From: Daphnia pulex
Taxonomy: Eukaryota; Arthropoda; Branchiopoda; Diplostraca; Daphniidae
Direction of reading: 5' to 3'
NCBI RefSeq assembly: GCF_021134715.1
Contig: NC_060018.1
Coordinates: 9,255,501-9,319,500, forward strand
Length of the DNA stretch: 64,000 bases
The translations under genes were made by a program, and so were the position numbers. This document shows positions 1-64,000 of the stretch, one piece after another (the stretch's first letter is position 1; every line of letters starts with the position of its first letter). The notes beneath the pieces are model-generated. The model searched no databases, had not been told where the DNA came from, and saw nothing but the letters and a program-made list of their open reading frames with translations.

Positions 1-1
1 G

Positions 2-1003
2 ATGACTCACAGTTTATACATTGTCCTTTATATCCTGTCCATCTTGCACGGACTCGGCCGACTGACAGCCTCTCCCAGCTTCTGGATCTTCCTCATCGGA
101 CCGGCCATCGTCTACACCCTGGACAAGATTATCAGTTTGCGCACCAAGTTTATGGGCCTGGACATAATCGAAACGGTCCTCCTGCCGTCCGACGTTCTCA
201 AGGTGAAATTCTACCGCCCACCCAATTTCAAGTATCTTTCCGGCCAGTGGATCCGTCTCTCGTGCACCGGAGTCAAGCCTGAAGAGTTCCACTCATTCAC
301 GCTCACATCGGCTCCACACGAAAACTTTTTATCCTGCCACATCAAGGCGCAGGGACCGTGGACGTTGAAGCTGCGCAACTACTTCGACCCAAGCAATTTC
401 AACCCGAAAGAGATGGACCCTAAAATCCAACTCGACGGTCCATTCGGTGGCGGCAATCAGGACTGGTACAAGTTTGAAGTCGCCGTCATGGTGGGTGGAG
501 GTATCGGAGTCACGCCCTACGCTTCCATCCTCAACGATTTGGTCTTTGGCACGTCAACCAACCGCTACTCCGGCGTCGCCTGCAAGAAGGTCTACTTCCT
601 GTGGACTTGCCCGTCGCACCGCCACTTTGAGTGGTTCATCGACGTCCTGAGAGACGTCGAGCGCAAAGACGTGACCAACGTGCTGGAGATGCACATCTTC
701 ATCACTCAGTTCTTCCACAAATTCGATTTGCGCACGACGATGTTCTACATTTGCGAGAACCACTTCCAGCGCATCTCCAAGCGCAGCATGTTCACCGGGC
801 TGAAGGCGGTCAACCATTTTGGTCGACCGGACATGACCTCCTTCCTCAAGTTCGTTCAGAAGAAGCACAGTTACGTCAGCAAGATCGGCGTCTTTAGCTG
901 CGGTCCGCGACCCTTGACCAAGTCCATCATGAGCGCTTGCGAGGAAGTGAATCAGGGTCGCAAGCTGCCCTATTTCATACACCATTTCGAGAATTTCGGT
1001 TAA
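2..1003 (+). CDS. Duox: Dual oxidase (Duox), C-terminal exon
   Basis: Membrane NADPH oxidase that passes electrons from NADPH through FAD and haem to oxygen, making extracellular hydrogen peroxide. The open frame enters from the left edge, so only the last 333 residues are seen. They start in the last transmembrane segment (about residues 5-45), then the FAD-binding barrel with HSFTLTSAPHE near residue 97, the glycine-rich NADPH site VGGGIGVTP near 163, a FSCGPRP nucleotide-binding loop near 298, and the characteristic terminus HHFENFG. The DUOX-type end distinguishes it from shorter NOX proteins. Coding sequence is GC-rich at third positions and has no interruption. The rest of the gene, with the peroxidase-like and EF-hand domains, must lie to the left. 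The initial ATG is internal to an exon, not a start. Confidence 0.96.
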   Translation: MTHSLYIVLYILSILHGLGRLTASPSFWIFLIGPAIVYTLDKIISLRTKFMGLDIIETVLLPSDVLKVKFYRPPNFKYLSGQWIRLSCTGVKPEEFHSFTLTSAPHENFLSCHIKAQGPWTLKLRNYFDPSNFNPKEMDPKIQLDGPFGGGNQDWYKFEVAVMVGGGIGVTPYASILNDLVFGTSTNRYSGVACKKVYFLWTCPSHRHFEWFIDVLRDVERKDVTNVLEMHIFITQFFHKFDLRTTMFYICENHFQRISKRSMFTGLKAVNHFGRPDMTSFLKFVQKKHSYVSKIGVFSCGPRPLTKSIMSACEEVNQGRKLPYFIHHFENFG

Positions 1004-1322
1004 TCACTGTGAGGAGATAACCTTGTCCTAAACTGCGTCGTGTACGTTTGGTTTATAGAATAGTCCCTATATCATCGCGCTGTCGTCATTTAATCGTTTT
1101 TCTTTTTCGTGTTCCTCAACAGTTTCACATCCCCTCGTTGGTTTTTTTCATTTTATTTTCCGATTTCTTGGAATCTTCATTCTGTTTGTCTTCTCATTAG
1201 CGTCGTGCTGCTTTTGTAATTGATTGCGTCTTTTGTTCTGGATTATCCTTATGGTGGACGCACTTGCCATTTCCATTTTTGTGCATTCCTCGATTCGCCT
1301 GTCTGTCATGTTATACTTGGAA

Positions 1323-1328
1323 AATAAA
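1323..1328 (+). terminator. Candidate Duox polyadenylation signal
   Basis: A perfect AATAAA lies about 320 bases after the Duox stop codon in T-rich sequence, a normal distance for a compact arthropod 3' UTR. No cleavage site can be assigned from sequence alone. Confidence 0.45.
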
Positions 1329-2113
1329 AGACGTAAGGAAGGGTTGTATAATAAGTTACGTTTGATTTGCAGAGTGCATTTTCTTGAGTTTTCAAGGTAT
1401 GATACTGATTCGTGAAGCTGAAAGCGCCAACGGGCAAACTTGGTATTAGAAGAATAGAATTGAACTCAGCACTCGATTGCATTCAGATTCGAGTGTTATT
1501 GATTCATGTATTGGAAATGTCGGATTCACATTTTTGCCACTTTCATCTCTTACCTGCGGTAAAAGAATTGCAATAAAAAATGCTATATATGGAGTGTAAT
1601 ATCGTTATCAGTAACTTTCATAATTTATTAATTTCTATCTGGCAGATGGTATAGTGTAAGTTTATAACGAAACCTTATTGAAAGTCGAAAAAAAATACGA
1701 AGCAGTCATTTATCAGGTGTGATTCTGTGGTCGTACACCTAATGAACTAAATTTGCCTAATACTAAGTTGATGAAGCAGCTTCAAGTATGGCGATGAAAA
1801 CCCAAATGACTCATTACAAGTTGCATCAGTTAACGCCAACGAAAATGACGCCGACGAAAATTTCACTCATTCGTCAAACGGTAACTTTACCAAAAACAAT
1901 TAGAGCAACTGGCTCCATTCCTCAGCCAGTTGGCGAATATACCCAGTCGTGGAAAAGTTTGGAAGCACTGGCGCTATGAACGCGGACATATTTTCGGATA
2001 AGATCCATCAGTACAACGAAGCCGTTTGGTCTAAACTGCTGTGAGTAATATAATTTATCGCAGGATCAAACGCATAAACGTATAAATTCATCTTGAAATT
2101 GATTATTTTTAGG
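1329..2113. other. Intergenic; possible first exon near 1.8-2.04 kb
   Basis: AT-rich sequence after Duox. Between about 1,788 and 2,040 one + strand frame is open except for one stop and ends at a GTGAGT donor (2041). This could be the exon before the candidate exon at 2,114, but the reading phase does not join cleanly. Otherwise nothing recognised. Confidence 0.3.
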
Positions 2114-2320
2114 AGTTACACAGATATGGGATTCAAGTAATCCATTAGTTGAGGAATACATCCGTGGTTGCGGTCCTTTTCGAGAGCGCTTGCAATATGG
2201 GATGTATATAGACTCAGAGCCAGATTATTCGTATATTAACTGTAACGATTTCACACACTCAGGTTATTCAGCCTTATCGCAAGCCACTCAACTCCTTCTA
2301 AATGATCTTTGCGAAAAATA
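2114..2320 (+). CDS. Unidentified terminal exon candidate
   Basis: A TTATTTTTAG acceptor is followed by an open + strand frame of about 68 codons (starting VTQIWDSSNPLVEE, ending NDLCEK) and a TAA stop. The composition looks coding: few low-complexity runs, mixed polar and aromatic residues, two Cys. I do not recognise the protein. The phase does not match the obvious upstream donor at 2,040, so this may be a decayed gene or an exon of an alternatively spliced one. Confidence 0.3.
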
Positions 2321-2784
2321 ATATCCTATACCATTGGAATAATACAGGCGTTCAATTTTTTAAAATCCATTTTTTAAACCCATTTAAACTCCCGCCTTTT
2401 CTTTTGGTAAGTGAAATCCCATACCACTTGATTAACCCATCGCAACTCGAAAAAAAAAAGTAGCAAGGGGGGGGGGGTAAGAGAAGGTATTTCCTCTTAG
2501 CACTCAGAAGGGATGTGGCTACTGTCAACCATACAGAGCAGCTGGGGAAGGTCATCATCAAGAAATGTGAAAGGACAGAGTGGGACCTGCAGCGGCCTCG
2601 TTGTTTAAAAGTTGTTGATGAGAACTTGTCTTTTAGTATCACTTATCTGAACTGACGTGCCAATCCTGGTCTCTCTCCAATTCGCCATAACGAAACTTAA
2701 AATCCACCAAGAAATTTGAATCTTCAATCCAATAGTGTTATAGAAACGTGTTGTTTTGTTTTGCCTCAAAATTTTCAGTATAAA
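2321..2784. other. Intergenic / 5' flank of SMaseD-like gene
   Basis: No supported gene. A run of about ten G occurs near 2,467. A TTTTCAG just before the ATG at 2,785 could be a splice acceptor, so the following gene may have a non-coding first exon here. Confidence 0.4.
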
Positions 2785-3339
2785 ATGAAGCTCTCGGTAA
2801 TTGTGGTGTCTACTATCATTTATTTTGCAATCATCTGTGTCGTTAGCGCATCGCCCCAGATTACCGTCATCGCTCACATGACCAACACACCGAACGCTAT
2901 TCGCTGGGCTCTGGAACAAGGCGCCAACGGAATCGAAATGGATCTGAAGTTTGACGGCACTCGTCCCGTCCAGTTCCACCACGGGGCTCATTGTGACTGC
3001 ACTTGTTTGCTTCAGTTTTTATCGATTCATGATCATGGATGCAGATCACTAGGCAAAGGCTGTTCCGGCTCCACCAGTGTTGCAGAAATGACGCACGTCC
3101 TGGGCAGCCCCGAGATAACATCCTCCCATCTGGCACTCATCTACATCGACGTCAAACTGGAAAAATCCATCCGAAATTACGCCCAAGCTGGAGCCAACGT
3201 AGTGCGGATGATCAACGAGAATGTCATTTCACGGGGTTATCGCGGTCAAATTCTTCTGGGTTGCTCGACTATTTCACGAGTTGATTACCTGCGCGGGGCT
3301 TTACAGGAAGCACAACATTCCGAATACGTCGATCGCTAA
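2785..3339 (+). pseudogene. Sphingomyelinase D / GDPD-like secreted protein, C-terminally truncated
   Basis: Resembles the glycerophosphodiester phosphodiesterase fold family that includes spider sphingomyelinase D. These enzymes cleave the head group of sphingolipids or lysolipids and need a metal ion. The start at 2,785 gives a clear signal peptide (about 20 hydrophobic residues ending VVSA). Then come IAHM (first catalytic His), IEMDL (metal-binding Glu and Asp), HHGAHCDC (second catalytic His plus the disulfide Cys pair) and IDVKL (third metal ligand), so the active-site residues in this part are present. The frame stops after 184 codons, where the family usually has about 280-300. A further open frame continues to about 3,600 in another phase. 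Either a lesion has truncated the gene or introns are unresolved. Homologues also occur in non-venomous arthropods, so no toxic role is implied. Confidence 0.65.
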
Positions 3340-5583
3340 TTCTACACAATCGTCAGCGAAGGCCGGAGATAACGCGGAAAAAGTATGGGATAATTCTCTT
3401 CGATTGAGCACCAACAACGTCGGAGGAAACTGGGAGGCAAAAAAAAAACGAAATAATTTATTGAACGTACCGTGGCGAACGGCAGCCCGGCCGCCAGTCA
3501 GTTCAATGTTTTCGTTTCCAAAAATCTATATACACTTGGCTGTCCCGTCTGAACGACACCTGGACAGTACTAATACTTTGATAGAGTTGCATCCGGATTA
3601 GGCCAAGCGGACGTATAATGTTATCAGCTGCTTCAGATAAAATTCACCATATTTATTTCCGATTTCCTGACATAATAACTTAACTTTTAAATTGGGCGGC
3701 ACTCAAACGGGTGTGTGTAGTGTCGTCTGCAACCTATCGCGACATATAACTATTGTACATAGCACTATTTTCTTCCACCTATAAGACACTCTACTTCTTA
3801 TTTAGGCTGCACTACCGTCTGGAATTTTTTTCTCTTCTTATTACGTGCACGTACTTGTATTTTGCGTATAACAACTATATAAACAATTTTTTTAAATAAT
3901 TAAATTCCAGATAGCCGTGCGAGTTTGCAGTATGGTTGATGCAAATCCTTAAATTTACAATTTGTTCGTTGCCAAAGTCTCGCAAATCCTTTGAAAGCAA
4001 TGCGACTTACTTTCTAGGCGTGCTCTTCCCCGTCGATAGTACAATAATACAAAATTTAGCATTAAGCATTTAAGTACACCCTCTCCACCGCAACTTTTCG
4101 TTTATTATTAGCCTTTCATCCTCTCTTTTTTTTTCCTCTAGTATTTTTTAGAAATTTCCCAATTGCGTCGTTGAGCAATGCAAATGTAGTCTCGCGCAGC
4201 AATATATTGCGGCACAAAAGTATGCTAATTTCGGTTGGATATATACCTACTTATCGGAGTCTAGTGTCAGTTTGCTTGGGTCTTTCCAATAATTGGTGGC
4301 TAAGGAAAACTTTGGGCTTGCGTCGTTCTATAAACTGCTGGCGAACGCTGGTGGAAAAGTTCACAAGGTCCGTGACGGCATTCAAACCAAATCGGCCAAT
4401 TAACAGAGCAAGTTTCAAAAGTTTATAAAACTTTCAGACATCGGAAGGAAACCGAAGAAAATGGCAGAAGATTATTTTCACTAATAACGATAAGATATTC
4501 AAACAAAAATCAACGTGACTGATGTGGGCGAAAAAGCTCAAAACGGAAACAAGAGGAATAAGAGAAAGTAGGCCTATATATATTTGCATGTCAACTGTCT
4601 TGGGAAATGGGAGTGTTTGGCAACCGTGTCTGATGCAATCATTTCTATGCTCTGCCGCGCGTTACAGACGCACAATCAAGATCCGGTAAGAAAACAAAAA
4701 AAGGTAAACTAAAAAGAACATGCTTTTCGACTGAATAGTTAACTTCAATAGGTATGTAATGTTGGTGCGTATGCCCGGTTGGTGATTAGACCCGCACGAA
4801 TTAAACCGGGCGATTTAATCGGAATGGATCGCGGAAGCCGACAACCTTTTCCCGTCTCTTTTGAGTCTTATTCTTCTCTTTCTGGGAAATAATTTCCCGA
4901 CGATATTTAGTCGCATTCACTGTTGAAATTTTGAGTGTTTTCTATTTCGGGGGTTTATTTGTTCAACGTTCGCCAAATCTTATATCCATGTCGCGTTATT
5001 TAAAAAAAAAATAAATGAAAATCTGCTTATCATATCATTTTTCAAGATCACAAAAAAGCTCGCAAAAAAGGTTTCATCGATTGCGAATTCCCCCCCCCCC
5101 CAACTTTTCTTTTGCCTGAATCGAATTTGAAGAATCGATGGCAACTAAATTTTATTTTGAGATATTACGCAAAAAACCACTGACTTACTTTCGTGGTTTT
5201 GGGTGGAAAACCTGCGAGTTGCGGAAGCTCCTGGAATCAGATTTGGTCAATCTAATATCCCATGTTTGACGCTATGTTACCCCTTACAGCCAAAAACAAA
5301 TCAAGCCTTTTACACCAAATATGAAAGACAACACCCAGATTGCTCACACAAAATTTCAAAAGTATACGACTTCCCCAACAGGAGTTATAGCAAAAAGAAA
5401 AAAAAAACGGCAAAAAGTTTTTTTTGGGCCTCTCAGTACTTTTCATTTTTCTCATAGTATAAAACTCTAAGAGTGTCAGAAAACCTAAGCAAACAAGAAT
5501 TAATATTTGTATTATGTTTAAAATAAACCCGACATTTCTACATTAAAAAGTTATTTAGTTATCAATTTATTTGTTCGAAAAGC
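3340..5583. other. Non-coding AT-rich stretch
   Basis: A possible frame-shifted tail of the SMaseD-like gene reaches about 3,603. Beyond that I see no convincing coding exon. There are poly-C (5,091-5,101) and several short A and T runs. A short open frame at 4,171-4,428 lacks coding character. Confidence 0.5.
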
Positions 5584-5922
5584 ACCCTGTGGGGTTAGTT
5601 GGCAGAAATTTTGAGGGGCATGTTGGCATACAGATTTCTCACGAGATGCTGAGTTGCAAGTTTTCAAAATTCGACCTAGAAATTTTGGAGCAATGAAGAA
5701 TCGTCACTTGCCAACTTACCCCGTAGGTGGGGCAAGTTGGCAGACTCTTTTTTTGCATTTTTTCTCAATTTCACAATTTCGTGTAAATGAACATTGTAAA
5801 CAAATACGATCAATTCATAGAGAATTGAAATCTGAATCTGATTCATTCATTCAATTTGCAAAACGTGTGGTAAAAAAATTAAAATAAATTCACAAAAAGT
5901 GACCCTGCCAACTAGCCCCCCT
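5584..5922. repeat. Small inverted-repeat element (MITE-like)
   Basis: The left end (5,590-5,604) reads GGGGTTAGTTGGCAG and the right end (5,903-5,922) is its imperfect inverse, GGGGGGCTAGTTGGCAG on the other strand. Between them (about 5,708-5,743) is a further palindrome built from the same TTGGCA / TGCCAA word. No transposase frame is present, as expected for a non-autonomous TIR element of about 340 bp. Target duplications are not clear. Confidence 0.5.
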
Positions 5923-7070
5923 CTCCCCTAATGTTGTTTGTTTAATTATGGATGATGTTAAATGATAGGTTTGTTGTTAAAAAGGTTAAAGAAGATGTTA
6001 AAGAAGCACCCCATATTTTTTCGCTCTTACTTAACGAGAAAAGATGAAGAGAGAAAAAAAAAGTTGAAGAAATCAACGTGAGAAAAAGGAGAAGACGGTA
6101 GAAAAAAAAACTTTGCCAACCACTAGAAGATACCGATAAATAAATCAAAGAAATACAGTTCCCTTTAAAGACTTCGCGAAATCTTTTTATTTGTCCTCCT
6201 CTTTTTTTATGTCTCGAACTTAACCAACAGTTTAAGCTAATGAAGAAGGACAAAAAAATGGATGCTTCTTTTTTTTGTTGTCTTTTTGAAATTTTTAAAA
6301 CAAATATGATCAATGCGACGATATTGAGGTAGACACACTTTTCATTCCCATATTTCAATCAACCCACAAGGCCACAACGGTAATAACAATAATAAGAAAA
6401 AAAGAAAAAGAAACGCGAAAACTCCTGAGAAGCCCTTGTCCGCTTCTCAATCCAATTGAGAAGAATTTATTTTTATGAAATAGACAAAAGAGGAAAGAAG
6501 ACGAAGAAGAAAAAAATATTGAAGAGTCTTGGGCTGCATGGGCAGGGAGAGATAACGGGGAGAAAAAAATATAAAGTTGAGACAGAGACGGGATTGAATA
6601 GTTTTCCTTTTTTTCAGACCCCCCCTCACACCCACAGAGAGAGCGAATGTGTGTCTGGGACGGGCTGGTGAAAAATTCTCTAGGGCCATCATCATTGACG
6701 TCGAGAGCGAAGCGTCGGTGGAGGAGACATTTGACGTCGTTCGTATCCTCCTAGCAACTTTTCTGTCTTTTTCTTCGGGACTTGCCAGTGAGGGATAGCC
6801 CCGAAAAAAAAATCCATTTGTAAAAATTGGAAGGGTTCCCATCATAAATAAAATAAAAACTAAATAACTAATAAATATTTAAAAAAGAAAAATTTCCCAT
6901 AACGTTGGGAGTAGTACGTGGCGGATGAAAAAGAGAGTGGCTCACTCGGCAACGGGTTGAAGAATGAGAAAAAACAGACGAAACGGCGGTCATCCGAGAG
7001 AAAAAGAGCTACGGAGCAAGGAACATTCATGAGGAAGAACGGCGGTTCCCCTTATCCTTCTTGTGACAGT
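5923..7070. other. Purine-rich non-coding stretch
   Basis: Long A/G-rich tracts (6,030-6,110; 6,380-6,600) and a short GA repeat near 6,640. Open frames here are low-complexity and not supported. Confidence 0.5.
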
Positions 7071-7331
7071 ATATACAGTACCCTCACAAAGTTTGGAAAC
7101 ACGGCGAGTGTTTCCACGCTTGTAACACGGCGGCTTACGGGCCAATGTGTCTCCATTTTTTCGCGATAACTCACGTTTGAGTTATCGCAAAGCAAATTGT
7201 AAAAAATCTTCTTGGTAAGGAAAGAATTTTCTTTCACCATGATTTTTTTCAGATTTTAGTAAATTGAACTTTATCCCAAAGTGCTAGACATAAAGTTTGG
7301 AAACATCGGCGCGCTCGCCATATGTTTCCAA
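7071..7331. repeat. Cluster of three perfect hairpins with repeated AAAGTTTGGAAACA word
   Basis: Hairpin 1 at 7,094-7,116 (arms TGGAAACAC / GTGTTTCCA), hairpin 2 at 7,163-7,188 (11-bp arms GCGATAACTCA / TGAGTTATCGC) and hairpin 3 at 7,297-7,331 (10-bp arms TTGGAAACAT / ATGTTTCCAA). Hairpins 1 and 3 sit in two direct copies of AAAGTTTGGAAACA. The 5' part (CAGTACCCTCACAAAG) looks like a Tc1/mariner-type terminus. Probably a decayed foldback or mariner-derived element. Confidence 0.5.
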
Positions 7332-8832
7332 GCTAAAGTGTATGCTAGTTAAAAAATCATAAAAAATTTAAATTAATCAATTTTTACTTGAAACTTTTAC
7401 CAACGGTAGACGACATAGTCGTCTACATTTGAACAAAGTTTCAAATTTTTGTAATGATACGCTGATTTTTGCCGATATTTTATGTCAAAATGATTCGTAG
7501 CGCAATTGTTTGATTTTTCTGGTCATCGAAAACGAGGGGGGGGGGTTATTATTCTCTCTCCCAGCGAGGAAAAGAAATTGAAAGAACGAACAGAATATTT
7601 AACTTATCAGAATTTATTTAACGGATAAATATCATCACGGACAAAGAGAAAACGGTCACATTTCTCTAGAGATTGTCATTCATTTACGTGAATTACGCCA
7701 CTCTCCAAAAAGTTTGTTTTTGTTGTTACCTTCGATCCTGAAGAGAATTCAAAGAAAAAAAGAGATGGAGAGAATATGATTTACAGCTGGGCCGGAATAC
7801 AATAGAAAAAAGTCGTTCCTTGTTGATTCATTCCATCGGCGGGGGATTTCCGCCAGGCGAACCGCCCGAATGAGAATCCCAATACAAACATACGCAAGAG
7901 ACACATCACACAACGACATTTGTAGAGCCCTTCTAGCCTATTTACACGAGCGAATGACATCGTCGGCGAATTAAGCGAGGCAAATCGAAAGATGGTGTGG
8001 AAAAAAGAAAAGAACAAACAAACCAGCAATCATCATTCATCCATCGCAATCAAACTCGTTCACCTCCCAGCGATTTCACAAAAGCAAACTCGACGAATAT
8101 AAACTGTACAGGTACTCAACGACAAACAACAAACAACAGAACCCGACAAACAAGACGTAAAAAAAAAAAACCTTAAAAAATGTTTCTCACATTTTTTTCT
8201 TCTTCATCTTTGTAAAATATTTTTGTACGCGCTTTTCATCGAATATTTTGTTTGCATGTCTGTTTTCTTTGGTACTGTTTCAACTCGTCTCTCTTAAAAA
8301 TACGAAATCAAAAAATGGCATCCGCACACGCGCAGGAAGAAAAAAAAGCAACAAAACTGTCAAAGCCACACGACGAATTTTCTCTACAAGAGGCGTAAAA
8401 CCCAAAAGCGCCGCTTGTCACCAACTACAACATCCTCAAAATGATTCCCCTCCCCCACAAACAAAAAAAGGGATTCGCTTCACTCAACGATGATGAGGCG
8501 AATAAAAGACGAGGGGGAAAAAAGCCAAAAAGGCGAAAGAAAAGAAAACAGGAACTTGATTGCGAAGAAGAAAAGAAATTTTTTTAACCTAATAGATATT
8601 TGATCGATCTGCCACTCTGTGAGGAAAGATCAACAATATAAACGGCATGAAATTTTTTTTTTTTTTAGATTTTCATTTCCATTTGATGGTGTGGGTCCTA
8701 TTCTATGAGTTGATGATTTCACCCGTAATGAATAAAGGGGTTGAATGTAGAAAAATAAAATAAGGTGGGGGAACATGGAGAGGAGAGCAGGGTCTAATTT
8801 AAGAGCTTGAACACCGACAATTTTGTAAATTA
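7332..8832. other. Non-coding flank to the Gypsy insertion
   Basis: AT-rich sequence with simple A and T runs and no supported gene. It ends in GTAAATTA, whose last four bases form the left target-site duplication of the Gypsy element. Confidence 0.5.
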
Positions 8833-9115
8833 TGTGATGATGAGTCACAAGAGTCAAAACACGAGAGGTGCGGTTAAAGGTGTATTGAGAAACAACCAAG
8901 ACAACTGTAACACGATTACAAGCATAAGCTAGTGACCGTATACAACGAGACCTCAAATAGATCGAATGTCCGATTTATATACGGGATGATGAGCGATGGC
9001 TTGTCTGATGGTAGCCATGCCTGTTAAAGTAATTAAGAAGGTGCGTATGGTAAACGCATCAACAAGTGTGAGAACTTGTCAATGGCTTTGCCATATGCTG
9101 TGAATTAACATTACA
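8833..9115 (-). repeat. 3' LTR of the Gypsy element
   Basis: 283 bp, matching the copy at 22,674-22,955 almost base for base. The only differences are at the AGCTAGTGACCGTATACAACG stretch. In element orientation this is the downstream LTR, next to the polypurine tract. Confidence 0.95.
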
Positions 9116-9127
9116 CTCCTCCCCTGC
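9116..9127 (-). other. Polypurine tract of the Gypsy element
   Basis: On the - strand GCAGGGGAGGAG directly abuts the 3' LTR, the exact place and composition expected for the primer of plus-strand DNA synthesis. Confidence 0.85.
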
Positions 9128-9230
9128 TTGGAGATGTTCCAAACTGGGAAGGGGCGTGATCTTCTAACATTGGCAAAGCACAGCATCACTACATGTAAGA
9201 TTAAAAGCACAACATTGCTACATATAAGGT

Positions 9231-9285
9231 CACTAAAACAGGCAAGAATGGTAAAAATCACTAAACAGGCAAGAGTGGCAAAAAT
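9231..9285. repeat. Two-copy direct repeat in the Gypsy 3' untranslated region
   Basis: A word of about 27 bp (CACTAAA..CAGGCAAGA.TGG.AAAAAT) occurs twice in tandem with small differences, just inside the 3' LTR. Confidence 0.6.
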
Positions 9286-9342
9286 CTGCATAAAGGTAAA
9301 TGGTCAATGCTACTGGTGATTATTGTTATGTTTTCCTCCCCC

Positions 9343-9354
9343 TTTTTTTTTTTT
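9343..9354 (-). repeat. Coding-strand A12 tract after accessory ORF C
   Basis: Twelve T on the + strand, so A12 on the element's coding strand, 11 bases after the stop codon of the ORF ending at 9,366. One of five A tracts that recur after consecutive ORFs of this element. Confidence 0.8.
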
Positions 9355-9365
9355 AAAATTTGTAA

Positions 9366-9992
9366 TCAACGATCGTCTCCATATCGACGGTTGAGGCTGC
9401 GGAGAGCGGAAAAATACCGCTGTTTCAGTTCCTCCTGGTCGATGATGAATTGTTTGATTAAATTCAGTTGTTCCAGCGCAAGGGCCGGATTGTTCTCGGG
9501 CGTCGGACGAGTGTTAGTCTGGGGAGCTGCTGGGCCGGCAGGGGCGGCAGGCTGTTGCTCCGGCGTCTGGACGGTGGTGGAAACGGGTCGTGGAGCCTGC
9601 GGTCTTATGGAGGGGACCACTGCTATGACCTGTCGAGTCCTATTTTTCGAAATCGGAACCGGGGAAGGTTCATCGTCGTCGTCTGATGAATAGGGGGGAG
9701 GCGAAAATACAACGCGGTTGTATTTAATTTTAGAAGAGCGTGCTGTAGACGGCCGCTTAACGCCCCGTGTTTTCTGGTCGTCAGGAGAAGTGTACGAAGT
9801 CGATGTCCCAGGTTCCGGCTCCGGCTCGTTCGATGGAGACGGTGAAGTTTGTAAGTCATCAGACGGATAACTCCGGTATTCGGTCCTAGGAAGAGGCCAT
9901 TCAATTACTCGGCCAACTACTGGTGGCGTAGTGAGTTCCACTTCGTCGTGGATGAAGTCAGGTCCAAGAAGAAGTCGACCACGTCCGGCCAT
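9366..9992 (-). CDS. Gypsy accessory ORF C: proline/acid-rich 208-aa protein
   Basis: An uninterrupted ORF between the ankyrin-side accessory genes and the 3' LTR. The start at 9,992 begins MAGRGRLLLGPDF. The middle is Pro/Ser/Glu-rich with a short basic stretch (about residues 75-95) and an acidic SSDDDDEPS run. The C-terminus is a predicted charged helix (IIDQEELKQRYFSALRSLNR). That tail resembles the tail of the neighbouring ORF B, which has a similar string of Q, R, Y and L residues, suggesting common ancestry. No domain is recognised. Possible roles such as an RNA- or chromatin-associated accessory factor are guesses. It is followed by an A12 tract and preceded by an A17 tract. Confidence 0.75.
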   Translation of the reverse strand: MAGRGRLLLGPDFIHDEVELTTPPVVGRVIEWPLPRTEYRSYPSDDLQTSPSPSNEPEPEPGTSTSYTSPDDQKTRGVKRPSTARSSKIKYNRVVFSPPPYSSDDDDEPSPVPISKNRTRQVIAVVPSIRPQAPRPVSTTVQTPEQQPAAPAGPAAPQTNTRPTPENNPALALEQLNLIKQFIIDQEELKQRYFSALRSLNRRYGDDR

Positions 9993-10145
9993 GATGAACA
10001 GGATAAAATATGTGGTAGCGAAGTGAAGAAAGAAAAGATTTTACAGCGATATTTATAGTAGATAGTCGAAAAAGATCGCAAGAGAGAAGTTGGGGTGGTA
10101 ACTAACTTAAAGAAGGTGCAGACAAGATGAATCTATATATTTTTC

Positions 10146-10162
10146 TTTTTTTTTTTTTTTTT
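10146..10162 (-). repeat. Coding-strand A17 tract between accessory ORFs B and C
   Basis: Seventeen T on the + strand, about 60 bases after the stop of ORF B in element orientation. With the similar tracts after the other ORFs it looks like a retained poly(A) tail. Confidence 0.8.
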
Positions 10163-10222
10163 AATGACGTCAAAGTCATTAGTCACTGTCAAAGACAGTA
10201 GCTAAGTCGAAGAGTAAAGTAG

Positions 10223-10792
10223 CTAAGATGAATAAATTCTTTTTCGTGCTTGCTTCAGTTGCTGGGCCTGGGAGTAAAAACGTCGATATAGTTCACGGCT
10301 GTCGCGGTTGTATTGGTTAATGAGGTCCTTCCTGTTTTGCTGATACTCCTCCTCGCTTCGGAGAAGAATTGGGGGAGCGTACATCTGCTCAGCTTCTCCG
10401 CTGCAGTCGTTGTTGGGGAGTCCTGGTGGAAGGGGGGAAACTGCTTTTTCGTCCGAGGCGAAGTTTAGTGGTAGATCAGGGTTCGGCTCCGTCGATCCGC
10501 TATCGATTGAACTTACGTCGTCGTAGTAAAGATCGTCGCTGTGTAGTGGATCTTCGTCTTCCGGATCCGCTTCGTGAAGTGTTATTAGTGAATCTGCTTC
10601 AAGGTCGATTTGTTCTTTGTTGTTAATAAATCTCCTTTCTGTTTGAAACACTACAGTTTCGCTGCTGCTGCTAATTACTTCCGCTGGTATTTTCCTTACT
10701 CTTGCTTCTACGTCCAGGAGTACCACGGTCTTTTCTTTTCTATCAGCTACTAACGCGAACGTTCTCTTTAGCACTTTTGCGTTGGCGTCCAT
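10223..10792 (-). CDS. Gypsy accessory ORF B: acidic 189-aa protein
   Basis: Intact ORF of the Gypsy element starting MDANAKVLKRTFALVADRKE. The N-terminal third may be a small beta-rich fold (alternating hydrophobic residues, TVVLLDVEARVRKI). The middle is strongly acidic (ADPEDEDPLHSDD). The last 45 residues are a helix rich in Q, R and Y (YNRDSRELYRRFYSQAQQL) that resembles the tail of ORF C. No known domain is recognised. A24 and A13 tracts lie upstream and an A17 tract downstream. It lies in the same orientation as gag-pol-env and has no host-like introns. Confidence 0.75.
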   Translation of the reverse strand: MDANAKVLKRTFALVADRKEKTVVLLDVEARVRKIPAEVISSSSETVVFQTERRFINNKEQIDLEADSLITLHEADPEDEDPLHSDDLYYDDVSSIDSGSTEPNPDLPLNFASDEKAVSPLPPGLPNNDCSGEAEQMYAPPILLRSEEEYQQNRKDLINQYNRDSRELYRRFYSQAQQLKQARKRIYSS

Positions 10793-10890
10793 GTAAGCTG
10801 CTTGGGTAAAATCGATTCATTAGTGATGCTATGTCAAGGCAATGACTAAAAAGGCGGTAACTACGATTTATTGGCTAATTAGCATCTTTC

Positions 10891-10946
10891 TTTTTTTTTT
10901 TTTTTTTTTTTTTTAGCATTAAATGTTATTGGCTTTTTTTTTTTTT
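10891..10946 (-). repeat. Coding-strand A24 and A13 tracts after the ankyrin ORF
   Basis: Two homopolymer runs (10,891-10,914 and 10,934-10,946) 110-170 bases downstream of the ankyrin ORF stop, with AATAAA-like words just before them on the - strand (TTTATT near 11,026 and 11,057 on the + strand). Confidence 0.8.
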
Positions 10947-11057
10947 AGGTTTTTCTTTTTGTTGTTTGTAAACAACTATTAGCTGCTACTGGTGATTACT
11001 ACAACGCTTTGCTACCGTTGTATCTTTTTATTATTATTATTATTATTTTTAATTTCT

Positions 11058-12497
11058 TTATTCTAATTCGTTTAGATCGTCGTCATCTTCATTCTCGGAA
11101 GGCGTTATTTTGTTGTCGGCAATAATGTTTTTCTCGACGTCGCTGTCTGATTCGCTTGTTATCAAAGAATAGTCCCGTCGGTATCCAGGTGGTGGGGGTA
11201 GTTTTGATTTCGCTTTGTCTATTAGGCGTTTAAAATTTCGTAATTTGAGACTTGGTGCACCGTCGTCTAGGCGCGACATTTCGGTTCTTGTAGGGTAGAT
11301 GTTCTCGTTGATTTGTCGTGGCGGAATAGGGATGTGCTTAATTGGCGGTCCTTCTTCCAAGTCTGGCATATCCTCGTAGTTTCCTTTTTGGGAGGTCTCG
11401 TCCGACATTATGTTCATGGCTGCTATCGCTTTCTCGATTCTGTCAGAATTATTGTAATAAAATCTAGTGTCGAGTGTTTTATAGGCCTTTTTCCTATTTT
11501 CATGGTTGTAGAGGCGTAAATATTGATAGACGGCATTCCTGCCATCTTTTTCTGCGGCCATGATTGGAGTTTCGTGGTTACGATTTCCAAGTTCCAGGCG
11601 GGCTCCGTGAGAAATCAATACCCTTAACGTAGGTATATCATTCACGAAGTGCGCGGGCGTGTTTCCGTTATTGTCCTGTAGATTTACGTGTGCTCCGTGG
11701 TATAGTAGGATGTCGGCAATTTCATGGCGGTTTTTTTCCACTGCTAGATGGATATAAGAAAGAGATTTATGCACTTTTGTGTTGACAATGTGCTGGAATC
11801 TGTCTAGCTCTACTAGAGCCCTTATGGTTTCGATGTCGTTTCTTCTTATAGCCACTGAAATGGGGCAGCTGAATTTTCTGTTGATTAGAAATGACTCGAC
11901 TTTTGGGTTTTGGCTGAGGATGTAATCGATACAATTCCTAGCCTGATGGCTTATTGCCAAAGTCAAAGGAAATTCCTGATTAACCAGATCGTGCTCTAAA
12001 AGGTTTTTCTTGTAAATATGGACGAACCGTATACTATTTACGTCATCCCGTGAGATGAGTATTTCTGTGATTGTTCTAGCCAATCGATCTCCGCTGTAGA
12101 TTGTGGCGCCCTTGTAGATCAAGTCTTCAATCATGTTAATTCGGTGTAATCGTACCGCGGTCACTAACGCCGTTTCATTCTTTGAGTTACTTTTTTCGAC
12201 GTCTGCATCGTGTTCTAGGAGAATCTTGAAACATTTGTACGAATTATGTTTGATAGCTACCAGAAGAGGCGTTTTTTGTCGATAGCTGTTCTCAATGTCC
12301 TCTGGGTGTCGCGTAAGCCAATACTTCAGCTCGGTGTGACTGTCCATCAAAACCAGTTCGTGAATCTTCGGGGTGGTTTTTTCAATTCCATGTTTCCGGT
12401 TGGGAGGAAAAGCATTTCTCCTACTCATGTGGGTAGTGCTAAAGGTCCAAATCCGTTGACGTTCCGAGGGGGTCGTTGCAAAATCCTCTTGGTTCAT
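11058..12497 (-). CDS. Gypsy accessory ORF A: ankyrin-repeat protein, 479 aa
   Basis: An intact single-exon ORF inside the retroelement, between env and the small ORFs. Residues about 45-350 form roughly eight ankyrin-like repeats, recognisable from TPLLVAIKHNSYKCFKILLE, FPLTLAISHQARNCIDYIL, IHLAVEKNRHEIADILLYHG and NGNTPAHFVNDIPTLRVLI. Each is a helix-turn-helix with the usual TPL/HLA and LL..GA positions. The C-terminal 120 residues are disordered, with proline patches (KLPPPPGY) and an acidic end (ENEDDDDLNELE). Ankyrin proteins bind other proteins; cellular and viral examples often act on immune signalling or ubiquitin ligases, but no F-box or SOCS motif is visible here. Retroelements do not normally encode such a protein, so capture from a host or viral gene is the likely origin. 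Confidence 0.88.
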   Translation of the reverse strand: MNQEDFATTPSERQRIWTFSTTHMSRRNAFPPNRKHGIEKTTPKIHELVLMDSHTELKYWLTRHPEDIENSYRQKTPLLVAIKHNSYKCFKILLEHDADVEKSNSKNETALVTAVRLHRINMIEDLIYKGATIYSGDRLARTITEILISRDDVNSIRFVHIYKKNLLEHDLVNQEFPLTLAISHQARNCIDYILSQNPKVESFLINRKFSCPISVAIRRNDIETIRALVELDRFQHIVNTKVHKSLSYIHLAVEKNRHEIADILLYHGAHVNLQDNNGNTPAHFVNDIPTLRVLISHGARLELGNRNHETPIMAAEKDGRNAVYQYLRLYNHENRKKAYKTLDTRFYYNNSDRIEKAIAAMNIMSDETSQKGNYEDMPDLEEGPPIKHIPIPPRQINENIYPTRTEMSRLDDGAPSLKLRNFKRLIDKAKSKLPPPPGYRRDYSLITSESDSDVEKNIIADNKITPSENEDDDDLNELE

Positions 12498-12549
12498 TTT
12501 TTTCTTTTCTTTTCTATGATGATATGGTTTTTTGGATATTAGACGGTGG

Positions 12550-12562
12550 TTTTTTTTTTTTT
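12550..12562 (-). repeat. Coding-strand A13 tract after env
   Basis: A13 on the - strand, 80 bases after the env stop and about 50 bases before the ankyrin ORF start. Same arrangement as after the accessory ORFs. Confidence 0.8.
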
Positions 12563-12642
12563 AACATATTTTTGTATATAGTTATTCAAAGCATTTCTAC
12601 TCTACTCCATGCGGCGATAAGTATGTTGTCAATTGTCAGCAG

Positions 12643-15600
12643 TTACAGATGAATTTGATTAAGGAAACTATTTGCTCGGCTTATTGATTCGATAGGCGCA
12701 CTTGGTGGCATAACATATGGATACATATTTCCTGGCATTATAACTGGATGGTTTGTGGCATATGCCATGTGATGACTCTGCTCTATTGGTATTTCTACTG
12801 CTGCGCGGCGATTTCGGCGTTGTTGAAACGAATCTATCATGGCTGGTATAGGGTTGACTCGTGCAAAAATATACGCGACTAGGATAAACATTATAAATCC
12901 TATCGTAGTAAAAACGATAATTTTTAGATAATCTGTCCAAGAGTACATGTCTCCAATTTTCGTATCCTGTTTCTCTGACATTATCATTCCAGCTAACGAA
13001 TTGTCGTGCGTTTCCTCTATCCTACCTATCAATTCGTTTAAAACATTGAGTCGTTCTAAGTCTGTTACTGAATGAGCTGGGTGTCCTTTTAAAGCGTAGT
13101 TAAAATCGTTAAGGGAGAGCTCTTCAAACTGCGATACAAGATTTAAATTTGGTGTGTGTATATTCGGCGTTTGCTCCGTCCAATCGGCGTGGGTTGTATT
13201 GTGTTCCCAGTGAAATGTTTTTCCGTTTAGATTGACAAGGTTTGTTTTCCAAAAACAATTGGAAAATGGGTGGATTGACCATCCATCTGTTCCAATTGTA
13301 TAGTTGTTATTTTTGTAAACCGTGTATGGCTGGAATCCACATTTCGTTTCTATTGCTCCGACTGTAACTTGTTTCTTCTCGCATTCCTGTAGAAGTAAAG
13401 ATTGTCCGAGTCCTTGAAGTCGTGAACAAGTTGGTAATTCCAATGCTGCTGCGGCTAGAATTCCATTTGTTTGAGACAGTGTCATGGCTTGCAATCTTCT
13501 CAGCACAGACACCTGGCAGTATATTTGTCGTATCTCTCTTGCCAGCTCATTTTCGTGTTGAATCTCGATGCTCTGCTTATATTGCTCGTGGAAGGATTGG
13601 ATAATGGGTTTGATGATCTCGCTGATTTCTTCTTTGTTTGCTGTTGTTGGTTTATTTTGTGTGGTGTTTTTGCTTTTGTCGGTTGAGTCGTTCAGGTAAG
13701 GTAATGTGGCTTTTGTTGGTATAGGTATAGTTTTGGAATCGTTCTGGTGAGGTATGATGGTTCTGGTGGGATGAGGTAAGGGTAAGGGTTGTTTTGTAAC
13801 TTTTTGGTTGGGACTTGTTGTTTTTGTTTGGGGTGGAGTGTTGCTTTGTGTAGAATTACGTGGGCGTGGTACAGGTGGTTTTGTTGGTTCGGTTAAAGGT
13901 ATGGGTTTTGAAGTTGAAGTTGTCGTCGATGTCGTTGTTGTTGTGGTTGTTGTTGTAGTTGTTGTTGTTGATGTCACTTTTGGTGCAGGTTTTGTCGGTG
14001 CAGGTACTGGAGGATCTGTAGGTCTTGTTGGGTTCATTGTTGGCGGGTTGCTTGAATTATTATTGATTCCTGCATCTGGTCTCGCTATTTCGCCTGCGAA
14101 AACTGTTGTTAGATTTTTCTGTTGATTATTCCCTAGATTTTGTTGTTTGATTTGTGACGCTGCTGCAACTTTAGTTTCATTTATGATCGGTGTTTCTACG
14201 GCTTTTATTTCGAATATTTCAGGGTACTCTTCTTTGTTGGTCTCTTTTGTTGTATCTGGAACTGGCGTTGTTTCTTCTTTGTTGGTCTCTGTCGTTGTGT
14301 CTGGAACTGGCGTTGTATCTGGTATCGTTTTATCTTCAATGAGGCTCATGTTATTTCGATTCTGGAAGATTGGCGGCATCGTCGGGAATGGCATATCATG
14401 AATGGAAAAGTTTTTATGCCACTCGAGAATCCTGGAAGGTATTAAGCTGGGATGCTCTTCGGAATTTATTAGATTAGGGTTGTATGCTTCGAATTTCCAT
14501 TTCTGATGTCTGGGTTTCTGGTCATCGTTGCATAATCCTAATCTTAACTTTCCTTGGTGAAATTCAATGCATTTGATTGAGTTCACATCCATTAATTGTC
14601 CAGTTATCTCGTTGGCTCCCCATCTCATACTATCTGGGTTGCATTGCTCGAGAACTGCGTTCTTTTCGTTTATTCTTAAACAATGATTGGTGTCGAACTT
14701 CCTGATGGTATAGTCGATGTCGTATTCAAACAGCTGATCTGGAAACTGCATCGGGTCTCCTGGTGATTGACATGGCTCCATAGAGATGTTTAATTTTCCT
14801 TGTATATTGTTCATACACATCGGCGTTTTTCCATTTTTGTTTTTGTTCATAAGTTGTCCCCAATTAAATATATGGTCTATATTTAATAGGTTTTCCGCAG
14901 GGCTGCTTCTGAATTCTTCGTGGACGAATTCCCATTCTTCTATTGTGATGTTTGGATATGCTTGACGTAGGTTGTAGTCCGTATTACGTTGATCAAATCT
15001 CCACATCTGCTTGATTGAATGGGGCTCCATTTCACAAGGTTCAAGTGACACCTGGTCCTTGACTGCTGTAAGACATCCTTTCGATTGTGTTTCCATGATG
15101 TACATTCGGTAGTCATCATAAATCCAAGTCGAGTGGGGAATCGAGCAATCTTTGAAGAGCAGGTGGTTTGGGTTGTTTACTGTCAGACAGTAACTGGTTC
15201 CATTTGTTGTAAAACGAATTGAATAGTCCGTGGAAAATTCGAAAAGCTGCTGTGTTTTCGGCCAAATTCCTAGCTCGCTCCATGTAGTTTTGTTGATCGG
15301 AACTCGAGGCATCAGGAACAGATGATTTTCGATGTCGGAAGTTGTTACCACGTATCTTTTGTCTTCATATTTCTCGTCGAACTCGGTGGGTGGAAATGAT
15401 GCAAGGGGATTGAGGTGTCCCCATGCAAACACGTGGCTATTTTCGTTGTTAATTTGTTTAAGCTGTCTTGTGTGTCGAGTTTTTGATGTTGGGTTTGTTA
15501 AGAAGAATTTTTCGATCTCGTCTTCAAAAACTATGTGGGTATCCGGTATGCCAATTATTTTGTAAGAATTAGACATACCGGCGCAAAGGTTGACTTTTTC

Positions 15601-16380
15601 GGGACCAAATAAAATTTCAACTTGTTTTTCGGTATCTAATATTCTACCTGTCTTTATCTGTTTTAATCTTGGGTTTCTGTCTATTTTAATGAGAGATATT
15701 TTACCTGTTCCCTTAAATTGTTTCTTTTCTTGACATTTTACCTCGACTGCTGTAGGAACGTTTGGTATGCGCCACACAATAGTATTGTGGTTAACGATAA
15801 GGTGTTCGTTTTTCAACGATACGTTATGCGATCCAAATGGTGATAGAAGTGGTCCATCGGTGGACTCTTGTCTAATCTCAATGTCTTGGGCTAAACAATT
15901 CACTACTGAATATTCTTTTATTGACATCCATTTTCCTTCACCTACTGGTTTTTGTCTATAACTATATGTTTTGCCGTTAACTATATTCTTATTTCCTGCG
16001 CAGTTTAATAGCGATTTCATTTCCCAACATTCTTGGGGACTGACTTCTTTCGTCGTGTGAAAATGCTCCGTGTCATATGATCCTGCCCAAAATGATCCTG
16101 TGATCTTTTTCGTTTCTATCCATTGCGAGCATACGAGTCCTTCTACTCGCAGGTCTGTTTGTATTTTAGTAGCCACATAATAGGTAACTAATTTGCTCAT
16201 AACTTTCTGTTCATCCTCTTTATCAGTGTGATTTTTGAAACAATAATCTGGGTCTGTAAGGTCAAGCAGACCTCTCGTGACTGGTTTTGAGCAGTCGCAA
16301 ATTTGTATATTAAGCGTCAAAATAGGCGTAAAGACAATCGACAAGTAGCATGCTGTGATAAGAACAGCGTTGTTTCCCAT
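12643..16380 (-). CDS. env: Envelope-like glycoprotein of the Gypsy element, 1,245 aa
   Basis: A type I membrane glycoprotein expected to mediate membrane binding and fusion if particles form. Residues 1-23 are a hydrophobic signal peptide, followed by a Cys-rich N-terminus (CDCSKP, LLDLTDPDYC) of the type seen in rhabdo/chuvirus-like arthropod glycoproteins; that affinity is tentative. A basic RHTR site near residue 303 could be cleaved by a furin-like protease. Residues about 380-640 contain repeats with QMW and QKW motifs and paired Cys (GCLTAV..LEPC; CLRI..LEQC) typical of ricin-type beta-trefoil lectin modules. A Thr/Pro-rich mucin-like stalk lies around 700-900, with a long Thr run near 810. 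A single transmembrane helix is at about 1,150-1,173, then a short tail. There are many N-glycosylation sites. It starts 42 bases after pol ends and has no internal stop. At this length it is about twice a classical errantivirus Env. Confidence 0.9.
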   Translation of the reverse strand: MGNNAVLITACYLSIVFTPILTLNIQICDCSKPVTRGLLDLTDPDYCFKNHTDKEDEQKVMSKLVTYYVATKIQTDLRVEGLVCSQWIETKKITGSFWAGSYDTEHFHTTKEVSPQECWEMKSLLNCAGNKNIVNGKTYSYRQKPVGEGKWMSIKEYSVVNCLAQDIEIRQESTDGPLLSPFGSHNVSLKNEHLIVNHNTIVWRIPNVPTAVEVKCQEKKQFKGTGKISLIKIDRNPRLKQIKTGRILDTEKQVEILFGPEKVNLCAGMSNSYKIIGIPDTHIVFEDEIEKFFLTNPTSKTRHTRQLKQINNENSHVFAWGHLNPLASFPPTEFDEKYEDKRYVVTTSDIENHLFLMPRVPINKTTWSELGIWPKTQQLFEFSTDYSIRFTTNGTSYCLTVNNPNHLLFKDCSIPHSTWIYDDYRMYIMETQSKGCLTAVKDQVSLEPCEMEPHSIKQMWRFDQRNTDYNLRQAYPNITIEEWEFVHEEFRSSPAENLLNIDHIFNWGQLMNKNKNGKTPMCMNNIQGKLNISMEPCQSPGDPMQFPDQLFEYDIDYTIRKFDTNHCLRINEKNAVLEQCNPDSMRWGANEITGQLMDVNSIKCIEFHQGKLRLGLCNDDQKPRHQKWKFEAYNPNLINSEEHPSLIPSRILEWHKNFSIHDMPFPTMPPIFQNRNNMSLIEDKTIPDTTPVPDTTTETNKEETTPVPDTTKETNKEEYPEIFEIKAVETPIINETKVAAASQIKQQNLGNNQQKNLTTVFAGEIARPDAGINNNSSNPPTMNPTRPTDPPVPAPTKPAPKVTSTTTTTTTTTTTTTSTTTSTSKPIPLTEPTKPPVPRPRNSTQSNTPPQTKTTSPNQKVTKQPLPLPHPTRTIIPHQNDSKTIPIPTKATLPYLNDSTDKSKNTTQNKPTTANKEEISEIIKPIIQSFHEQYKQSIEIQHENELAREIRQIYCQVSVLRRLQAMTLSQTNGILAAAALELPTCSRLQGLGQSLLLQECEKKQVTVGAIETKCGFQPYTVYKNNNYTIGTDGWSIHPFSNCFWKTNLVNLNGKTFHWEHNTTHADWTEQTPNIHTPNLNLVSQFEELSLNDFNYALKGHPAHSVTDLERLNVLNELIGRIEETHDNSLAGMIMSEKQDTKIGDMYSWTDYLKIIVFTTIGFIMFILVAYIFARVNPIPAMIDSFQQRRNRRAAVEIPIEQSHHMAYATNHPVIMPGNMYPYVMPPSAPIESISRANSFLNQIHL

Positions 16381-16421
16381 CTAATTTGGAAAAACAAAAT
16401 ACGATTACTGTTTGTTAAGCT

Positions 16422-19400
16422 TTAATTTCTATTTCTAAGTGGATATCTATGTGACACACGTATTTGTGTCGGTGGAATTACGGGGTTGTTATTAGGTAAT
16501 TCCTGATCTGTAACTCTTGGTTGGTTTGGGGGTCTACCTCCACGTTTTGGTTGTGGGGGAATTACAACCCCTGTTATCTTCGGAGGTCTACCTCTTCTTT
16601 TTGTCGCTGTTACGACTTCTTTTACTTTTGGAGGCCTACCTCTTTTCTTTCCTACTTTAGTTTGTATCTTTTTAATGGTTTTACGTCTTTTCTTAATAAT
16701 TATTGGGTTAGGGCTAGTTATATTATTGGGAGTGCTGGTCACTAATTTTAACCTATTTACATGTACTATATATTTCCCTTCGTCCTCAGTGTTATTTATT
16801 TCATCTGTTATTTTGATAATTTCATAGTTAAGGTCCGATATTTTTCTATTTATTTTATACGGTCCTAACCATCTATTATTAAATTTTCCTGGGGTAGAAT
16901 GGGCTTTTAAGAGTACGTGATCGTTTACGTTATACTTAACTAATTTACTACCTTTGTCATATAGTCGTTTTTGCTTTGATTGAACTTTCTCTAATCGTTC
17001 TTTCGAACGTTTTAGAGCTCTTTTCCATTGTTTATCGTATTCATCTGCATCATCTTCAAAAACGTCTATATCGTCATTGATAGAAATATCGCTTGGCACT
17101 ACTGCTTCGCGTTTAAAAAATAGATAGAAAGGGCAACAGTCTGTACTAGTTTGCTTTGCAGTGTTATATGCGAAAGTTACAAAGTCGAGATATTTATCCC
17201 ATGACTCTGGTTCATCGTTCACATAACATGCGAGCATATCGCACAGAGTCCTGTTGAATCTTTCCACTAGTCCATCCGTCTGCGGGTGGTAACTTGTAGT
17301 TTTAATTTGCTTAATTTTAAAAAGAATGCATATTTTTGAAATGAGTTTTGAAAGAAAATTAGTTCCCTTATCTGTCAATACTCTTGCTGGAGGACCGAAT
17401 TTTGTATAGACTTTTTTTACTAAATGTTCTGCTATCGTATGCGCTTTCTGGTCTTTCATTGGTATGGTCATTACATATCTACTTGCGTAATCAGACAAAA
17501 CTAAAATATATTTGTTTCCTTCACTACTTTCCGTAACCGGCCCTACTATGTCCATTGCGACTTGTTCCCAAATGTTTGCTACTAAAGGCAATGGCTTAAG
17601 TGGGGCTTTAGTCGACCCATAGGCCTTACGTTTTGCACATGCAATACAATTGTTTACATATTCAGTAACGTCTTTGCCTAGTCCGGGCCAAACGAATTGG
17701 CGTTTTACTCTCGCTAGCGTCTTTGCTATCCCTAAATGCCCTGCTAAAATATGATCATGATTCAATTCTAAAATTTCATTAATTTTCTCTTTTGGCACAA
17801 CTATTTTTCCTTCGTTTGTTATTAAAATGCCTTCATTATTGAAACGGAATTCATTATATTCTTTCTTATTGCTTTCTTCTAGTTTCTGTATTATTTCTTT
17901 ACAATAATTATCATTTCTCTGTGCTAATATTATATCATTTTGAACCTTTTCTTCTTTTACTAATATTATCGATCCTATTGATGGTAATGGAGTCCTACTT
18001 AATGCATCGGCATTTTGATTTTCCTGGCCAGGACGATGTAGGACTATCATATCGTATGATTGCATTTCATACGACCAACGAGCTAATCTGCCATGCGGAT
18101 CTTTTTTCTTCATTAATGTCTCCAATGGTTTGTGATCTGTGTATACTTTAAAACTTCTTCCGTATAAGTATGGTCTAAACTGCTCTAATGCATAAACAAT
18201 CGCTAAACATTCTTTTTCTGATACATTCCAATTTCGTTCTCTTTCGTTTAAATGTCTTGACGTATAAGCTATAACTACTTCCTGTTCTCCGTGGGCCTGT
18301 GTTGGATCTGATTCTGAGGGGGGTATGTTCTGTATCTGTGCTAACACGGCTCCAATCCCGTATCCTGAGGCATCTGTGTATACCAAGAATTCCCGGGTGA
18401 AATCGGGATACCTTAAGAGTGGATTGTTGGTTAGCGAATTCTTGATACGTCGAAAGGCGTCCCTTTCGTTTTCTTCCCAAATCCAAGTCGATGACTTCTT
18501 TGTCAGTTCTGTTAAATAATGCGCTATCTCTGCGTAACTTCGAACGAATTTTCGATAATAATTAACTAATCCTAAAAACGAGAGTAGTTGCTTTACGTTT
18601 TGTGGTTCGGGGTAGTTTAGAATTGATGTAATTTTCTTATTGTCTGGATGAAAACCATTTACTGTAATCACGTGACCTAAGTATTTAATTTTTGTTTTGA
18701 AAAAATCGCACTTACTTAATTTTAATTTTAATCCTTCATTTGCCAGAAGCTTAAAAATAATTTTCAAATGTTTTATGTGGTCATCAAGCGTTTTACTGAA
18801 AACGATGATGTCGTCAAGGTAAACAAGTGTAAATTCGTACAGCACGTCCTTTAATACATTGTTCATTTCTCTTTGGAATGTGCCTGGTGCGTTGCACAAA
18901 CCAAATGGCATACAGTTAAATTCATACAAGCCATACTCACAAATAAAAGCTGTTTTATATTTATGTTTTTCTTCGATCTCGATTTGCCAGTATCCACTGA
19001 GCAAATCCAGAGTCGAGAAATACCTGGCACCGTGTAGACTATCAATAATTAGCTGAATGTTTGGTATGGGGTACCTGTCTTTTATGGTTACACTGTTTAA
19101 CTCACGATAATCCACGCAAAATCTCATCTGTCCTTCTTCTTTTTTAGCTACTAAAAGAATAGGTGATGCAAAAGGGCTTGTACTGGGCCTAATTATATTA
19201 TGTTTTAACATGTCTTCTATTTGTTTTTTTACAACAAGTCGTAGCCTTTCAGGCGTTCTCCTCATAGGCATAACGTTCGGAAGCTTGGTTGTACGTATAA
19301 GGTGCTTGACTGATTTTGCTTTTCCTAGCTCATTTAAATTCTCAGTAAAAAGCGAAAAATTTGAAATTAAAAGGTTCTTTAAATTTTCCCTGTGTGTTGT

Positions 19401-19985
19401 TGGTATGCCTTCTAAATTAAATTGGGGTGGATCAACTATGCTAATTGAGTTAATCTGTAATGGCGGTATTATAAGTTTCTTTAACTCGTTGTCTTGTTTA
19501 TAGCTAATCGATCGTTCGCTAGGATTTATTATTATTTCGTTAGTTGCCAAGAAATCGTAACCTAAAATACATCCTTCTTCTAACTCTGACATTACATAAA
19601 ATGGATGTTTAAACGAGTGTCTACGAGCTAGTCTAATATTTAGCTCGTAGCATCCTCGTGGTTTGACTAACTCTCCTGATACTGTTCTAAAAAGCTGTGT
19701 GCTATCGTTGGCGGTATTTATTTCTTTAACTTCTCCATAGGGTACATTTATAAGTAGTCGATGTGCAAGGAAACTAGCTGAGGCACCTGTATCTACTAAA
19801 GCTTGTGTCTTTAGACCAGAAAAACTCACAGGTATACGCATTAACTGCGTAACGCTACATATTACGGGTATATTTATATTTACAACACTGTTATTCGATA
19901 AACCTACTGCTGTTCTGTTGACGGGGGCGGGGGCACGCTGCGACATTCTCGCGCGTAGTGGCCTCGCTTTCCACAAGCATAACAC
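16422..19985 (-). CDS. pol: Gypsy Pol polyprotein: PR-RT-RNase H-IN, with C-terminal AT-hooks
   Basis: Replicates and integrates the element. Domains in order: aspartic protease (LVDTGAS near residue 63), reverse transcriptase with YLDD near 392, RNase H (YTDASGYGIG near 538; YTDHKPLE near 610), integrase zinc-binding HHCC (HDHILAGHLG ... CIAC, about 735-785), DDE core (MDIVGP, LTDKGTNF, LVERFNR, about 810-930) and a GPY/F module (RWLGPYKI near 1,035). The last 90 residues carry three tandem AT-hook-like motifs (KKRGRPPK, KRRGRPPK, KRGGRPP), which bind the minor groove of AT-rich DNA and may guide integration. Pol overlaps gag by 82 bases in the -1 frame, so Gag-Pol is probably made by frameshifting. 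No premature stop is seen. Confidence 0.95.
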   Translation of the reverse strand: MLCLWKARPLRARMSQRAPAPVNRTAVGLSNNSVVNINIPVICSVTQLMRIPVSFSGLKTQALVDTGASASFLAHRLLINVPYGEVKEINTANDSTQLFRTVSGELVKPRGCYELNIRLARRHSFKHPFYVMSELEEGCILGYDFLATNEIIINPSERSISYKQDNELKKLIIPPLQINSISIVDPPQFNLEGIPTTHRENLKNLLISNFSLFTENLNELGKAKSVKHLIRTTKLPNVMPMRRTPERLRLVVKKQIEDMLKHNIIRPSTSPFASPILLVAKKEEGQMRFCVDYRELNSVTIKDRYPIPNIQLIIDSLHGARYFSTLDLLSGYWQIEIEEKHKYKTAFICEYGLYEFNCMPFGLCNAPGTFQREMNNVLKDVLYEFTLVYLDDIIVFSKTLDDHIKHLKIIFKLLANEGLKLKLSKCDFFKTKIKYLGHVITVNGFHPDNKKITSILNYPEPQNVKQLLSFLGLVNYYRKFVRSYAEIAHYLTELTKKSSTWIWEENERDAFRRIKNSLTNNPLLRYPDFTREFLVYTDASGYGIGAVLAQIQNIPPSESDPTQAHGEQEVVIAYTSRHLNERERNWNVSEKECLAIVYALEQFRPYLYGRSFKVYTDHKPLETLMKKKDPHGRLARWSYEMQSYDMIVLHRPGQENQNADALSRTPLPSIGSIILVKEEKVQNDIILAQRNDNYCKEIIQKLEESNKKEYNEFRFNNEGILITNEGKIVVPKEKINEILELNHDHILAGHLGIAKTLARVKRQFVWPGLGKDVTEYVNNCIACAKRKAYGSTKAPLKPLPLVANIWEQVAMDIVGPVTESSEGNKYILVLSDYASRYVMTIPMKDQKAHTIAEHLVKKVYTKFGPPARVLTDKGTNFLSKLISKICILFKIKQIKTTSYHPQTDGLVERFNRTLCDMLACYVNDEPESWDKYLDFVTFAYNTAKQTSTDCCPFYLFFKREAVVPSDISINDDIDVFEDDADEYDKQWKRALKRSKERLEKVQSKQKRLYDKGSKLVKYNVNDHVLLKAHSTPGKFNNRWLGPYKINRKISDLNYEIIKITDEINNTEDEGKYIVHVNRLKLVTSTPNNITSPNPIIIKKRRKTIKKIQTKVGKKRGRPPKVKEVVTATKRRGRPPKITGVVIPPQPKRGGRPPNQPRVTDQELPNNNPVIPPTQIRVSHRYPLRNRN

Positions 19986-22492
19986 TCTATATGTCTCTTA
20001 TTTCTAAATCCTTGGGCTGGGTTATACCAAGCGTTATGCTGTGGCCTAGCTCCAGGGGGACCTGAGGTAACGAAGTTATTCTGGCGCGGTACCTGATGGG
20101 CACGAAACGTTTGGTTTCGAAAATGCTGGGGATATTCACTTAAATTCTGAAATCTACGACGAGGATTAAACATAGGATTAAAATTTTGGGGACGCTGAAA
20201 TTGTCCTTGTGATCTGTTTGAATAATTTTGTGGTGGTGGAGTTGGCTCTCTTCTCGGACGGTTATCTAGTGTATCATTATATCTGTTACCACTAGAACTA
20301 CGTGATCTATGGTGTTGATTATTCGTACCTCTAGATCGAGGAATATTTCTATCCGCGCTGTGTTGGCGGCTTAGGGGGTGCTGAAAACGGATCCGATTTT
20401 CCGAATTGGACCGTCTACGATCGCCGGAAGGTGATCTGTGTCTGTTAAAGGCGTCGGCAACTGCTATTGAGGGAAAATCAATCTCGTTGTTTTCCTGTGG
20501 AGCATTTTTTCCGATAGTTAGACCGGCTAACTGTTTCTCTAAATGAACAATCTTTGTTTTCTGCCGCAAGATCTCTATATCTTGCTCGTTATCGTGTGCA
20601 GAGATACCTGCTATAGTGGCCTTTAAACTCTTATCTTCATTCTGTTCCATTCTATTAACTAAAGTTTCCGCGGCGTAGGCGTTTTCGCATACGTCTTCGT
20701 AAGCACTATCAACATCCATGCGGCTCCAAACTATTTTCAATATTTTTGGCAAGAGACCCTTTAAAAGAATTTTTTGTTTGGCTTCGCCTCTCATTTGACT
20801 CAGAGATATTGCTAATGCCTTAGCTTCGTTCGTCGCTTTGTCACCTAATGTAATTTCTTTTCCGTGGATGATGTCATATAACTGATTAATTCTACTAACG
20901 AAAGTTTGTGTGCTTTGATCGGGGGTCTGCCGAAGCTCGTTTAATTGTTTTCTTAAATTTTCTAACTCTGTTTCTGTAAGAAATCTATTTATTAAAGCTT
21001 TTTCCCATGCATCGTAATCTTCCTCATCTTGTGCTCTTTCCATATAATCACTATGCCAATCCGCAGCATCTCCTCTTAGTCTATCTGAAAAATATTTTAT
21101 TTTATCTTTCTTCTCCCACCCTGCGCTTTGTGCGACTCTTTCCGCATCTTTTAACCAATTATTAACTAACTGCTCTCCTCTTTTGCCTTTAAAAATCGGA
21201 ATAGATTTCCGTTCGTCCTGTGAATATAATTCACGTAAATGGCTCTTAGTTATTGGTGCATCTTCATTACTATTGCCTAACGTCATGGTTATAATATTAG
21301 TTGTTTGAGTGGGCTTTGAATGGGTTTGCGTATCTGCTACTAAAGTCGATTTCAAATGTTTTTGAATGTATAAATCTTTAGCTTTAATTTCTTGTTCGAG
21401 GTCAGAGATTTTATTGGATAAGTCTCGTTTGGTTGTTTTCAAAATTTTTACGCTTGCGTCTTTGGAGTTGGCTTCAATTTGCAAGGTGTCTAGCTTCTGA
21501 GATAGTTCTTGGTTTTTATTTGTAAGTGTTGTTACGTCGTCTTCTGTTAATTTACTTGCGTTCTTCAAAGCTTCGTGTGCGTTGTCTAATAGATTGTAGC
21601 TATGGTTTAGTTGTTTTATTTTATCTTCAGTGTCTTCCTTAAGTTGTGATAGAGAATCCCTTAAATCATTTATGCAGTCGTTCTGTCCTATGATTTCGCT
21701 CTTAGCTTTTTCTAGATCGGTTTTAGCTGTCTCATATTCTGTCAAAAATGTTTTACTCTCATCGCTTGCCTGACTTTCTTTGGGTCTATTATTAAAATCT
21801 GCTATTAAAGTTGCTTGTTTAAAATTTGTTCGGGTTAATGTTTCTACTTCTGCTGTTAAACGGGTGTTTTCTAGATAAGAATCGGCTACTTTCTTTGAAA
21901 ATTCTCTCCTTACTTTATCTACCTCTTTTTCAGTCTTTTTCGTTTCGTTCGCTACGTCTTGTTCAAGATTCTTTGCATACTCATCTAATGCTAATTGTTT
22001 GAAAAGAAGTTCCCTCTTAAATATTTTAAATGCTTTATTCCGAAAATCTACTTCTCGACTATGAGCTTCTCTAACATTTTGTAACAAAGGGTTAAATTTA
22101 TTGGGGTCTGCTTTTAATTCTACGAAATATGTCCCTAATTTTTCTAAAACTTTTTCTTTAGCCTCACCGGTAAGATAGACTGAACTTCCAAACTCCTTCT
22201 TATGCAATTCAAATGTATACTGTTTCAAAAAATGATAAACTTGACCTGTGACTTCCTTTCTTTTTGCAATATAACTACTTCGTGTTAAGCGTTTATCTGA
22301 GGTTTCATCTATATTACTTTTACAAAGACTTATTAAATTTGACCAATGGGTAACAAAATTGTTTCTAACTTTTAGTACACTATCAGCTAAGGAATTTACG
22401 TACGCGTCTTCTTCTAGGTCTATCTCATCAATTAAAGACTCATTAATAGCTGTAAACGAAGTGTCGCTAATTGTTGTTTGAGGATTCGTCAT
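19904..22492 (-). CDS. gag: Gypsy Gag, 862 aa, with long coiled coil and zinc knuckle
   Basis: Structural protein of the particle. The N-terminal half (about residues 150-400) is a long charged coiled coil (repeated E/K/L heptads such as LTEYETAKTDLEKAKSEI), which is unusual for a Gypsy Gag. A retrotransposon capsid region follows at about 420-620 (IPIFKGKRGEQLVNNWLKDA, then WEKALINRFL). The C-terminus is Arg/Gln/Asn-rich and ends with a CCHC zinc knuckle, CYACGKRGHYARECR, that binds RNA. The start at 22,492 is the first ATG after the PBS and leader. The 862-residue length is about twice that of common Gypsy Gags, mainly because of the coiled coil. Confidence 0.93.
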   Translation of the reverse strand: MTNPQTTISDTSFTAINESLIDEIDLEEDAYVNSLADSVLKVRNNFVTHWSNLISLCKSNIDETSDKRLTRSSYIAKRKEVTGQVYHFLKQYTFELHKKEFGSSVYLTGEAKEKVLEKLGTYFVELKADPNKFNPLLQNVREAHSREVDFRNKAFKIFKRELLFKQLALDEYAKNLEQDVANETKKTEKEVDKVRREFSKKVADSYLENTRLTAEVETLTRTNFKQATLIADFNNRPKESQASDESKTFLTEYETAKTDLEKAKSEIIGQNDCINDLRDSLSQLKEDTEDKIKQLNHSYNLLDNAHEALKNASKLTEDDVTTLTNKNQELSQKLDTLQIEANSKDASVKILKTTKRDLSNKISDLEQEIKAKDLYIQKHLKSTLVADTQTHSKPTQTTNIITMTLGNSNEDAPITKSHLRELYSQDERKSIPIFKGKRGEQLVNNWLKDAERVAQSAGWEKKDKIKYFSDRLRGDAADWHSDYMERAQDEEDYDAWEKALINRFLTETELENLRKQLNELRQTPDQSTQTFVSRINQLYDIIHGKEITLGDKATNEAKALAISLSQMRGEAKQKILLKGLLPKILKIVWSRMDVDSAYEDVCENAYAAETLVNRMEQNEDKSLKATIAGISAHDNEQDIEILRQKTKIVHLEKQLAGLTIGKNAPQENNEIDFPSIAVADAFNRHRSPSGDRRRSNSENRIRFQHPLSRQHSADRNIPRSRGTNNQHHRSRSSSGNRYNDTLDNRPRREPTPPPQNYSNRSQGQFQRPQNFNPMFNPRRRFQNLSEYPQHFRNQTFRAHQVPRQNNFVTSGPPGARPQHNAWYNPAQGFRNKRHIECYACGKRGHYARECRSVPPPPSTEQQ

Positions 22493-22655
22493 TCACTTAC
22501 AGTTTTGAGAAAATTGATGTTTCCTTCCTCGATGTAGATGATCTCGTTGTGGGTTGTCTGGTCGTCTGGTCGTCCTGTCGTCTGGTCCTAGGTGGTGGGG
22601 CAGCTGGGGGGCGATGTTCCTTCTCGTTGACTCACGGCAGGTTTTGAAGTCCAAA

Positions 22656-22670
22656 CTGGCACGTTCACCA
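22656..22670 (-). other. Primer-binding site of the Gypsy element
   Basis: On the - strand TGGTGAACGTGCCAG begins three bases after the 5' LTR. TGG complements a tRNA 3' CCA end, as expected for first-strand priming. I cannot name the tRNA with confidence. Confidence 0.7.
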
Positions 22671-22673
22671 ATT

Positions 22674-22955
22674 TGTGATGATGAGTCACAAGAGTCAAAA
22701 CACGAGAGGTGCGGTTAAAGGTGTATTGAGAAACAACCAAGACAACTGTAACACGATTACAAGCATAAGCGAGTGACCGTACAATCGAGACCTCAAATAG
22801 ATCGAATGTCCGATTTATATACGGGATGATGAGCGATGGCTTGTCTGATGGTAGCCATGCCTGTTAAAGTAATTAAGAAGGTGCGTATGGTAAACGCATC
22901 AACAAGTGTGAGAACTTGTCAATGGCTTTGCCATATGCTGTGAATTAACATTACA
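22674..22955 (-). repeat. 5' LTR of the Gypsy element
   Basis: 282 bp, near-identical to 8,833-9,115. In element orientation it is the upstream, promoter-bearing LTR. It is followed by ATTA, the right-hand target-site duplication. Confidence 0.95.
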
Positions 22956-22959
22956 ATTA

Positions 22960-23934
22960 TGAAGGGATTCCTGTTCTTCCTGAGATGAAAGAGTCCAGCA
23001 TGAGGATTTGATTTCAAATATTTTGTCTGTTGATTTTCGTTTGTTATTAATAATCTTCTTTTTTGTTTTGTTTGATAGGCCAAAATCGGTCAAGCATGTT
23101 GGGAGGGGGGGGGGAGAAAACCCAAAAAATATTTTAAATAAATAAAACGTCTGATTGTGATGGGAAGGTCACGAGTTTTGATGCGCTTGACCGTAATGGG
23201 AGATCAGGAAAAAATTGTAAATAATTAACGGATGAGGTGCTGAGCGAGAGGAGTATCTATAGCTTAAGAGATAAGTTGGTGTTGGTGAATGTGGAGGAAG
23301 GTGTGTGTGTGTGTGTGAAATTTCAGTTTGTTTAATGACACCAGTCGACGATGGAGTGCAATCTGAGGTATAGACGGGATCGGAGGGCGCGCACGCAAAG
23401 AGCGAGCAAACGTCATGAAATCTTTCAGATATAATGATTGAATGATTATATAATAATAATACATACCTTTGTAAATAAGCGAGTTCATAGGGATCGGAGG
23501 AGCGGTAGGAGAGGTATTTCGAGAGAGAGAGAGAGAAACGGCTGCATAACAAAGATGGAGGAAACAGGCCCTGAGAACGGCGTGTGTGTGTGTGTGTATG
23601 TGTCAGAGTTGAACCCGGTGCTGAGAAAGTGAAATCTTTTCTCCTAACTACCTTCCAAAAGATTTCCTCGTCCTCCGCAAACGCTGGTGGTGGGATTCGG
23701 ATGAATAAAAAATGTCCCGGGACAGTCACGACGAACTCAACGGATCGACGTCACGTTCATGGGCGTCGGCGACGAATCCTGCTGCGGCTCCTTGTCCCCC
23801 GCCTGCATGGCCGTCTGATCGGTCGGCTGGGTAGCCGCCGCCGCAACCAACTGCTACTGCTGTTGGACGGCTCCCGAAACCTGCTGCAGCAACGTCTGGT
23901 GGTGGTCAACGCCGGAGCGCGGGCGAATCATGGG
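22960..23934 (-). other. 3' flank / probable 3' UTR of the betaglycan-like gene
   Basis: Contains two GT microsatellites (23,300-23,318 and 23,582-23,604), a GA run (23,521-23,536) and a poly-G run near 23,104. In 23,740-23,950 a - strand frame with one stop reads Gln-rich sequence ending PMNVTSIR. Its protein-like composition suggests former coding sequence beyond the predicted stop at 23,935. Confidence 0.45.
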
Positions 23935-24606
23935 CTAACACTTGACTCCAATCGTCTGGCAACGGTTGTTACTTCGGCTCGACCGAGTCTTCCGGTTCAT
24001 GACTCGCCTATACGGATCTGTCGTTCAAGAAAAAGCAATAAGTAAATGGCATCTTGTCAACCACGCTGGAAAAAAAGAAAAGAAGAGAAAAAGCAACAAT
24101 AATAGACGATGACTACTCGTATTATTGACTTTCCATTTTCTCGGTTGGCCCTGTACGGTATTATTATGACTATCACGTTATTTAAGGCTATTGTAGGAGC
24201 TGGAAATGCTGGAATATAGCTTATTCTATAAGTCGTCGTCTGTAGCGTACCTGTCCTCATGTGGATGCACCAGAGAATGGCAGTCAGTGCGACTCCGATG
24301 ACAAACGAGGCCAGGGCGATTCCCACCGTTATCTCGGTGGAAACGCCAACGAGAATGACTTGCTGGCTGCCAGGCTGCCCGTTGCCAGTCAAGAGGGAAC
24401 CGGGTGATGTCGTCGTCTCTCCAGCCGTGTTGATTTCTGTTCAAACAATATCTCGATTATTTATCATTTTTTCTTCTTTTTCTTCAAGAAATTAAAAATA
24501 AAATGCCTTACTGTTCTTCTGTAGGGAAAAAGTGGCCTTGGCCACCAAAATTTGCTGGGCCGTCGAAACCGATTCGTCAATTAAAGGCTTGAGTACGTGC
24601 CGGCCG
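23935..24606 (-). CDS. TGFBR3-like: Betaglycan-like (TGFBR3) gene, membrane-anchor exons
   Basis: Three exons with GT-AG borders: 24,606-24,512, 24,436-24,251 and 24,017-23,935. They read in phase: a short extracellular stretch (DESVSTAQQILVAKATFSL), a Thr/Ser/Gly linker, then the membrane helix ITVGIALASFVIGVALTAIL followed by WCIHMRT and a short basic tail. The helix closely resembles the vertebrate betaglycan/endoglin membrane segment (GIAFAAFVIGALLTG). Betaglycan is a cell-surface co-receptor that presents TGF-beta family ligands. The matching ectodomain exons lie 26 kb upstream at 50.7-53.0 kb on the same strand. The C-terminus is short, about 28 residues after the last splice. Confidence 0.75.
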
Positions 24607-24775
24607 CTGCAGTATTGAGAGGGATCTATGCACTATTCAAGATGGCGAGAGAGAGAAACGATGAAACGAGCTGGTTAAGGATTTCCTTTGCACAACTGCC
24701 AATGTCAGGCGATAAGCGGGCCACATCAAGAGAGATTAAAAGGAAGAGTTCACTTACCATTACTTACACTTACAC
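24607..24775 (-). other. Intron sequence before the membrane-anchor exons
   Basis: Lies between the CTGCAG acceptor at 24,607 and the SZT2 exon copy. No coding signal. Confidence 0.4.
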
Positions 24776-24945
24776 AGCTTACCGTTGTATGGTTTTGAAG
24801 GGCCAGCACTGTTTGGCCAAAACCAGCTAAAACATACTCCGTCGTGACTTCGTCACTGTCCGAGTTGGTCGAAGAAGCCATCCTGAAAACGTGGAACCCG
24901 TAACGGCGCTCGTGAATCAACAGTTTATTGAACAGCTGTTCACCC
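24776..24945 (-). pseudogene. Duplicated SZT2 exon fragment fused to Copia
   Basis: About 170 bp closely match the SZT2-like exon at 34,639-34,809, including its GTAAGC splice donor. Identity ends right after the donor on one side and at CACCC on the other. A 13-bp excess (around GGTTTTGGCC) shifts the frame inside the copy. At its upstream edge the Copia frame (QYVGTKDQL) runs directly and in frame into SZT2 residues (GEQLFN). It therefore forms a Copia-SZT2 junction and could, by its donor, splice to the betaglycan-like exons. Probably a product of retroelement-associated rearrangement. Confidence 0.85.
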
Positions 24946-25110
24946 AGCTGATCCTTTGTTCCTACATACTGTAGATCAATTACTCCATTATTGAGTGTTT
25001 CTGTTACAAAATGATACTTTATGTCAATGGGCTTCGTTCTTTGATGGAACTCAGGATTCTTAACTAAGCGGATGGCGCTCTGGTTATCACAAAGTAGGAG
25101 AATGGGTGGA
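24946..25110 (-). pseudogene. Copia RNase H, C-terminal part
   Basis: - strand frame with the conserved LLCDNQSAIRLVKNPEFHQR and KYHFVTE motifs of Copia RNase H. It continues the frame interrupted at 28,511; removing the LINE and one copy of GTGGA restores the reading EVEPPPILLLC. Confidence 0.85.
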
Positions 25111-28100
25111 TAAGATAAGATTAGATTTATTTGTAACGCGCATTTTAAGGAATTGTCAAATGACGCAGATATGTACAGTCGACGAATACAACGGAAATAA
25201 ATAATGTGTCTTAGTTACAGTTTTTGGACAGAAGGTGAAGAATTACAAGAGAACGAAAAGTATTCAAGTTCGGGGCTTGTCTGACAGGGTGGGGTAGACT
25301 ATTCCAGAGAAGAGGGGAGGCGCATGAGAAAGCTCGTTTGCCGAATAGAGTGAGACGAAAAGGTTTGCAAATGAGAAGATTTTTATCGCCGGAGCGGAGT
25401 TCACGACTTGGGGAATAGCAAGAGATGAGATCAGAAAGATAGGGAGGGGCTGAGCCATTGAGGCAGCGAAAAGTGAGACAGGCAACTTTGAGTTTAGCAC
25501 GGTCAGCGATTTCAAGCCAGTGAAGAGATTGGCGGTGTATAGACACATGTTCGCGTTTTCGAAGATTAAAAATCGTACGAACCGCTGCATTTTGGACACG
25601 CTGAAGGCGCTTCAAGAGAGAAGATGGAAGATTAAGATAGAGAGAATTGCAGTATTCGAAGCGAGAAAGAACTAAAGCATTCACAACACATTTGACAGAG
25701 GAAAAATCGAGAAACCGAGGGATCTTGTTTATCCTGCTGAGATGAAAGTTGGCGGCTCTGCTGGTCTTCTTGACTTGGGCTTCCATTGTCAGGTGAGTAT
25801 CAATGATGACACCAAGGTTACAAGCCGTTGTGGACGGCTGGACTAGTGACGATCCAATCTGGAGAGGGGTTGAATCAATGTGACGAGTTGTGGAGCCTTT
25901 ACCGGGGTTGTATGTGTAGATTAGTGTGCTTTTAGGAATGTTGAGCTGGACGCGGTTGATGGTGAGCCAGGCGTCGGTTTTTTAAAACCAGAAGCCAAGG
26001 CGGGTGCGACACTGAGACTGGGAGGAGAAATCCTCCTTAAGAGCGAAACGTGAGCGTGCCTGCTTGTCATCTGAAAACTGACTAACTTTCACGCCTTCGG
26101 TTTTAGTAGCCTCAGAAAAAGGTGTGACGTACATGATGAACAGTGGGCCGCCGAGTACGGAGCCTTGTGCTACGCCAAACAAAAGATGAACGACAGCAGA
26201 CGTATATGCACCAACATGGACGGACTGCGTTCTGTTGCTTAAGTATGATGAGAACCAGTTGACAGCGGTGCTAGAAAGACCGAAACAGTGGGACAGTCTC
26301 TCAAGCAGTATTTGGTGATCAATTGTGTCGAATGCCGTGGACAGGTCGAGAAGAACAAGAGCACTTGCGTCTTTTTGATCTGCTGTGGTGAGAAGGTCAT
26401 CAAATAAGGAGAGTAAGGCTGTCTCAGTTGAATGGTTGGCTCCGTAGGCTGATTGGTGTACCGGAAGTAGGCAGAACTTAGACAAGTGTTCGGTCAGCAA
26501 CATGAGAACAGCTCTCTCGATCAGTTTCGAAAGAAATGAAAGGTTTGATACTGGAAGAAAGTTGCCTAGTACGTTCCAGTCAAGAGTTGATTTTTTCAGG
26601 AGAGGCGTGATGATGCCATGTTTCAGACTGGAAGGAAAAGCGCCAGTAGAAAGGGAAAGGTTATTGATGATGTCGGTTATTGGTCTAACTAGGACCACGA
26701 GGCACTTCTTGAGCAGTTGAGTTGGTAGTGGGTCCAAGGAACACGACTTCGTTGGCGACGATTCGATAAGTTTGGACACCTCCGCAGTGGACACAGATTG
26801 AAACTTGAGCAGGTCATTTTCTTCATGTAGCCGAAGGAAGGACTGCTCGTGCTGAAGTGTGTGAGAAGAGGTAGACTCAGCCACACGGTCCACATTCGAT
26901 CGTATTGTAGAGATTTTAGACGAGAAGAATTCGCTTAGGTCGTCGACAACTTCCTGCACGCAGGGACGATCTGGAAGAACCGGGGGTGCGGATGAGCCAG
27001 TTAAGTCGCCAACCAGTTAAAAAAGTGCGCGCATATCGCCACCACAGTCAGACACACGTTCCCGAACTGAATCGGTTCTTGCGGCGACAAGAGTAGTAGA
27101 GTAATTTAATCGGTGTTTTCTGTAGACTTTGTGGAATCGTTCACTGGCTGGGTCGCGTTTTCTCCTAGCAGCCTGCCACATTCGCTCGGCCCATCCTGCC
27201 ATCGCTTTAAGGCCTCGGATTTCAAAGGATCTCCAAGGAGCAGAAGGACGAAGAACAATGGTTTTCGTCTGAAGAGGAGCATGTTGATCGATAGTGGAGC
27301 GGATGCCATCGTTGTACTGGGTGACAAGGCCATCCAGTGAGTCGGTTGGAGACTGTACCAACGGCAGAGAGTCAATGTCCAAGAGAAAAGCGTCCAAGTC
27401 AATGGACTTGAACGACCTGAAGGTGATGGTCTTAGTCGGCCAACGGGGAGGTCGGATGTTGAGCACACACTTGATAGCAGAGTGATCAGAGATATTCCAA
27501 CCTAAGCTGTCATCAACGTGAGTGGATTTTACCAGGGATTCCGACTGACGGGAGAGAACCAAGTCGAGAATGTGATCATCGTTGTGTGTGTGTTGGTTCA
27601 CGTGTTGCTGCAAGCCAAAAGACTCGACGAGAGTCAGAAAATGATTGGCATACGCGTCGGTATGAAGATTGAAGTCTCCAGTGATCAATAGCTTCGAGGA
27701 GACTGAAACTGTAGATTCCAGTAGAGAAGAGAATTCTTCAATGAATTGGGCACGTGATTTATCCGGTGGTCTGTAGATGACAATGAGACGGACTTTTGTA
27801 GATTTGGTCGCAACACTAAGGTCGAGGCACTCGAAAGAAAGAAAATCAGGGAACTCAGACAACACTGTCACTTTGACTGAGTTTTTGTGGAAGAGAGCCA
27901 AACCACCACAACTCTTCTTTTTCGTTAGAACCAGGTTTCTAGGCTTCTGCACTGCTGAGTAGCCGCTTGGGCAGACAGACCTGGCGTCTTGGTCACCAGC
28001 AGCATCAGTAAACCAAGTCTCAGTTACCGCAAGCAGGTCAGGACAAGACGCAGCGAGTAGACGGGTAATTTTAGTGCAGGAAGAGAAATTGAGGAGGTCC

Positions 28101-28510
28101 CTTGCATTTACTAAGAAAAGTTTGGCATCAGTATCACTAAGCAACTTCTCACATCGTTTCTATTTCTTTCGGCGTGATCTGCTTGTTGACATTCTCACAA
28201 GCAGACAAAGGTCTCTGAAAATTCTGTAGTTGCCAGGCATGAGCCTGGGGGTAGGCCTCAGGCTCAGAGCCAAAAGATCTGAACGAGAGTAATGGAGTGT
28301 CATGGCCGACAATAACACAGACATTGAACGAAAAACTACCAGCACGGACGAAGTAAGTACACTAAGTCCTTGCTTGGCAGATGCACGACACGCTCACGAA
28401 TAATTGGGAACAAACTATCACATAAAACCAGAACTAAAACAATTAAAATAAAACCGTTGTTCGGGACTGACTTTTAGGTGCAACCTGTGAAGGCGCCACC
28501 GGGTGGTACA
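25111..28510 (-). mobile_element. APE-type non-LTR retrotransposon (CR1/L2-like LINE), 3.4 kb
   Basis: Inserted in the Copia RNase H gene with a perfect 5-bp duplication GTGGA (25,106-25,110 and 28,511-28,515). Its 3' end on the - strand is a short repeat, AATCTTATCTTA, rather than poly(A), as in CR1/L2/I-type LINEs. It contains an endonuclease and a reverse transcriptase in one frame. A 370-bp 5' region precedes the ORF; no ORF1 is seen, so the copy may be 5'-truncated or belong to a single-ORF lineage. Confidence 0.88.
25211..28144 (-). pseudogene. LINE endonuclease-reverse transcriptase ORF with two nonsense codons
   Basis: A single frame from 28,144 to 25,211 broken only by TAA at 27,017-27,019 and TAA at 25,982-25,984. 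Residues 1-370 are an APE endonuclease (VTETWFTDAA, LLITGDFNLHTD, NISDHSAIKCVL). The reverse transcriptase follows with PVSNLSFLSKLIERAV, LLDLSTAFDTIDHQILLERL and GVAQGSVLGGPLF. The catalytic box reads FSDD where related LINEs have FADD or YADD; both Asp are kept. The C-terminal part has the usual LSRFEYCNSLYLNLP and RLQRVQNAAVRTI. Only a few lesions separate it from a complete frame, so insertion was not ancient. Confidence 0.88.
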
Positions 28511-30127
28511 GTGGAGGTTCTACTCACCCAATCTCCTTCAGAAGACGACTGATCCAAACTGCTTCCTTCGAAGCAAAGCAATATATTCAGCTTCTGTTGT
28601 CAAGAGGGCCGTACAACTTTGACGTTTACTCTCCACAGTATAGGAAGATATACCCTGTAGTCGATTTTCTGTTATCCACGTCTCTCGCGAAATCAGCATC
28701 AATGTACCCGATGACATCTCTGCAGCTGCCCTCCTTGAATTGAAGTCCATGATTAGGCGTTCCTGATAGGTAAGAGATGATCCTTTTCACAGCATTCCAG
28801 TGTCCATAGCCCTGGTTCTGACAAAACTGTGACACTTGCCCTAAGGGAAAAGCTATATCCGGACGAGTAGTTGTCGCTAAGTAGAGTAAAGACCCAACAG
28901 CTTCACGGTACGGTACTTTCTTCATATCATCAATTTCTTTCTCCGTTTTTGGTGACATGTTGGCGCTGAGTTGAGTGTGCGGGTCAGCCGGTATCAGCTT
29001 CGGGCTGCAGCTCTCCATCCTAAATTTCTTTAACAGCGCTGAGATGAATTGAGGTTGCGTGACTGTTAGCTCTTTTTTCTGTCTGTCACGGTTGATTTCC
29101 AACCCTAGAAATCGGTCTGCGTCCATTGTCCGAATTTGAAACTCCTTTTCAGGTGGTCGATGATCTGCTGAAGGCTCTCTTTCTTGTTGCTGCAAGCTAA
29201 TCCATCATCAACGAAGATCGCCAGAATCGTCATCTCCTCCCCTTTATGGCGATAATAAATACACGGGTTTGCTGTGCTTCTTGTAAGGCTAAAGGTGACT
29301 AGGAAGTCGTTGAATCTTGTGTTCCACACACGTGGTGCCTTTTTCAGGCCATAAATGCTCTTGATAAGCTTGCAGACTTCCATTTCTCTCCCAGATACCA
29401 AGAAACCCTCCGGCTGGGACATATATATTTCTTCGTCTAGATTTTCGTACAGGAAAGCAGTCTTTATATTCAGCAGTGTTGTCTCAAGATCAAGTGAAGC
29501 AATTAGTCCAAACACAATGCGGAGGGCAGAATGCTTTAAGACAGGAGCAAAGGTTTCCTCATAGTCGACGCCTTACTCCTGGGTGAAGCCTTTAGCTATT
29601 AACCTAGCCCTGAATCTTTATGGTGTAGTCTTGTAGCTCAGTTTGATGTCAAACACCCATTTGTTTTGAATAACTGCGCGACCCTCTGGCAATTGGACTA
29701 CTTCCCAGGTTCCATTCTCCATCAATGAGGAATGTTCTTCCTCAATGGCTATCTTCCAGTTATGAGCGTCTTCTGACGAGATCGCTTCTTGATAGTCCTT
29801 CGGTACTTTGTGAGCAGTAGTAATTTCCTTCCAGCTTCCAGCTTCAGTGAGAGTTTCTTCCACGCTCCCTAATCCCACCTTCTCCATACGCTTGTGTATT
29901 CTTGCTAACCGGCGCCTTGGCTCCTCCCATCCGAAGAATGGATCTTCCTCCAAGGTTTGAGCTTCTTCTTGATTTTCAACAATGTCCAGGACTGGATTAT
30001 TCTCTTGATTATCAGCAATATCCAGAGCTGGGGCTTCCTCTTGCTTGTCAACCGCATCTACGGCTGGAATTTCCTCCACTTCATTTGGTTCCATCTGGCT
30101 TTCATGATGTTCCTTGGCTCCTACATT
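28511..30127 (-). pseudogene. Copia reverse transcriptase and RNase H, degenerate
   Basis: Pieces in order on the - strand: a linker rich in E and Q (30.1-29.6 kb), WEVVQLPEGRAVIQNKWVF, the RT core (LLNIKTAFLYENLDEEIYMS, KLIKSIYGLKKAPRVWN, IFVDDGLA) and the connection/RNase H (GSLLYLATTTRPDIAF, IGYIDADFARDVDNRKSTTG). Stops interrupt it at 29,618 and near 29,573. At least two frameshifts occur, near 29,110 and 28,640. Confidence 0.85.
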
Positions 30128-31408
30128 CTGGTGTAGTAGTGTTAGAGTAGCAAAAAGGATAATTGTTTTATTGTAGTAGCGTTACCTCCATGTCTCCTCT
30201 GTCATGAGTTGATTCTCCAGTAGGGTTCTCAGGATCTCCCGGGATCTCCTTCAAGTGGAAAAAATGATTTATAGTCAGCAGCTTCTTCTGATGATACCTC
30301 CTTGTTTACTTCCTCCTCCTTGAAAATGGCATAACGACTAATGATGATCTTACGTGTTGCTGGATTCCACATTCTGTAGGACTTGGAGTTCTCACAATAT
30401 CCTACAAAGATGCATTCGACTGCTTTTGGATCCAACTTCCGTCTTAGTGCATCCGGGACATGCGTAAACGCTGGGGAGCCAAAGATTCTAAAATATGAAA
30501 TTTCTTCTATATATCCTCTATTATTCTAAATATCCGGCTTACATCCTTTCCAGAGCACAAAAGGGGTCACTTCATTGGTGCTGAAAATTGTTTGATTCAG
30601 GACATGAGTTGCGCACATGACCGTTTCCCCCCAGAGTTCTAGGGGTACCTTCTTCCAATGCAGCATGCTCCTAGCTGCCTCCATTATTGTCCGGTTCATT
30701 CTCTCCGCAACTCCATTTTGTTGCGGAGTATAGGGTGTGCTTCTTTCATGGTGGATACCATTATCTACCAGCCAGCCTTTTAGATGATTGTTGAGGTACT
30801 CTCCTCCATTGTCTGAGCGAATGATTTGAACTTCTTAGCCAGTTTGGTTCTTTACATGAGCTAAAAAATCTTGCAAAGCCACTGCTACATCTGACTTGTT
30901 ATTCAATTCACGGGTTGCACACCAGCCGCTGTAATCGTCCTTAAGGGTGACAAAGAGTCGATTCCCAACTGGGGTTGCTACTTGAAGAGGTCCAAAAACG
31001 TCTGAATGGATCCGTTGTCCAGTAGCCGATGCCTTTTCATGTCCATGTCCAAATGGGGAGCGACTCATCTTCCCAAGAACATATCTTCACAGACTGCAGA
31101 GAAATTATCGTTGAAAAGAACTAGACCATTTGCACAGCCTAGGGACGCCATTCTCAGTATAGTCTTGTTACTTGTATATTCGAAGCGACGATGCCATGTT
31201 CACAGTGGCTGTAGTTTTATTGCTCTAAGTGCCGTCTCATTTTGGGGTGAATACTGTTTAAGATACATATAATGCATCAAGACGACTCCATTCCGAGTGA
31301 AGGAGACATTATTATTGGAGAAAAAATCAATCCCTGTATCCGTTGCTGTCCCAATCGAATAAAGATTTGCACCTAATCCACGAACCAGAAGGACTCCCCT
31401 CATCAATC
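30128..31408 (-). pseudogene. Copia integrase region, degenerate
   Basis: Integrase signatures include RIHSDVFGPLQVATPVGNRL (first catalytic Asp region), QNGVAERMNRTIMEAARSML near 30,700 (the Glu region) and PKAVECIFVGYCENSKSYRM after the core. Stops at 30,835 and 31,200 and frame changes show decay. A 30-bp insertion lies between KPDI and SYFRIFG near 30,500. A GT-AG segment of 65 bp near 30,108-30,172 could be an intron. Confidence 0.75.
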
Positions 31409-31490
31409 CTACACGTAAAGAAAATATTAAGTAACTCCGAAACCCAACACAACCATTTCCTTTTTAAGTTACAATACCTTCAAGTAATTT

Positions 31491-32940
31491 TCAATTTACT
31501 ATAGATGATATAGGCAGGTCTCCTTGTCCAATCACTGGTAAGCTTGTACCTCCATTACCGGATACATTCCACTGTTCCGGACCAACTAGGACAAAGTTGA
31601 TGAGTAAATCCCGTTGGTCTGTCATGTGTTGGGTGGCACCCGAATCGGCAAACCAATCAACAGATCTTCTTTCCTTAAAGTCCGCAGAGGATTTGTAACT
31701 GTAGGACTGATGCTGATTTTCTCCGTGATTCCCGTTCCGTCGGTTCTCCATTTCTTTTTTCCAATCCCTACATTGGCGCTTGAAGTGTCCTTCTTATCCG
31801 CAGTGATAACAGGTGACTGGAGTCGAAGAAGACACCTTGGGCATCGTTTTCCAGCTTTCTATTCTTAGTCCTGGCTTGAGATGTTTCCTCCTTTACCAGT
31901 CGTTTTGTTAGCGACTAGAGTGTCTTGAGTTCTTGTGGTGTACTATCCCAGGCCACCAAGAAATACTGGAGACCAGATGGTTGGGACACTAGGATCTTAG
32001 CCATAATCTGCGTGTCATCCACAGCTGCCCCAATGACCTTCAACTGTGCAGCAATTTGCTCGATCCCAGCTATGAAGTTCATAATCGATTGATCTGCACA
32101 GACTTTTTTTTTTGTATCATGAAACAAAACTTTATTCCGCTGATTGTTTTTTTTTACCTGCCCGAAATCTGTAGGTGTAGAACTGGCCCCACAGAAGGGG
32201 TTCACTTTCAGCATAAGGCATATTCCGTCTGGATTCTGCTCCACATTTCGAATGCTGTTGTACAGCTTTGGAGTGTTTTTTGTTTCTCTGGCTTCAATGT
32301 CGAGGATTGTTCTGGCCTCGACGTCTTTTTGCTTCCAGTCATCAATTGCATTATTGTTCTGTACTGCCCCGGCTTCATTCCAAACCTAAGACACAAGAAT
32401 AATACAGATCAGGTTATAGTACATGTCAAGTTATCTCTCTTTAAGCTTATCGGTATAACTCAAACGAGCACACCATCATTTAATCATTTCACTTCTAGAC
32501 TTTACACAAAAAAGAAATTTGCCATCAGGCTGAAATCACATCACTCTGTAAGTGGTATACTCGGTAACTGCTTGCCCACCCTCAATTAAGCCACAAAGGG
32601 TAATATTCAATTTGAGTCGTATTCGTCATCACCCCATCAAGAGTGTAAATATTCTCAACATGTTTTCTCTCCTTTTTTCCATCAGCTATCACTCGTCAAA
32701 GTGATATTCAGATTCACACAGTCATAAAGCACTAAAGCAGCATCTTCATGTACCAAAAACTGTCATCAATATATATACTAAGAATCAATTTACCTGCTCG
32801 GGCAGCCTTTCACTCCCATTAACTATAGAGATCAGCCTATTCTTATCAAGGAGCATCCACACACCATATTTCCAGGACGGGAAATTCGAGCCGTCAAATT
32901 TGGCAATGTGACCAACATCCTTTGCCGTATTGTTTGCCAT
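31491..32940 (-). pseudogene. Copia gag-protease region with an apparent spliceosomal intron
   Basis: The start at 32,940 begins MANNTAKDVGHIAKFDGSNF and continues to RLPEQ, where the frame meets a GTAAAT donor. It resumes at 32,385 as VWNEAGAVQNNNAIDDWKQK, exactly the next residues expected in a GalEa Gag. Later pieces read FEMWSRIQTEYALC and AAQLKVIGAAVDDTQIMAKI. The protease/linker gives SVDWFADSGATQHMT (active-site DSGA). Frameshifts and stops occur after 32,210 and 31,915. Downstream of the protease another GT-AG-like gap (about 31,410-31,500) interrupts the frame. Confidence 0.75.
32386..32793 (-). other. Intron-like segment inside Copia gag (408 bp)
   Basis: Donor GTAAATTG follows codon PEQ and acceptor TTGTGTCTTAG precedes VWNEAG. 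Removing it joins Gag in phase 0 with no lost residue by comparison with the family pattern. The segment has stops in all frames. Confidence 0.6.
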
Positions 32941-32992
32941 ATGAATCTTAAATCAATTTAAATAGTATTCCATATTTAGTTCTTAGCATTAT

Positions 32993-33006
32993 CTGGGCCC
33001 ATAACC
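32993..33006 (-). other. Copia primer-binding site (half tRNA-iMet type)
   Basis: - strand GGTTATGGGCCCAG matches the complement of the internal part of arthropod initiator-Met tRNA (CTGGGCCCATAACC), the known Copia priming mode. It directly follows an ...AACA LTR end. Confidence 0.75.
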
Positions 33007-33118
33007 TGTTAAGAATAATTTTACTACGTACATACCAGATAGTTAATAGGGAATACACTGAACGCAAGACAAGTAGGTTTACCAGTTAGATGTATTGATT
33101 AAGAGTAACTTTACAACA
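33007..33118 (-). repeat. Probable short Copia 5' LTR
   Basis: Bounded by AACA next to the PBS and by TGTTG at the outer end on the - strand, about 112 bp. The second LTR is absent, so the outer limit is a guess. Confidence 0.4.
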
Positions 33119-33190
33119 CCAAACATGTAGAGAGAGTGAGACAGAGATTACATGGTAATGACAGCAGGTAAAACAACAGAACTGTAGATA

Positions 33191-36100
33191 GGAAACTTGG
33201 CATAGGTTGATCGGCAACAGTGCCATTTGATTGAACAAAGGGGAGAAGGACTTAGTTTGAATCCACTCATGTTTATTCTCAACACTCGTGGTAAGGAATT
33301 CTTCAAATTCATTATACATCACAGGGACCACTCCGCCATCCGTTTCGACGGCTGTGATCGGCCGGGGCCATGCCAGGTTGTTGACTGGCGAACCAATTTC
33401 ACACAATGAAACTGTCGCCACACACTTACCGCTTTATCGGCAAGAACGTCACAAGAGAGCATCATAGCCGTTCCTGGAAGCCTTTGGTTGAGGACGATGA
33501 CGTACTGAATCTTCCCGTCGGCCGACGAATAGTGGCGGGGGTTCTCCGGGTAGCGCGAAAGTAAAAGTTTGGCAAGTCCTTGGTACCAACTCACCGGTTG
33601 GGCTAGCAAAGGAACGAGTTGCGGCTCGCCGGAGCTGATTGGTTCCCTATGCGACAAGGTGAGCAACTCGCGGAACTCAAAATAAGTGAGGTTAGTTGAA
33701 GATGAGGCTGGACTTTGCTGCAGTCGCTGCCAAAGCGTGTCTCTCCGACAGTGTACTTTGGCCTGGTTAACGATGGCACGTATAAGTTCTTCGGCCTTCC
33801 TGGCTTGCTCGCTTATCATGGATTGCATACCTTGCTCATGTTTGGTGTAATAGCCTGGCAACAGAAAACGCAATCAGTACACTAATGATAAATTAAGTAA
33901 CAAATTGAAATACCCAAATAGTTGATCACTTCCTGCCGGATAAACATTGGCGACCTCATGTCCGTATGCTTCACAGCAGCAGCTGCTGCAGCTGCTGCCG
34001 CTGCTACGGCCACCGCTCCTGCGGGCAACGTCCGGTTTTCTTCCGGCACAACCGCATTAACGATGATACTCTACTTTCGTTGAGCGAAGCTCACCTCAGG
34101 ATTACTGACCGACAGCAGCTCGGGAGTTGGCGTTTTCCTTTCTTTATCCGCCAACTGTAAATCTAAATTGCTCTTGGAAATCTTTGGTTGGTCGACAGAG
34201 GCTGGCTCTTTCTCGACGACTTGGGTTGAATCATCCTGGGCAGCCGAGACGGAATCCTCCGCCACACGATTGACTATTTCCAATGGGGGTGCTGAGGCCG
34301 CCTTAACCTACAAAGTAATCAATTCAAAGATGATTTGAATGAATTCAACATACCAAGCTTGTTAAAGCACTATGTCTTACCGGAGTCGCCGTAGACACGG
34401 TCCGGAATTTGCCTGGTTTCTTCTCCATCAACAATCTGGGATAGTATTCCCGCTTTTAGGTCATGATGACGTAAAATTTGATTAAAATGGTCATTGGATC
34501 TTCGCAGACCGATTCGTGGGACACCAGCAACGTCACGTCATAGTCATCCGCGTGTTTGAGATCACCATATTCCCTACGAAGGAAGTTGAAAAGTTTAGAA
34601 AATATCCAACACCAAATTGCGCCATGATTTGAGCTTACCGTTGTATGGTTTTGAAGGGCCACTGTTTCGCTAAAACATACTCCGTCGTGACTTCATCACT
34701 GTCCGAGTTGGTCGAAGAAGCCATCCTGAGGACGTGGAACCCGTAACGGCGCTCGTGACTCAACAGATAATTGAACAGCTGTTCACCCGGAGTTGCAGGA
34801 TCTTTGAGTGTCAGACTGTTTCTCACAACTTGATTTCTGGCAAAGTTAGGAGCCTGTAGAAAAAATTGCGTTAGACAATAAGATTTCATCAATTCAGCTC
34901 AAATCAATGTGTATATACCTTGTTGTAATATTTGTTAAAATCGTCCAAGAAGCTGATTAAATGGAAACCGGGTTTCAATAGGTAATGACGGCCAGCGACG
35001 AATGAGTTGAGACTGCGAAGGTGGAAGTCGTACGTGAACGAGTGCAAGTGAAGTAGAACCTGAGAACAAATAAAGACACATTAGGGAATGTGAAGAAGGT
35101 GCGCCATGCGAGTGGGTTCATTACTTTGATGTGATCGCATTCATTGAGAAAGCGATCGGTGTAATGCGCTTGGGCCGATGCGATGTGCGCCACGTTAGGA
35201 AAAGATCCGCCCGTACCGACTTGCAACAGCCGGGACATTTCCAACGCGTAGACTTTGGTGTAGAAAAAAGGTTCTTGAATGGCAACTTCGCACACCAGGA
35301 TTCCACCTTTTCAAATGCAAGAAATAAATTGAGTCAAACTTTGAGTTCTCGATTCAATTGCAATTCACAAAATTTACCTTGATGAGATTTGTGAAAATAA
35401 AGCGTATTGACGTCGGAATTGGAAGAAGATGATGGCGACGATGGACTAGGACCGCCATTAATTCGCGAAGGATGCGAAACATGACGAACTCTACCCGTCT
35501 CATCTCCAGCGAGTCTTTGACTTTTCATAGCGCTTTTAGGGCCCCGTTTGGTAGCCAAAGGTTTGATTTCCATCTGCAAGAAGCCCAGTGTGTGGAGATA
35601 TTGCACGTATTCCTATCATTCGAAACGTAAGAGAGTAAAAATGAGTTAAAACGATTAAATCACGCAAAAAAAGGCAAGTGTGACTGACTTGTAAATAGGC
35701 AGAACACAACGACTGGTGCCAGTGATCATCTGTCGGTCTTCTAGGTTGGCAAGGAGGCGAATTTCTGGGACTGTTCCGGCCGCCACTGTTGATGGAATTT
35801 CCAGACTCGTGTCTCGGCCGATATCTATTCAACACGAAACGACAATCAGTGGCTATTTCTACTTTGAAGAATTAGAATGACCAAAATAATTACTTTAAAA
35901 ATTCGTTGGTTGATGAAAGCGTAATCATGTCCATGTTAGGATCCCGAGTTCTGGCCACCTGAAGTCGCCACTTCGGCAGGAAGAGAAGCGGCGTGAAGCA
36001 GTAGTGAATGATTCTCGCTACTTGTTTGAACAGCTGGATAATATCTTCAGTAATCGAAATATTATTTCCCGAAGATCGCGCCGGAAACAGCACCAGCAGC

Positions 36101-37063
36101 CGTTGCATTTCTTCCCGACGTTCGGAATATCTCTTCTCGATCCATTGCTGACCCTGCCGAGTCACCAGATCTCCTTGATTCCCGTAAGGCGTATTGCTCA
36201 GCAGTCTTGATAAAGGTTCAAACGAGAATTTTAACGAAATTGATTGACAATGAAGTTAAATGATTCAATTACCTGGCTGGTTTGCTATCCCTAAAAGTCT
36301 CCAGATGAGCCAAGTGAGGCAAACTGGACTGACTGGGCTTACGGCTGGAGCCGGCGTTATAATCGCGTGAGGCGGGCGGGACGTGCAGCTTGACCAAGGC
36401 TTCCATTTCCGACAGGACCAGAAACGGATTGTTGCGCAGAGTTTGGTGGGCGTGGACTCTGCCGGAGCACTGCTGATTGTGGAAGAGACCCAATTTATGG
36501 GCAACGATGCTGGAGAGCAAAGCCCAGCGGGCGTTATGCCACTGAGCCAGACTGTTGCACTGCTTAATCAACGACTCGTAACTGTCCTTGTTGAAGTTGT
36601 ACATCCACATGACCCATTCCTGGTCACGGCTGACCGTGGCCCATAGGAGGCGCTGACGCGGGATAAATGGCGAAACCAAAGGCCCGTGTTCTCCGCTCGT
36701 ATTGACCTTGTCAACATCGCCACCACTGCCGAAATGGCCGCTTTGCGAGTGAATTAGCCTCACCGCTTCTGGGCAAGGATTGTTTGGAGAATCTTGAGAC
36801 CAAGAGACGAAGCGCTGATGGGCTCGTTGAACTTTGAGAGCCACTTGCCCGTTGCTGTCCTGCTGGATGTGATCAGGCAAGTTGATCTCGCCACTCAACG
36901 ACTCTTTCCACTGCGCCATATTGCGTCCTATCAGGATGTGCGTCTTGTCCAGCGTCGAACAATCCAGGCTGCCCTGTTTGGGACACCTGGAAATGGGCAG
37001 GCAGGCAATTATTGTCATAGTTCGAACTGCTTTTATGGCAGCAGGCAGAGCGACTAGTTTCAT
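33191..37063 (-). pseudogene. SZT2-like: SZT2-like gene, C-terminal exons only, with in-frame stops
   Basis: SZT2 is a very large scaffold (over 3,000 residues in vertebrates) of the KICSTOR complex that recruits GATOR1 to lysosomes and restrains TORC1. Here about twelve exons with good GT-AG borders encode roughly its last 900 residues: 37,063-36,273, 36,206-35,894, 35,824-35,689, 35,612-35,378, 35,306-35,125, 35,059-34,919, 34,853-34,639, 34,573-34,381, 34,307-33,914, 33,854-33,430 and about 33,365-33,191. Recognisable stretches: RLLWATVSRDQEWVMWMYNF, WALLSSIVAHKLGLFHN, LHSFTYDFHLRSLNSF, RRDTLWQRL and ADGKIQYVIVLNQ. Two nonsense codons, TAA at 34,456 and TAG at 34,071, sit inside otherwise good coding sequence, and the phase into the last exon fails. 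No N-terminal exons are seen to the right. Likely a 5'-truncated, decaying copy. The SZT2 name rests on recalled similarity. Confidence 0.7.
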
Positions 37064-37114
37064 GGCTCAGGTGACCTGTCATCGTGAAGTCAAGACAGCT
37101 CCTCGCAGGCTGTT

Positions 37115-37651
37115 CCCTAATCGATTCAATCACTCTAACATCCATGAGTAAGCCTTCAATTGCACTGTCGTGCACAATCCTTGGGCATTTTATCATGTAA
37201 GTATTGTTAGGTTAAAATTTAAAAAAAAATAAAAAAAAACAACAGCAACAGCTAACCTTTACTGTTTATGCAGGTTGGAGTGATTCCTTCCCATGGATGG
37301 GGTTCCAACCGGAATCAATTGCTGTCCATTGCAGCTCCCCTGATCCAGAACATTTGTGGACGCCGCGGTCCAAGAGGGGAAGGACGTGGTACGTTGGCCG
37401 CAGGACGTGGTGCGTTGGCTGCTGGGACTTATGACATTTTTTGTAATTTTAGGTCGTGCCTATTGGCCCCCGACACGGGGGTCGTCCAACGTCGAACGTC
37501 AAAGTCAAAGCCAAGAAAAGCTATTTTTCCTTATTTTTAAGTAATAACCCTTCCCCTCTTACCTTTTTTTACAGGTCGTGGCAATCACGGAGGAGTCATT
37601 GCTCGTGGACGTGGAGCCCCTGGACGTGGAGCCCCTGGACATGTTATCTAG
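37115..37651 (+). CDS. Possible C-terminal exons of an RGG-type protein
   Basis: On the + strand, a GTAAGT donor at 37,197 and an acceptor TTTATGCAG at 37,273 frame an exon 37,274-37,388 (GVIPSHGWGSNRNQLLSIAA, then RRGPRGEGRG). It joins in phase across GTACGT...TTTTACAG to 37,575-37,651, which reads GRGNHGGVIARGRGAPGRG and ends GHVI with a TAG stop. Arg-Gly-rich tails bind RNA. The upstream exon has a stop in the matching frame, so the gene may be broken. It is antisense to the right edge of the SZT2 copy. Protein not identified. Confidence 0.35.
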
Positions 37652-38587
37652 TCCCCTCACATCCCGCTGTTTAAAATTGGGTTCGTCTTACTTTTTTTCG
37701 TTTTCTAAGTTCAAGCATGTCCCCTCCCCCAAATTTTGAAGAAATTTTTTTATTGTGGTGTTTTGTTGCACCCTTTTGAGTTTCTTGTTTGGTTGGAGCT
37801 TGCTTTGTCCCCTTGGTTTCCCCCTTTATTGTACTCCGGCTACCATTTCCTTAATATTCCTTGCTTTGTATAATTCAATTTTTTGCACACGCACTTAGTT
37901 TGTATAATTTATTCATGTACTTTGTTAGACTTTCCATACATGCACGCAACCGAATGATCGCTAAGAAACTGAAGAAGAGGTTTGCGGAAAAGGATGCAGC
38001 AATTTCTGCAATCCAATCTGAAAAGAATGCAGCAATTTCGTACAATTACCATTACCACCAGTGTTTTCGTAGCAATTACCATACAATCTGATTTGTCAGA
38101 ACTGAAAAAAAAATTGCTTGAAAATGCCAAGCCTGACTAAATAGAAATATTGCGCAGATAAACATTGCTATTATCTGAAGAGGATCAATATGAAGAGTAA
38201 AGAAAAAAAAACGTTGGTGTAAGAAGAAATAAAACACAATTTTAAAAAAGCTGTTTAAATTTGCCTTCTGGTAGACCGTCAACCGGCACAATTCTTATTA
38301 GTTGTATAAATAAGCAATTGACATAGAGTATATTTTAACTGAAATTCATTAATTCTAATGGGTAATTTAAATCCCCTCCCCCCCCCCCAAAAAAAAGCCA
38401 GGAAGATTATACAGAAACGTGTATACACTAGACATAAGAAAGACCCTCTGCCGAGCTTAACCAAAGATGTAGTGGGCAACGTTGACGAACAAAATATCTT
38501 TTTGGAAAAGATAAGATTTCTAGGAATATTCGGGGTATGTTTCTTCGCCGTTTTATCTGGCAACGCAGCTTGGTGAAGCAGAAGCAG
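37652..38587. other. No supported gene
   Basis: AT-rich 3' flank of the RGG-like exons. Includes a C10 run near 38,380 and short A runs. Confidence 0.5.
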
Positions 38588-39322
38588 AAAGTGGGGCGTC
38601 CAGTCGGTATTCGATCGAATTAGTTTTCGATCAGCTGATTTTGTAAGTTCTTGTACAGCTCGAATTAAATTACAGATTACAGCATTGCCACTTTCAGAAT
38701 TCATCACTTTGCCATGAGTTTTTGAAATTATACTAGTTTTTATTAATGCAGTTTTACTTTAAGATTTAGAATAAAGGTTTCCTGCGGAAGGATAATGAGT
38801 TAAAACACTATCATCTATTAAATTTTTGTTTAATGGTATGTGCACAAGTACTATTTCATTTTGAAATACATGGAAAGGCTATTGGAAAGTGAAATATGAG
38901 TATAGCATCAAAATTTTGTTGTGTACTTTTTTATTTAATTTTGTAATCTTAAACTTGCTGCAACAATAATTTCTGCTTCCAGTGAATATTTTTGGTAATC
39001 TGTTTATTGTAAATTACTTGCTCCTACCAAGATTCGAACTCTCAATCTCATTTGTTCTCAAAATGCATCATTTATCAAGTGGTGCCCTTACCATCTTACC
39101 CAACTAGATACAATGCTTTGTCATAGTTGACACATATTTATCTCGTGTCCTTCCCAACAAAAGAATTAGTTCAAAGATCTCTATATAACAGTTTTGCAAT
39201 GCTTATAAGTGTTTTGATCCGGAGATGGTTTCACTTTCGACCTAACTTTCAGCAACGCCATTGGTTTTCAGAGATCAAGTGACCAAAACTAATTCAATCG
39301 GATACCGTCTGGACACCCAGTG
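38588..39322. repeat. 735-bp TIR element (MITE) with ~45-bp imperfect inverted ends
   Basis: The left end GGGCGTCCAGTCGGTATTCG and the right end (other strand) GGGTGTCCAGACGGTATCCG continue in similarity for about 45 bp (both include GAATTAGTTTT). No transposase frame. The internal sequence contains a tRNA-like stretch (next entry). Ends resemble hAT-type non-autonomous elements, but the target duplication is unclear. Confidence 0.7.
39028..39112 (-). repeat. tRNA-like (SINE-type) pol III promoter region
   Basis: - strand TCTAGTTGGGTAAGATGGTA resembles a tRNA D-arm/box A, and GAGTTCGAATCTTGG resembles box B and the T-arm. The anticodon region is too long and unpaired for a functional tRNA, so a tRNA-derived SINE or tRNA relic is likelier. 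Confidence 0.5.
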
Positions 39323-39860
39323 AACAAAATCATAAAGGAGTAAGCATTGTTTCCAAGGTCGTGCTTCCTACTTTATTAATGATTTGTGCCAGGGGGTGTA
39401 GGAAAGCTTTATATGCAAATAAAGAAGCAAATTTTTATGCATGATTTTAGAGAAAAAGGAAAAATTTTGAGCTGTCCAAATTGGGAACGGCGTCTTCTCT
39501 ACTACGGTTGGGATTTATGTTGTCTAAATGAGAGCTCTTCACAAAAAAGTAGAACTTAGAGTTATTTTGCTGGAATTTTTAAAATTATGTCCAGCATACC
39601 CTAGTTACACATTTTTCTGTTTGAGAAAGCTTAGCCGGAAGTCTTGCCTTTGCCTCCACATACATTTTAGGTTAAAGTGTATGCAATGCTGATTTTCGGT
39701 TTCGGAACTCGATATATGGATAAATATAAATTGCCTTCACAAATTCAATAAAATGTTTTATCCTTGATATGCTCAGAAGATGCATGCCTCTGATAAACAA
39801 GAAAATAGCTTCTGCACGCAGAATTGACATTAATCATGTAATAAAAGAGTAGTAACCTAC

Positions 39861-40162
39861 CTCTTGGTACTTTTCTAAATCATAGATGACATTGCAGAAA
39901 ACGCACAATTGGACATTAGACGAAATTTCCTTTAAAACTTTTCGATCGGTTCCTTGTTGTTGAAGAGTCCAGAATTGTCATTAGTTCTATCGTCATCGGC
40001 TTGATCAAAGACGACAAGATAAAGATCAATGTGGACTTCTTGCTTGTCCTCCGAAGACATTGACGATAAATTTCCCTCTATTTCCACTTCGAAAGTATCT
40101 GCAGGGACTTTACTTTTCCAGTTTGGGAATTTCTGCAAATGTGGTACACGTTGGTAATCCAA
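39861..40162 (-). CDS. Unidentified exon or relic
   Basis: A - strand open stretch reading FPNWKSKVPADTFEVEIEGN and then an acidic region (DQADDDRTNDNSG). After a frame change near 39,940 it continues as LKEISSNVQLCVFCNVIYDL to a GTAGGT donor at about 39,861. Balanced composition argues for real coding ancestry. Family not recognised. Confidence 0.35.
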
Positions 40163-40739
40163 GAAGCATGCTTTTAAAAGCCACAGTTAAAAATGTTGGT
40201 CGATACCTAATAGAATATTTTTGGATTTTCGCGAACAAATGCCACCAATAAAAGCAATTGGTACTGTTTGGAATGCGAACGTATCCAATTCAAACACCAA
40301 ATTTGTGATGAAATGTGGTTGAATAAATTACACGAGAATTGTCCTGATCACCTTGTATGGGCACGTTGTGTGACGTTGTAAAGTGTTGGTAGCTAAATTG
40401 ATAGATAGTCAGTCAGTGGCCGACCAATCCCCCGAAACCGCAAGTTTACCGGGGGAAGAGGCACAGAGGAGTTTGGAAGGAGATTGATATGCAACAGGTA
40501 CATTTCTGAAGCGTGTTTTGACATTGAATCCAAAGAAGATACTTGTTAAGAGAGAATATACAAGGATATGAAACTATAAATAGAAGTACAAAGTATTATA
40601 CAATCTAACTGAGAAAAAATTAGTTCTTCATAAAAAATCTCTAAAAAATAATTGTCATATCAGTAGGCAAGCTTACAAAATCTCAATCAGAGAATCAAAG
40701 CAAATTGAAAAACAGTAGGCTTCGGGTATGACACCGATG

Positions 40740-41912
40740 TAAAAAAAATATTATATGAGAAAACAGGTTGAAAGGGGAATCAACAATTTCCACGACATCC
40801 ATAGCGGATTATTTCAGACCAGAGTCTAGAGAAATACTGGTTGCCACTACACTAAACAACTCTGTGAGCCTTATTGAAGGTCTTGCCACATGGGAACTGA
40901 AAAGTCGCATCATAAAATTCTTGCGCTTGATGCATAAACAAATCAAGAAAGTTTTCGCACAAATTCCTTCCTCAATTCCAACAACAATCCATTCCTTGCC
41001 TTCTTTTCCATAAATTTCAATCCCCATTAATCGGTTTTGGATACATTTGTTGATGGCATTGCCAGCATTTTTTCCTCGCCCGCCTCCAAAGACACGTTGC
41101 ACTGGCGCTAATTTGAAATGACGCTGACATTGGTGGACGATTTACAGCAGGGAAAATGGAACGTTTCTTCTAACTACGTAGACTTCTGAGAGGGCACTGA
41201 AGACACAGAGTTGGATACCGTGTGAACGTTGGAATATTCTTTCAACATTTGTAGGATAGGTGATGGAACAAATTGTATCGTAACAAGGGTTTGGATGTAT
41301 CGTATGATAACAAATAAAGCTGCATAGAAATAAATTTTTGTTGAGGTGTTCATTTATTGCTAAGTACGGCATTTGAAATAACATAAAATTGTCTTGTTTC
41401 CCGTTGCCTGTTTGCTGAATTTGAATAAAGCGTGGATTCGTTTGAGTTACTGGGGGAAAACTGGTTAACTAGCTGCTGATTAGTCAATGACATTTGAGGA
41501 GGAAGCATTTTGGTTTGCCTCGGTTGAGTTTCTACAACGCCGAAATGTTCAGTCCAGTATTGGACAGCGAAGTAGTGATATAATCCATTGTAGGCCACCT
41601 GCACGATAGATTTGCGTCTTTTAAGGTGCTCGATGACTGTAGTTGTGTTCTCATGCAGGCTGGCAAATCTTTACAGAAACCTGCAATTAATTTTGTAACT
41701 GTTTGTTTCGTGTTGACGTGTTTTAAGCTGAAGGGTGCAGCTTTTGTGCTTTGGGAGATTAGCTGTGTTGTATACGGTAGTATTAACATCATCATTCATG
41801 TCTTTAACAATGAGTTTATCGAGCGTGTCACTACAATTGATATGATTCCGTTATTTAAGCTATTAAAGACTAAAAGACTGGCAAACGACGCTATCGCCTC
41901 ATTTCCTGCGTA
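40740..41912 (-). pseudogene. Possible hAT-like transposase relic
   Basis: Scattered - strand fragments in the order expected for a BED/hAT transposase: a Cys/His stretch ending NTTTVIEHLKRRKS near 41,610, an exon 41,599-41,350 starting after a GCAG acceptor (VAYNGLYHYFAVQYWTEHFG, then a Gln/Ser-rich tail), and near 40,900 LFMHQAQEFYDATFQF. All are broken by stops. The assignment is weak. Confidence 0.3.
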
Positions 41913-42619
41913 AAATTCTGTCTGTCGAAGATTCCCCACTGTTTTTCAAGGGCAAAAAATCAAGACACATTTGATAACACGATAAAATACTATGAAATTT
42001 TTAAATTTCAATTACTGTGTTGATTCAAGTTTTTCTCAGTTTCGCTAAATTCACTGAAAAATTCATTGTAAAATTCTATGTCATCAGCCACCAGTCGTCT
42101 AACGGAAAAGTAATTTCCAATGTTTCAAAACTATTGATGTAACCAACAGTTTCTAAAACAACGATTTTTTAAAAATTGTCATGAATGTTATAGTCAATAT
42201 TAGTTTCTTATACATCAAGTGCTATTCTTTTCTTTTTCTAGAGTATTGTTTGAGGATACTTTTCACGTTATTGACAACTGAGCAAACTGTTTCTTTATCC
42301 GAAACCTCTTTTGAAACATTTTCGTCTGATTCATCGATCTTTTCCTCTATTCTCTGCATGAATACACAGCACATAAACACACGTTTTTTGTTTCGTTTGT
42401 CTTTCATTTCCAAATTGTTTTATTACCATTTTTACATTGGATTTTTTCTTTTTCCAAGGTGCAATACTGACAAATTCACTTATTTTCCACGGCAAAGCTG
42501 ATTACTACGAAAAGTATGAAAACTAAAGATTAATTGGGTGTGTACATTATCGCTCATTACGTGCACTACCCCACCAAAAAAATGCTCTTCTGGTTTTAGT
42601 TGTCGAATGGGACGTCAAA

Positions 42620-44620
42620 CAACCTCGACTGGTACGAATTCCGTCGGCGGTCAATCTCCTTTTTCAATTTAAACTTTTCCTTAGACAGAATATCTTCCTC
42701 TTTCATTCTTGTTTTCAAGAAAGGCAACTCTGACCGAGTTTGTTTCTAATAGCACCAACGGATGAATTTCTCGGATATAATCGTCTCCACTTTAACCACT
42801 CGAACTAAGCAGTGGGATCCGGGAGAAACCTCGCTCACTCCAGATTTTTTAAAACTGTGTTCTCAGCATCTCGTAAGTCGAAAAGTCAAGCCTGCTTTCT
42901 CGGTATCTATAAAGCTAGATGCAACGCCAGTTTCACTTATTTTTACAATAACTCATGGAATTAACCAAAATGTGAGGCCTTTCGCGCTGGAAGTTCCAAA
43001 GATTGGTCTAAGACTGGACATATTCTTGAAATTTCTTATCCGTCTGTAATTCACGACCTGCTAATGATACCATTTCCTTTTCAGCACCGAGAAAATTAGT
43101 TCCATTGTACCTTAAACCTTCCGAGGATTTCGTACACTCTCAACAAAACGGTGGAAACAGTATAATAAATCAGGCATCGACAGCGAATGGGATAGATCTA
43201 TATAGATGTAACAGGTGAACCAACAAGAAATAAGCAAGTCTTACCGTTTTGTAATTCTCTATCTATAAGTTGGAACCCTGACTGGTGCACCCGTTCTTTG
43301 AAAAGACCTTCCCTCTTGAGACAATTAGAGATTTTTGATGAATCAATTTTCACCGTTGACCAATCGTGGTTAAAAAGATATTTCGTCACATGTTTAGCAT
43401 GCGCAGCATGCCCCGTTCAGCTGAAACCACCATCTAGGGTAGGTCCTGTAGCCATATGTCATTCGGCTGTTTCAGGAACTTGACCCGTCGATGAGAAACG
43501 AACATGTAGCAACATTCGCTGTATTCATCTTTCCTGGAACAAAATTCTATTCCCTTGATTATGTTAGGCATTGGATTTCTCCAGTTTTATAAAAAAACAA
43601 ACGGCGTTTAATGAGTTCCGTTTTGTATTCGAATCAGTCAAGAACTATATGGTGAGCTCAGGAATGTTCAAAGCCTCTGGCACATACATAGAAAGTTGAG
43701 CGCCAAGAAGAGCTGCGTAAATTTACGATTTGGGAATAGAGATTGTTTTACAAGGAGTTTCTTCTTCGCCATCACTACGTAAGTATTGGTGTTCATATAC
43801 ACCGTAGCTGCCGTTGCTTCTTCAGAGGCATCACAAAAGGTCAGAAGTTGAATACTCTCGACTCTCTTCTTATTTTACCAGAGATTTCATGGAATTCATA
43901 TACTTGTTCAACTGTTTAAGCATGCTGAATCGTTGCCAACATATTTTATCCTCTCCAGTCACAGCATCCATCTAATTTAGGCTTTTTATGCCTAATTTAC
44001 GTAATTTAATCTTCACACATCGCACGCGTCCACTTAACTTCGTCCACTCCATCCATTCTGCATATCAAGTCATTCATGCTGGGTTCATAGAAAATTCCCA
44101 GCAGCGTTTCAACTTTGTCGGATGCTAAATTGCATGATGAGACCGCTGTAGATAATTTTCACTGGATTGAAAAACTGCCACCAGCCTAGATGCTGAGATA
44201 AAAATCTCTTCCTGCAAGGTCAACCTGAATATTTATTGCGTTTTCAGTAGCTTTTTCTTCACTATCGATGGATTTCAACAAAAAGTTATCCATGAATGAA
44301 ACCATAGTTCAGAAAGAACATTACTGATGGAGTGTAACTTTGGCCACGGATTCTTCTCGTAGAATTGTAAGCCGACACAATCCAGTCGAGTACGAGTAAA
44401 AAGGATGCCTGGATTGGAGCAGAGATATTATCTGGCACAGAATCTAGATGTCTAAGAAGGAACTGTTGAACTGTTTATCCCAAAGTTCTTCAAGAACTGA
44501 TGCTGTGTAACTTTGGCAAGATCATGTTTTTATCGTGGGACAATCAACCAACACAATAAATTTACGTACGAGTAAAAAGGCTGCCTAGATTTGGGTGGGA
44601 AATCAGAGATATTATGGCAG
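42620..44620 (-). pseudogene. BEL/Pao retrotransposon pol relic
   Basis: Decayed pieces appear in correct pol order on the - strand. An RT portion near 44,300 has FMDNFLLKSIDSEEKATENA (family usually VDD) and KVETLLGIFYEP. An RNase H/connection near 43,720 has CKTISIPKS and IYAALLGAQLSMYVPEAL, the BEL motif region normally containing PRLELCAALLGA, then FLTDSN. Near 43,100 an integrase trace reads YNGTNFLGAEKEM. Many stops and frameshifts. The segment near 44,390-44,650 contains an internal direct duplication. Confidence 0.55.
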
Positions 44621-44650
44621 AGAATCTAGTTTGCTGAGAAAGAAATGTTT

Positions 44651-47257
44651 TTTTTTTCTATTCAACGTCTGCCTAGATAAAGCCATGACCACGCTTTTGG
44701 TGACGCTCGTCTGCTAAATGAGTATGCATTTTGAATAATTCAAAATAGATTGCAAATAGATAATAGGTGTGCATCGAGTTCCATATACATGTTAATCTCC
44801 ATAACTTGCCACCAAAAATGGAGATAGACGGACGTTATTGCGTATGTGAAACCCCTAAAAAACTCACCCACCTCTTTTTGTCCTCACGAATGTGTTGACA
44901 AAAGACATCAGTTCACCTTTTTTGTGCAGAGTGCGTTTTTATATACATACAAGTGTAAGGGAAATAGATAATAGACACTTATTATTGGCTTATACATTTT
45001 TTTTAGTATCATCTGGGGAAAAAATGTCTAGTGCAAGCGACTCATTTAGGAAATTGATGACCCATCACTCTTGGTGGTAATCGATGCCCCACTCCTCCGT
45101 GATACCCAATAACCTAATTCCGTCCATATAACAAACGAGTCGGGTCACCAGCACTTTATGGCCATAAAAAAATCAAAAATGACGCGCTCTTTTCCTTATA
45201 TTTTCCCATATATCTTGCCTCATTTTGAAATTTAAATATACTCACAAACGACGAAAATGTTCATATACGTGTTTATGTAATCCTGTCGCCCTGCCACAAC
45301 GTTTTCCCTATAAATAGCTGCCAAGAGTAGCCAAGATTAAGTCGTCTTAAACTTTCGTAATCTAAGCTCCAAATCTGGGTTATCCGGATTATTGGTAACA
45401 AGAATAAATTAATTTATACATGGCAAAAGCGGATTATATGAATTGATCTGAACCAAAACACGGATGATCTTCCTTTAAATTCTTCTCGCCACTCTATTTC
45501 GGTGAGAATAAGAAAAGAAAATGAGAGATTAATCAACGATTTCACGTGATACTGTGGGTAGTGACAACACCTGCCAACCATGCCATCAACCATTTTTTCA
45601 CTTCTGCGCTGATGTGATTGTCCTTTTAGAATTATTGAAGAGAAGAGAAGGACAATCTTTCACGTATCGCTTGTCATTTTTTCTTCTCCTTCTTCTACTA
45701 GGAAAATTGAGTGAAAGAAAGGGTGGAGGGGAGAGGTATATAGAGGAAAATTTAACTTGCCACTTGTTTGTTTCCCCTTTGGTGATTGGGTTTCACAATC
45801 AAAATGGATATCCATTTCCATTCATTTCCCTTTCGAGTGTAAAATGAAGGATCCAGGTTATTCTCTCCATATATTGATTACTAAATGATTCAATTCACAT
45901 CATACGTTGGCCAGGAGTGTATAGTTTTTCTTACTATAACTGTAATTGTGATGTGTCATGAACTAGTGTTACGCGCCGGGAAGAAAGTACGATTAGAGGA
46001 CACCCAAAGACATCCGGATTCTACGAATAAGGCTACGCAACTCAATCGTACAGAGGAAGACACCGAGAAGACTGGAGGAGAGTGAAGAGGAGAGTGAAGA
46101 GGAGAAGGAGTAGTTAGATTGAGACGAGGATGTAAGGCGGACGTGTATCCAGAGGGAAGACGGAGTGCAACCCGAGAATCAAGAAGAATGATCTACACGT
46201 AAATATTTAATGAAGTGTTCTGTTTATGTAACTATTCTATGTCGTGTGTGAACAATATAAAGAAGAATGACTTTCTTACTCTAACACTAGATAACATTAA
46301 ACAATTTCATGGGTGAACCAATTTCATCACCCGACCTTCTCACTGAAAACGCTCCGTTTCTCCAATCTCCACAACTGTTTTATCGAGCAGATCATCTCCA
46401 CTTTAGTACTATGAAGTCTAGGAGTACTAGTAATTCCACTCTAGTGGAAGGGGCACTGCACCCAATTATCTGAAACGGGAGCAAAACGTCCGCTTTCTTT
46501 AAGTGGAAAATTGACAATTTCATCGACATTTGCAAGGAAAAAATATTTTTTATGCCATGAAGAAGTAATTGTGTCCATTACACGTTGTGTAATTTTTTTC
46601 TACTCAACATTTGAAGCAGACCAGCATAAATCCATCATGCATCCACAAGAGTAAATTTAACTTGTAATTTCTTGTTCGAGTATAATTTATATTTTAAAAT
46701 TAATGGCATATGTGTGAATGTGAGAAAATGTGCAACTTGGGAAAAGAAATCATTTAAAGAAATGCTCACTCACAGTCTATGTGTTGTTGGGTGGGAAAAA
46801 CTCAATTGCCTTCGTCTGGTCTCCCTATATCATTACGAACAGGTTTGATTGTTTTAGATTATTTGTTTACACGGTGCAATATAGTTTAATTTGCAGTTGT
46901 ATAGTTTAGTAAAGTTTTAAAAATGCAATGTTATTGTTTTCTTTGCATTTTAGTTTTATGAAAACGAGTTTTAAAAATGGGAAACTGTGACTTGTCTCGA
47001 AATTTTGATTTTATGAAAACAATAAGTTAAACTTTCACGATGTAGAAAAAAGAGCAATCAATCTTTATAGCTTTAAATTTCCAATCTAAAAATTGATAGA
47101 CATATATAGACGGAGAAAAATATGTAAAATCCTTTTCATTATTTCTAATGGTCATTCGAACCGATTTCTAACCAAAGTACAAGCCGTAAAACGGTCCAAA
47201 CGAACCGGTTGAAACGGACCTTTAATTACACATAACTAATTCTATTTTTTACTTTGC
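44651..47257. other. Non-coding; possible solo LTR at about 45,975-46,303
   Basis: No supported gene. From TGTTACGCGCCGGG (about 45,968) to AACATTAAACA (about 46,303) the sequence is purine-rich, has TG...CA ends and looks like an LTR of an unidentified retroelement, but no partner or target duplication is certain. A hydrophobic short ORF at 45,885-46,085 overlaps it and is probably not a gene. Confidence 0.35.
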
Positions 47258-47475
47258 AGTGCCAAGAAACACCAACAAAGCCGTCCCAAGCAACTATGTA
47301 GTGCGCGATCCACCCGCCAAGTTGAGAAAAGCCATCGCAAAAGTACAAGCTTCCGCCAAAACAGTCGTGAAGAATGGAAGAGAGAAAACGGCCTGGCGCC
47401 TAATAGTGCTGCTCTTTCTATTGCAATTCTTCCAGCTGACGAAATTATCACGTCCCTTGGCTTTGACGAAATTTA
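47258..47475 (+). CDS. Unidentified basic exon
   Basis: A TTTACTTTGCAG acceptor is followed by a frame reading AKKHQQSRPKQLCSARSTRQ, a basic segment, then EWKRENGLAPNSAALSIAIL and ending ADEIITSLGFDEI with a stop. The change from basic to a mixed, helix-like C-terminus suggests a real terminal exon. Not recognised. Upstream exons are not found. Confidence 0.35.
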
Positions 47476-47528
47476 GATTGATTTTAAATAATAATGCAAA
47501 GTTCGTTTTTTCCCTGTATGTTTGTAGG

Positions 47529-47810
47529 CAAGTGTCAGCAAGTCTTGGAATCGCCGAAGTGTTTTCCTCTTCCAGCGCGGTGCGCGTATCGCCTTACGTC
47601 ACCAACAACGGTCCAGTTTGCTCACTCTGCGAGCAACGGGTGCACACATTGGAGCATTCTAATCTTGCTAACTGCGGATGGATGGGATGGGACGGATGGG
47701 CCAATCGCATCGTAACCATCTATCGTAGAATCACCGACCAATACGTGCTCAGCGATGCGGGGCGAGATGTCTCTGGAGGATGGGCAAAATCTTTTATTCT
47801 GAAAAATTAG
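47529..47810 (+). CDS. Unidentified open segment after a splice acceptor
   Basis: After TTTGTAG at 47,528 the sequence is GC-richer than its surroundings and open in two + frames. One of them has CSLCEQRVHTLEHSNLANCG and then WMGWDGWANRIVTIYRRI, like the Cys-rich end of a non-LTR retrotransposon or nuclease-like protein. Weakly supported. Confidence 0.25.
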   Translation, partial: QVSASLGIAEVFSSSSAVRVSPYVTNNGPVCSLCEQRVHTLEHSNLANCGWMGWDGWANRIVTIYRRITDQYVLSDAGRDVSGGWAKSFILKN

Positions 47811-47815
47811 ATTTT

Positions 47816-49420
47816 TTTTAAAGGTCTGGTTCGCCCGAAAACTGATGTCAAAAATCAGAAAAAAACACTACAATTTTTTGGGGGGTCCCTTAGTTTTTAT
47901 AAAATAACTTAAAATCTATGCTAGCTAGAACATTGCGGATTTCACCATTGGGTTTTTCGTAAAATTCTACACAAAATGGTTTATACGGGGACTGGCTACG
48001 ATGCCTTCGTCACCCTTTTCCGAAAATTGTAAACCCCTAAAACCCCCAATTTTGGCCTGATTGAGTGGTGGACTCAGTGTTAAATCTAGAAACACAATTG
48101 AATTGCACTACATTCCGAGGGCTGGATCTAGCAACTGTGTTTGTCGTGTCAATAAGGACCTTGACTTTATAGGTTATTCCATAAACAACAATCCCTTTTT
48201 CTTGCAAGACCCGAAGTTCTTCGACAATGGGATCCATTAGCCTTTTGCTCGCTGACTTTTTATTACAAACGAAAGGTCAATAAGAATGACGAAACCACGT
48301 CTTTTTTTATAGCTGGCTTCGTCAATAACTGTTAAAAAAGGCCAAAATCCAAATTTGATAACGTAAAATATGGATAAGTATTTCTTTAAACCATACAAGA
48401 AATTACGTGAATGAAAACCAAAATACCTTAAAGCAGCTGGCTCCGTCTAAGTTCAGCTGGAAAGTAATTGTAAAATAATTGATTGACCCATCATTCCTCA
48501 GTAACATTTTTCCTGTGTTTACGTCTCCCCTGAAATTCGGATCTTCATCCCTCTTCTCATGGGCTATACAACGATAGCGAATATAATAATCTATTTGTTT
48601 CCTAATTGGAAGGAAATAACAGTTTTTCTTGTTATCCGAACTATAACGGTGACCACAGGGCTGCACAGCGACCGGTGTTTATTTTTTCTTTAGAATTGAA
48701 GTCAATAACAGTTGGTAATATTGGTCTTGGTTACAAACCCAAATTTTTTGGTTGCGGCCTTGTTCGCATGTTCATATTTCTGCAAAAAGGTTATGAACGC
48801 TTGTCAGCTATTTGTAAGGACAATTTGATGCAATTCGATGTGTGTGCATATAATCCCTTAAGGCAACTTTTTTCATACTCAAATAATTTGAGATACATAA
48901 AATAGGAAGAAAAATCGAATGATGAATTTCACTAACTGAATAATCCTCTGACATCTGTTTTTTAAATGTATAATACTTTGTTAATTATTTTTTATTTCAT
49001 TATATAACTTCATTTTAAACTGTATTGTCAAGTGATAAAGCTTACCTCTTCAGCCACATCAGACTCCAACGAACAATTTGATGAGGTTGATGAGAGTAAA
49101 TCAAAATATTTGGTATACTTTCAACACTTGCATGTTGATGGTTTCCTTCAACTGGATTTCCAGTTATTTCATTTGGATCAATAGTCACTTCATTCCTAAT
49201 AGTTTATGTGAACAAATACGTAATATGAAATTTCTGCAATAATTTTAACCGTTGTTGATTCATTTTGTAAATCCTGATTTATGCGTTTCAATTGTGGGAA
49301 GACTTGGCCATATCTTCTTCTGCTTCTTTCTCGCATTTCTTTTATTTGACATTTTAAAACTTGAAAAACGATCCACGAATTCGTTCTTAGACATGACGAA
49401 TAAGAAATAATCAAAACATT
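47816..49420 (-). pseudogene. Transposase-derived gene relic (Transposase_21-like)
   Basis: Ordered - strand fragments: exon 49,195-49,047 with TATTAG acceptor and GTAAGC donor (NEVTIDPNEITGNPVEGNHQ), then at 48,660-48,420 DPNFRGDVNTGKML and FQLNLDGASCFK, then at 48,237-48,050 PIVEELRVLQEKGIVVYGIT and KVLIDTTNTVARSSPRNVVQ. The pattern 'GKMY..N..L..N.DG..VFK' followed by 'P.VEEL..L...G' matches transposase-derived proteins of the EnSpm/CACTA type that are abundant in invertebrates. Frameshifts and missing parts indicate decay. Confidence 0.5.
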
Positions 49421-50730
49421 AAGCTCCAGCTCTCTTAAATTAGCAAAATGAACTAAAGCAAAAAGCAGCTAGATTTACCATATAAGGTAATATTAATAAA
49501 AACTAAAATAACTATTGAAAGGAATATAAATTTTTATAAGAACTTATGTCAGCAAGAACAAGTTAAGCATTTTTTTATCTCACTGAACCTTTTACTTAAC
49601 TCTTCTGATTTCAGCATACCATTTCCGCTCCTTAACCCATTTAAGCTAAATTAGCTGAAATTGGTATTCTTAAGTAGCTCTCAAGTAGCGGGGAGCTTTT
49701 TTTGTACGGGTAAACCGCTTGTGGTAGAGCCAAAAAACGAACTTCGCCTCTGAATATGAATAATGCTATATGATGAACTTCCTTTCCTTTTCTTATTAGT
49801 GATGCTGCATCTCCATCATTTGTTACACTGGATTGGAGAATTCTGATGTAACACGAATGTATTTGAAACTTCTACATTCGAGGGCACACAGTAATAGAGT
49901 GACGCCGTAAGAGACACTGCATCGCCTATTTATGTGGGTGAAAAGCAAGGTCGAAAGACCAAGTGCTTTCGCTCTTGCTGATTCCTCGAAAGAAGACGAT
50001 ACATGCCTTACTACATGTTATGTTTCTACGAACTACGAAACATCCCTTACCACTTATTACTAAAACAGGTGAAATGTACGAGTGCATTCACCCTTGCTTG
50101 TTTCAAAGAAGGCTGCCTATTTGTTACTATGCAATGTCGAACGTACTAGTACATTCACCCTTGGTTTTTTATGAAAGGTGATAAATACAAATTGTATGAG
50201 CTCAACGTAAGTATGTCACGTGATCTCAACGTGAAAATCTTTACACAAACGAGCATAACAGGTAAAGAAAATCGCTGGACAGTTGTGCTAATCAATGATA
50301 AAACTGAGTTTACCTTATTCATTACAGGACCACTGCCTACCAAATCTGGACATAGATATAAATTGTCACTGCTGTCAATATCCCGCTGGTCCAAATGACC
50401 TTCTGATGAAAAAGTCTCTTCCCTTTTCATTATTGAAGCCAAATCTTCACACACACGTAGTGAATTAAAAGTTAATCCAACTGAAATTCTCCCTCGCAAA
50501 CTCCTTATAATCATTTAACCACTTATTGATGTGTATCATTTTTCTTGAAAGAAAGCCAACGGCATTATGGTGGGAGGTATTTTATTTAATAAATATTTAA
50601 TAATTTCAGAATCCCACCATATCTTTCCCATTAATTCCTCAACAATAATGATCCCATTCAGAGGCTTGGACATCAGAGAATTTGGGACGGAATTTGGAAT
50701 TAATAATTTGACCAGACTTTCCTAACACCC
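49421..50730. other. No recognised gene
   Basis: Contains short overlapping open frames on both strands (50,155-50,514) without a known motif, and three dispersed copies of an 'ACGA...GTGCATTCACCCTTG' word (about 49,956-50,163), suggesting a degenerate local repeat. Confidence 0.35.
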
Positions 50731-51000
50731 CTATTTCAATAAATAATCTTTATTAAACAAGAACACCTTGGCAGTTGGGTGTTCACTCACTGCCGGCCGT
50801 GAATTGCTCATCATCATACCTCGATTGGGCGTGTGCTGCTGGCCGTAGCCACCGCCTCCACCCCTGCGCTCCAAACTGCGGACGCCCAACTCCATAGAAG
50901 GTGAACTGTGGCTGGCAGCTCCGCTGAGGCTCTTTACTTGTTGTGGCGGTGGTTTGTCCGCATTTTCAATAAGTGTCGACCGAGATGGAGGGGGGAGCAA
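50731..51000 (-). CDS. Betaglycan-like gene, linker exon (candidate)
   Basis: - strand open segment, rich in Pro, Ser and Gly, reading ADKPPPQQVKSLSGAASHSS and then ERRGGGGGYGQQHTPNR to a GTATGA donor at about 50,822. It lies between the orphan-domain exons and the membrane exons, where betaglycans have a disordered linker before the ZP module. The acceptor is not certain because the region 5' of it has no clear AG. Confidence 0.5.
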   Translation of the reverse strand: MLPPPSRSTLIENADKPPPQQVKSLSGAASHSSPSMELGVRSLERRGGGGGYGQQHTPNRGMMMSNSRPAVSEHPTAKVFLFNKDYLLK

Positions 51001-51300
51001 AAGGAAAACGACGAGGGCGGATACCCAAGGAAAAAAAATACGATTAATAATTATAGGACGACAAAAAAAAATTCATTTAGTTTGTGAGTCACTCGGAAAC
51101 ATTCTCTCTCCCTCCCTCCCCCCTCCCATGACTGTTTGCGCCCCCAGCGCTCACGCACGAAGAGAAAAACAAAAAAAAGGAGGCGTTCTAATTAGCTCCG
51201 ACTTGTAAGCCTCCGTGATGGACGAGACACAGCTGTTTTCCTGTTAATTGAGCGGATAGGGGTGGTGGTGGTGGTGGAAGGGAGTCGAAAGACGAAGGAG
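51001..51300. other. Intronic low-complexity DNA
   Basis: A runs, CCCTCCC repeats and a GGT trinucleotide repeat (51,260-51,278). Confidence 0.5.
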
Positions 51301-51909
51301 CCCTGGTAGCACACTTACATCCATCGTCTATCATATAGATGTCTTAATGTCTAAATCAAATCTGATCTATCTGCAACCTAAATTGGATATCACATAGATA
51401 CTCAATTTACTACGGCCTTATGCTATCTTCGTATAGATGTCCTATAGATCTACGTTTCTCATGCGATCACGGACATCCATTTGTGTCTAGAAATTAGACG
51501 CTTAACAGACAGACGTAACATGACGTCTGTGAGATGTCCAAATTATCTGTCCACAGGATAGCTTAGGAAGACAAGGACTTTACATTTTCATAATTTTAAC
51601 TGCTAGTATTAATTTAAAGCCGTTGAACAAAACACAGTTAAAAAGTAATATAGAGTGGTGTAGTGGGTAGAGCACTGGAGTACCACTCCAAAGAACGTGG
51701 TTTCGCGCCCATCGAGAAACGTTTCTTTTTTTTCTTTTTGCTTAAATTTAAGTCTTTTGAAGACGGCTGTAAGCCGTACCCATTTAGATGTCTTACAGCG
51801 CGACATTAGTATAGACATAGGCAATCCTATGGACGTCGGGTTAAGACATCTCACTCGGCTGCAAAAGATGGGCGACGTACATCCTATAGATAGAGGCGTG
51901 CTACCAGGG
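51301..51909. repeat. 609-bp TIR element with perfect 12-bp ends
   Basis: Begins CCCTGGTAGCAC and ends with its exact inverse GTGCTACCAGGG. It is AT-rich with many copies of AGATGTC/GACATCT and has no transposase. It lies in an intron of the betaglycan-like gene. Target duplications are not obvious (AG or GGAG at most). Confidence 0.7.
51652..51720 (+). repeat. tRNA-like segment within the TIR element
   Basis: Box A-like TGGTGTAGTGGGTAGAGCAC, an anticodon-arm-like stem (TGGA...TCCA with a 7-base loop) and box B-like GGTTTCGCGCC are spaced as in a tRNA and followed by a T run that could stop pol III. The acceptor stem does not pair well, so this is a tRNA-derived sequence, not a clear tRNA gene. 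Confidence 0.5.
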
Positions 51910-51973
51910 AGGAAGAACGGAGGATGAATGAGGCAAGCGACAACTCTCAAATGGACCCCACAGTCTATCTTAC

Positions 51974-52961
51974 TCGACGATAGAAGGCGGAGTTGCTGCT
52001 GCTGCTGCTTCTCTCCGATGACTATCTCGATGCTGTTGGGGGCCGGCGGCACTTTGACATAGGAGACGGGCGGATTGGGATCGGCCGTCACCGACAAGAT
52101 CAAAAGATCAAACTCTGACGGTAGATTCCGGTTGCTGCGCACGTCGGCCTGTTGCCGGGCTGAAAGTCCGATAATCTCCGCCTGGTGCTCTGCCAGGATC
52201 ATGAGCGAGCTCGTCAGGACAGAGGTGGAAGAGACAATCCAAACGACAGGTTGGGCCGATTTGAGAACCAGGGCCACGTCGCGCGGCTGACTCATCTCCT
52301 CTTCCGCCCATCCACCGGCCGCTATGTGAATGTGGACACTGCTGCTCCTGTTGGTGGTGTTGTTCTTCTTATTATTATTATTCTTAGAGTCTTCGGCCTG
52401 GCCGTTATCCAAATCTATCACGGGAACGTCCCCGTTCCGACGGGGGTAAAAACAAAACGAAATCAGTAAAACAGCCTTCGACCGGTTGCGGCTTCATTCA
52501 GCTGGCCTGGAGGACGGAACTGGGGCTGGTCGTATCGTAGTCGCAAGGCAGAGGAGAAGCGCTGGTTCCGTGGTCGGCGATGGACAGATTCATACGAAGT
52601 CGAAGCTGGGCACCATCGGCGTCCACTTGACTGAACGTGTGAAGAGTTTTGAACCGGCGCTCGACGAAGCACAGCAGTGCATTCCGGCCTTCCTTGGGAC
52701 GGTTGATGACGCCGGCCTTCAAATCTGACAGATCCAGCACGGATTTGCATGTCACCTTAAATTTAATAACAACGAAAGAAATGGGTTAACTATTATCGAC
52801 AGTCAAGCCGGGAATGAATTTTCCCAGCTTACAAAATTTTAAAAAATAATCAAAGACGACAATCAAAGAATACTTACAATAATCGCGTGTTGTTGCGAAC
52901 TCGGGTCCAATCCGCTTCCCAATTTAACATTGATGCCCCCTTCTCCTCTCTTTTTTCTTCC
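51974..52961 (-). CDS. TGFBR3-like: Betaglycan-like (TGFBR3) gene, orphan-domain exons
   Basis: Ectodomain part of a TGF-beta co-receptor. Exon 52,961-52,878 (INVKLGSGLDPSSQQHAII) splices in phase to an exon from 52,755 (VTCKSVLDLSDLKAGV, then ALLCFVERRFKTLHTFSQVD). A further exon ends at 51,974 with a GTAAGA donor and reads VALVLKSAQPVVWIVSSTSV, then SEFDLLILSVTADPNPPVSY and VPPAPNSIEIVIGE. This last part follows the vertebrate betaglycan orphan domain (the segment LKCKKSVNWVI...SYTMAPVANRFHLRLE). The splice between the second and third exons (about 52,500-52,424) is unresolved. More 5' exons, including the signal peptide, are expected beyond 53 kb but I cannot identify them. Confidence 0.7.
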
Positions 52962-53050
52962 CTAGTTCTACTCGGCGATTATGGCGTCTTGCCCAAACCA
53001 CATCATTACAGTAAAAGGTGACGAGAGAGAGAGTCTCAGTCTACTAGTCA

Positions 53051-53117
53051 GCTAGAGACTAGTCTGCTAGAGACTAGTCTGCTAGAAACTAGTCTGCTAG
53101 AGACTAGTCTGCTAGAG
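53051..53117. repeat. Tandem repeat of a 15-bp palindromic unit
   Basis: About 4.5 copies of GCTAGAGACTAGTCT, one copy with a single change. Each contains the self-complementary decamer AGACTAGTCT, so the array can fold into many alternative hairpins. Confidence 0.85.
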
Positions 53118-53460
53118 GTGGAGTCGCGGAGGCAGAACTCGTTGACAACAAACGTTGTCAATAAGTGGCTCCTATCTTTTGTAAATGATAAATTAAGATA
53201 AGTTAAGATAAGATATTTTTGGTATCTTTTTGGTATCTTTTATCTTATGTAAAATTCAGTTAAAATCAAGTATTATTAACTTTAGGGTCTGAAAATTCTG
53301 GTAACTTTTGCCCTTAAAGATAAGATACTTAAGATCCCATCTAGCGGTAGAAAATGATTTACTTTGAGGGATGAAATTAGAAAATTTTAAGGCCAAGGCT
53401 GTTCAGACTTCAGATTTCAGAAGACAGAGCTGACAGCTGACTCATCAGGATGTTGCAGAC
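53118..53460. other. No gene; GATAAGATA-rich sequence
   Basis: AT-rich spacer with repeated GATAAG/TATCTT words (53,185-53,250). Confidence 0.5.
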
Positions 53461-54284
53461 TTTCAGCGTTGGATTACATTTCTTTTATGGTTAACCAAGT
53501 ATTTCTTTGTTTTAAAGTTTTTGTTGCACAAGTCACATGTTACTGAGTTTTCTAAGTATAAAAAACCACCGTTTAAAGTTTGATCATTAAGAAAAAAAAT
53601 TATAAGATTTACCTGTGCTGTGCACATTTCTTGTATGGTGATACAAGCTTCTCTTTGATTTAAAGTTTTTGTTGCACAAGTCACATGTTACTGAGTTTTC
53701 TAAGTATAAAAAACAACCGTTTTAAGTTTGATCATTACAAAAAAAATTATAAAAGTTACCAGTGCTGTGTATAGTTTTTTTATGGACTACCAAATTTTTC
53801 TTTGTTGTATAGCTTTTGTTGCACAAGTCGTATTGCACTGTCTTTCCTATTTAAAAAAAAACGCTTTAAGCTTGATTATTACGATTCAATTTTTTAAAAT
53901 TTACCAGTTTTTTGCACATTCCTTTTATGTTCATTCAAGTTTTTCAGTGACGGAAATACTTCGTCGCACGTTTCACATTTTACTGAGTTATCTAAGTATA
54001 AAAATCAATAATCTGAAGTATTACAAGGGAAATAAATAATAATGAGTTTACTGCCATGGAAACATTGCTTGTGTATTTTCAAGTAATACTTTCTTCGAAA
54101 AATTTTGTGGCACAAGTCACATTTAATAACGATTCCTAAAACGAAATGAAATCATTATTAGTTTGGTTTTAAGGAAAACAAAATTTAATTTACCATTTTC
54201 ACTGTGGACTGTTTTGTTATGTAAAGCCAAGGCTCCAGTTGATTAATAGATTTTGTCACAAATTGTACATTTCCATTTTTTCCT
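53461..54284 (-). CDS. C2H2 zinc-finger array with one finger per exon
   Basis: Six exons start at about 54,280, 54,138, 53,994, 53,850, 53,702 and 53,563 (- strand). Each begins after a TTAG or TAG acceptor, encodes one C2H2 finger (for example CDLCNKNFKTKKYLVNHKRN) and mostly ends at a GTAAAT/GTAACT donor. The last exon ends in a stop at 53,463. Exons are about 85-90 bp and introns 50-58 bp, giving a regular repeat of about 143 bp. Fingers 5 and 6 share a near-identical 55-bp block, so the array grew by recent exon duplication. Finger 1 holds a TAA and finger 4 has lost its first Cys (YDLC), so parts are decaying. DNA binding is the usual role. Confidence 0.7.
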
Positions 54285-54364
54285 AATGCGTATTAAAAAA
54301 ATATATTATTTGTGAATTTGTTTGGTCCAATGTGAATCCATTTAGGCATTTGAATCATAACATT

Positions 54365-57303
54365 TTACATGGTATCAAGTTTTAATAGCTCAGCAATGTG
54401 TCCACAACACGCATGATTTGAAAGTAAACCAATCGAGAACGAAGATTTTGTTATTTTGACATTGAGAAAACAATGCCCAGCAGCCATGAATTCATTGCAC
54501 TGCCGCTGCTGATGCCTAGTCGCTAGAGTTTTGGGAGGGTTTATAAAATTCTGAATTTGTCGCTGTAAAGATTTGAAATAGCTATGCTTTGCCTCGAAAC
54601 CCATGCACTAAAAGTATTTTAATGGACCCAATGAACGAATGCAACGGGGGTAGTGGACAAGGTGAATCATTTTTGGAATAATAATAAAATAACTTCTTTC
54701 CGAAAGTTTTTGTGTTTTCTTTGGTAAGATTGGAAAAAATTTTCTTTGTAACTGATCAAAAATTAAATTGCTCAAGCATTACAATTCGTAAATCTGAAAT
54801 TGAATCAAGGAAAATAATTCTAGTTAACTCCAGTAGCACGGTAAAACAATGCCAGGCTTCGTCGTGAGTGGGTACGTGGTGTCCTACAATCAATGGAAAA
54901 TTAATTGCCAATAACCATAACTGTGATGCAGACTGATCTATTTTACCGGCATTCAATGAACTCAATGAAATATCACAAGGTTTATTAATAATTTCTCTAT
55001 GTCCATATTTAAATTTTGTAATGAGGTCATTCAACTGCACCAAAGTGAAATATTTTTTCCTTAAACAGTAAAGTATTAGTTTCACTAAAACGAGTGGTAA
55101 AATTCCCTCTAATATATCATGCATTACCAGTGTTCGGAACGTCACGCAGTTTTCAGTGACGTACGAAAAATTTGCACGTCATACGTCAAATTTAAAGCTA
55201 ACGTTAAAAGTAAAAAAAAGTTTACGTCAAAGACGAAAATGTAAAAGTCGACGTCATGACTTAAGTCACAAAATAAGTCATTTATTTATAATTAAAATTA
55301 TTTTTCTTTATTATTTAAAAAAAAAAAAAAAACTAAAGACACCAGAATCAGTCCACGAATCTGTTTCTGTAGAATACGCCATTGGTATCAGTAGTTTTCC
55401 CCTTTTACGAAAATTTAAGAGGAAAAAAGTTATCTTTCACCGATCCACGGCCTTGTTCGACAGCATCGCTAGATGAAGTTTTATTTTGACTTTTTTGAAG
55501 ACGATACATTTTTTGGTACGCCAAACGTCAACGTAAAAATCACATATAAAATTTATTTTCAGTCAAAGTCAACGTATACGTTTTGACTTAAGTCATGACT
55601 TAAGTCAAAATTAACGTAAGTCAGTCGGTGACGTTCCAAACACTGTGCATAACATCTGGCACCAGACGCCCAATAACATGAAAAAACTGTAGTTTGTTAA
55701 AAATGGAGTTACTATTTATGCCATAAACCCTTTTGAAAATGTTCCATTAACTTATCAGTTTCCAAAGAAGCGCAATGCAAATTATGTTGTTCTTTTGAAC
55801 GTGACAAGAATACACAATCGAAAAACTTTGTTTGAATGTCTTCGTCGGTTGCCATACAAAATCGACATTTTCTAAATCCTTTTGAAAATCCTACTTTGAA
55901 TCCTCCTATTTAATGACTAGGAAGGTTGTCAGCAATGATTGCCGAAACAGTTCCTCTAACAACAGTGGGTTCCTTAAAAAGAGACATCGAAACCATATTC
56001 TCAAGTTTTTTAAAAATCTTCTATAAGTGGACGCAATAACACAATAAATTTTCCAAATAAATTCAATCCAAAACGTGTCATGATTGTGTTGTTGAAAATA
56101 CTTAAAAGAAAAATCGACTTGAGTGAGGATCGATGTTTTTGTTCTAAATTTCCAATCAAACAATACACAAAAACAAGCTTGTTCTTTTTGGATTGATTCC
56201 CTTTTGTCACTAGTGATTCCAGCTTCATCACCGATTCATGTACCGAATTTTTGGAATAAAAGGGGTTACTTTTAAACAAAGATCCACTCTCGAAATGTGA
56301 AAATATGTTACGTCGACAATCCTTCGCACGAGAAACTGCCGCAAAAACATCTGGAAAGTTAAGTTAAACCTCTAACTGTTTCAAGATAGGGATTTAAACG
56401 TAGTTTTTGCATTTGTAGTGTTGATTTTTGCCATATCTATGCCGACCAAAGTCTTCTTGGCCAAGTGGTAGATTAATTGTCTGTGGCATAATCATACCTT
56501 AGATAAAAAAAATGTGTTAATTATTTCTCAAGTATTGCAATGTAATACAAAATGTTTACCAAAGTTACTCGTGCAAAATTTGTTTTGAGAATAAGATGAG
56601 ACGGGAGAATGAGATGGACCAAAGGGTCAACCCCAGATAGGACAAACAAGTTGTATCAATTCCACTTTGTTTCAGAGTAGAAATTACAGAAATCATTTGG
56701 TTGTGCATGCAGGAGTTGACAAGGTATTTTGTCACATCCATAAAATATCCAACATTTACATGATTTAGTTTTTGTTCCGACAGCATTTCAATATGAACTC
56801 AGCCCCCTTTTCTTCTACATTTTTGGGAGTTTGGTGTGGATTTGGAACTACTGGCAATTGTACCGTGCAATCTATTGTAAATGTTTGAAATTAACTATGA
56901 TTTAATTTGAGTAACAGAGAAATGTAATATCATCAATAACATTGGTGTTTTCAAAAGCATTGTTTTGCTGAACATCATCTTCAAACGTCACTTGTTTATT
57001 TTCTACAGCAGGAGGTACAGCAGCTTCACAACCACTAAAAACAGTTTATGGTATGTTTTGAGATGTCTATATAAACCACTGTGTGAAGTAAAATATTTGT
57101 TTTTTGTTGGGACACTTGGAGCTGTGTAAGCATACACTTGAGAAGTTAGGGTCATTTCGATGCACTATGCAGTCTATGCTAAAGTGATTCAACAACTTTG
57201 TAACATTGTTTGAAACAAAAACACAGTTGCTAAATGTGCAGCTGTAAAATGGCTCGAATTCAATGTTATACATTTTCATTTTTTCTAAAATGCTGGTCAT
57301 TTA
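54365..57303 (-). pseudogene. Degenerate copy of a high-copy transposase-like gene family
   Basis: - strand fragments in order. The N-terminus has a Cys/His-rich stretch (FEPFYSCTFSNCVF, 57.3-57.1 kb). Next come NHVNVGYFMDVTKYLVNSCM (56.7 kb) and SKKNKLVFVYCLIGNLEQKH with a ...TVSAIIADNLPSH... stretch (56.2-55.9 kb). A Cys-rich RKCRFCMATDEDIQ follows near 55.87 kb, then VMHDILEGILPLVLVKLIL (55.1 kb), and finally FEAKHSYFKSLQRQIQNFIN and PPKTLATRHQ (54.6 kb). These motifs (GTVSA..ADN, CRFC, MHD.LEG, FE.KH.FFK, K.LATRHQ) mark a multi-copy family of aquatic invertebrates, probably transposon-derived. Many stops and gaps show this copy is dead. Confidence 0.6.
55130..55660. repeat. Insertion with ACGTCA/GACTTAAGTC repeats
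   Basis: Between two parts of the preceding relic lies about 530 bp beginning and ending with inverted versions of GGAACGTCAC (55,136 GGAACGTCACGCAG; 55,631 GTGACGTTCC). It is full of TGACGT and GACTTAAGTCA words. A non-autonomous TIR element inserted in the older transposase copy is likely. Confidence 0.6.
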
Positions 57304-57479
57304 AGAAAAATAATATTAACGAAATTGACTGGACGAAGTAGGCTGGTCTGTACTGACATGGGCAGGGGGAGAATTCTGTAATAATTTTGGAAATGTGCAC
57401 AGCGGAGGTCTTTATTATATATCAATTCTATATATTTATGTGTCCATTATTATATCAATTTAAAATGGCGTCACGTCGT

Positions 57480-58644
57480 TCATTTACTGTAGGAAAAATT
57501 ATAGAAAGTGCATTTTTGTAGAATTAATACATGAAAATGCTAATTATCCGTACGAATTATTTATCGAAAATTCACCATCGAGTGACACAAAAAATCAAGA
57601 CCTGGTGATGGTATAAATGGTATACAAATATGACTCGTGGGAAGACATTTTTGCCTCACGTGGTTATCACTTTTTGATCGAAAGTGTACATAAGGCAGAA
57701 ACATTTGTTTTGTATAATTACGAAGAACCACTTAAAGACCATTGTGAATTACAACTGATGTTAAAGCACCTAATCCTAGTTCGCAGATTGCTTTTTCAAA
57801 GCCGCTACTTGAGTTTAACCACGAAATAGGTATTTCTGTTTCAATTGATATTCCAGCTTCAATTGATTTTTTCAAACATTTCCATGTATTTAGTTCCTAA
57901 CCTATCAAATATTTTCAACGTGCAGCAGTTACCACTAAACAAGGTTCTGTCCGTCTCAACAACAGTGGATCACATTATAATACCCATGCGTGTAGCACTG
58001 GTTCCAAAACAACTTTCTCAGTGGAACGTGATAATAGCTACTCAAGTGATATTTCTTTTTAATTGATCTATTACAGCTCAGATAGTTTAACTTTTCCACC
58101 TCAACTTCTTTTGACATTCAGCACGTGTGAGAACTGAACCAAGTTCTCTTCGTTCTAGTAAATATGGAGGCCTACCACATGAAGATGAGTGTCCATCTAC
58201 CTCTCTAGACTTATAAACAGACAACCAGCTATCCATTTTCACTTCAAGTTTATCGGGTATTCTTCAATTTGATAGATACATTAAACAAATTTTTTTTTAT
58301 GCTCATATAAAATTGTTTTAGATGAAACAGTTGATGAAATCAATGAGGAAGAACAAGTCCTCAAAGAATTGTGGCCTGTATCAGAGAGAACAAGATTTCA
58401 ACACCAAACTCTGAATATGACAAAATTCAAACTTCCAAATTGTTATGGATTCACCATAGATAACAAATTGAAGAATATTTCAGCAAGTTTGGATAACAAC
58501 GATTACAATAGCATTTGTCAAATCTTAGCCAAATCTATTGAAGAGTTCCCTCTACGGAGAGCAATGGTCACGCACGGCATCACGAAAAAGAGTTACAAAC
58601 AAAACAAAAAACTGTGTGTGTGTTGCATTTCCTATACCTACTAG
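57480..58644 (+). pseudogene. + strand open segments, divergent from the transposase-like copy
   Basis: Three coding-looking stretches: HENANYPYELFIENSPSSSD then VYKYDSWEDIFASRGYHFLI (57.5-57.8 kb), and ELWPVSERTRFQHQTLNMTK followed by KFKLPNCYGFTIDNKLKNIS (58.33-58.55 kb), separated by intron-like AT-rich DNA. They could be the first exons of a gene of the same mobile family, transcribed away from it. Stops are present. Not recognised with confidence. Confidence 0.35.
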
Positions 58645-59535
58645 GCGTCGGTCAGTCACAGCAACAAACGGCGAATATTGATGGAGATGGTACAACTCAC
58701 CACCAACACGACACTCATAAAATCACGCTCAGGTGCAGTCGCACATAAGCAGAGATCCCCCTCCCCCTCTTCCTTCTTCCACCTGACGATGATAGTTGCT
58801 ATGATGACCACGGATGCGTGGTCTTGACGTGTGTGCCATTTCATAATTATTATTCAGCCCGTTCACGTGTTGCAATGGGAAAGTAGTTGATTTGTTTCTG
58901 TTTTTGAAAAAATTTTGAGTTGGCGCGTAATGTAGTATTTTGATGAAACATTTTTCAAAGCTCCGAGCAAAGCAACAAAGAGAGAGAGAGCGCGCTAAGG
59001 AGTCCCGCTTTTTGAGCGGTTTAAGTTCCGCCTTTACCCTGGTTAGGTTGACGAGGAAGTGGGCAGTGTGTTTAGTTCACTCCGCATCGGCGTCGAGACT
59101 GCAACTCACCTAGTGTGACTGTTCTTTTTTTGTTTTTTGTTTTTTTCAAAGATTGCTGATTTGATTGATTTGATTTGTCACTGTGTGACAAATCTCATTT
59201 GTCACAATTTGTCTCAATTTTCTTGTGTTTGTGTCTCCCGCGCAAAATAATTTTCGGATTTCGCATGACGCGAAAATGTTACTACCATCACAGTGGTCTC
59301 GTGTTGTAGCATCGAGTGCCTTCTAAATAATCTCTGTGGTGGTGTCAAGTGTCTATTAAGTTAGAGGGTTTGTTTGGGTTGTTTTTTTTCTTGTTGGTCT
59401 CCGTTGCAGTGGTTCTTCCGCCGGACATCCGGACGGATCGATTGGATTTTTTTTCTTCTTCTCTTGGAATTTTGGTACGGTATCATTCACCATCCGGGAT
59501 TGACACATTAAAAATCCACCAGTCAACTGGATGTT
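58645..59535. other. Possible promoter / 5' UTR region of the next gene
   Basis: Contains a GA run (58,978-58,992), T runs and TTTGTCAC repeats (59,166-59,215). No ORF is supported. The rising GC content toward 59.5 kb fits a 5' UTR. Confidence 0.4.
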
Positions 59536-60102
59536 ATGGTGCAGAGTGGTAGACAGAATGTCGGTTGTGTTCTGTCGCTTCCGCCGGATGAGAACGGTAA
59601 TCAGCAGCAGGAGACACAGCAACAGCAGCAACGGAACAATTCCGTCGGTAAATTTTGAATGCTCATCCGGACGCCAATGAGGCGTTTTGCCAACTGTTTG
59701 AATCAGAAAACGCTGGACGACTTGTCCGGCGGCGGCACGTCGATCATCAATTGGTTGAAGAGCAAGAGCTGGGACCACCAGTCGGCCGGAAATAATGTGG
59801 CGAACAATCCGGGCAAATTTACTTGGTCCGGCTGGCGGAGCCTGCGCGGAATCTCCGACACTGTGATCGATTACGCCCTCAACGAGCCGTACAAGGCCGA
59901 CAGCTTCTTCGACGATGGACTCCTGGCCACCAGCTGCAAGGATCCCAACTCGCAGGGCAACGGGATCTATACAGGCGCCGATTGGAGCACGTCTTCGATG
60001 GCGCTCCGACATCCGTCTCGTCGTCCGTGCGCGGATTGCTGGGCAGTAAAACCGCTGGACACGACGAAGGGTGAACAACAACAACAACAACTCATACGCT
60101 GA
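59536..60102 (+). CDS. Unidentified coding region with an in-frame TGA
   Basis: GC-rich third positions and strong CCGGCGGC-type codons indicate + strand coding. An ATG at 59,536 opens 40 codons (MVQSGRQNVGCVLSLPPDEN, then a Gln run and RNNSVGKF) to TGA at 59,656. The same frame then continues for 147 codons, including GGGTSIINWLKSKSWDHQSA, WSGWRSLRGISDTVIDYALN and SFFDDGLLATSCKDP. Near the end another frame (FDGAPTSVSSSVRGLLGSKT) looks more protein-like, so indels may be present. I do not recognise the family. Possible explanations are a pseudogene, an unseen splice at GGTAAATTTTG, or stop read-through. Confidence 0.45.
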
Positions 60103-60275
60103 AAAATAATGAATATAAAGAAGAAGAAGAAGAATTGTCTTGAAAACGAATACGAAATGGACGGTGACGGGGGCGGATATTGAAGAATGAAACTGACCCC
60201 TCGGTAGTGTGTCCGGCGCGAGCGAAATACACGGACCCAAATTCTTTTCATTCTTTTCTTTTTTACCCCTTAAGA

Positions 60276-60281
60276 AATAAA
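60276..60281 (+). terminator. Candidate polyadenylation signal
   Basis: AATAAA about 170 bases after the preceding open frame on the same strand. Confidence 0.4.
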
Positions 60282-62312
60282 GCTCTCAATCCTCCAATAT
60301 CTTGTAGGCCTACTCCGTCAGAAGAGTGTGAAGGAGGAGCAAAAAAATAAACCACCTTACGAAAAAAAGAAGAAGAAATATGGCCGGAATCGTTATTCGA
60401 CGCTCATAACTTGGATAACTTGGCAGTTAGCCACCGAAAAAGCAAGGTCAACATTCAGCATTTCAGCTGCAGGTTGTAGGCTATCCTTTTCTTTTCTTCT
60501 TCTTCATTTTAAATATTTTTTTTTACGTTTAAAGAGTTGAAAGGAAAAAAACAAACAAAATAAAATGTTTCGAAATAATAAAATGGCTGAACCGTCAAAA
60601 ACCAGAAAAAAACCCACATTTGATACGATTATCAGCTGGTGAAATGTGATTAACCAAAACAATCAAGAACACGCGGCAATTGCGGAAGTTGAACTCGTTC
60701 TTTTATTTTCAACGAAATTATCATTGAAAATCGCTCGGATATAATAAAAGGGACCGACAACATTCTTTTGGGTTGTTAGAAATGTTGTCATCATGGTCAG
60801 CGATCTGTCGGCTGCGATAGAATTCGATGCGGAGGAGAAGCGGAACGTTTAGCTTTTTGATTTGGTCGGTGATGGTGACTAATGATTAGCCGATCATCTA
60901 TAGCTATCTTCTGGCTGCTTCCCAGTCTCGATTGTCGATTCCCTTTTTTGTGGTTATGGGCAAAAATTCTGAATGTGGAAATAACACTAAGCGAGTCCAG
61001 CAACTGGTGGTGGTGACCGGTGGTGACCACGCACACAGTCCAGTGCACTTTTCATCTTCCCGTTTTTATTGACGGCCGGAGTTTCCGGTAAACTCAGAAA
61101 AGAGGCGGGAATGGAAACCAAGCGGTTGGGAAGGGTGGCAGATGGACGCTTTTGTTGTTGTTTAAATTGTCATTGAACTTTGCTTATTCTTAGGAATCTT
61201 TCATTAATTGCCCCAAACTCAACCCACCCTCCTTCATTTTCAAAGCGCTTTTAGCTTTAAACAAAGCAAATTGTCAAAAACTAAAAATACGCCTTTGATA
61301 GCTAATTTTTTCCTCTTTTTTAAAGCCTAGCGGGGATAAAAAATATCGAGAAAAAAAGAAGTGGGGGCTCAAAAACTAAATAAGTGCCAAATAGTATACT
61401 CCTCCCATAGCTACAGAGATCAAACAGTACGACTACACAAGACAATTTTGGCAGTGTTCTCTTCCCTGCTTTGACCACCGAAATTCTATAGCTAATCATG
61501 CGATATTTATTTCTATTTATTTCCAATTTCATCTCCTTTAAAAATTACGATTAGATAGCTTACCGACCAATAAGCGAAGAAAATATCCGCGTTTTTGGGC
61601 AAGAAAAGGGAATTTTTGCATGTTGTTCTATATTTGACCGCTCGATGGCGTTGCGGCGAATTTAGTTCTTTTTATTTTTTTCCCTTTCGGCGTGCCGTAC
61701 AAAAGCGTAAGGAATAAAAAATTGTCCCGCGCGCCTAGCGTCGCGAGTTTCGAGTTTCCCTCTGGGACATTTAGGGTTTAACTTTAAAAATCAGGAAGTG
61801 TGCCTAGTAAATTTTGGGGGGTTAGGGGGTAAGGTTAGGAAGGTTTGGTAGGTTAGGTGTGTTTGCGCGCAATTTAGGGTGCTTGCTCTGGCAAATTAGA
61901 GACATATTATTTTTTGGTGTAACCAGAGATAAGGAGATGCCCAACTCAATGGAAGAGCCAGCAGACGACGCCACCCCATTTATTCACCCTACCAGAACCC
62001 ACCCTAAAACTATCTCCCTACCACCCTCCGCGCTACGCTAGCGCCACTGCCGACCAGCGCGACGTCAACCACATGACCTGGAATGACGAATTCTTCCGTG
62101 TCTTAGAATTAATTTTAAAGAAGAGTTTCTTTAACTTTTTTCATTGCTCCATTTAGAATTAATTTTAGTATAATCAACATAGTAATAGAAATTTTTTCCA
62201 AATGACCACGATACTTTTACTCTGCCCAGCTATTGAAATGACTACCATCTTCTCTAGGTCTTTGCCATCAATAGATGTTGTATACTTGTATGCTCCTCTT
62301 TGCTGAAGCCAC
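60282..62312. other. Intergenic; telomere-like GGTTAGG stretch at about 61,808-61,862
   Basis: No supported gene. The strand-biased run contains several GGTTAGG/GGTTTGG words like the arthropod TTAGG telomere repeat, in degenerate form. The rest is AT-rich with T and A runs. Confidence 0.45.
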
Positions 62313-62714
62313 CTACCACCTCGGCCATCTGGATTCAAACGGCCTGGTGGAGGCTGATGGTGCGGTGGTGGTGGATGGAATTATCCAATTCGACAACCAC
62401 GAAGTGATAGCCGCTGCTGCTGCCAAAATCCAGGTAATTTGCCGAATTTTCCACCAAAATTTCCAACACTGCGTCTTCAAATGCTTTGCGATCGCCTCTG
62501 TCAATGGCGGCCACTTTCAGTTTGTACTGAGCTTTTCGGGCGCTATTGAGCGGCTGACTCCTCAAGTGGATGATTCCGGTTTGCTCCTTGACGTCAAAAA
62601 CACCTTTGCCTCCTCTTTTGATACCATAAGTCACTTGAGCAATTTCATCTTCGTCCTCGTCCATAAAGTAACCGTGGCGACCTCGCAAAGCCGGGATGAG
62701 TGAGTTAAAGTAAG
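62313..62714 (-). CDS. Cadherin-repeat exon
   Basis: Begins after the acceptor TTGCCAACAG. It reads YFNSLIPALRGRHGYFMDED, then an extracellular cadherin pattern: VFDVKEQTGIIHLRSQPLNS and YKLKVAAIDRGDRKAFEDAV ending LEILVEN. That is the usual F.V...TG.I.....L.......Y.L.V.A.D.G order of a cadherin domain with calcium-binding acidic residues. After about residue 90 the frame stays open but loses the pattern, so the true exon end may be near 62,430. It is a piece of a larger adhesion protein. The DIRS-like fragment lies right upstream of its acceptor. Confidence 0.6.
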
Positions 62715-62734
62715 CTGTTGGCAAACAAGAAGTA

Positions 62735-63889
62735 AATGATCTCCTTCAAATAGGGGCTATAGTTGAGCCAGGCAGAATTGACTTTGTTAGCCCTATGTTT
62801 ATCATTCCGAAAGCCTCATGGGGTTTTAGACCCATCATTAATCTTAAAAAGCTGAATGAGTTCTTCACCCCCATTTTAAGATAGAGAACATTAATACGCT
62901 TAGGCATCTAATTATCAAGGGGGACTGGATGTTCAAGCTGGACTTCAAAGACGCATACCTAACGGTACCAGACTAAGAGGATCAACAAAATTATTTGCAG
63001 TTCCTTTGTGAAGAGAAAATCTACCAGTATGTTTATCTGCCTTTTGGTTTGGTTTCCGCTCCATGGGCGTTCACAAAATTTCTTAATCTTTTTGGGCCGC
63101 GAATCAAATAAAGTTTTAGGACGCCACGTAAACACGGTTCCAGATAAGATTCCCTATATGGCTTTGTACCGACAGGCAATTGAAAGATCAAGCAGATCTC
63201 ACCAGGGTTGTCTCGACGGTAGATAAAGGGCTAAACCAGTAGTTGCGTTTTTGCGCAGTCTGGGATGTCGACTGGTCATTTATTTGGATGACATTATTTT
63301 ATTATCCCAGTGCAAAAACAGGCTCGTACAGACACTTTCATTCGTGAAAAGCCTGCTTCAAGTGTTGGGTTTCGTAATTAATGATTTCAAATCCTCCCTG
63401 TTGCCACTTCAGTTTTTAGAGTTTCTGGGTATGCTGGTAGATTCGGTAGACCTAAAAATTTTCCTCCCCGAAAATGAAATTGAATCGATCCGAATAAAAG
63501 GTTCCGATGCGCTGTCAAAATCTAATCTACCGCTTCGAGACTTAGCGAGCTTGATGCTGGGCAAATTTAATTGGGAGGAGTCAATGATTCCTTTATCTAG
63601 GGCACATTACAGGGCCGCCCAAGCCGTGTTCATCGAGCATTCCAGATTATGTGGGGAAGATTTGCAAGCTAAGATTCCTCTCTCACGGATATCCAAAATG
63701 GACCTTGTCAGGTGGATGAATAAATTCGTCTTTCTACCAAGAAGGAATATTTTTGAAGCCGAGCCAGCCTTAACTATTTACGCCGACGCATCATTAACGG
63801 GTTGGGGCTCAGTTTGCCGCGATATCAGTACTGGGATAACCTGGACGTCCAATGAGAGTTCCCACCAGCAGAATCGATTTAAACTTTAA
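62735..63889 (+). pseudogene. DIRS/Ngaro-type reverse transcriptase-RNase H fragment
   Basis: First part (62,735-63,110, broken by stops): LLQIGAIVEPGRIDFVSPMF, PIINLKKLNEFF, YVYLPFGLVSAPWAFTKFL in shifting frames. Second part, open from 63,251: CRLVIYLDDIILLSQ (RT catalytic box YLDD), LGFVINDFKSSLLPLQFLEF LG, then YADASLTGWGSVC of RNase H. The combination 'GFVIN..KS.L.P.Q...FLG' after the YLDD box is typical of DIRS-like elements. Only the RT/RH part is present; no tyrosine recombinase or terminal repeats are in the window. 5'-truncated and decayed. Confidence 0.8.
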
Positions 63890-64000
63890 TTTCCTCCCGC
63901 CCTCCCGTTACAGTCAAACGACACTGTTGGTATATACATTTTTAGAGGTTTTCTGCCGCCAGTCACATTTAACCAACGGTTTTCCGTCCGTCAAGTTCTA
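63890..64000. other. Right window edge
   Basis: Short non-coding tail after the DIRS-like stop. Too short to judge. Confidence 0.4.

What the first reader, a model, noticed from the sequence alone, without database searches (positions are those of the whole stretch)
8833..22955. A recent, apparently intact 14.1-kb env-bearing Gypsy element with six ORFs
The sequence shows near-identical LTRs, a 4-bp target duplication, PBS, PPT, and intact gag, pol and env followed by three further ORFs in the same orientation. Env-bearing Gypsy elements normally end with env and are 7-9 kb long. A complex, retrovirus-like accessory region in an invertebrate LTR element is unusual and may be undescribed.
Basis: partly seen in the sequence, partly recalled or inferred. 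Interest (0 to 1): 0.92.

Follow-up and report, generated by a model that had tools for sequence, protein, structure and literature searches.

The report
Water-flea retrovirus-like element with accessory genes
A 14-kilobase retrovirus-like element in the water flea genome carries, besides the usual three genes, three extra genes that have relatives in other elements of the same genome, which hints that complex retrovirus-like gene sets can arise in invertebrates too.

Summary
A Ty3/Gypsy provirus lies on the minus strand at 22955-8833 of a Daphnia pulex chromosome: 282/283-bp LTRs, TSD TAAT, tRNA-Arg(ACG) primer site, PPT, and open gag, pol, env, ank, ORF5, ORF6. The genome search found six paired-LTR insertions of this family (A1), each with its own 4-bp TSD; three of six keep all three accessory frames open. 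A sister family (A2, 14,151 bp) ends env-ank-ORF5; a third (A3) has env, ank and two ORF5-like stretches. Ank and ORF5 are 39-55% identical between families with codon-position bias, and six near pairs of accessory ORFs give pooled dN/dS 0.34, so they are most likely functional genes. Env homologs in a distant lineage (B) lack the ricin-type lectin domains and Ser/Thr-rich linker that split the A Env. ORF6 is a shared module: a 475-bp block (about 170 bp upstream plus half of ORF6) is 84% identical between A1 and B2, whose pol proteins are about 36% identical. Splice-like signals precede env, ank and ORF5; ORF6 has TATAAATA. Best reading: a complex-retrovirus-like Gypsy lineage with spliced accessory genes and an exchangeable, possibly internally promoted, ORF6. 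No RNA or protein evidence; functions are inferred.

The parts
22674..22955 (-). 5' LTR, 282 bp, TGTAATG...CATCACA
8833..9115 (-). 3' LTR, 283 bp
22956..22959 (.). target-site duplication TAAT, 5' side
   Evidence: read
8829..8832 (.). target-site duplication TAAT, 3' side
   Evidence: read
22658..22670 (-). primer binding site, complementary to the 3' end of tRNA-Arg(ACG)
9116..9128 (-). polypurine tract AGCAGGGGAGGAG
   Evidence: equivalent GGAAGGGGGAGGAG in A2
22495..22500 (-). splice-donor-like GTAAGT 2 nt before the gag ATG
   Evidence: GTAAGTGAATGACG kept in the 5 A1 and 2 A2 copies shown, whose leaders otherwise differ between families; GTAAGT occurs 3 times on the sense strand of the element
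19904..22492 (-). gag, 862 aa (Retrotrans_gag, CCHC zinc knuckle)
16422..19946 (-). pol, 1174 aa (protease, RT, RNase H, integrase), -1 frame relative to gag by its coordinates, overlapping it
   Evidence: no canonical slippery heptamer found in the overlap
16381..16401 (-). acceptor-like tract TATTTTGTTTTTCCAAATTAG directly before the env ATG
   Evidence: A2 has ...ACTTTCCAG|ATGG
12643..16380 (-). env, 1245 aa: hydrophobic N-terminus, basic cleavage-like site near residue 305, two Ricin_B_lectin stretches, Ser/Thr-rich linker, C-terminal part with a TM-like helix
   Evidence: hydrophobic segments and cleavage site judged by eye
14485..15426 (-). approximate extent of the two ricin-type lectin domains and spacer in env (about residues 319-632)
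   Evidence: Pfam PF00652, 2 stretches, best 376-460; outer limits approximate, from strands of a low-confidence model
13616..14615 (-). end of the lectin region and Ser/Thr-rich linker of env, the most variable part between window and C5 (28 mismatches in 1000 bases; 0 in each neighbouring 500)
11058..12497 (-). ank, 479 aa: ankyrin solenoid (residues about 40-335) plus a low-confidence tail with a conserved P-x-x-K-x-R motif
12513..12516 (-). acceptor-like TAG 16 nt before the ank ATG (about these bases)
10223..10792 (-). ORF5, 189 aa, no Pfam family at cut-off; conserved N- and C-terminal segments, acidic variable middle
10798..10800 (-). acceptor-like CAG 5 nt before the ORF5 ATG
9366..9992 (-). 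ORF6, 208 aa, begins MAGRGRLLL; conserved N-terminal and C-terminal segments; PPPY in window and C9
9694..10163 (-). exchange block: about 170 bp upstream plus the first ~99 codons of ORF6, 83-84% identical in DNA to the distant lineage B2
10050..10057 (-). TATAAATA, candidate internal promoter 65 nt before the ORF6 ATG, kept in the A1 copies shown and B2

Best explanation
It is a young, apparently intact provirus of an env-bearing Ty3/Gypsy lineage of Daphnia pulex with the layout of a complex retrovirus. Shown: six-gene order, copies, LTR, TSD and primer features, conservation of the extra genes across families, Env homology with an insertion between its conserved ends, and an ORF6 block shared between deeply split lineages. 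Inferred: Gag and Pol come from full-length RNA; env, ank and ORF5 from RNAs spliced from a donor 2 nt before the gag ATG to acceptors at or near each start codon; ORF6 from its own TATA-type internal promoter or from a longer spliced RNA. Env, cut at a basic site, would bind glycans through its two lectin domains and mediate transfer between cells. The ankyrin protein most likely binds a host protein (immune, cell-death or ubiquitin pathway), and ORF5 and ORF6 most likely act as small regulatory adaptors. ORF6 with its upstream region moves between lineages as a cassette.
For: Copies: six paired-LTR insertions with 4-bp TSDs and one solo LTR with a TSD (window TSD). Sister family A2, one copy 14,151 bp with the same PBS, TSD ATCT and env-ank-ORF5. 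Selection: codon-position bias p=5e-16 (ank A1-A2), 2e-6 (ORF5 A1-A2), 4e-5 (ORF6 A1-B1), 0.03 (ORF6 A1-B2); pooled dN/dS 0.34 over six near pairs, 77 differences, p=3e-6. Env A and B homologous (hhalign E=2.6e-17 for the C-terminal part; both ends by tblastn); no lectin match in the two B env proteins scanned. Cassette: 83.8% DNA identity over 475 bp against pol 36-37% (L029, L030) and env 26-28% protein identity; a decayed B-type remnant, L031, carries an A1-like ORF6 after orfTM. Upstream noncoding differs at 16 of 143 sites against 21 of 77 synonymous sites in adjacent ORF6, p=0.004. YAG within 6 nt of 8 of 10 downstream starts against 47 of 187 internal ATGs in A1 (p=4e-4) and 51 of 214 in A2 pieces (p=3e-4); the rows are not independent.
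Against: No transcript, protein or phenotype data. dN/dS is not low in every near pair: ORF6 window-C8b 1.65 and C9-C8b 1.40 (C8b is decaying), ank C10a-C7 0.67, ORF6 B1_C10-B1_C9 0.61. Synonymous sites are saturated in most comparisons between families. The TATA pattern is not special to ORF6: it also lies 12-75 nt before 4 of the 13 other starts with upstream bases (ank A2, ORF5 A3, both orfTM rows), and B1 ORF6 has none. Absence of nearby YAG before ORF6 in 3 of 3 lineages is expected by chance at 0.10-0.15. The Env model is unusable (mean pLDDT 35.8) and no fusion-protein family matched at its cut-off, so 'env' rests on position, N-terminal hydrophobicity, TM-like helix and cleavage-like site. 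Genome-wide searches with env and pol did not complete, so there is no census of lineages.
Confidence: 0.72

Rival explanations
1. The three downstream ORFs are passenger host DNA trapped between the LTRs, open only because the copy is young.
For: The ank model matches many cellular and viral ankyrin proteins only generically (11-22% identity in the 50 rows shown of each search); several A1 copies are young by LTR identity.
Against: ank and ORF5 are kept in the same order in A2 and A3 at 39-55% identity with codon bias; ORF6 is shared with lineage B in a different gene position.
Confidence: 0.05
2. The accessory genes are real but all are translated from one polycistronic full-length or env-type RNA (reinitiation or IRES), without separate splicing or an internal promoter.
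For: A-rich tracts lie before ank, ORF5 and ORF6; no RNA evidence for splicing; MDG1-group elements express accessory sORFs from transcripts with no evidence of splicing (PMC11952523, passages).
Against: GTAAGT kept before gag and YAG next to most env, ank and ORF5 starts in diverged families.
Confidence: 0.2
3. The 1245-aa ORF is not a fusion envelope but another secreted or membrane lectin protein, and the element is not infectious.
For: No envelope or fusion family at cut-off in Pfam and none in PDB sequence searches; lectin domains are the only recognised part.
Against: Env position, basic cleavage-like site also seen in A2 and in relatives P0073, P0075, P0076 (by eye), single C-terminal TM-like helix, homology of both ends to a shorter ORF downstream of pol in lineage B.
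Confidence: 0.2

Closest known systems
Insect endogenous retroviruses / errantiviruses (gypsy, ZAM; PMC12992720, passages seen)
   Same: Ty3/Gypsy pol, env after pol, env from spliced RNA
   Different: They carry an F-type env; here no F-type match, env has lectin domains, the element is 14 kb with three further genes
Burro giant Gypsy-like elements of planarians (PMC6431247, passages seen)
   Same: Gypsy-type, env-like region, ankyrin repeats among captured domains
   Different: There the ankyrin, BIR and BCL2-like domains and env lie inside one giant ORF1 polyprotein; here ank is a separate gene after env, with two more
Bdelloid rotifer LTR elements with captured ORF3 (PMC5408684, abstract seen)
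   Same: Extra ORFs shared between distant retroelement lineages
   Different: Other ORF types (GDSL, DEDDy, paramyxovirus-like env); no ankyrin or lectin-env named in the abstract
MDG1-group elements with sORF1 and sORF2 (PMC11952523, passages seen)
   Same: Small accessory proteins encoded by Gypsy elements
   Different: sORFs lie upstream of gag, in elements without env; here they lie downstream of a full env
Foamy viruses (PMC6669660, passages seen)
   Same: Accessory genes between env and 3' LTR served by an internal promoter (TATAAAA)
   Different: Retroviridae; that promoter lies towards the 3' end of env; the promoter here is only a candidate, and no kinship is claimed
Anakin BEL-Pao elements with chuvirus glycoprotein (PMC7642597, passages seen)
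   Same: LTR element with captured glycoprotein
   Different: BEL-Pao; any relation of this Env to chuvirus glycoproteins is recalled resemblance only, not shown

Membership tests
Ty3/Gypsy (Metaviridae) | pol order protease-RT-RNase H-integrase | tested here: met
   Pfam stretches 39-134, 268-427, 490-631, 717-888 (protease model below or near its cut-off)
Ty3/Gypsy (Metaviridae) | paired LTRs with TG...CA ends and 4-6 bp TSD | tested here: met
   window and 5 of 5 other paired copies (window TSD read)
Ty3/Gypsy (Metaviridae) | tRNA primer site | tested here: met
   tRNA-Arg(ACG)
Ty3/Gypsy (Metaviridae) | RT phylogeny with reference elements | not tested
   no reference RT set was at hand
Errantivirus-type insect ERV | F-type env glycoprotein | tested here: not met
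   only Ricin_B_lectin at E<=1 in Pfam-A for env; two B env proteins and P0075 have no envelope family at cut-off, the nearest being an 11-residue match of one B env to CoV_S2_C at E=0.086
Errantivirus-type insect ERV | env from a spliced subgenomic RNA | tested here: inconclusive
   donor- and acceptor-like sites conserved in A1 and A2; no RNA
Complex retrovirus (as a way of working) | conserved accessory genes besides gag, pol, env | tested here: met
Foamy virus (as a way of working) | active internal promoter for accessory genes | tested here: inconclusive
   TATAAATA and upstream block conserved A1-B2, but similar TATA strings precede other starts; activity not testable here
Burro | captured domains and env inside one giant polyprotein ORF | tested here: not met
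   six separate ORFs

The most novel reading that the evidence does not exclude
Complex-retrovirus organisation arose independently inside Metaviridae in a crustacean: spliced env, ankyrin and ORF5 genes plus an ORF6 driven by its own internal promoter, with the promoter-ORF6 unit traded as a cassette between lineages whose polymerases are only about a third identical, and a lectin-armed envelope made by inserting two ricin-type domains into an older glycoprotein. (Odds lowered from 0.35 to 0.30 on re-check, because TATA-like strings also precede other starts.)
Probability: 0.3. Interest if true: 0.87.

Novelty: new variant of a known kind. Interest (0 to 1): 0.72.

Why it matters
Accessory genes and internal promoters are textbook traits of complex vertebrate retroviruses (recalled knowledge). 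A crustacean Gypsy lineage with several conserved accessory genes, open in young copies of a laboratory model, makes it testable whether such genes evolve whenever an LTR element becomes an infectious virus, which host pathways they target, and how modules move between retroelement lineages. The lectin insertion in Env also looks like a captured binding module.

Tried and rejected
Other hosts considered from genome size (leech, bdelloid, tunicate) were dropped once a protein record named Daphnia pulex was found on a contig as long as C8. ORF5-ORF6 paralogy: the C-terminal helices look alike by eye, but profile comparison gives probability 0.6%; not claimed. A canonical -1 slippery heptamer in the gag-pol overlap: none found. 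Env fold: the AlphaFold model of residues 1-1200 with 8 sequences failed (mean pLDDT 35.8), so no fold search was made with it. PDB sequence searches with env profiles gave nothing useful (none; one chance hit; ten weak hits, best E=0.034, six of them named lectins or GalNAc-transferases). Viral contigs: ank alone and B env gave no relative; the ank profile gave one 31% match over about 70 residues, taken as generic. Phages: no match to pol. The ankyrin model is a generic solenoid; the poxvirus and giant-virus proteins at the top do not name a partner or an origin. ORF6 relatives (only the 7996 best candidates were scored) add no function.

Rows dropped before counts: the ten starts counted are env A1, A2, B1, B2, ank A1-A3, ORF5 A1-A3. 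Left out: env A2b (no upstream bases held), gag, ORF6 (3 rows, told apart), and two orfTM rows (7 and 45 nt; the first was set 3 nt off). For ank A2 the second in-frame ATG was used, the one that aligns with the other families. The six dN/dS pairs pooled were chosen as near pairs with open frames on both sides; other near pairs were not pooled, among them three with ratios of 0.61, 1.40 and 1.65 and several of 0.07-0.49.
Full report
Observation. The element is a provirus on the minus strand, 22955 to 8833, 14,123 bp. The LTRs are 282 and 283 bp, begin TGTAATG and end CATCACA, and differ by one substitution and two gap events. The 4-bp duplication is TAAT. The primer site matches the 3' end of tRNA-Arg(ACG) genes of the same genome.

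Host. The window lies in a 133-Mb genome of 13 contigs. A protein record named Daphnia pulex lies on a contig of 14,242,098 bases, the length of contig C8.

Copies. A search with the 3' LTR found 18 matches: twelve are the LTRs of six paired insertions, one is a solo LTR with TSD CATT, and five are diverged or partial. LTR pairs differ by 0 of 283 (C5), 0 of 283 (C8a), 0 of 281 (C9), 1 of 281 plus two gaps (window), 4 of 281 plus one gap (C8b) and 16 of 282 plus one gap (C8c). All three accessory frames are open in window, C5 and C9; C8a has ank and ORF6 interrupted, C8b ank and the start of ORF5, and C8c is heavily decayed. Env matches without interruption in window, C9 and C8a, apart from fetch boundaries, and is interrupted in C5, C8b and C8c.

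Sister families. A2 (C10, C7 and C10b places) has pol about 75% identical to the window, env 55-58%, ank 46%, ORF5 43-46%. One A2 copy measures 14,151 bp with LTRs differing at 1 of 357 sites, TSD ATCT, and the same primer site; about 370 bp separate its ORF5 from its 3' LTR, with no ORF6 match. A3 (C12) has env with a stop in each matched part, ank 53% and ORF5 40% identical, and a second ORF5-like stretch. The end of A3 was not determined.

Selection. Differences between families fall mostly at the third codon position in ank, ORF5, ORF6 and env, weakest for ORF6 A1-B2 (p=0.03). Synonymous change is saturated in most comparisons between families, so ratios there are not reliable. In six near pairs with open frames the pooled counts are 35.5 synonymous and 41.5 nonsynonymous differences over 1200 and 4097 sites, ratio 0.34. 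Pairs that point the other way are named in the Against line. Together with retention of order and frame this supports function.

Lineage B. Elements at eight places (L023-L030) have ORF6-like genes. In seven of them (B1: L023-L026; B2: L028-L030) the order is pol, an ORF of about 220 aa with a TM-like end, ORF6, env; the eighth, L027, is decayed. Env is open over 568-573 aa in three (L024, L026, L029); L023 is partly masked, and the others are shorter or interrupted. Where pol matched in one piece it is 36-37% identical to the window's; env is 26-28% identical in two end segments. Profile comparison gives E=2.6e-17 for the C-terminal segment. The two B env proteins scanned have no lectin match. 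Thus the lectin pair and Ser/Thr linker of A lie between two env segments shared with B; a gain in A is the simpler reading, loss in B is not excluded.

Cassette. Window 10163-9694 is 83-84% identical in DNA to the three B2 loci, covering about 170 bp upstream and the first half of ORF6; with B1 about 109 bp at the start match. B1 and B2 env are 79% identical but their ORF6 only 34%, whereas A1 and B2 ORF6 are 54% identical overall and 75-76% over the first 102 residues. The second half of A1 ORF6 resembles B1 instead. A decayed stretch, L031, has a B2-like orfTM followed by an ORF6 84% identical to A1 in both halves, itself frame-broken. ORF6 with its upstream region has therefore been exchanged, most simply from a B-type element to A1, since A2 lacks it. 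The upstream part is more conserved than synonymous sites of the adjoining codons (16 of 143 against 21 of 77, p=0.004), which suggests a function of its own.

Expression signals. GTAAGTGAATGACG spans a donor-like site and the gag start in the five A1 and two A2 copies shown (C8c not shown). Env starts follow AAATTAG in A1 and TTTCCAG in A2 directly; ank and ORF5 starts have YAG 2-17 nt upstream; B env 3 nt. Eight of ten such starts have YAG within 6 nt, against about a quarter of internal ATGs. The nearest YAG before ORF6 is 109 (A1), 68 (B2) and 136 nt (B1) away; A1 and B2 have TATAAATA 65 and 63 nt before the ATG, B1 does not, and similar TATA strings precede 4 of 13 other starts. Foamy viruses use a TATA-type internal promoter for genes after env (PMC6669660, passages); the comparison is of way of working only.

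Functions. The ank model has a mostly confident solenoid (block means of pLDDT 59-94 over residues 41-340) and a low-confidence tail. Its fold matches are generic. A host-binding role is inferred from what viral ankyrin proteins do in general (recalled knowledge). ORF5 and ORF6 have no family at cut-off; their conserved short ends and variable, charged middles suggest adaptor or regulatory proteins (inference). Relatives of env and ORF6 in a 5.8-billion-protein set are D. pulex records and records whose source names no organism; for ank there are besides these generic ankyrin proteins of other organisms. ORF5 and pol were not searched there.

Known work. A survey of D. pulex LTR elements lists gypsy elements of 4,026-12,862 bp; its main text does not contain the word ankyrin (PMC2996953, passages). 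Precedents for captured ORFs are listed under Closest known systems. None of the ten literature searches, by their listings, returned this element or a lectin-bearing env with an ankyrin accessory gene.

Verdict. Real, conserved and unusual; a new variant of an env-bearing Gypsy provirus. The most novel part, an exchangeable and perhaps internally promoted ORF6 in a complex-retrovirus layout, is open to a direct RNA test.

Noticed in passing
window 24750-28159 (-): Non-LTR retrotransposon pieces: endonuclease (27017-28159) and RT (25982-27016) matches in adjacent ORFs.
   Followed up: no
window 28626-29204 (-) and 63227-63889 (+): Fragments with sub-cut-off RVT_2 (copia-like) and RVT_1 matches.
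   Followed up: no
window 62335-62745 (-): Cadherin-domain match, the only non-transposon family above cut-off among the 20 other ORFs scanned.
   Followed up: no
window 53476-54008: 148-bp tandem repeat, 3.6 copies.
   Followed up: no
G000:C2 about 11.56-11.65 Mb (L060-L066): About a hundred matches to the 3' part of tRNA-Arg(ACG), mostly spaced about 525 bp; ARAGORN confirms tRNA-Arg(ACG) in the 3 loci given.
   Followed up: partly
window 22674-22955 and 8833-9115: A short tract of the 5' LTR is of the C9 type, while the 3' LTR is identical to the C5 LTR: conversion or recombination between copies.
   Followed up: partly
L021 (G000:C12:2812500-2821500): Family A3 carries a second ORF5-like stretch, 74% identical in DNA to the first.
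   Followed up: no
L038, L039 (G000:C8:5767968-5781488): One A1 copy sits inside the ank gene of another A1 copy (TSD GTCA).
   Followed up: partly
L023-L030: Lineage B elements have pol, an ORF of about 220 aa with a TM-like end, ORF6 and then a shorter env: ORF6 lies before env, not after it.
   Followed up: partly
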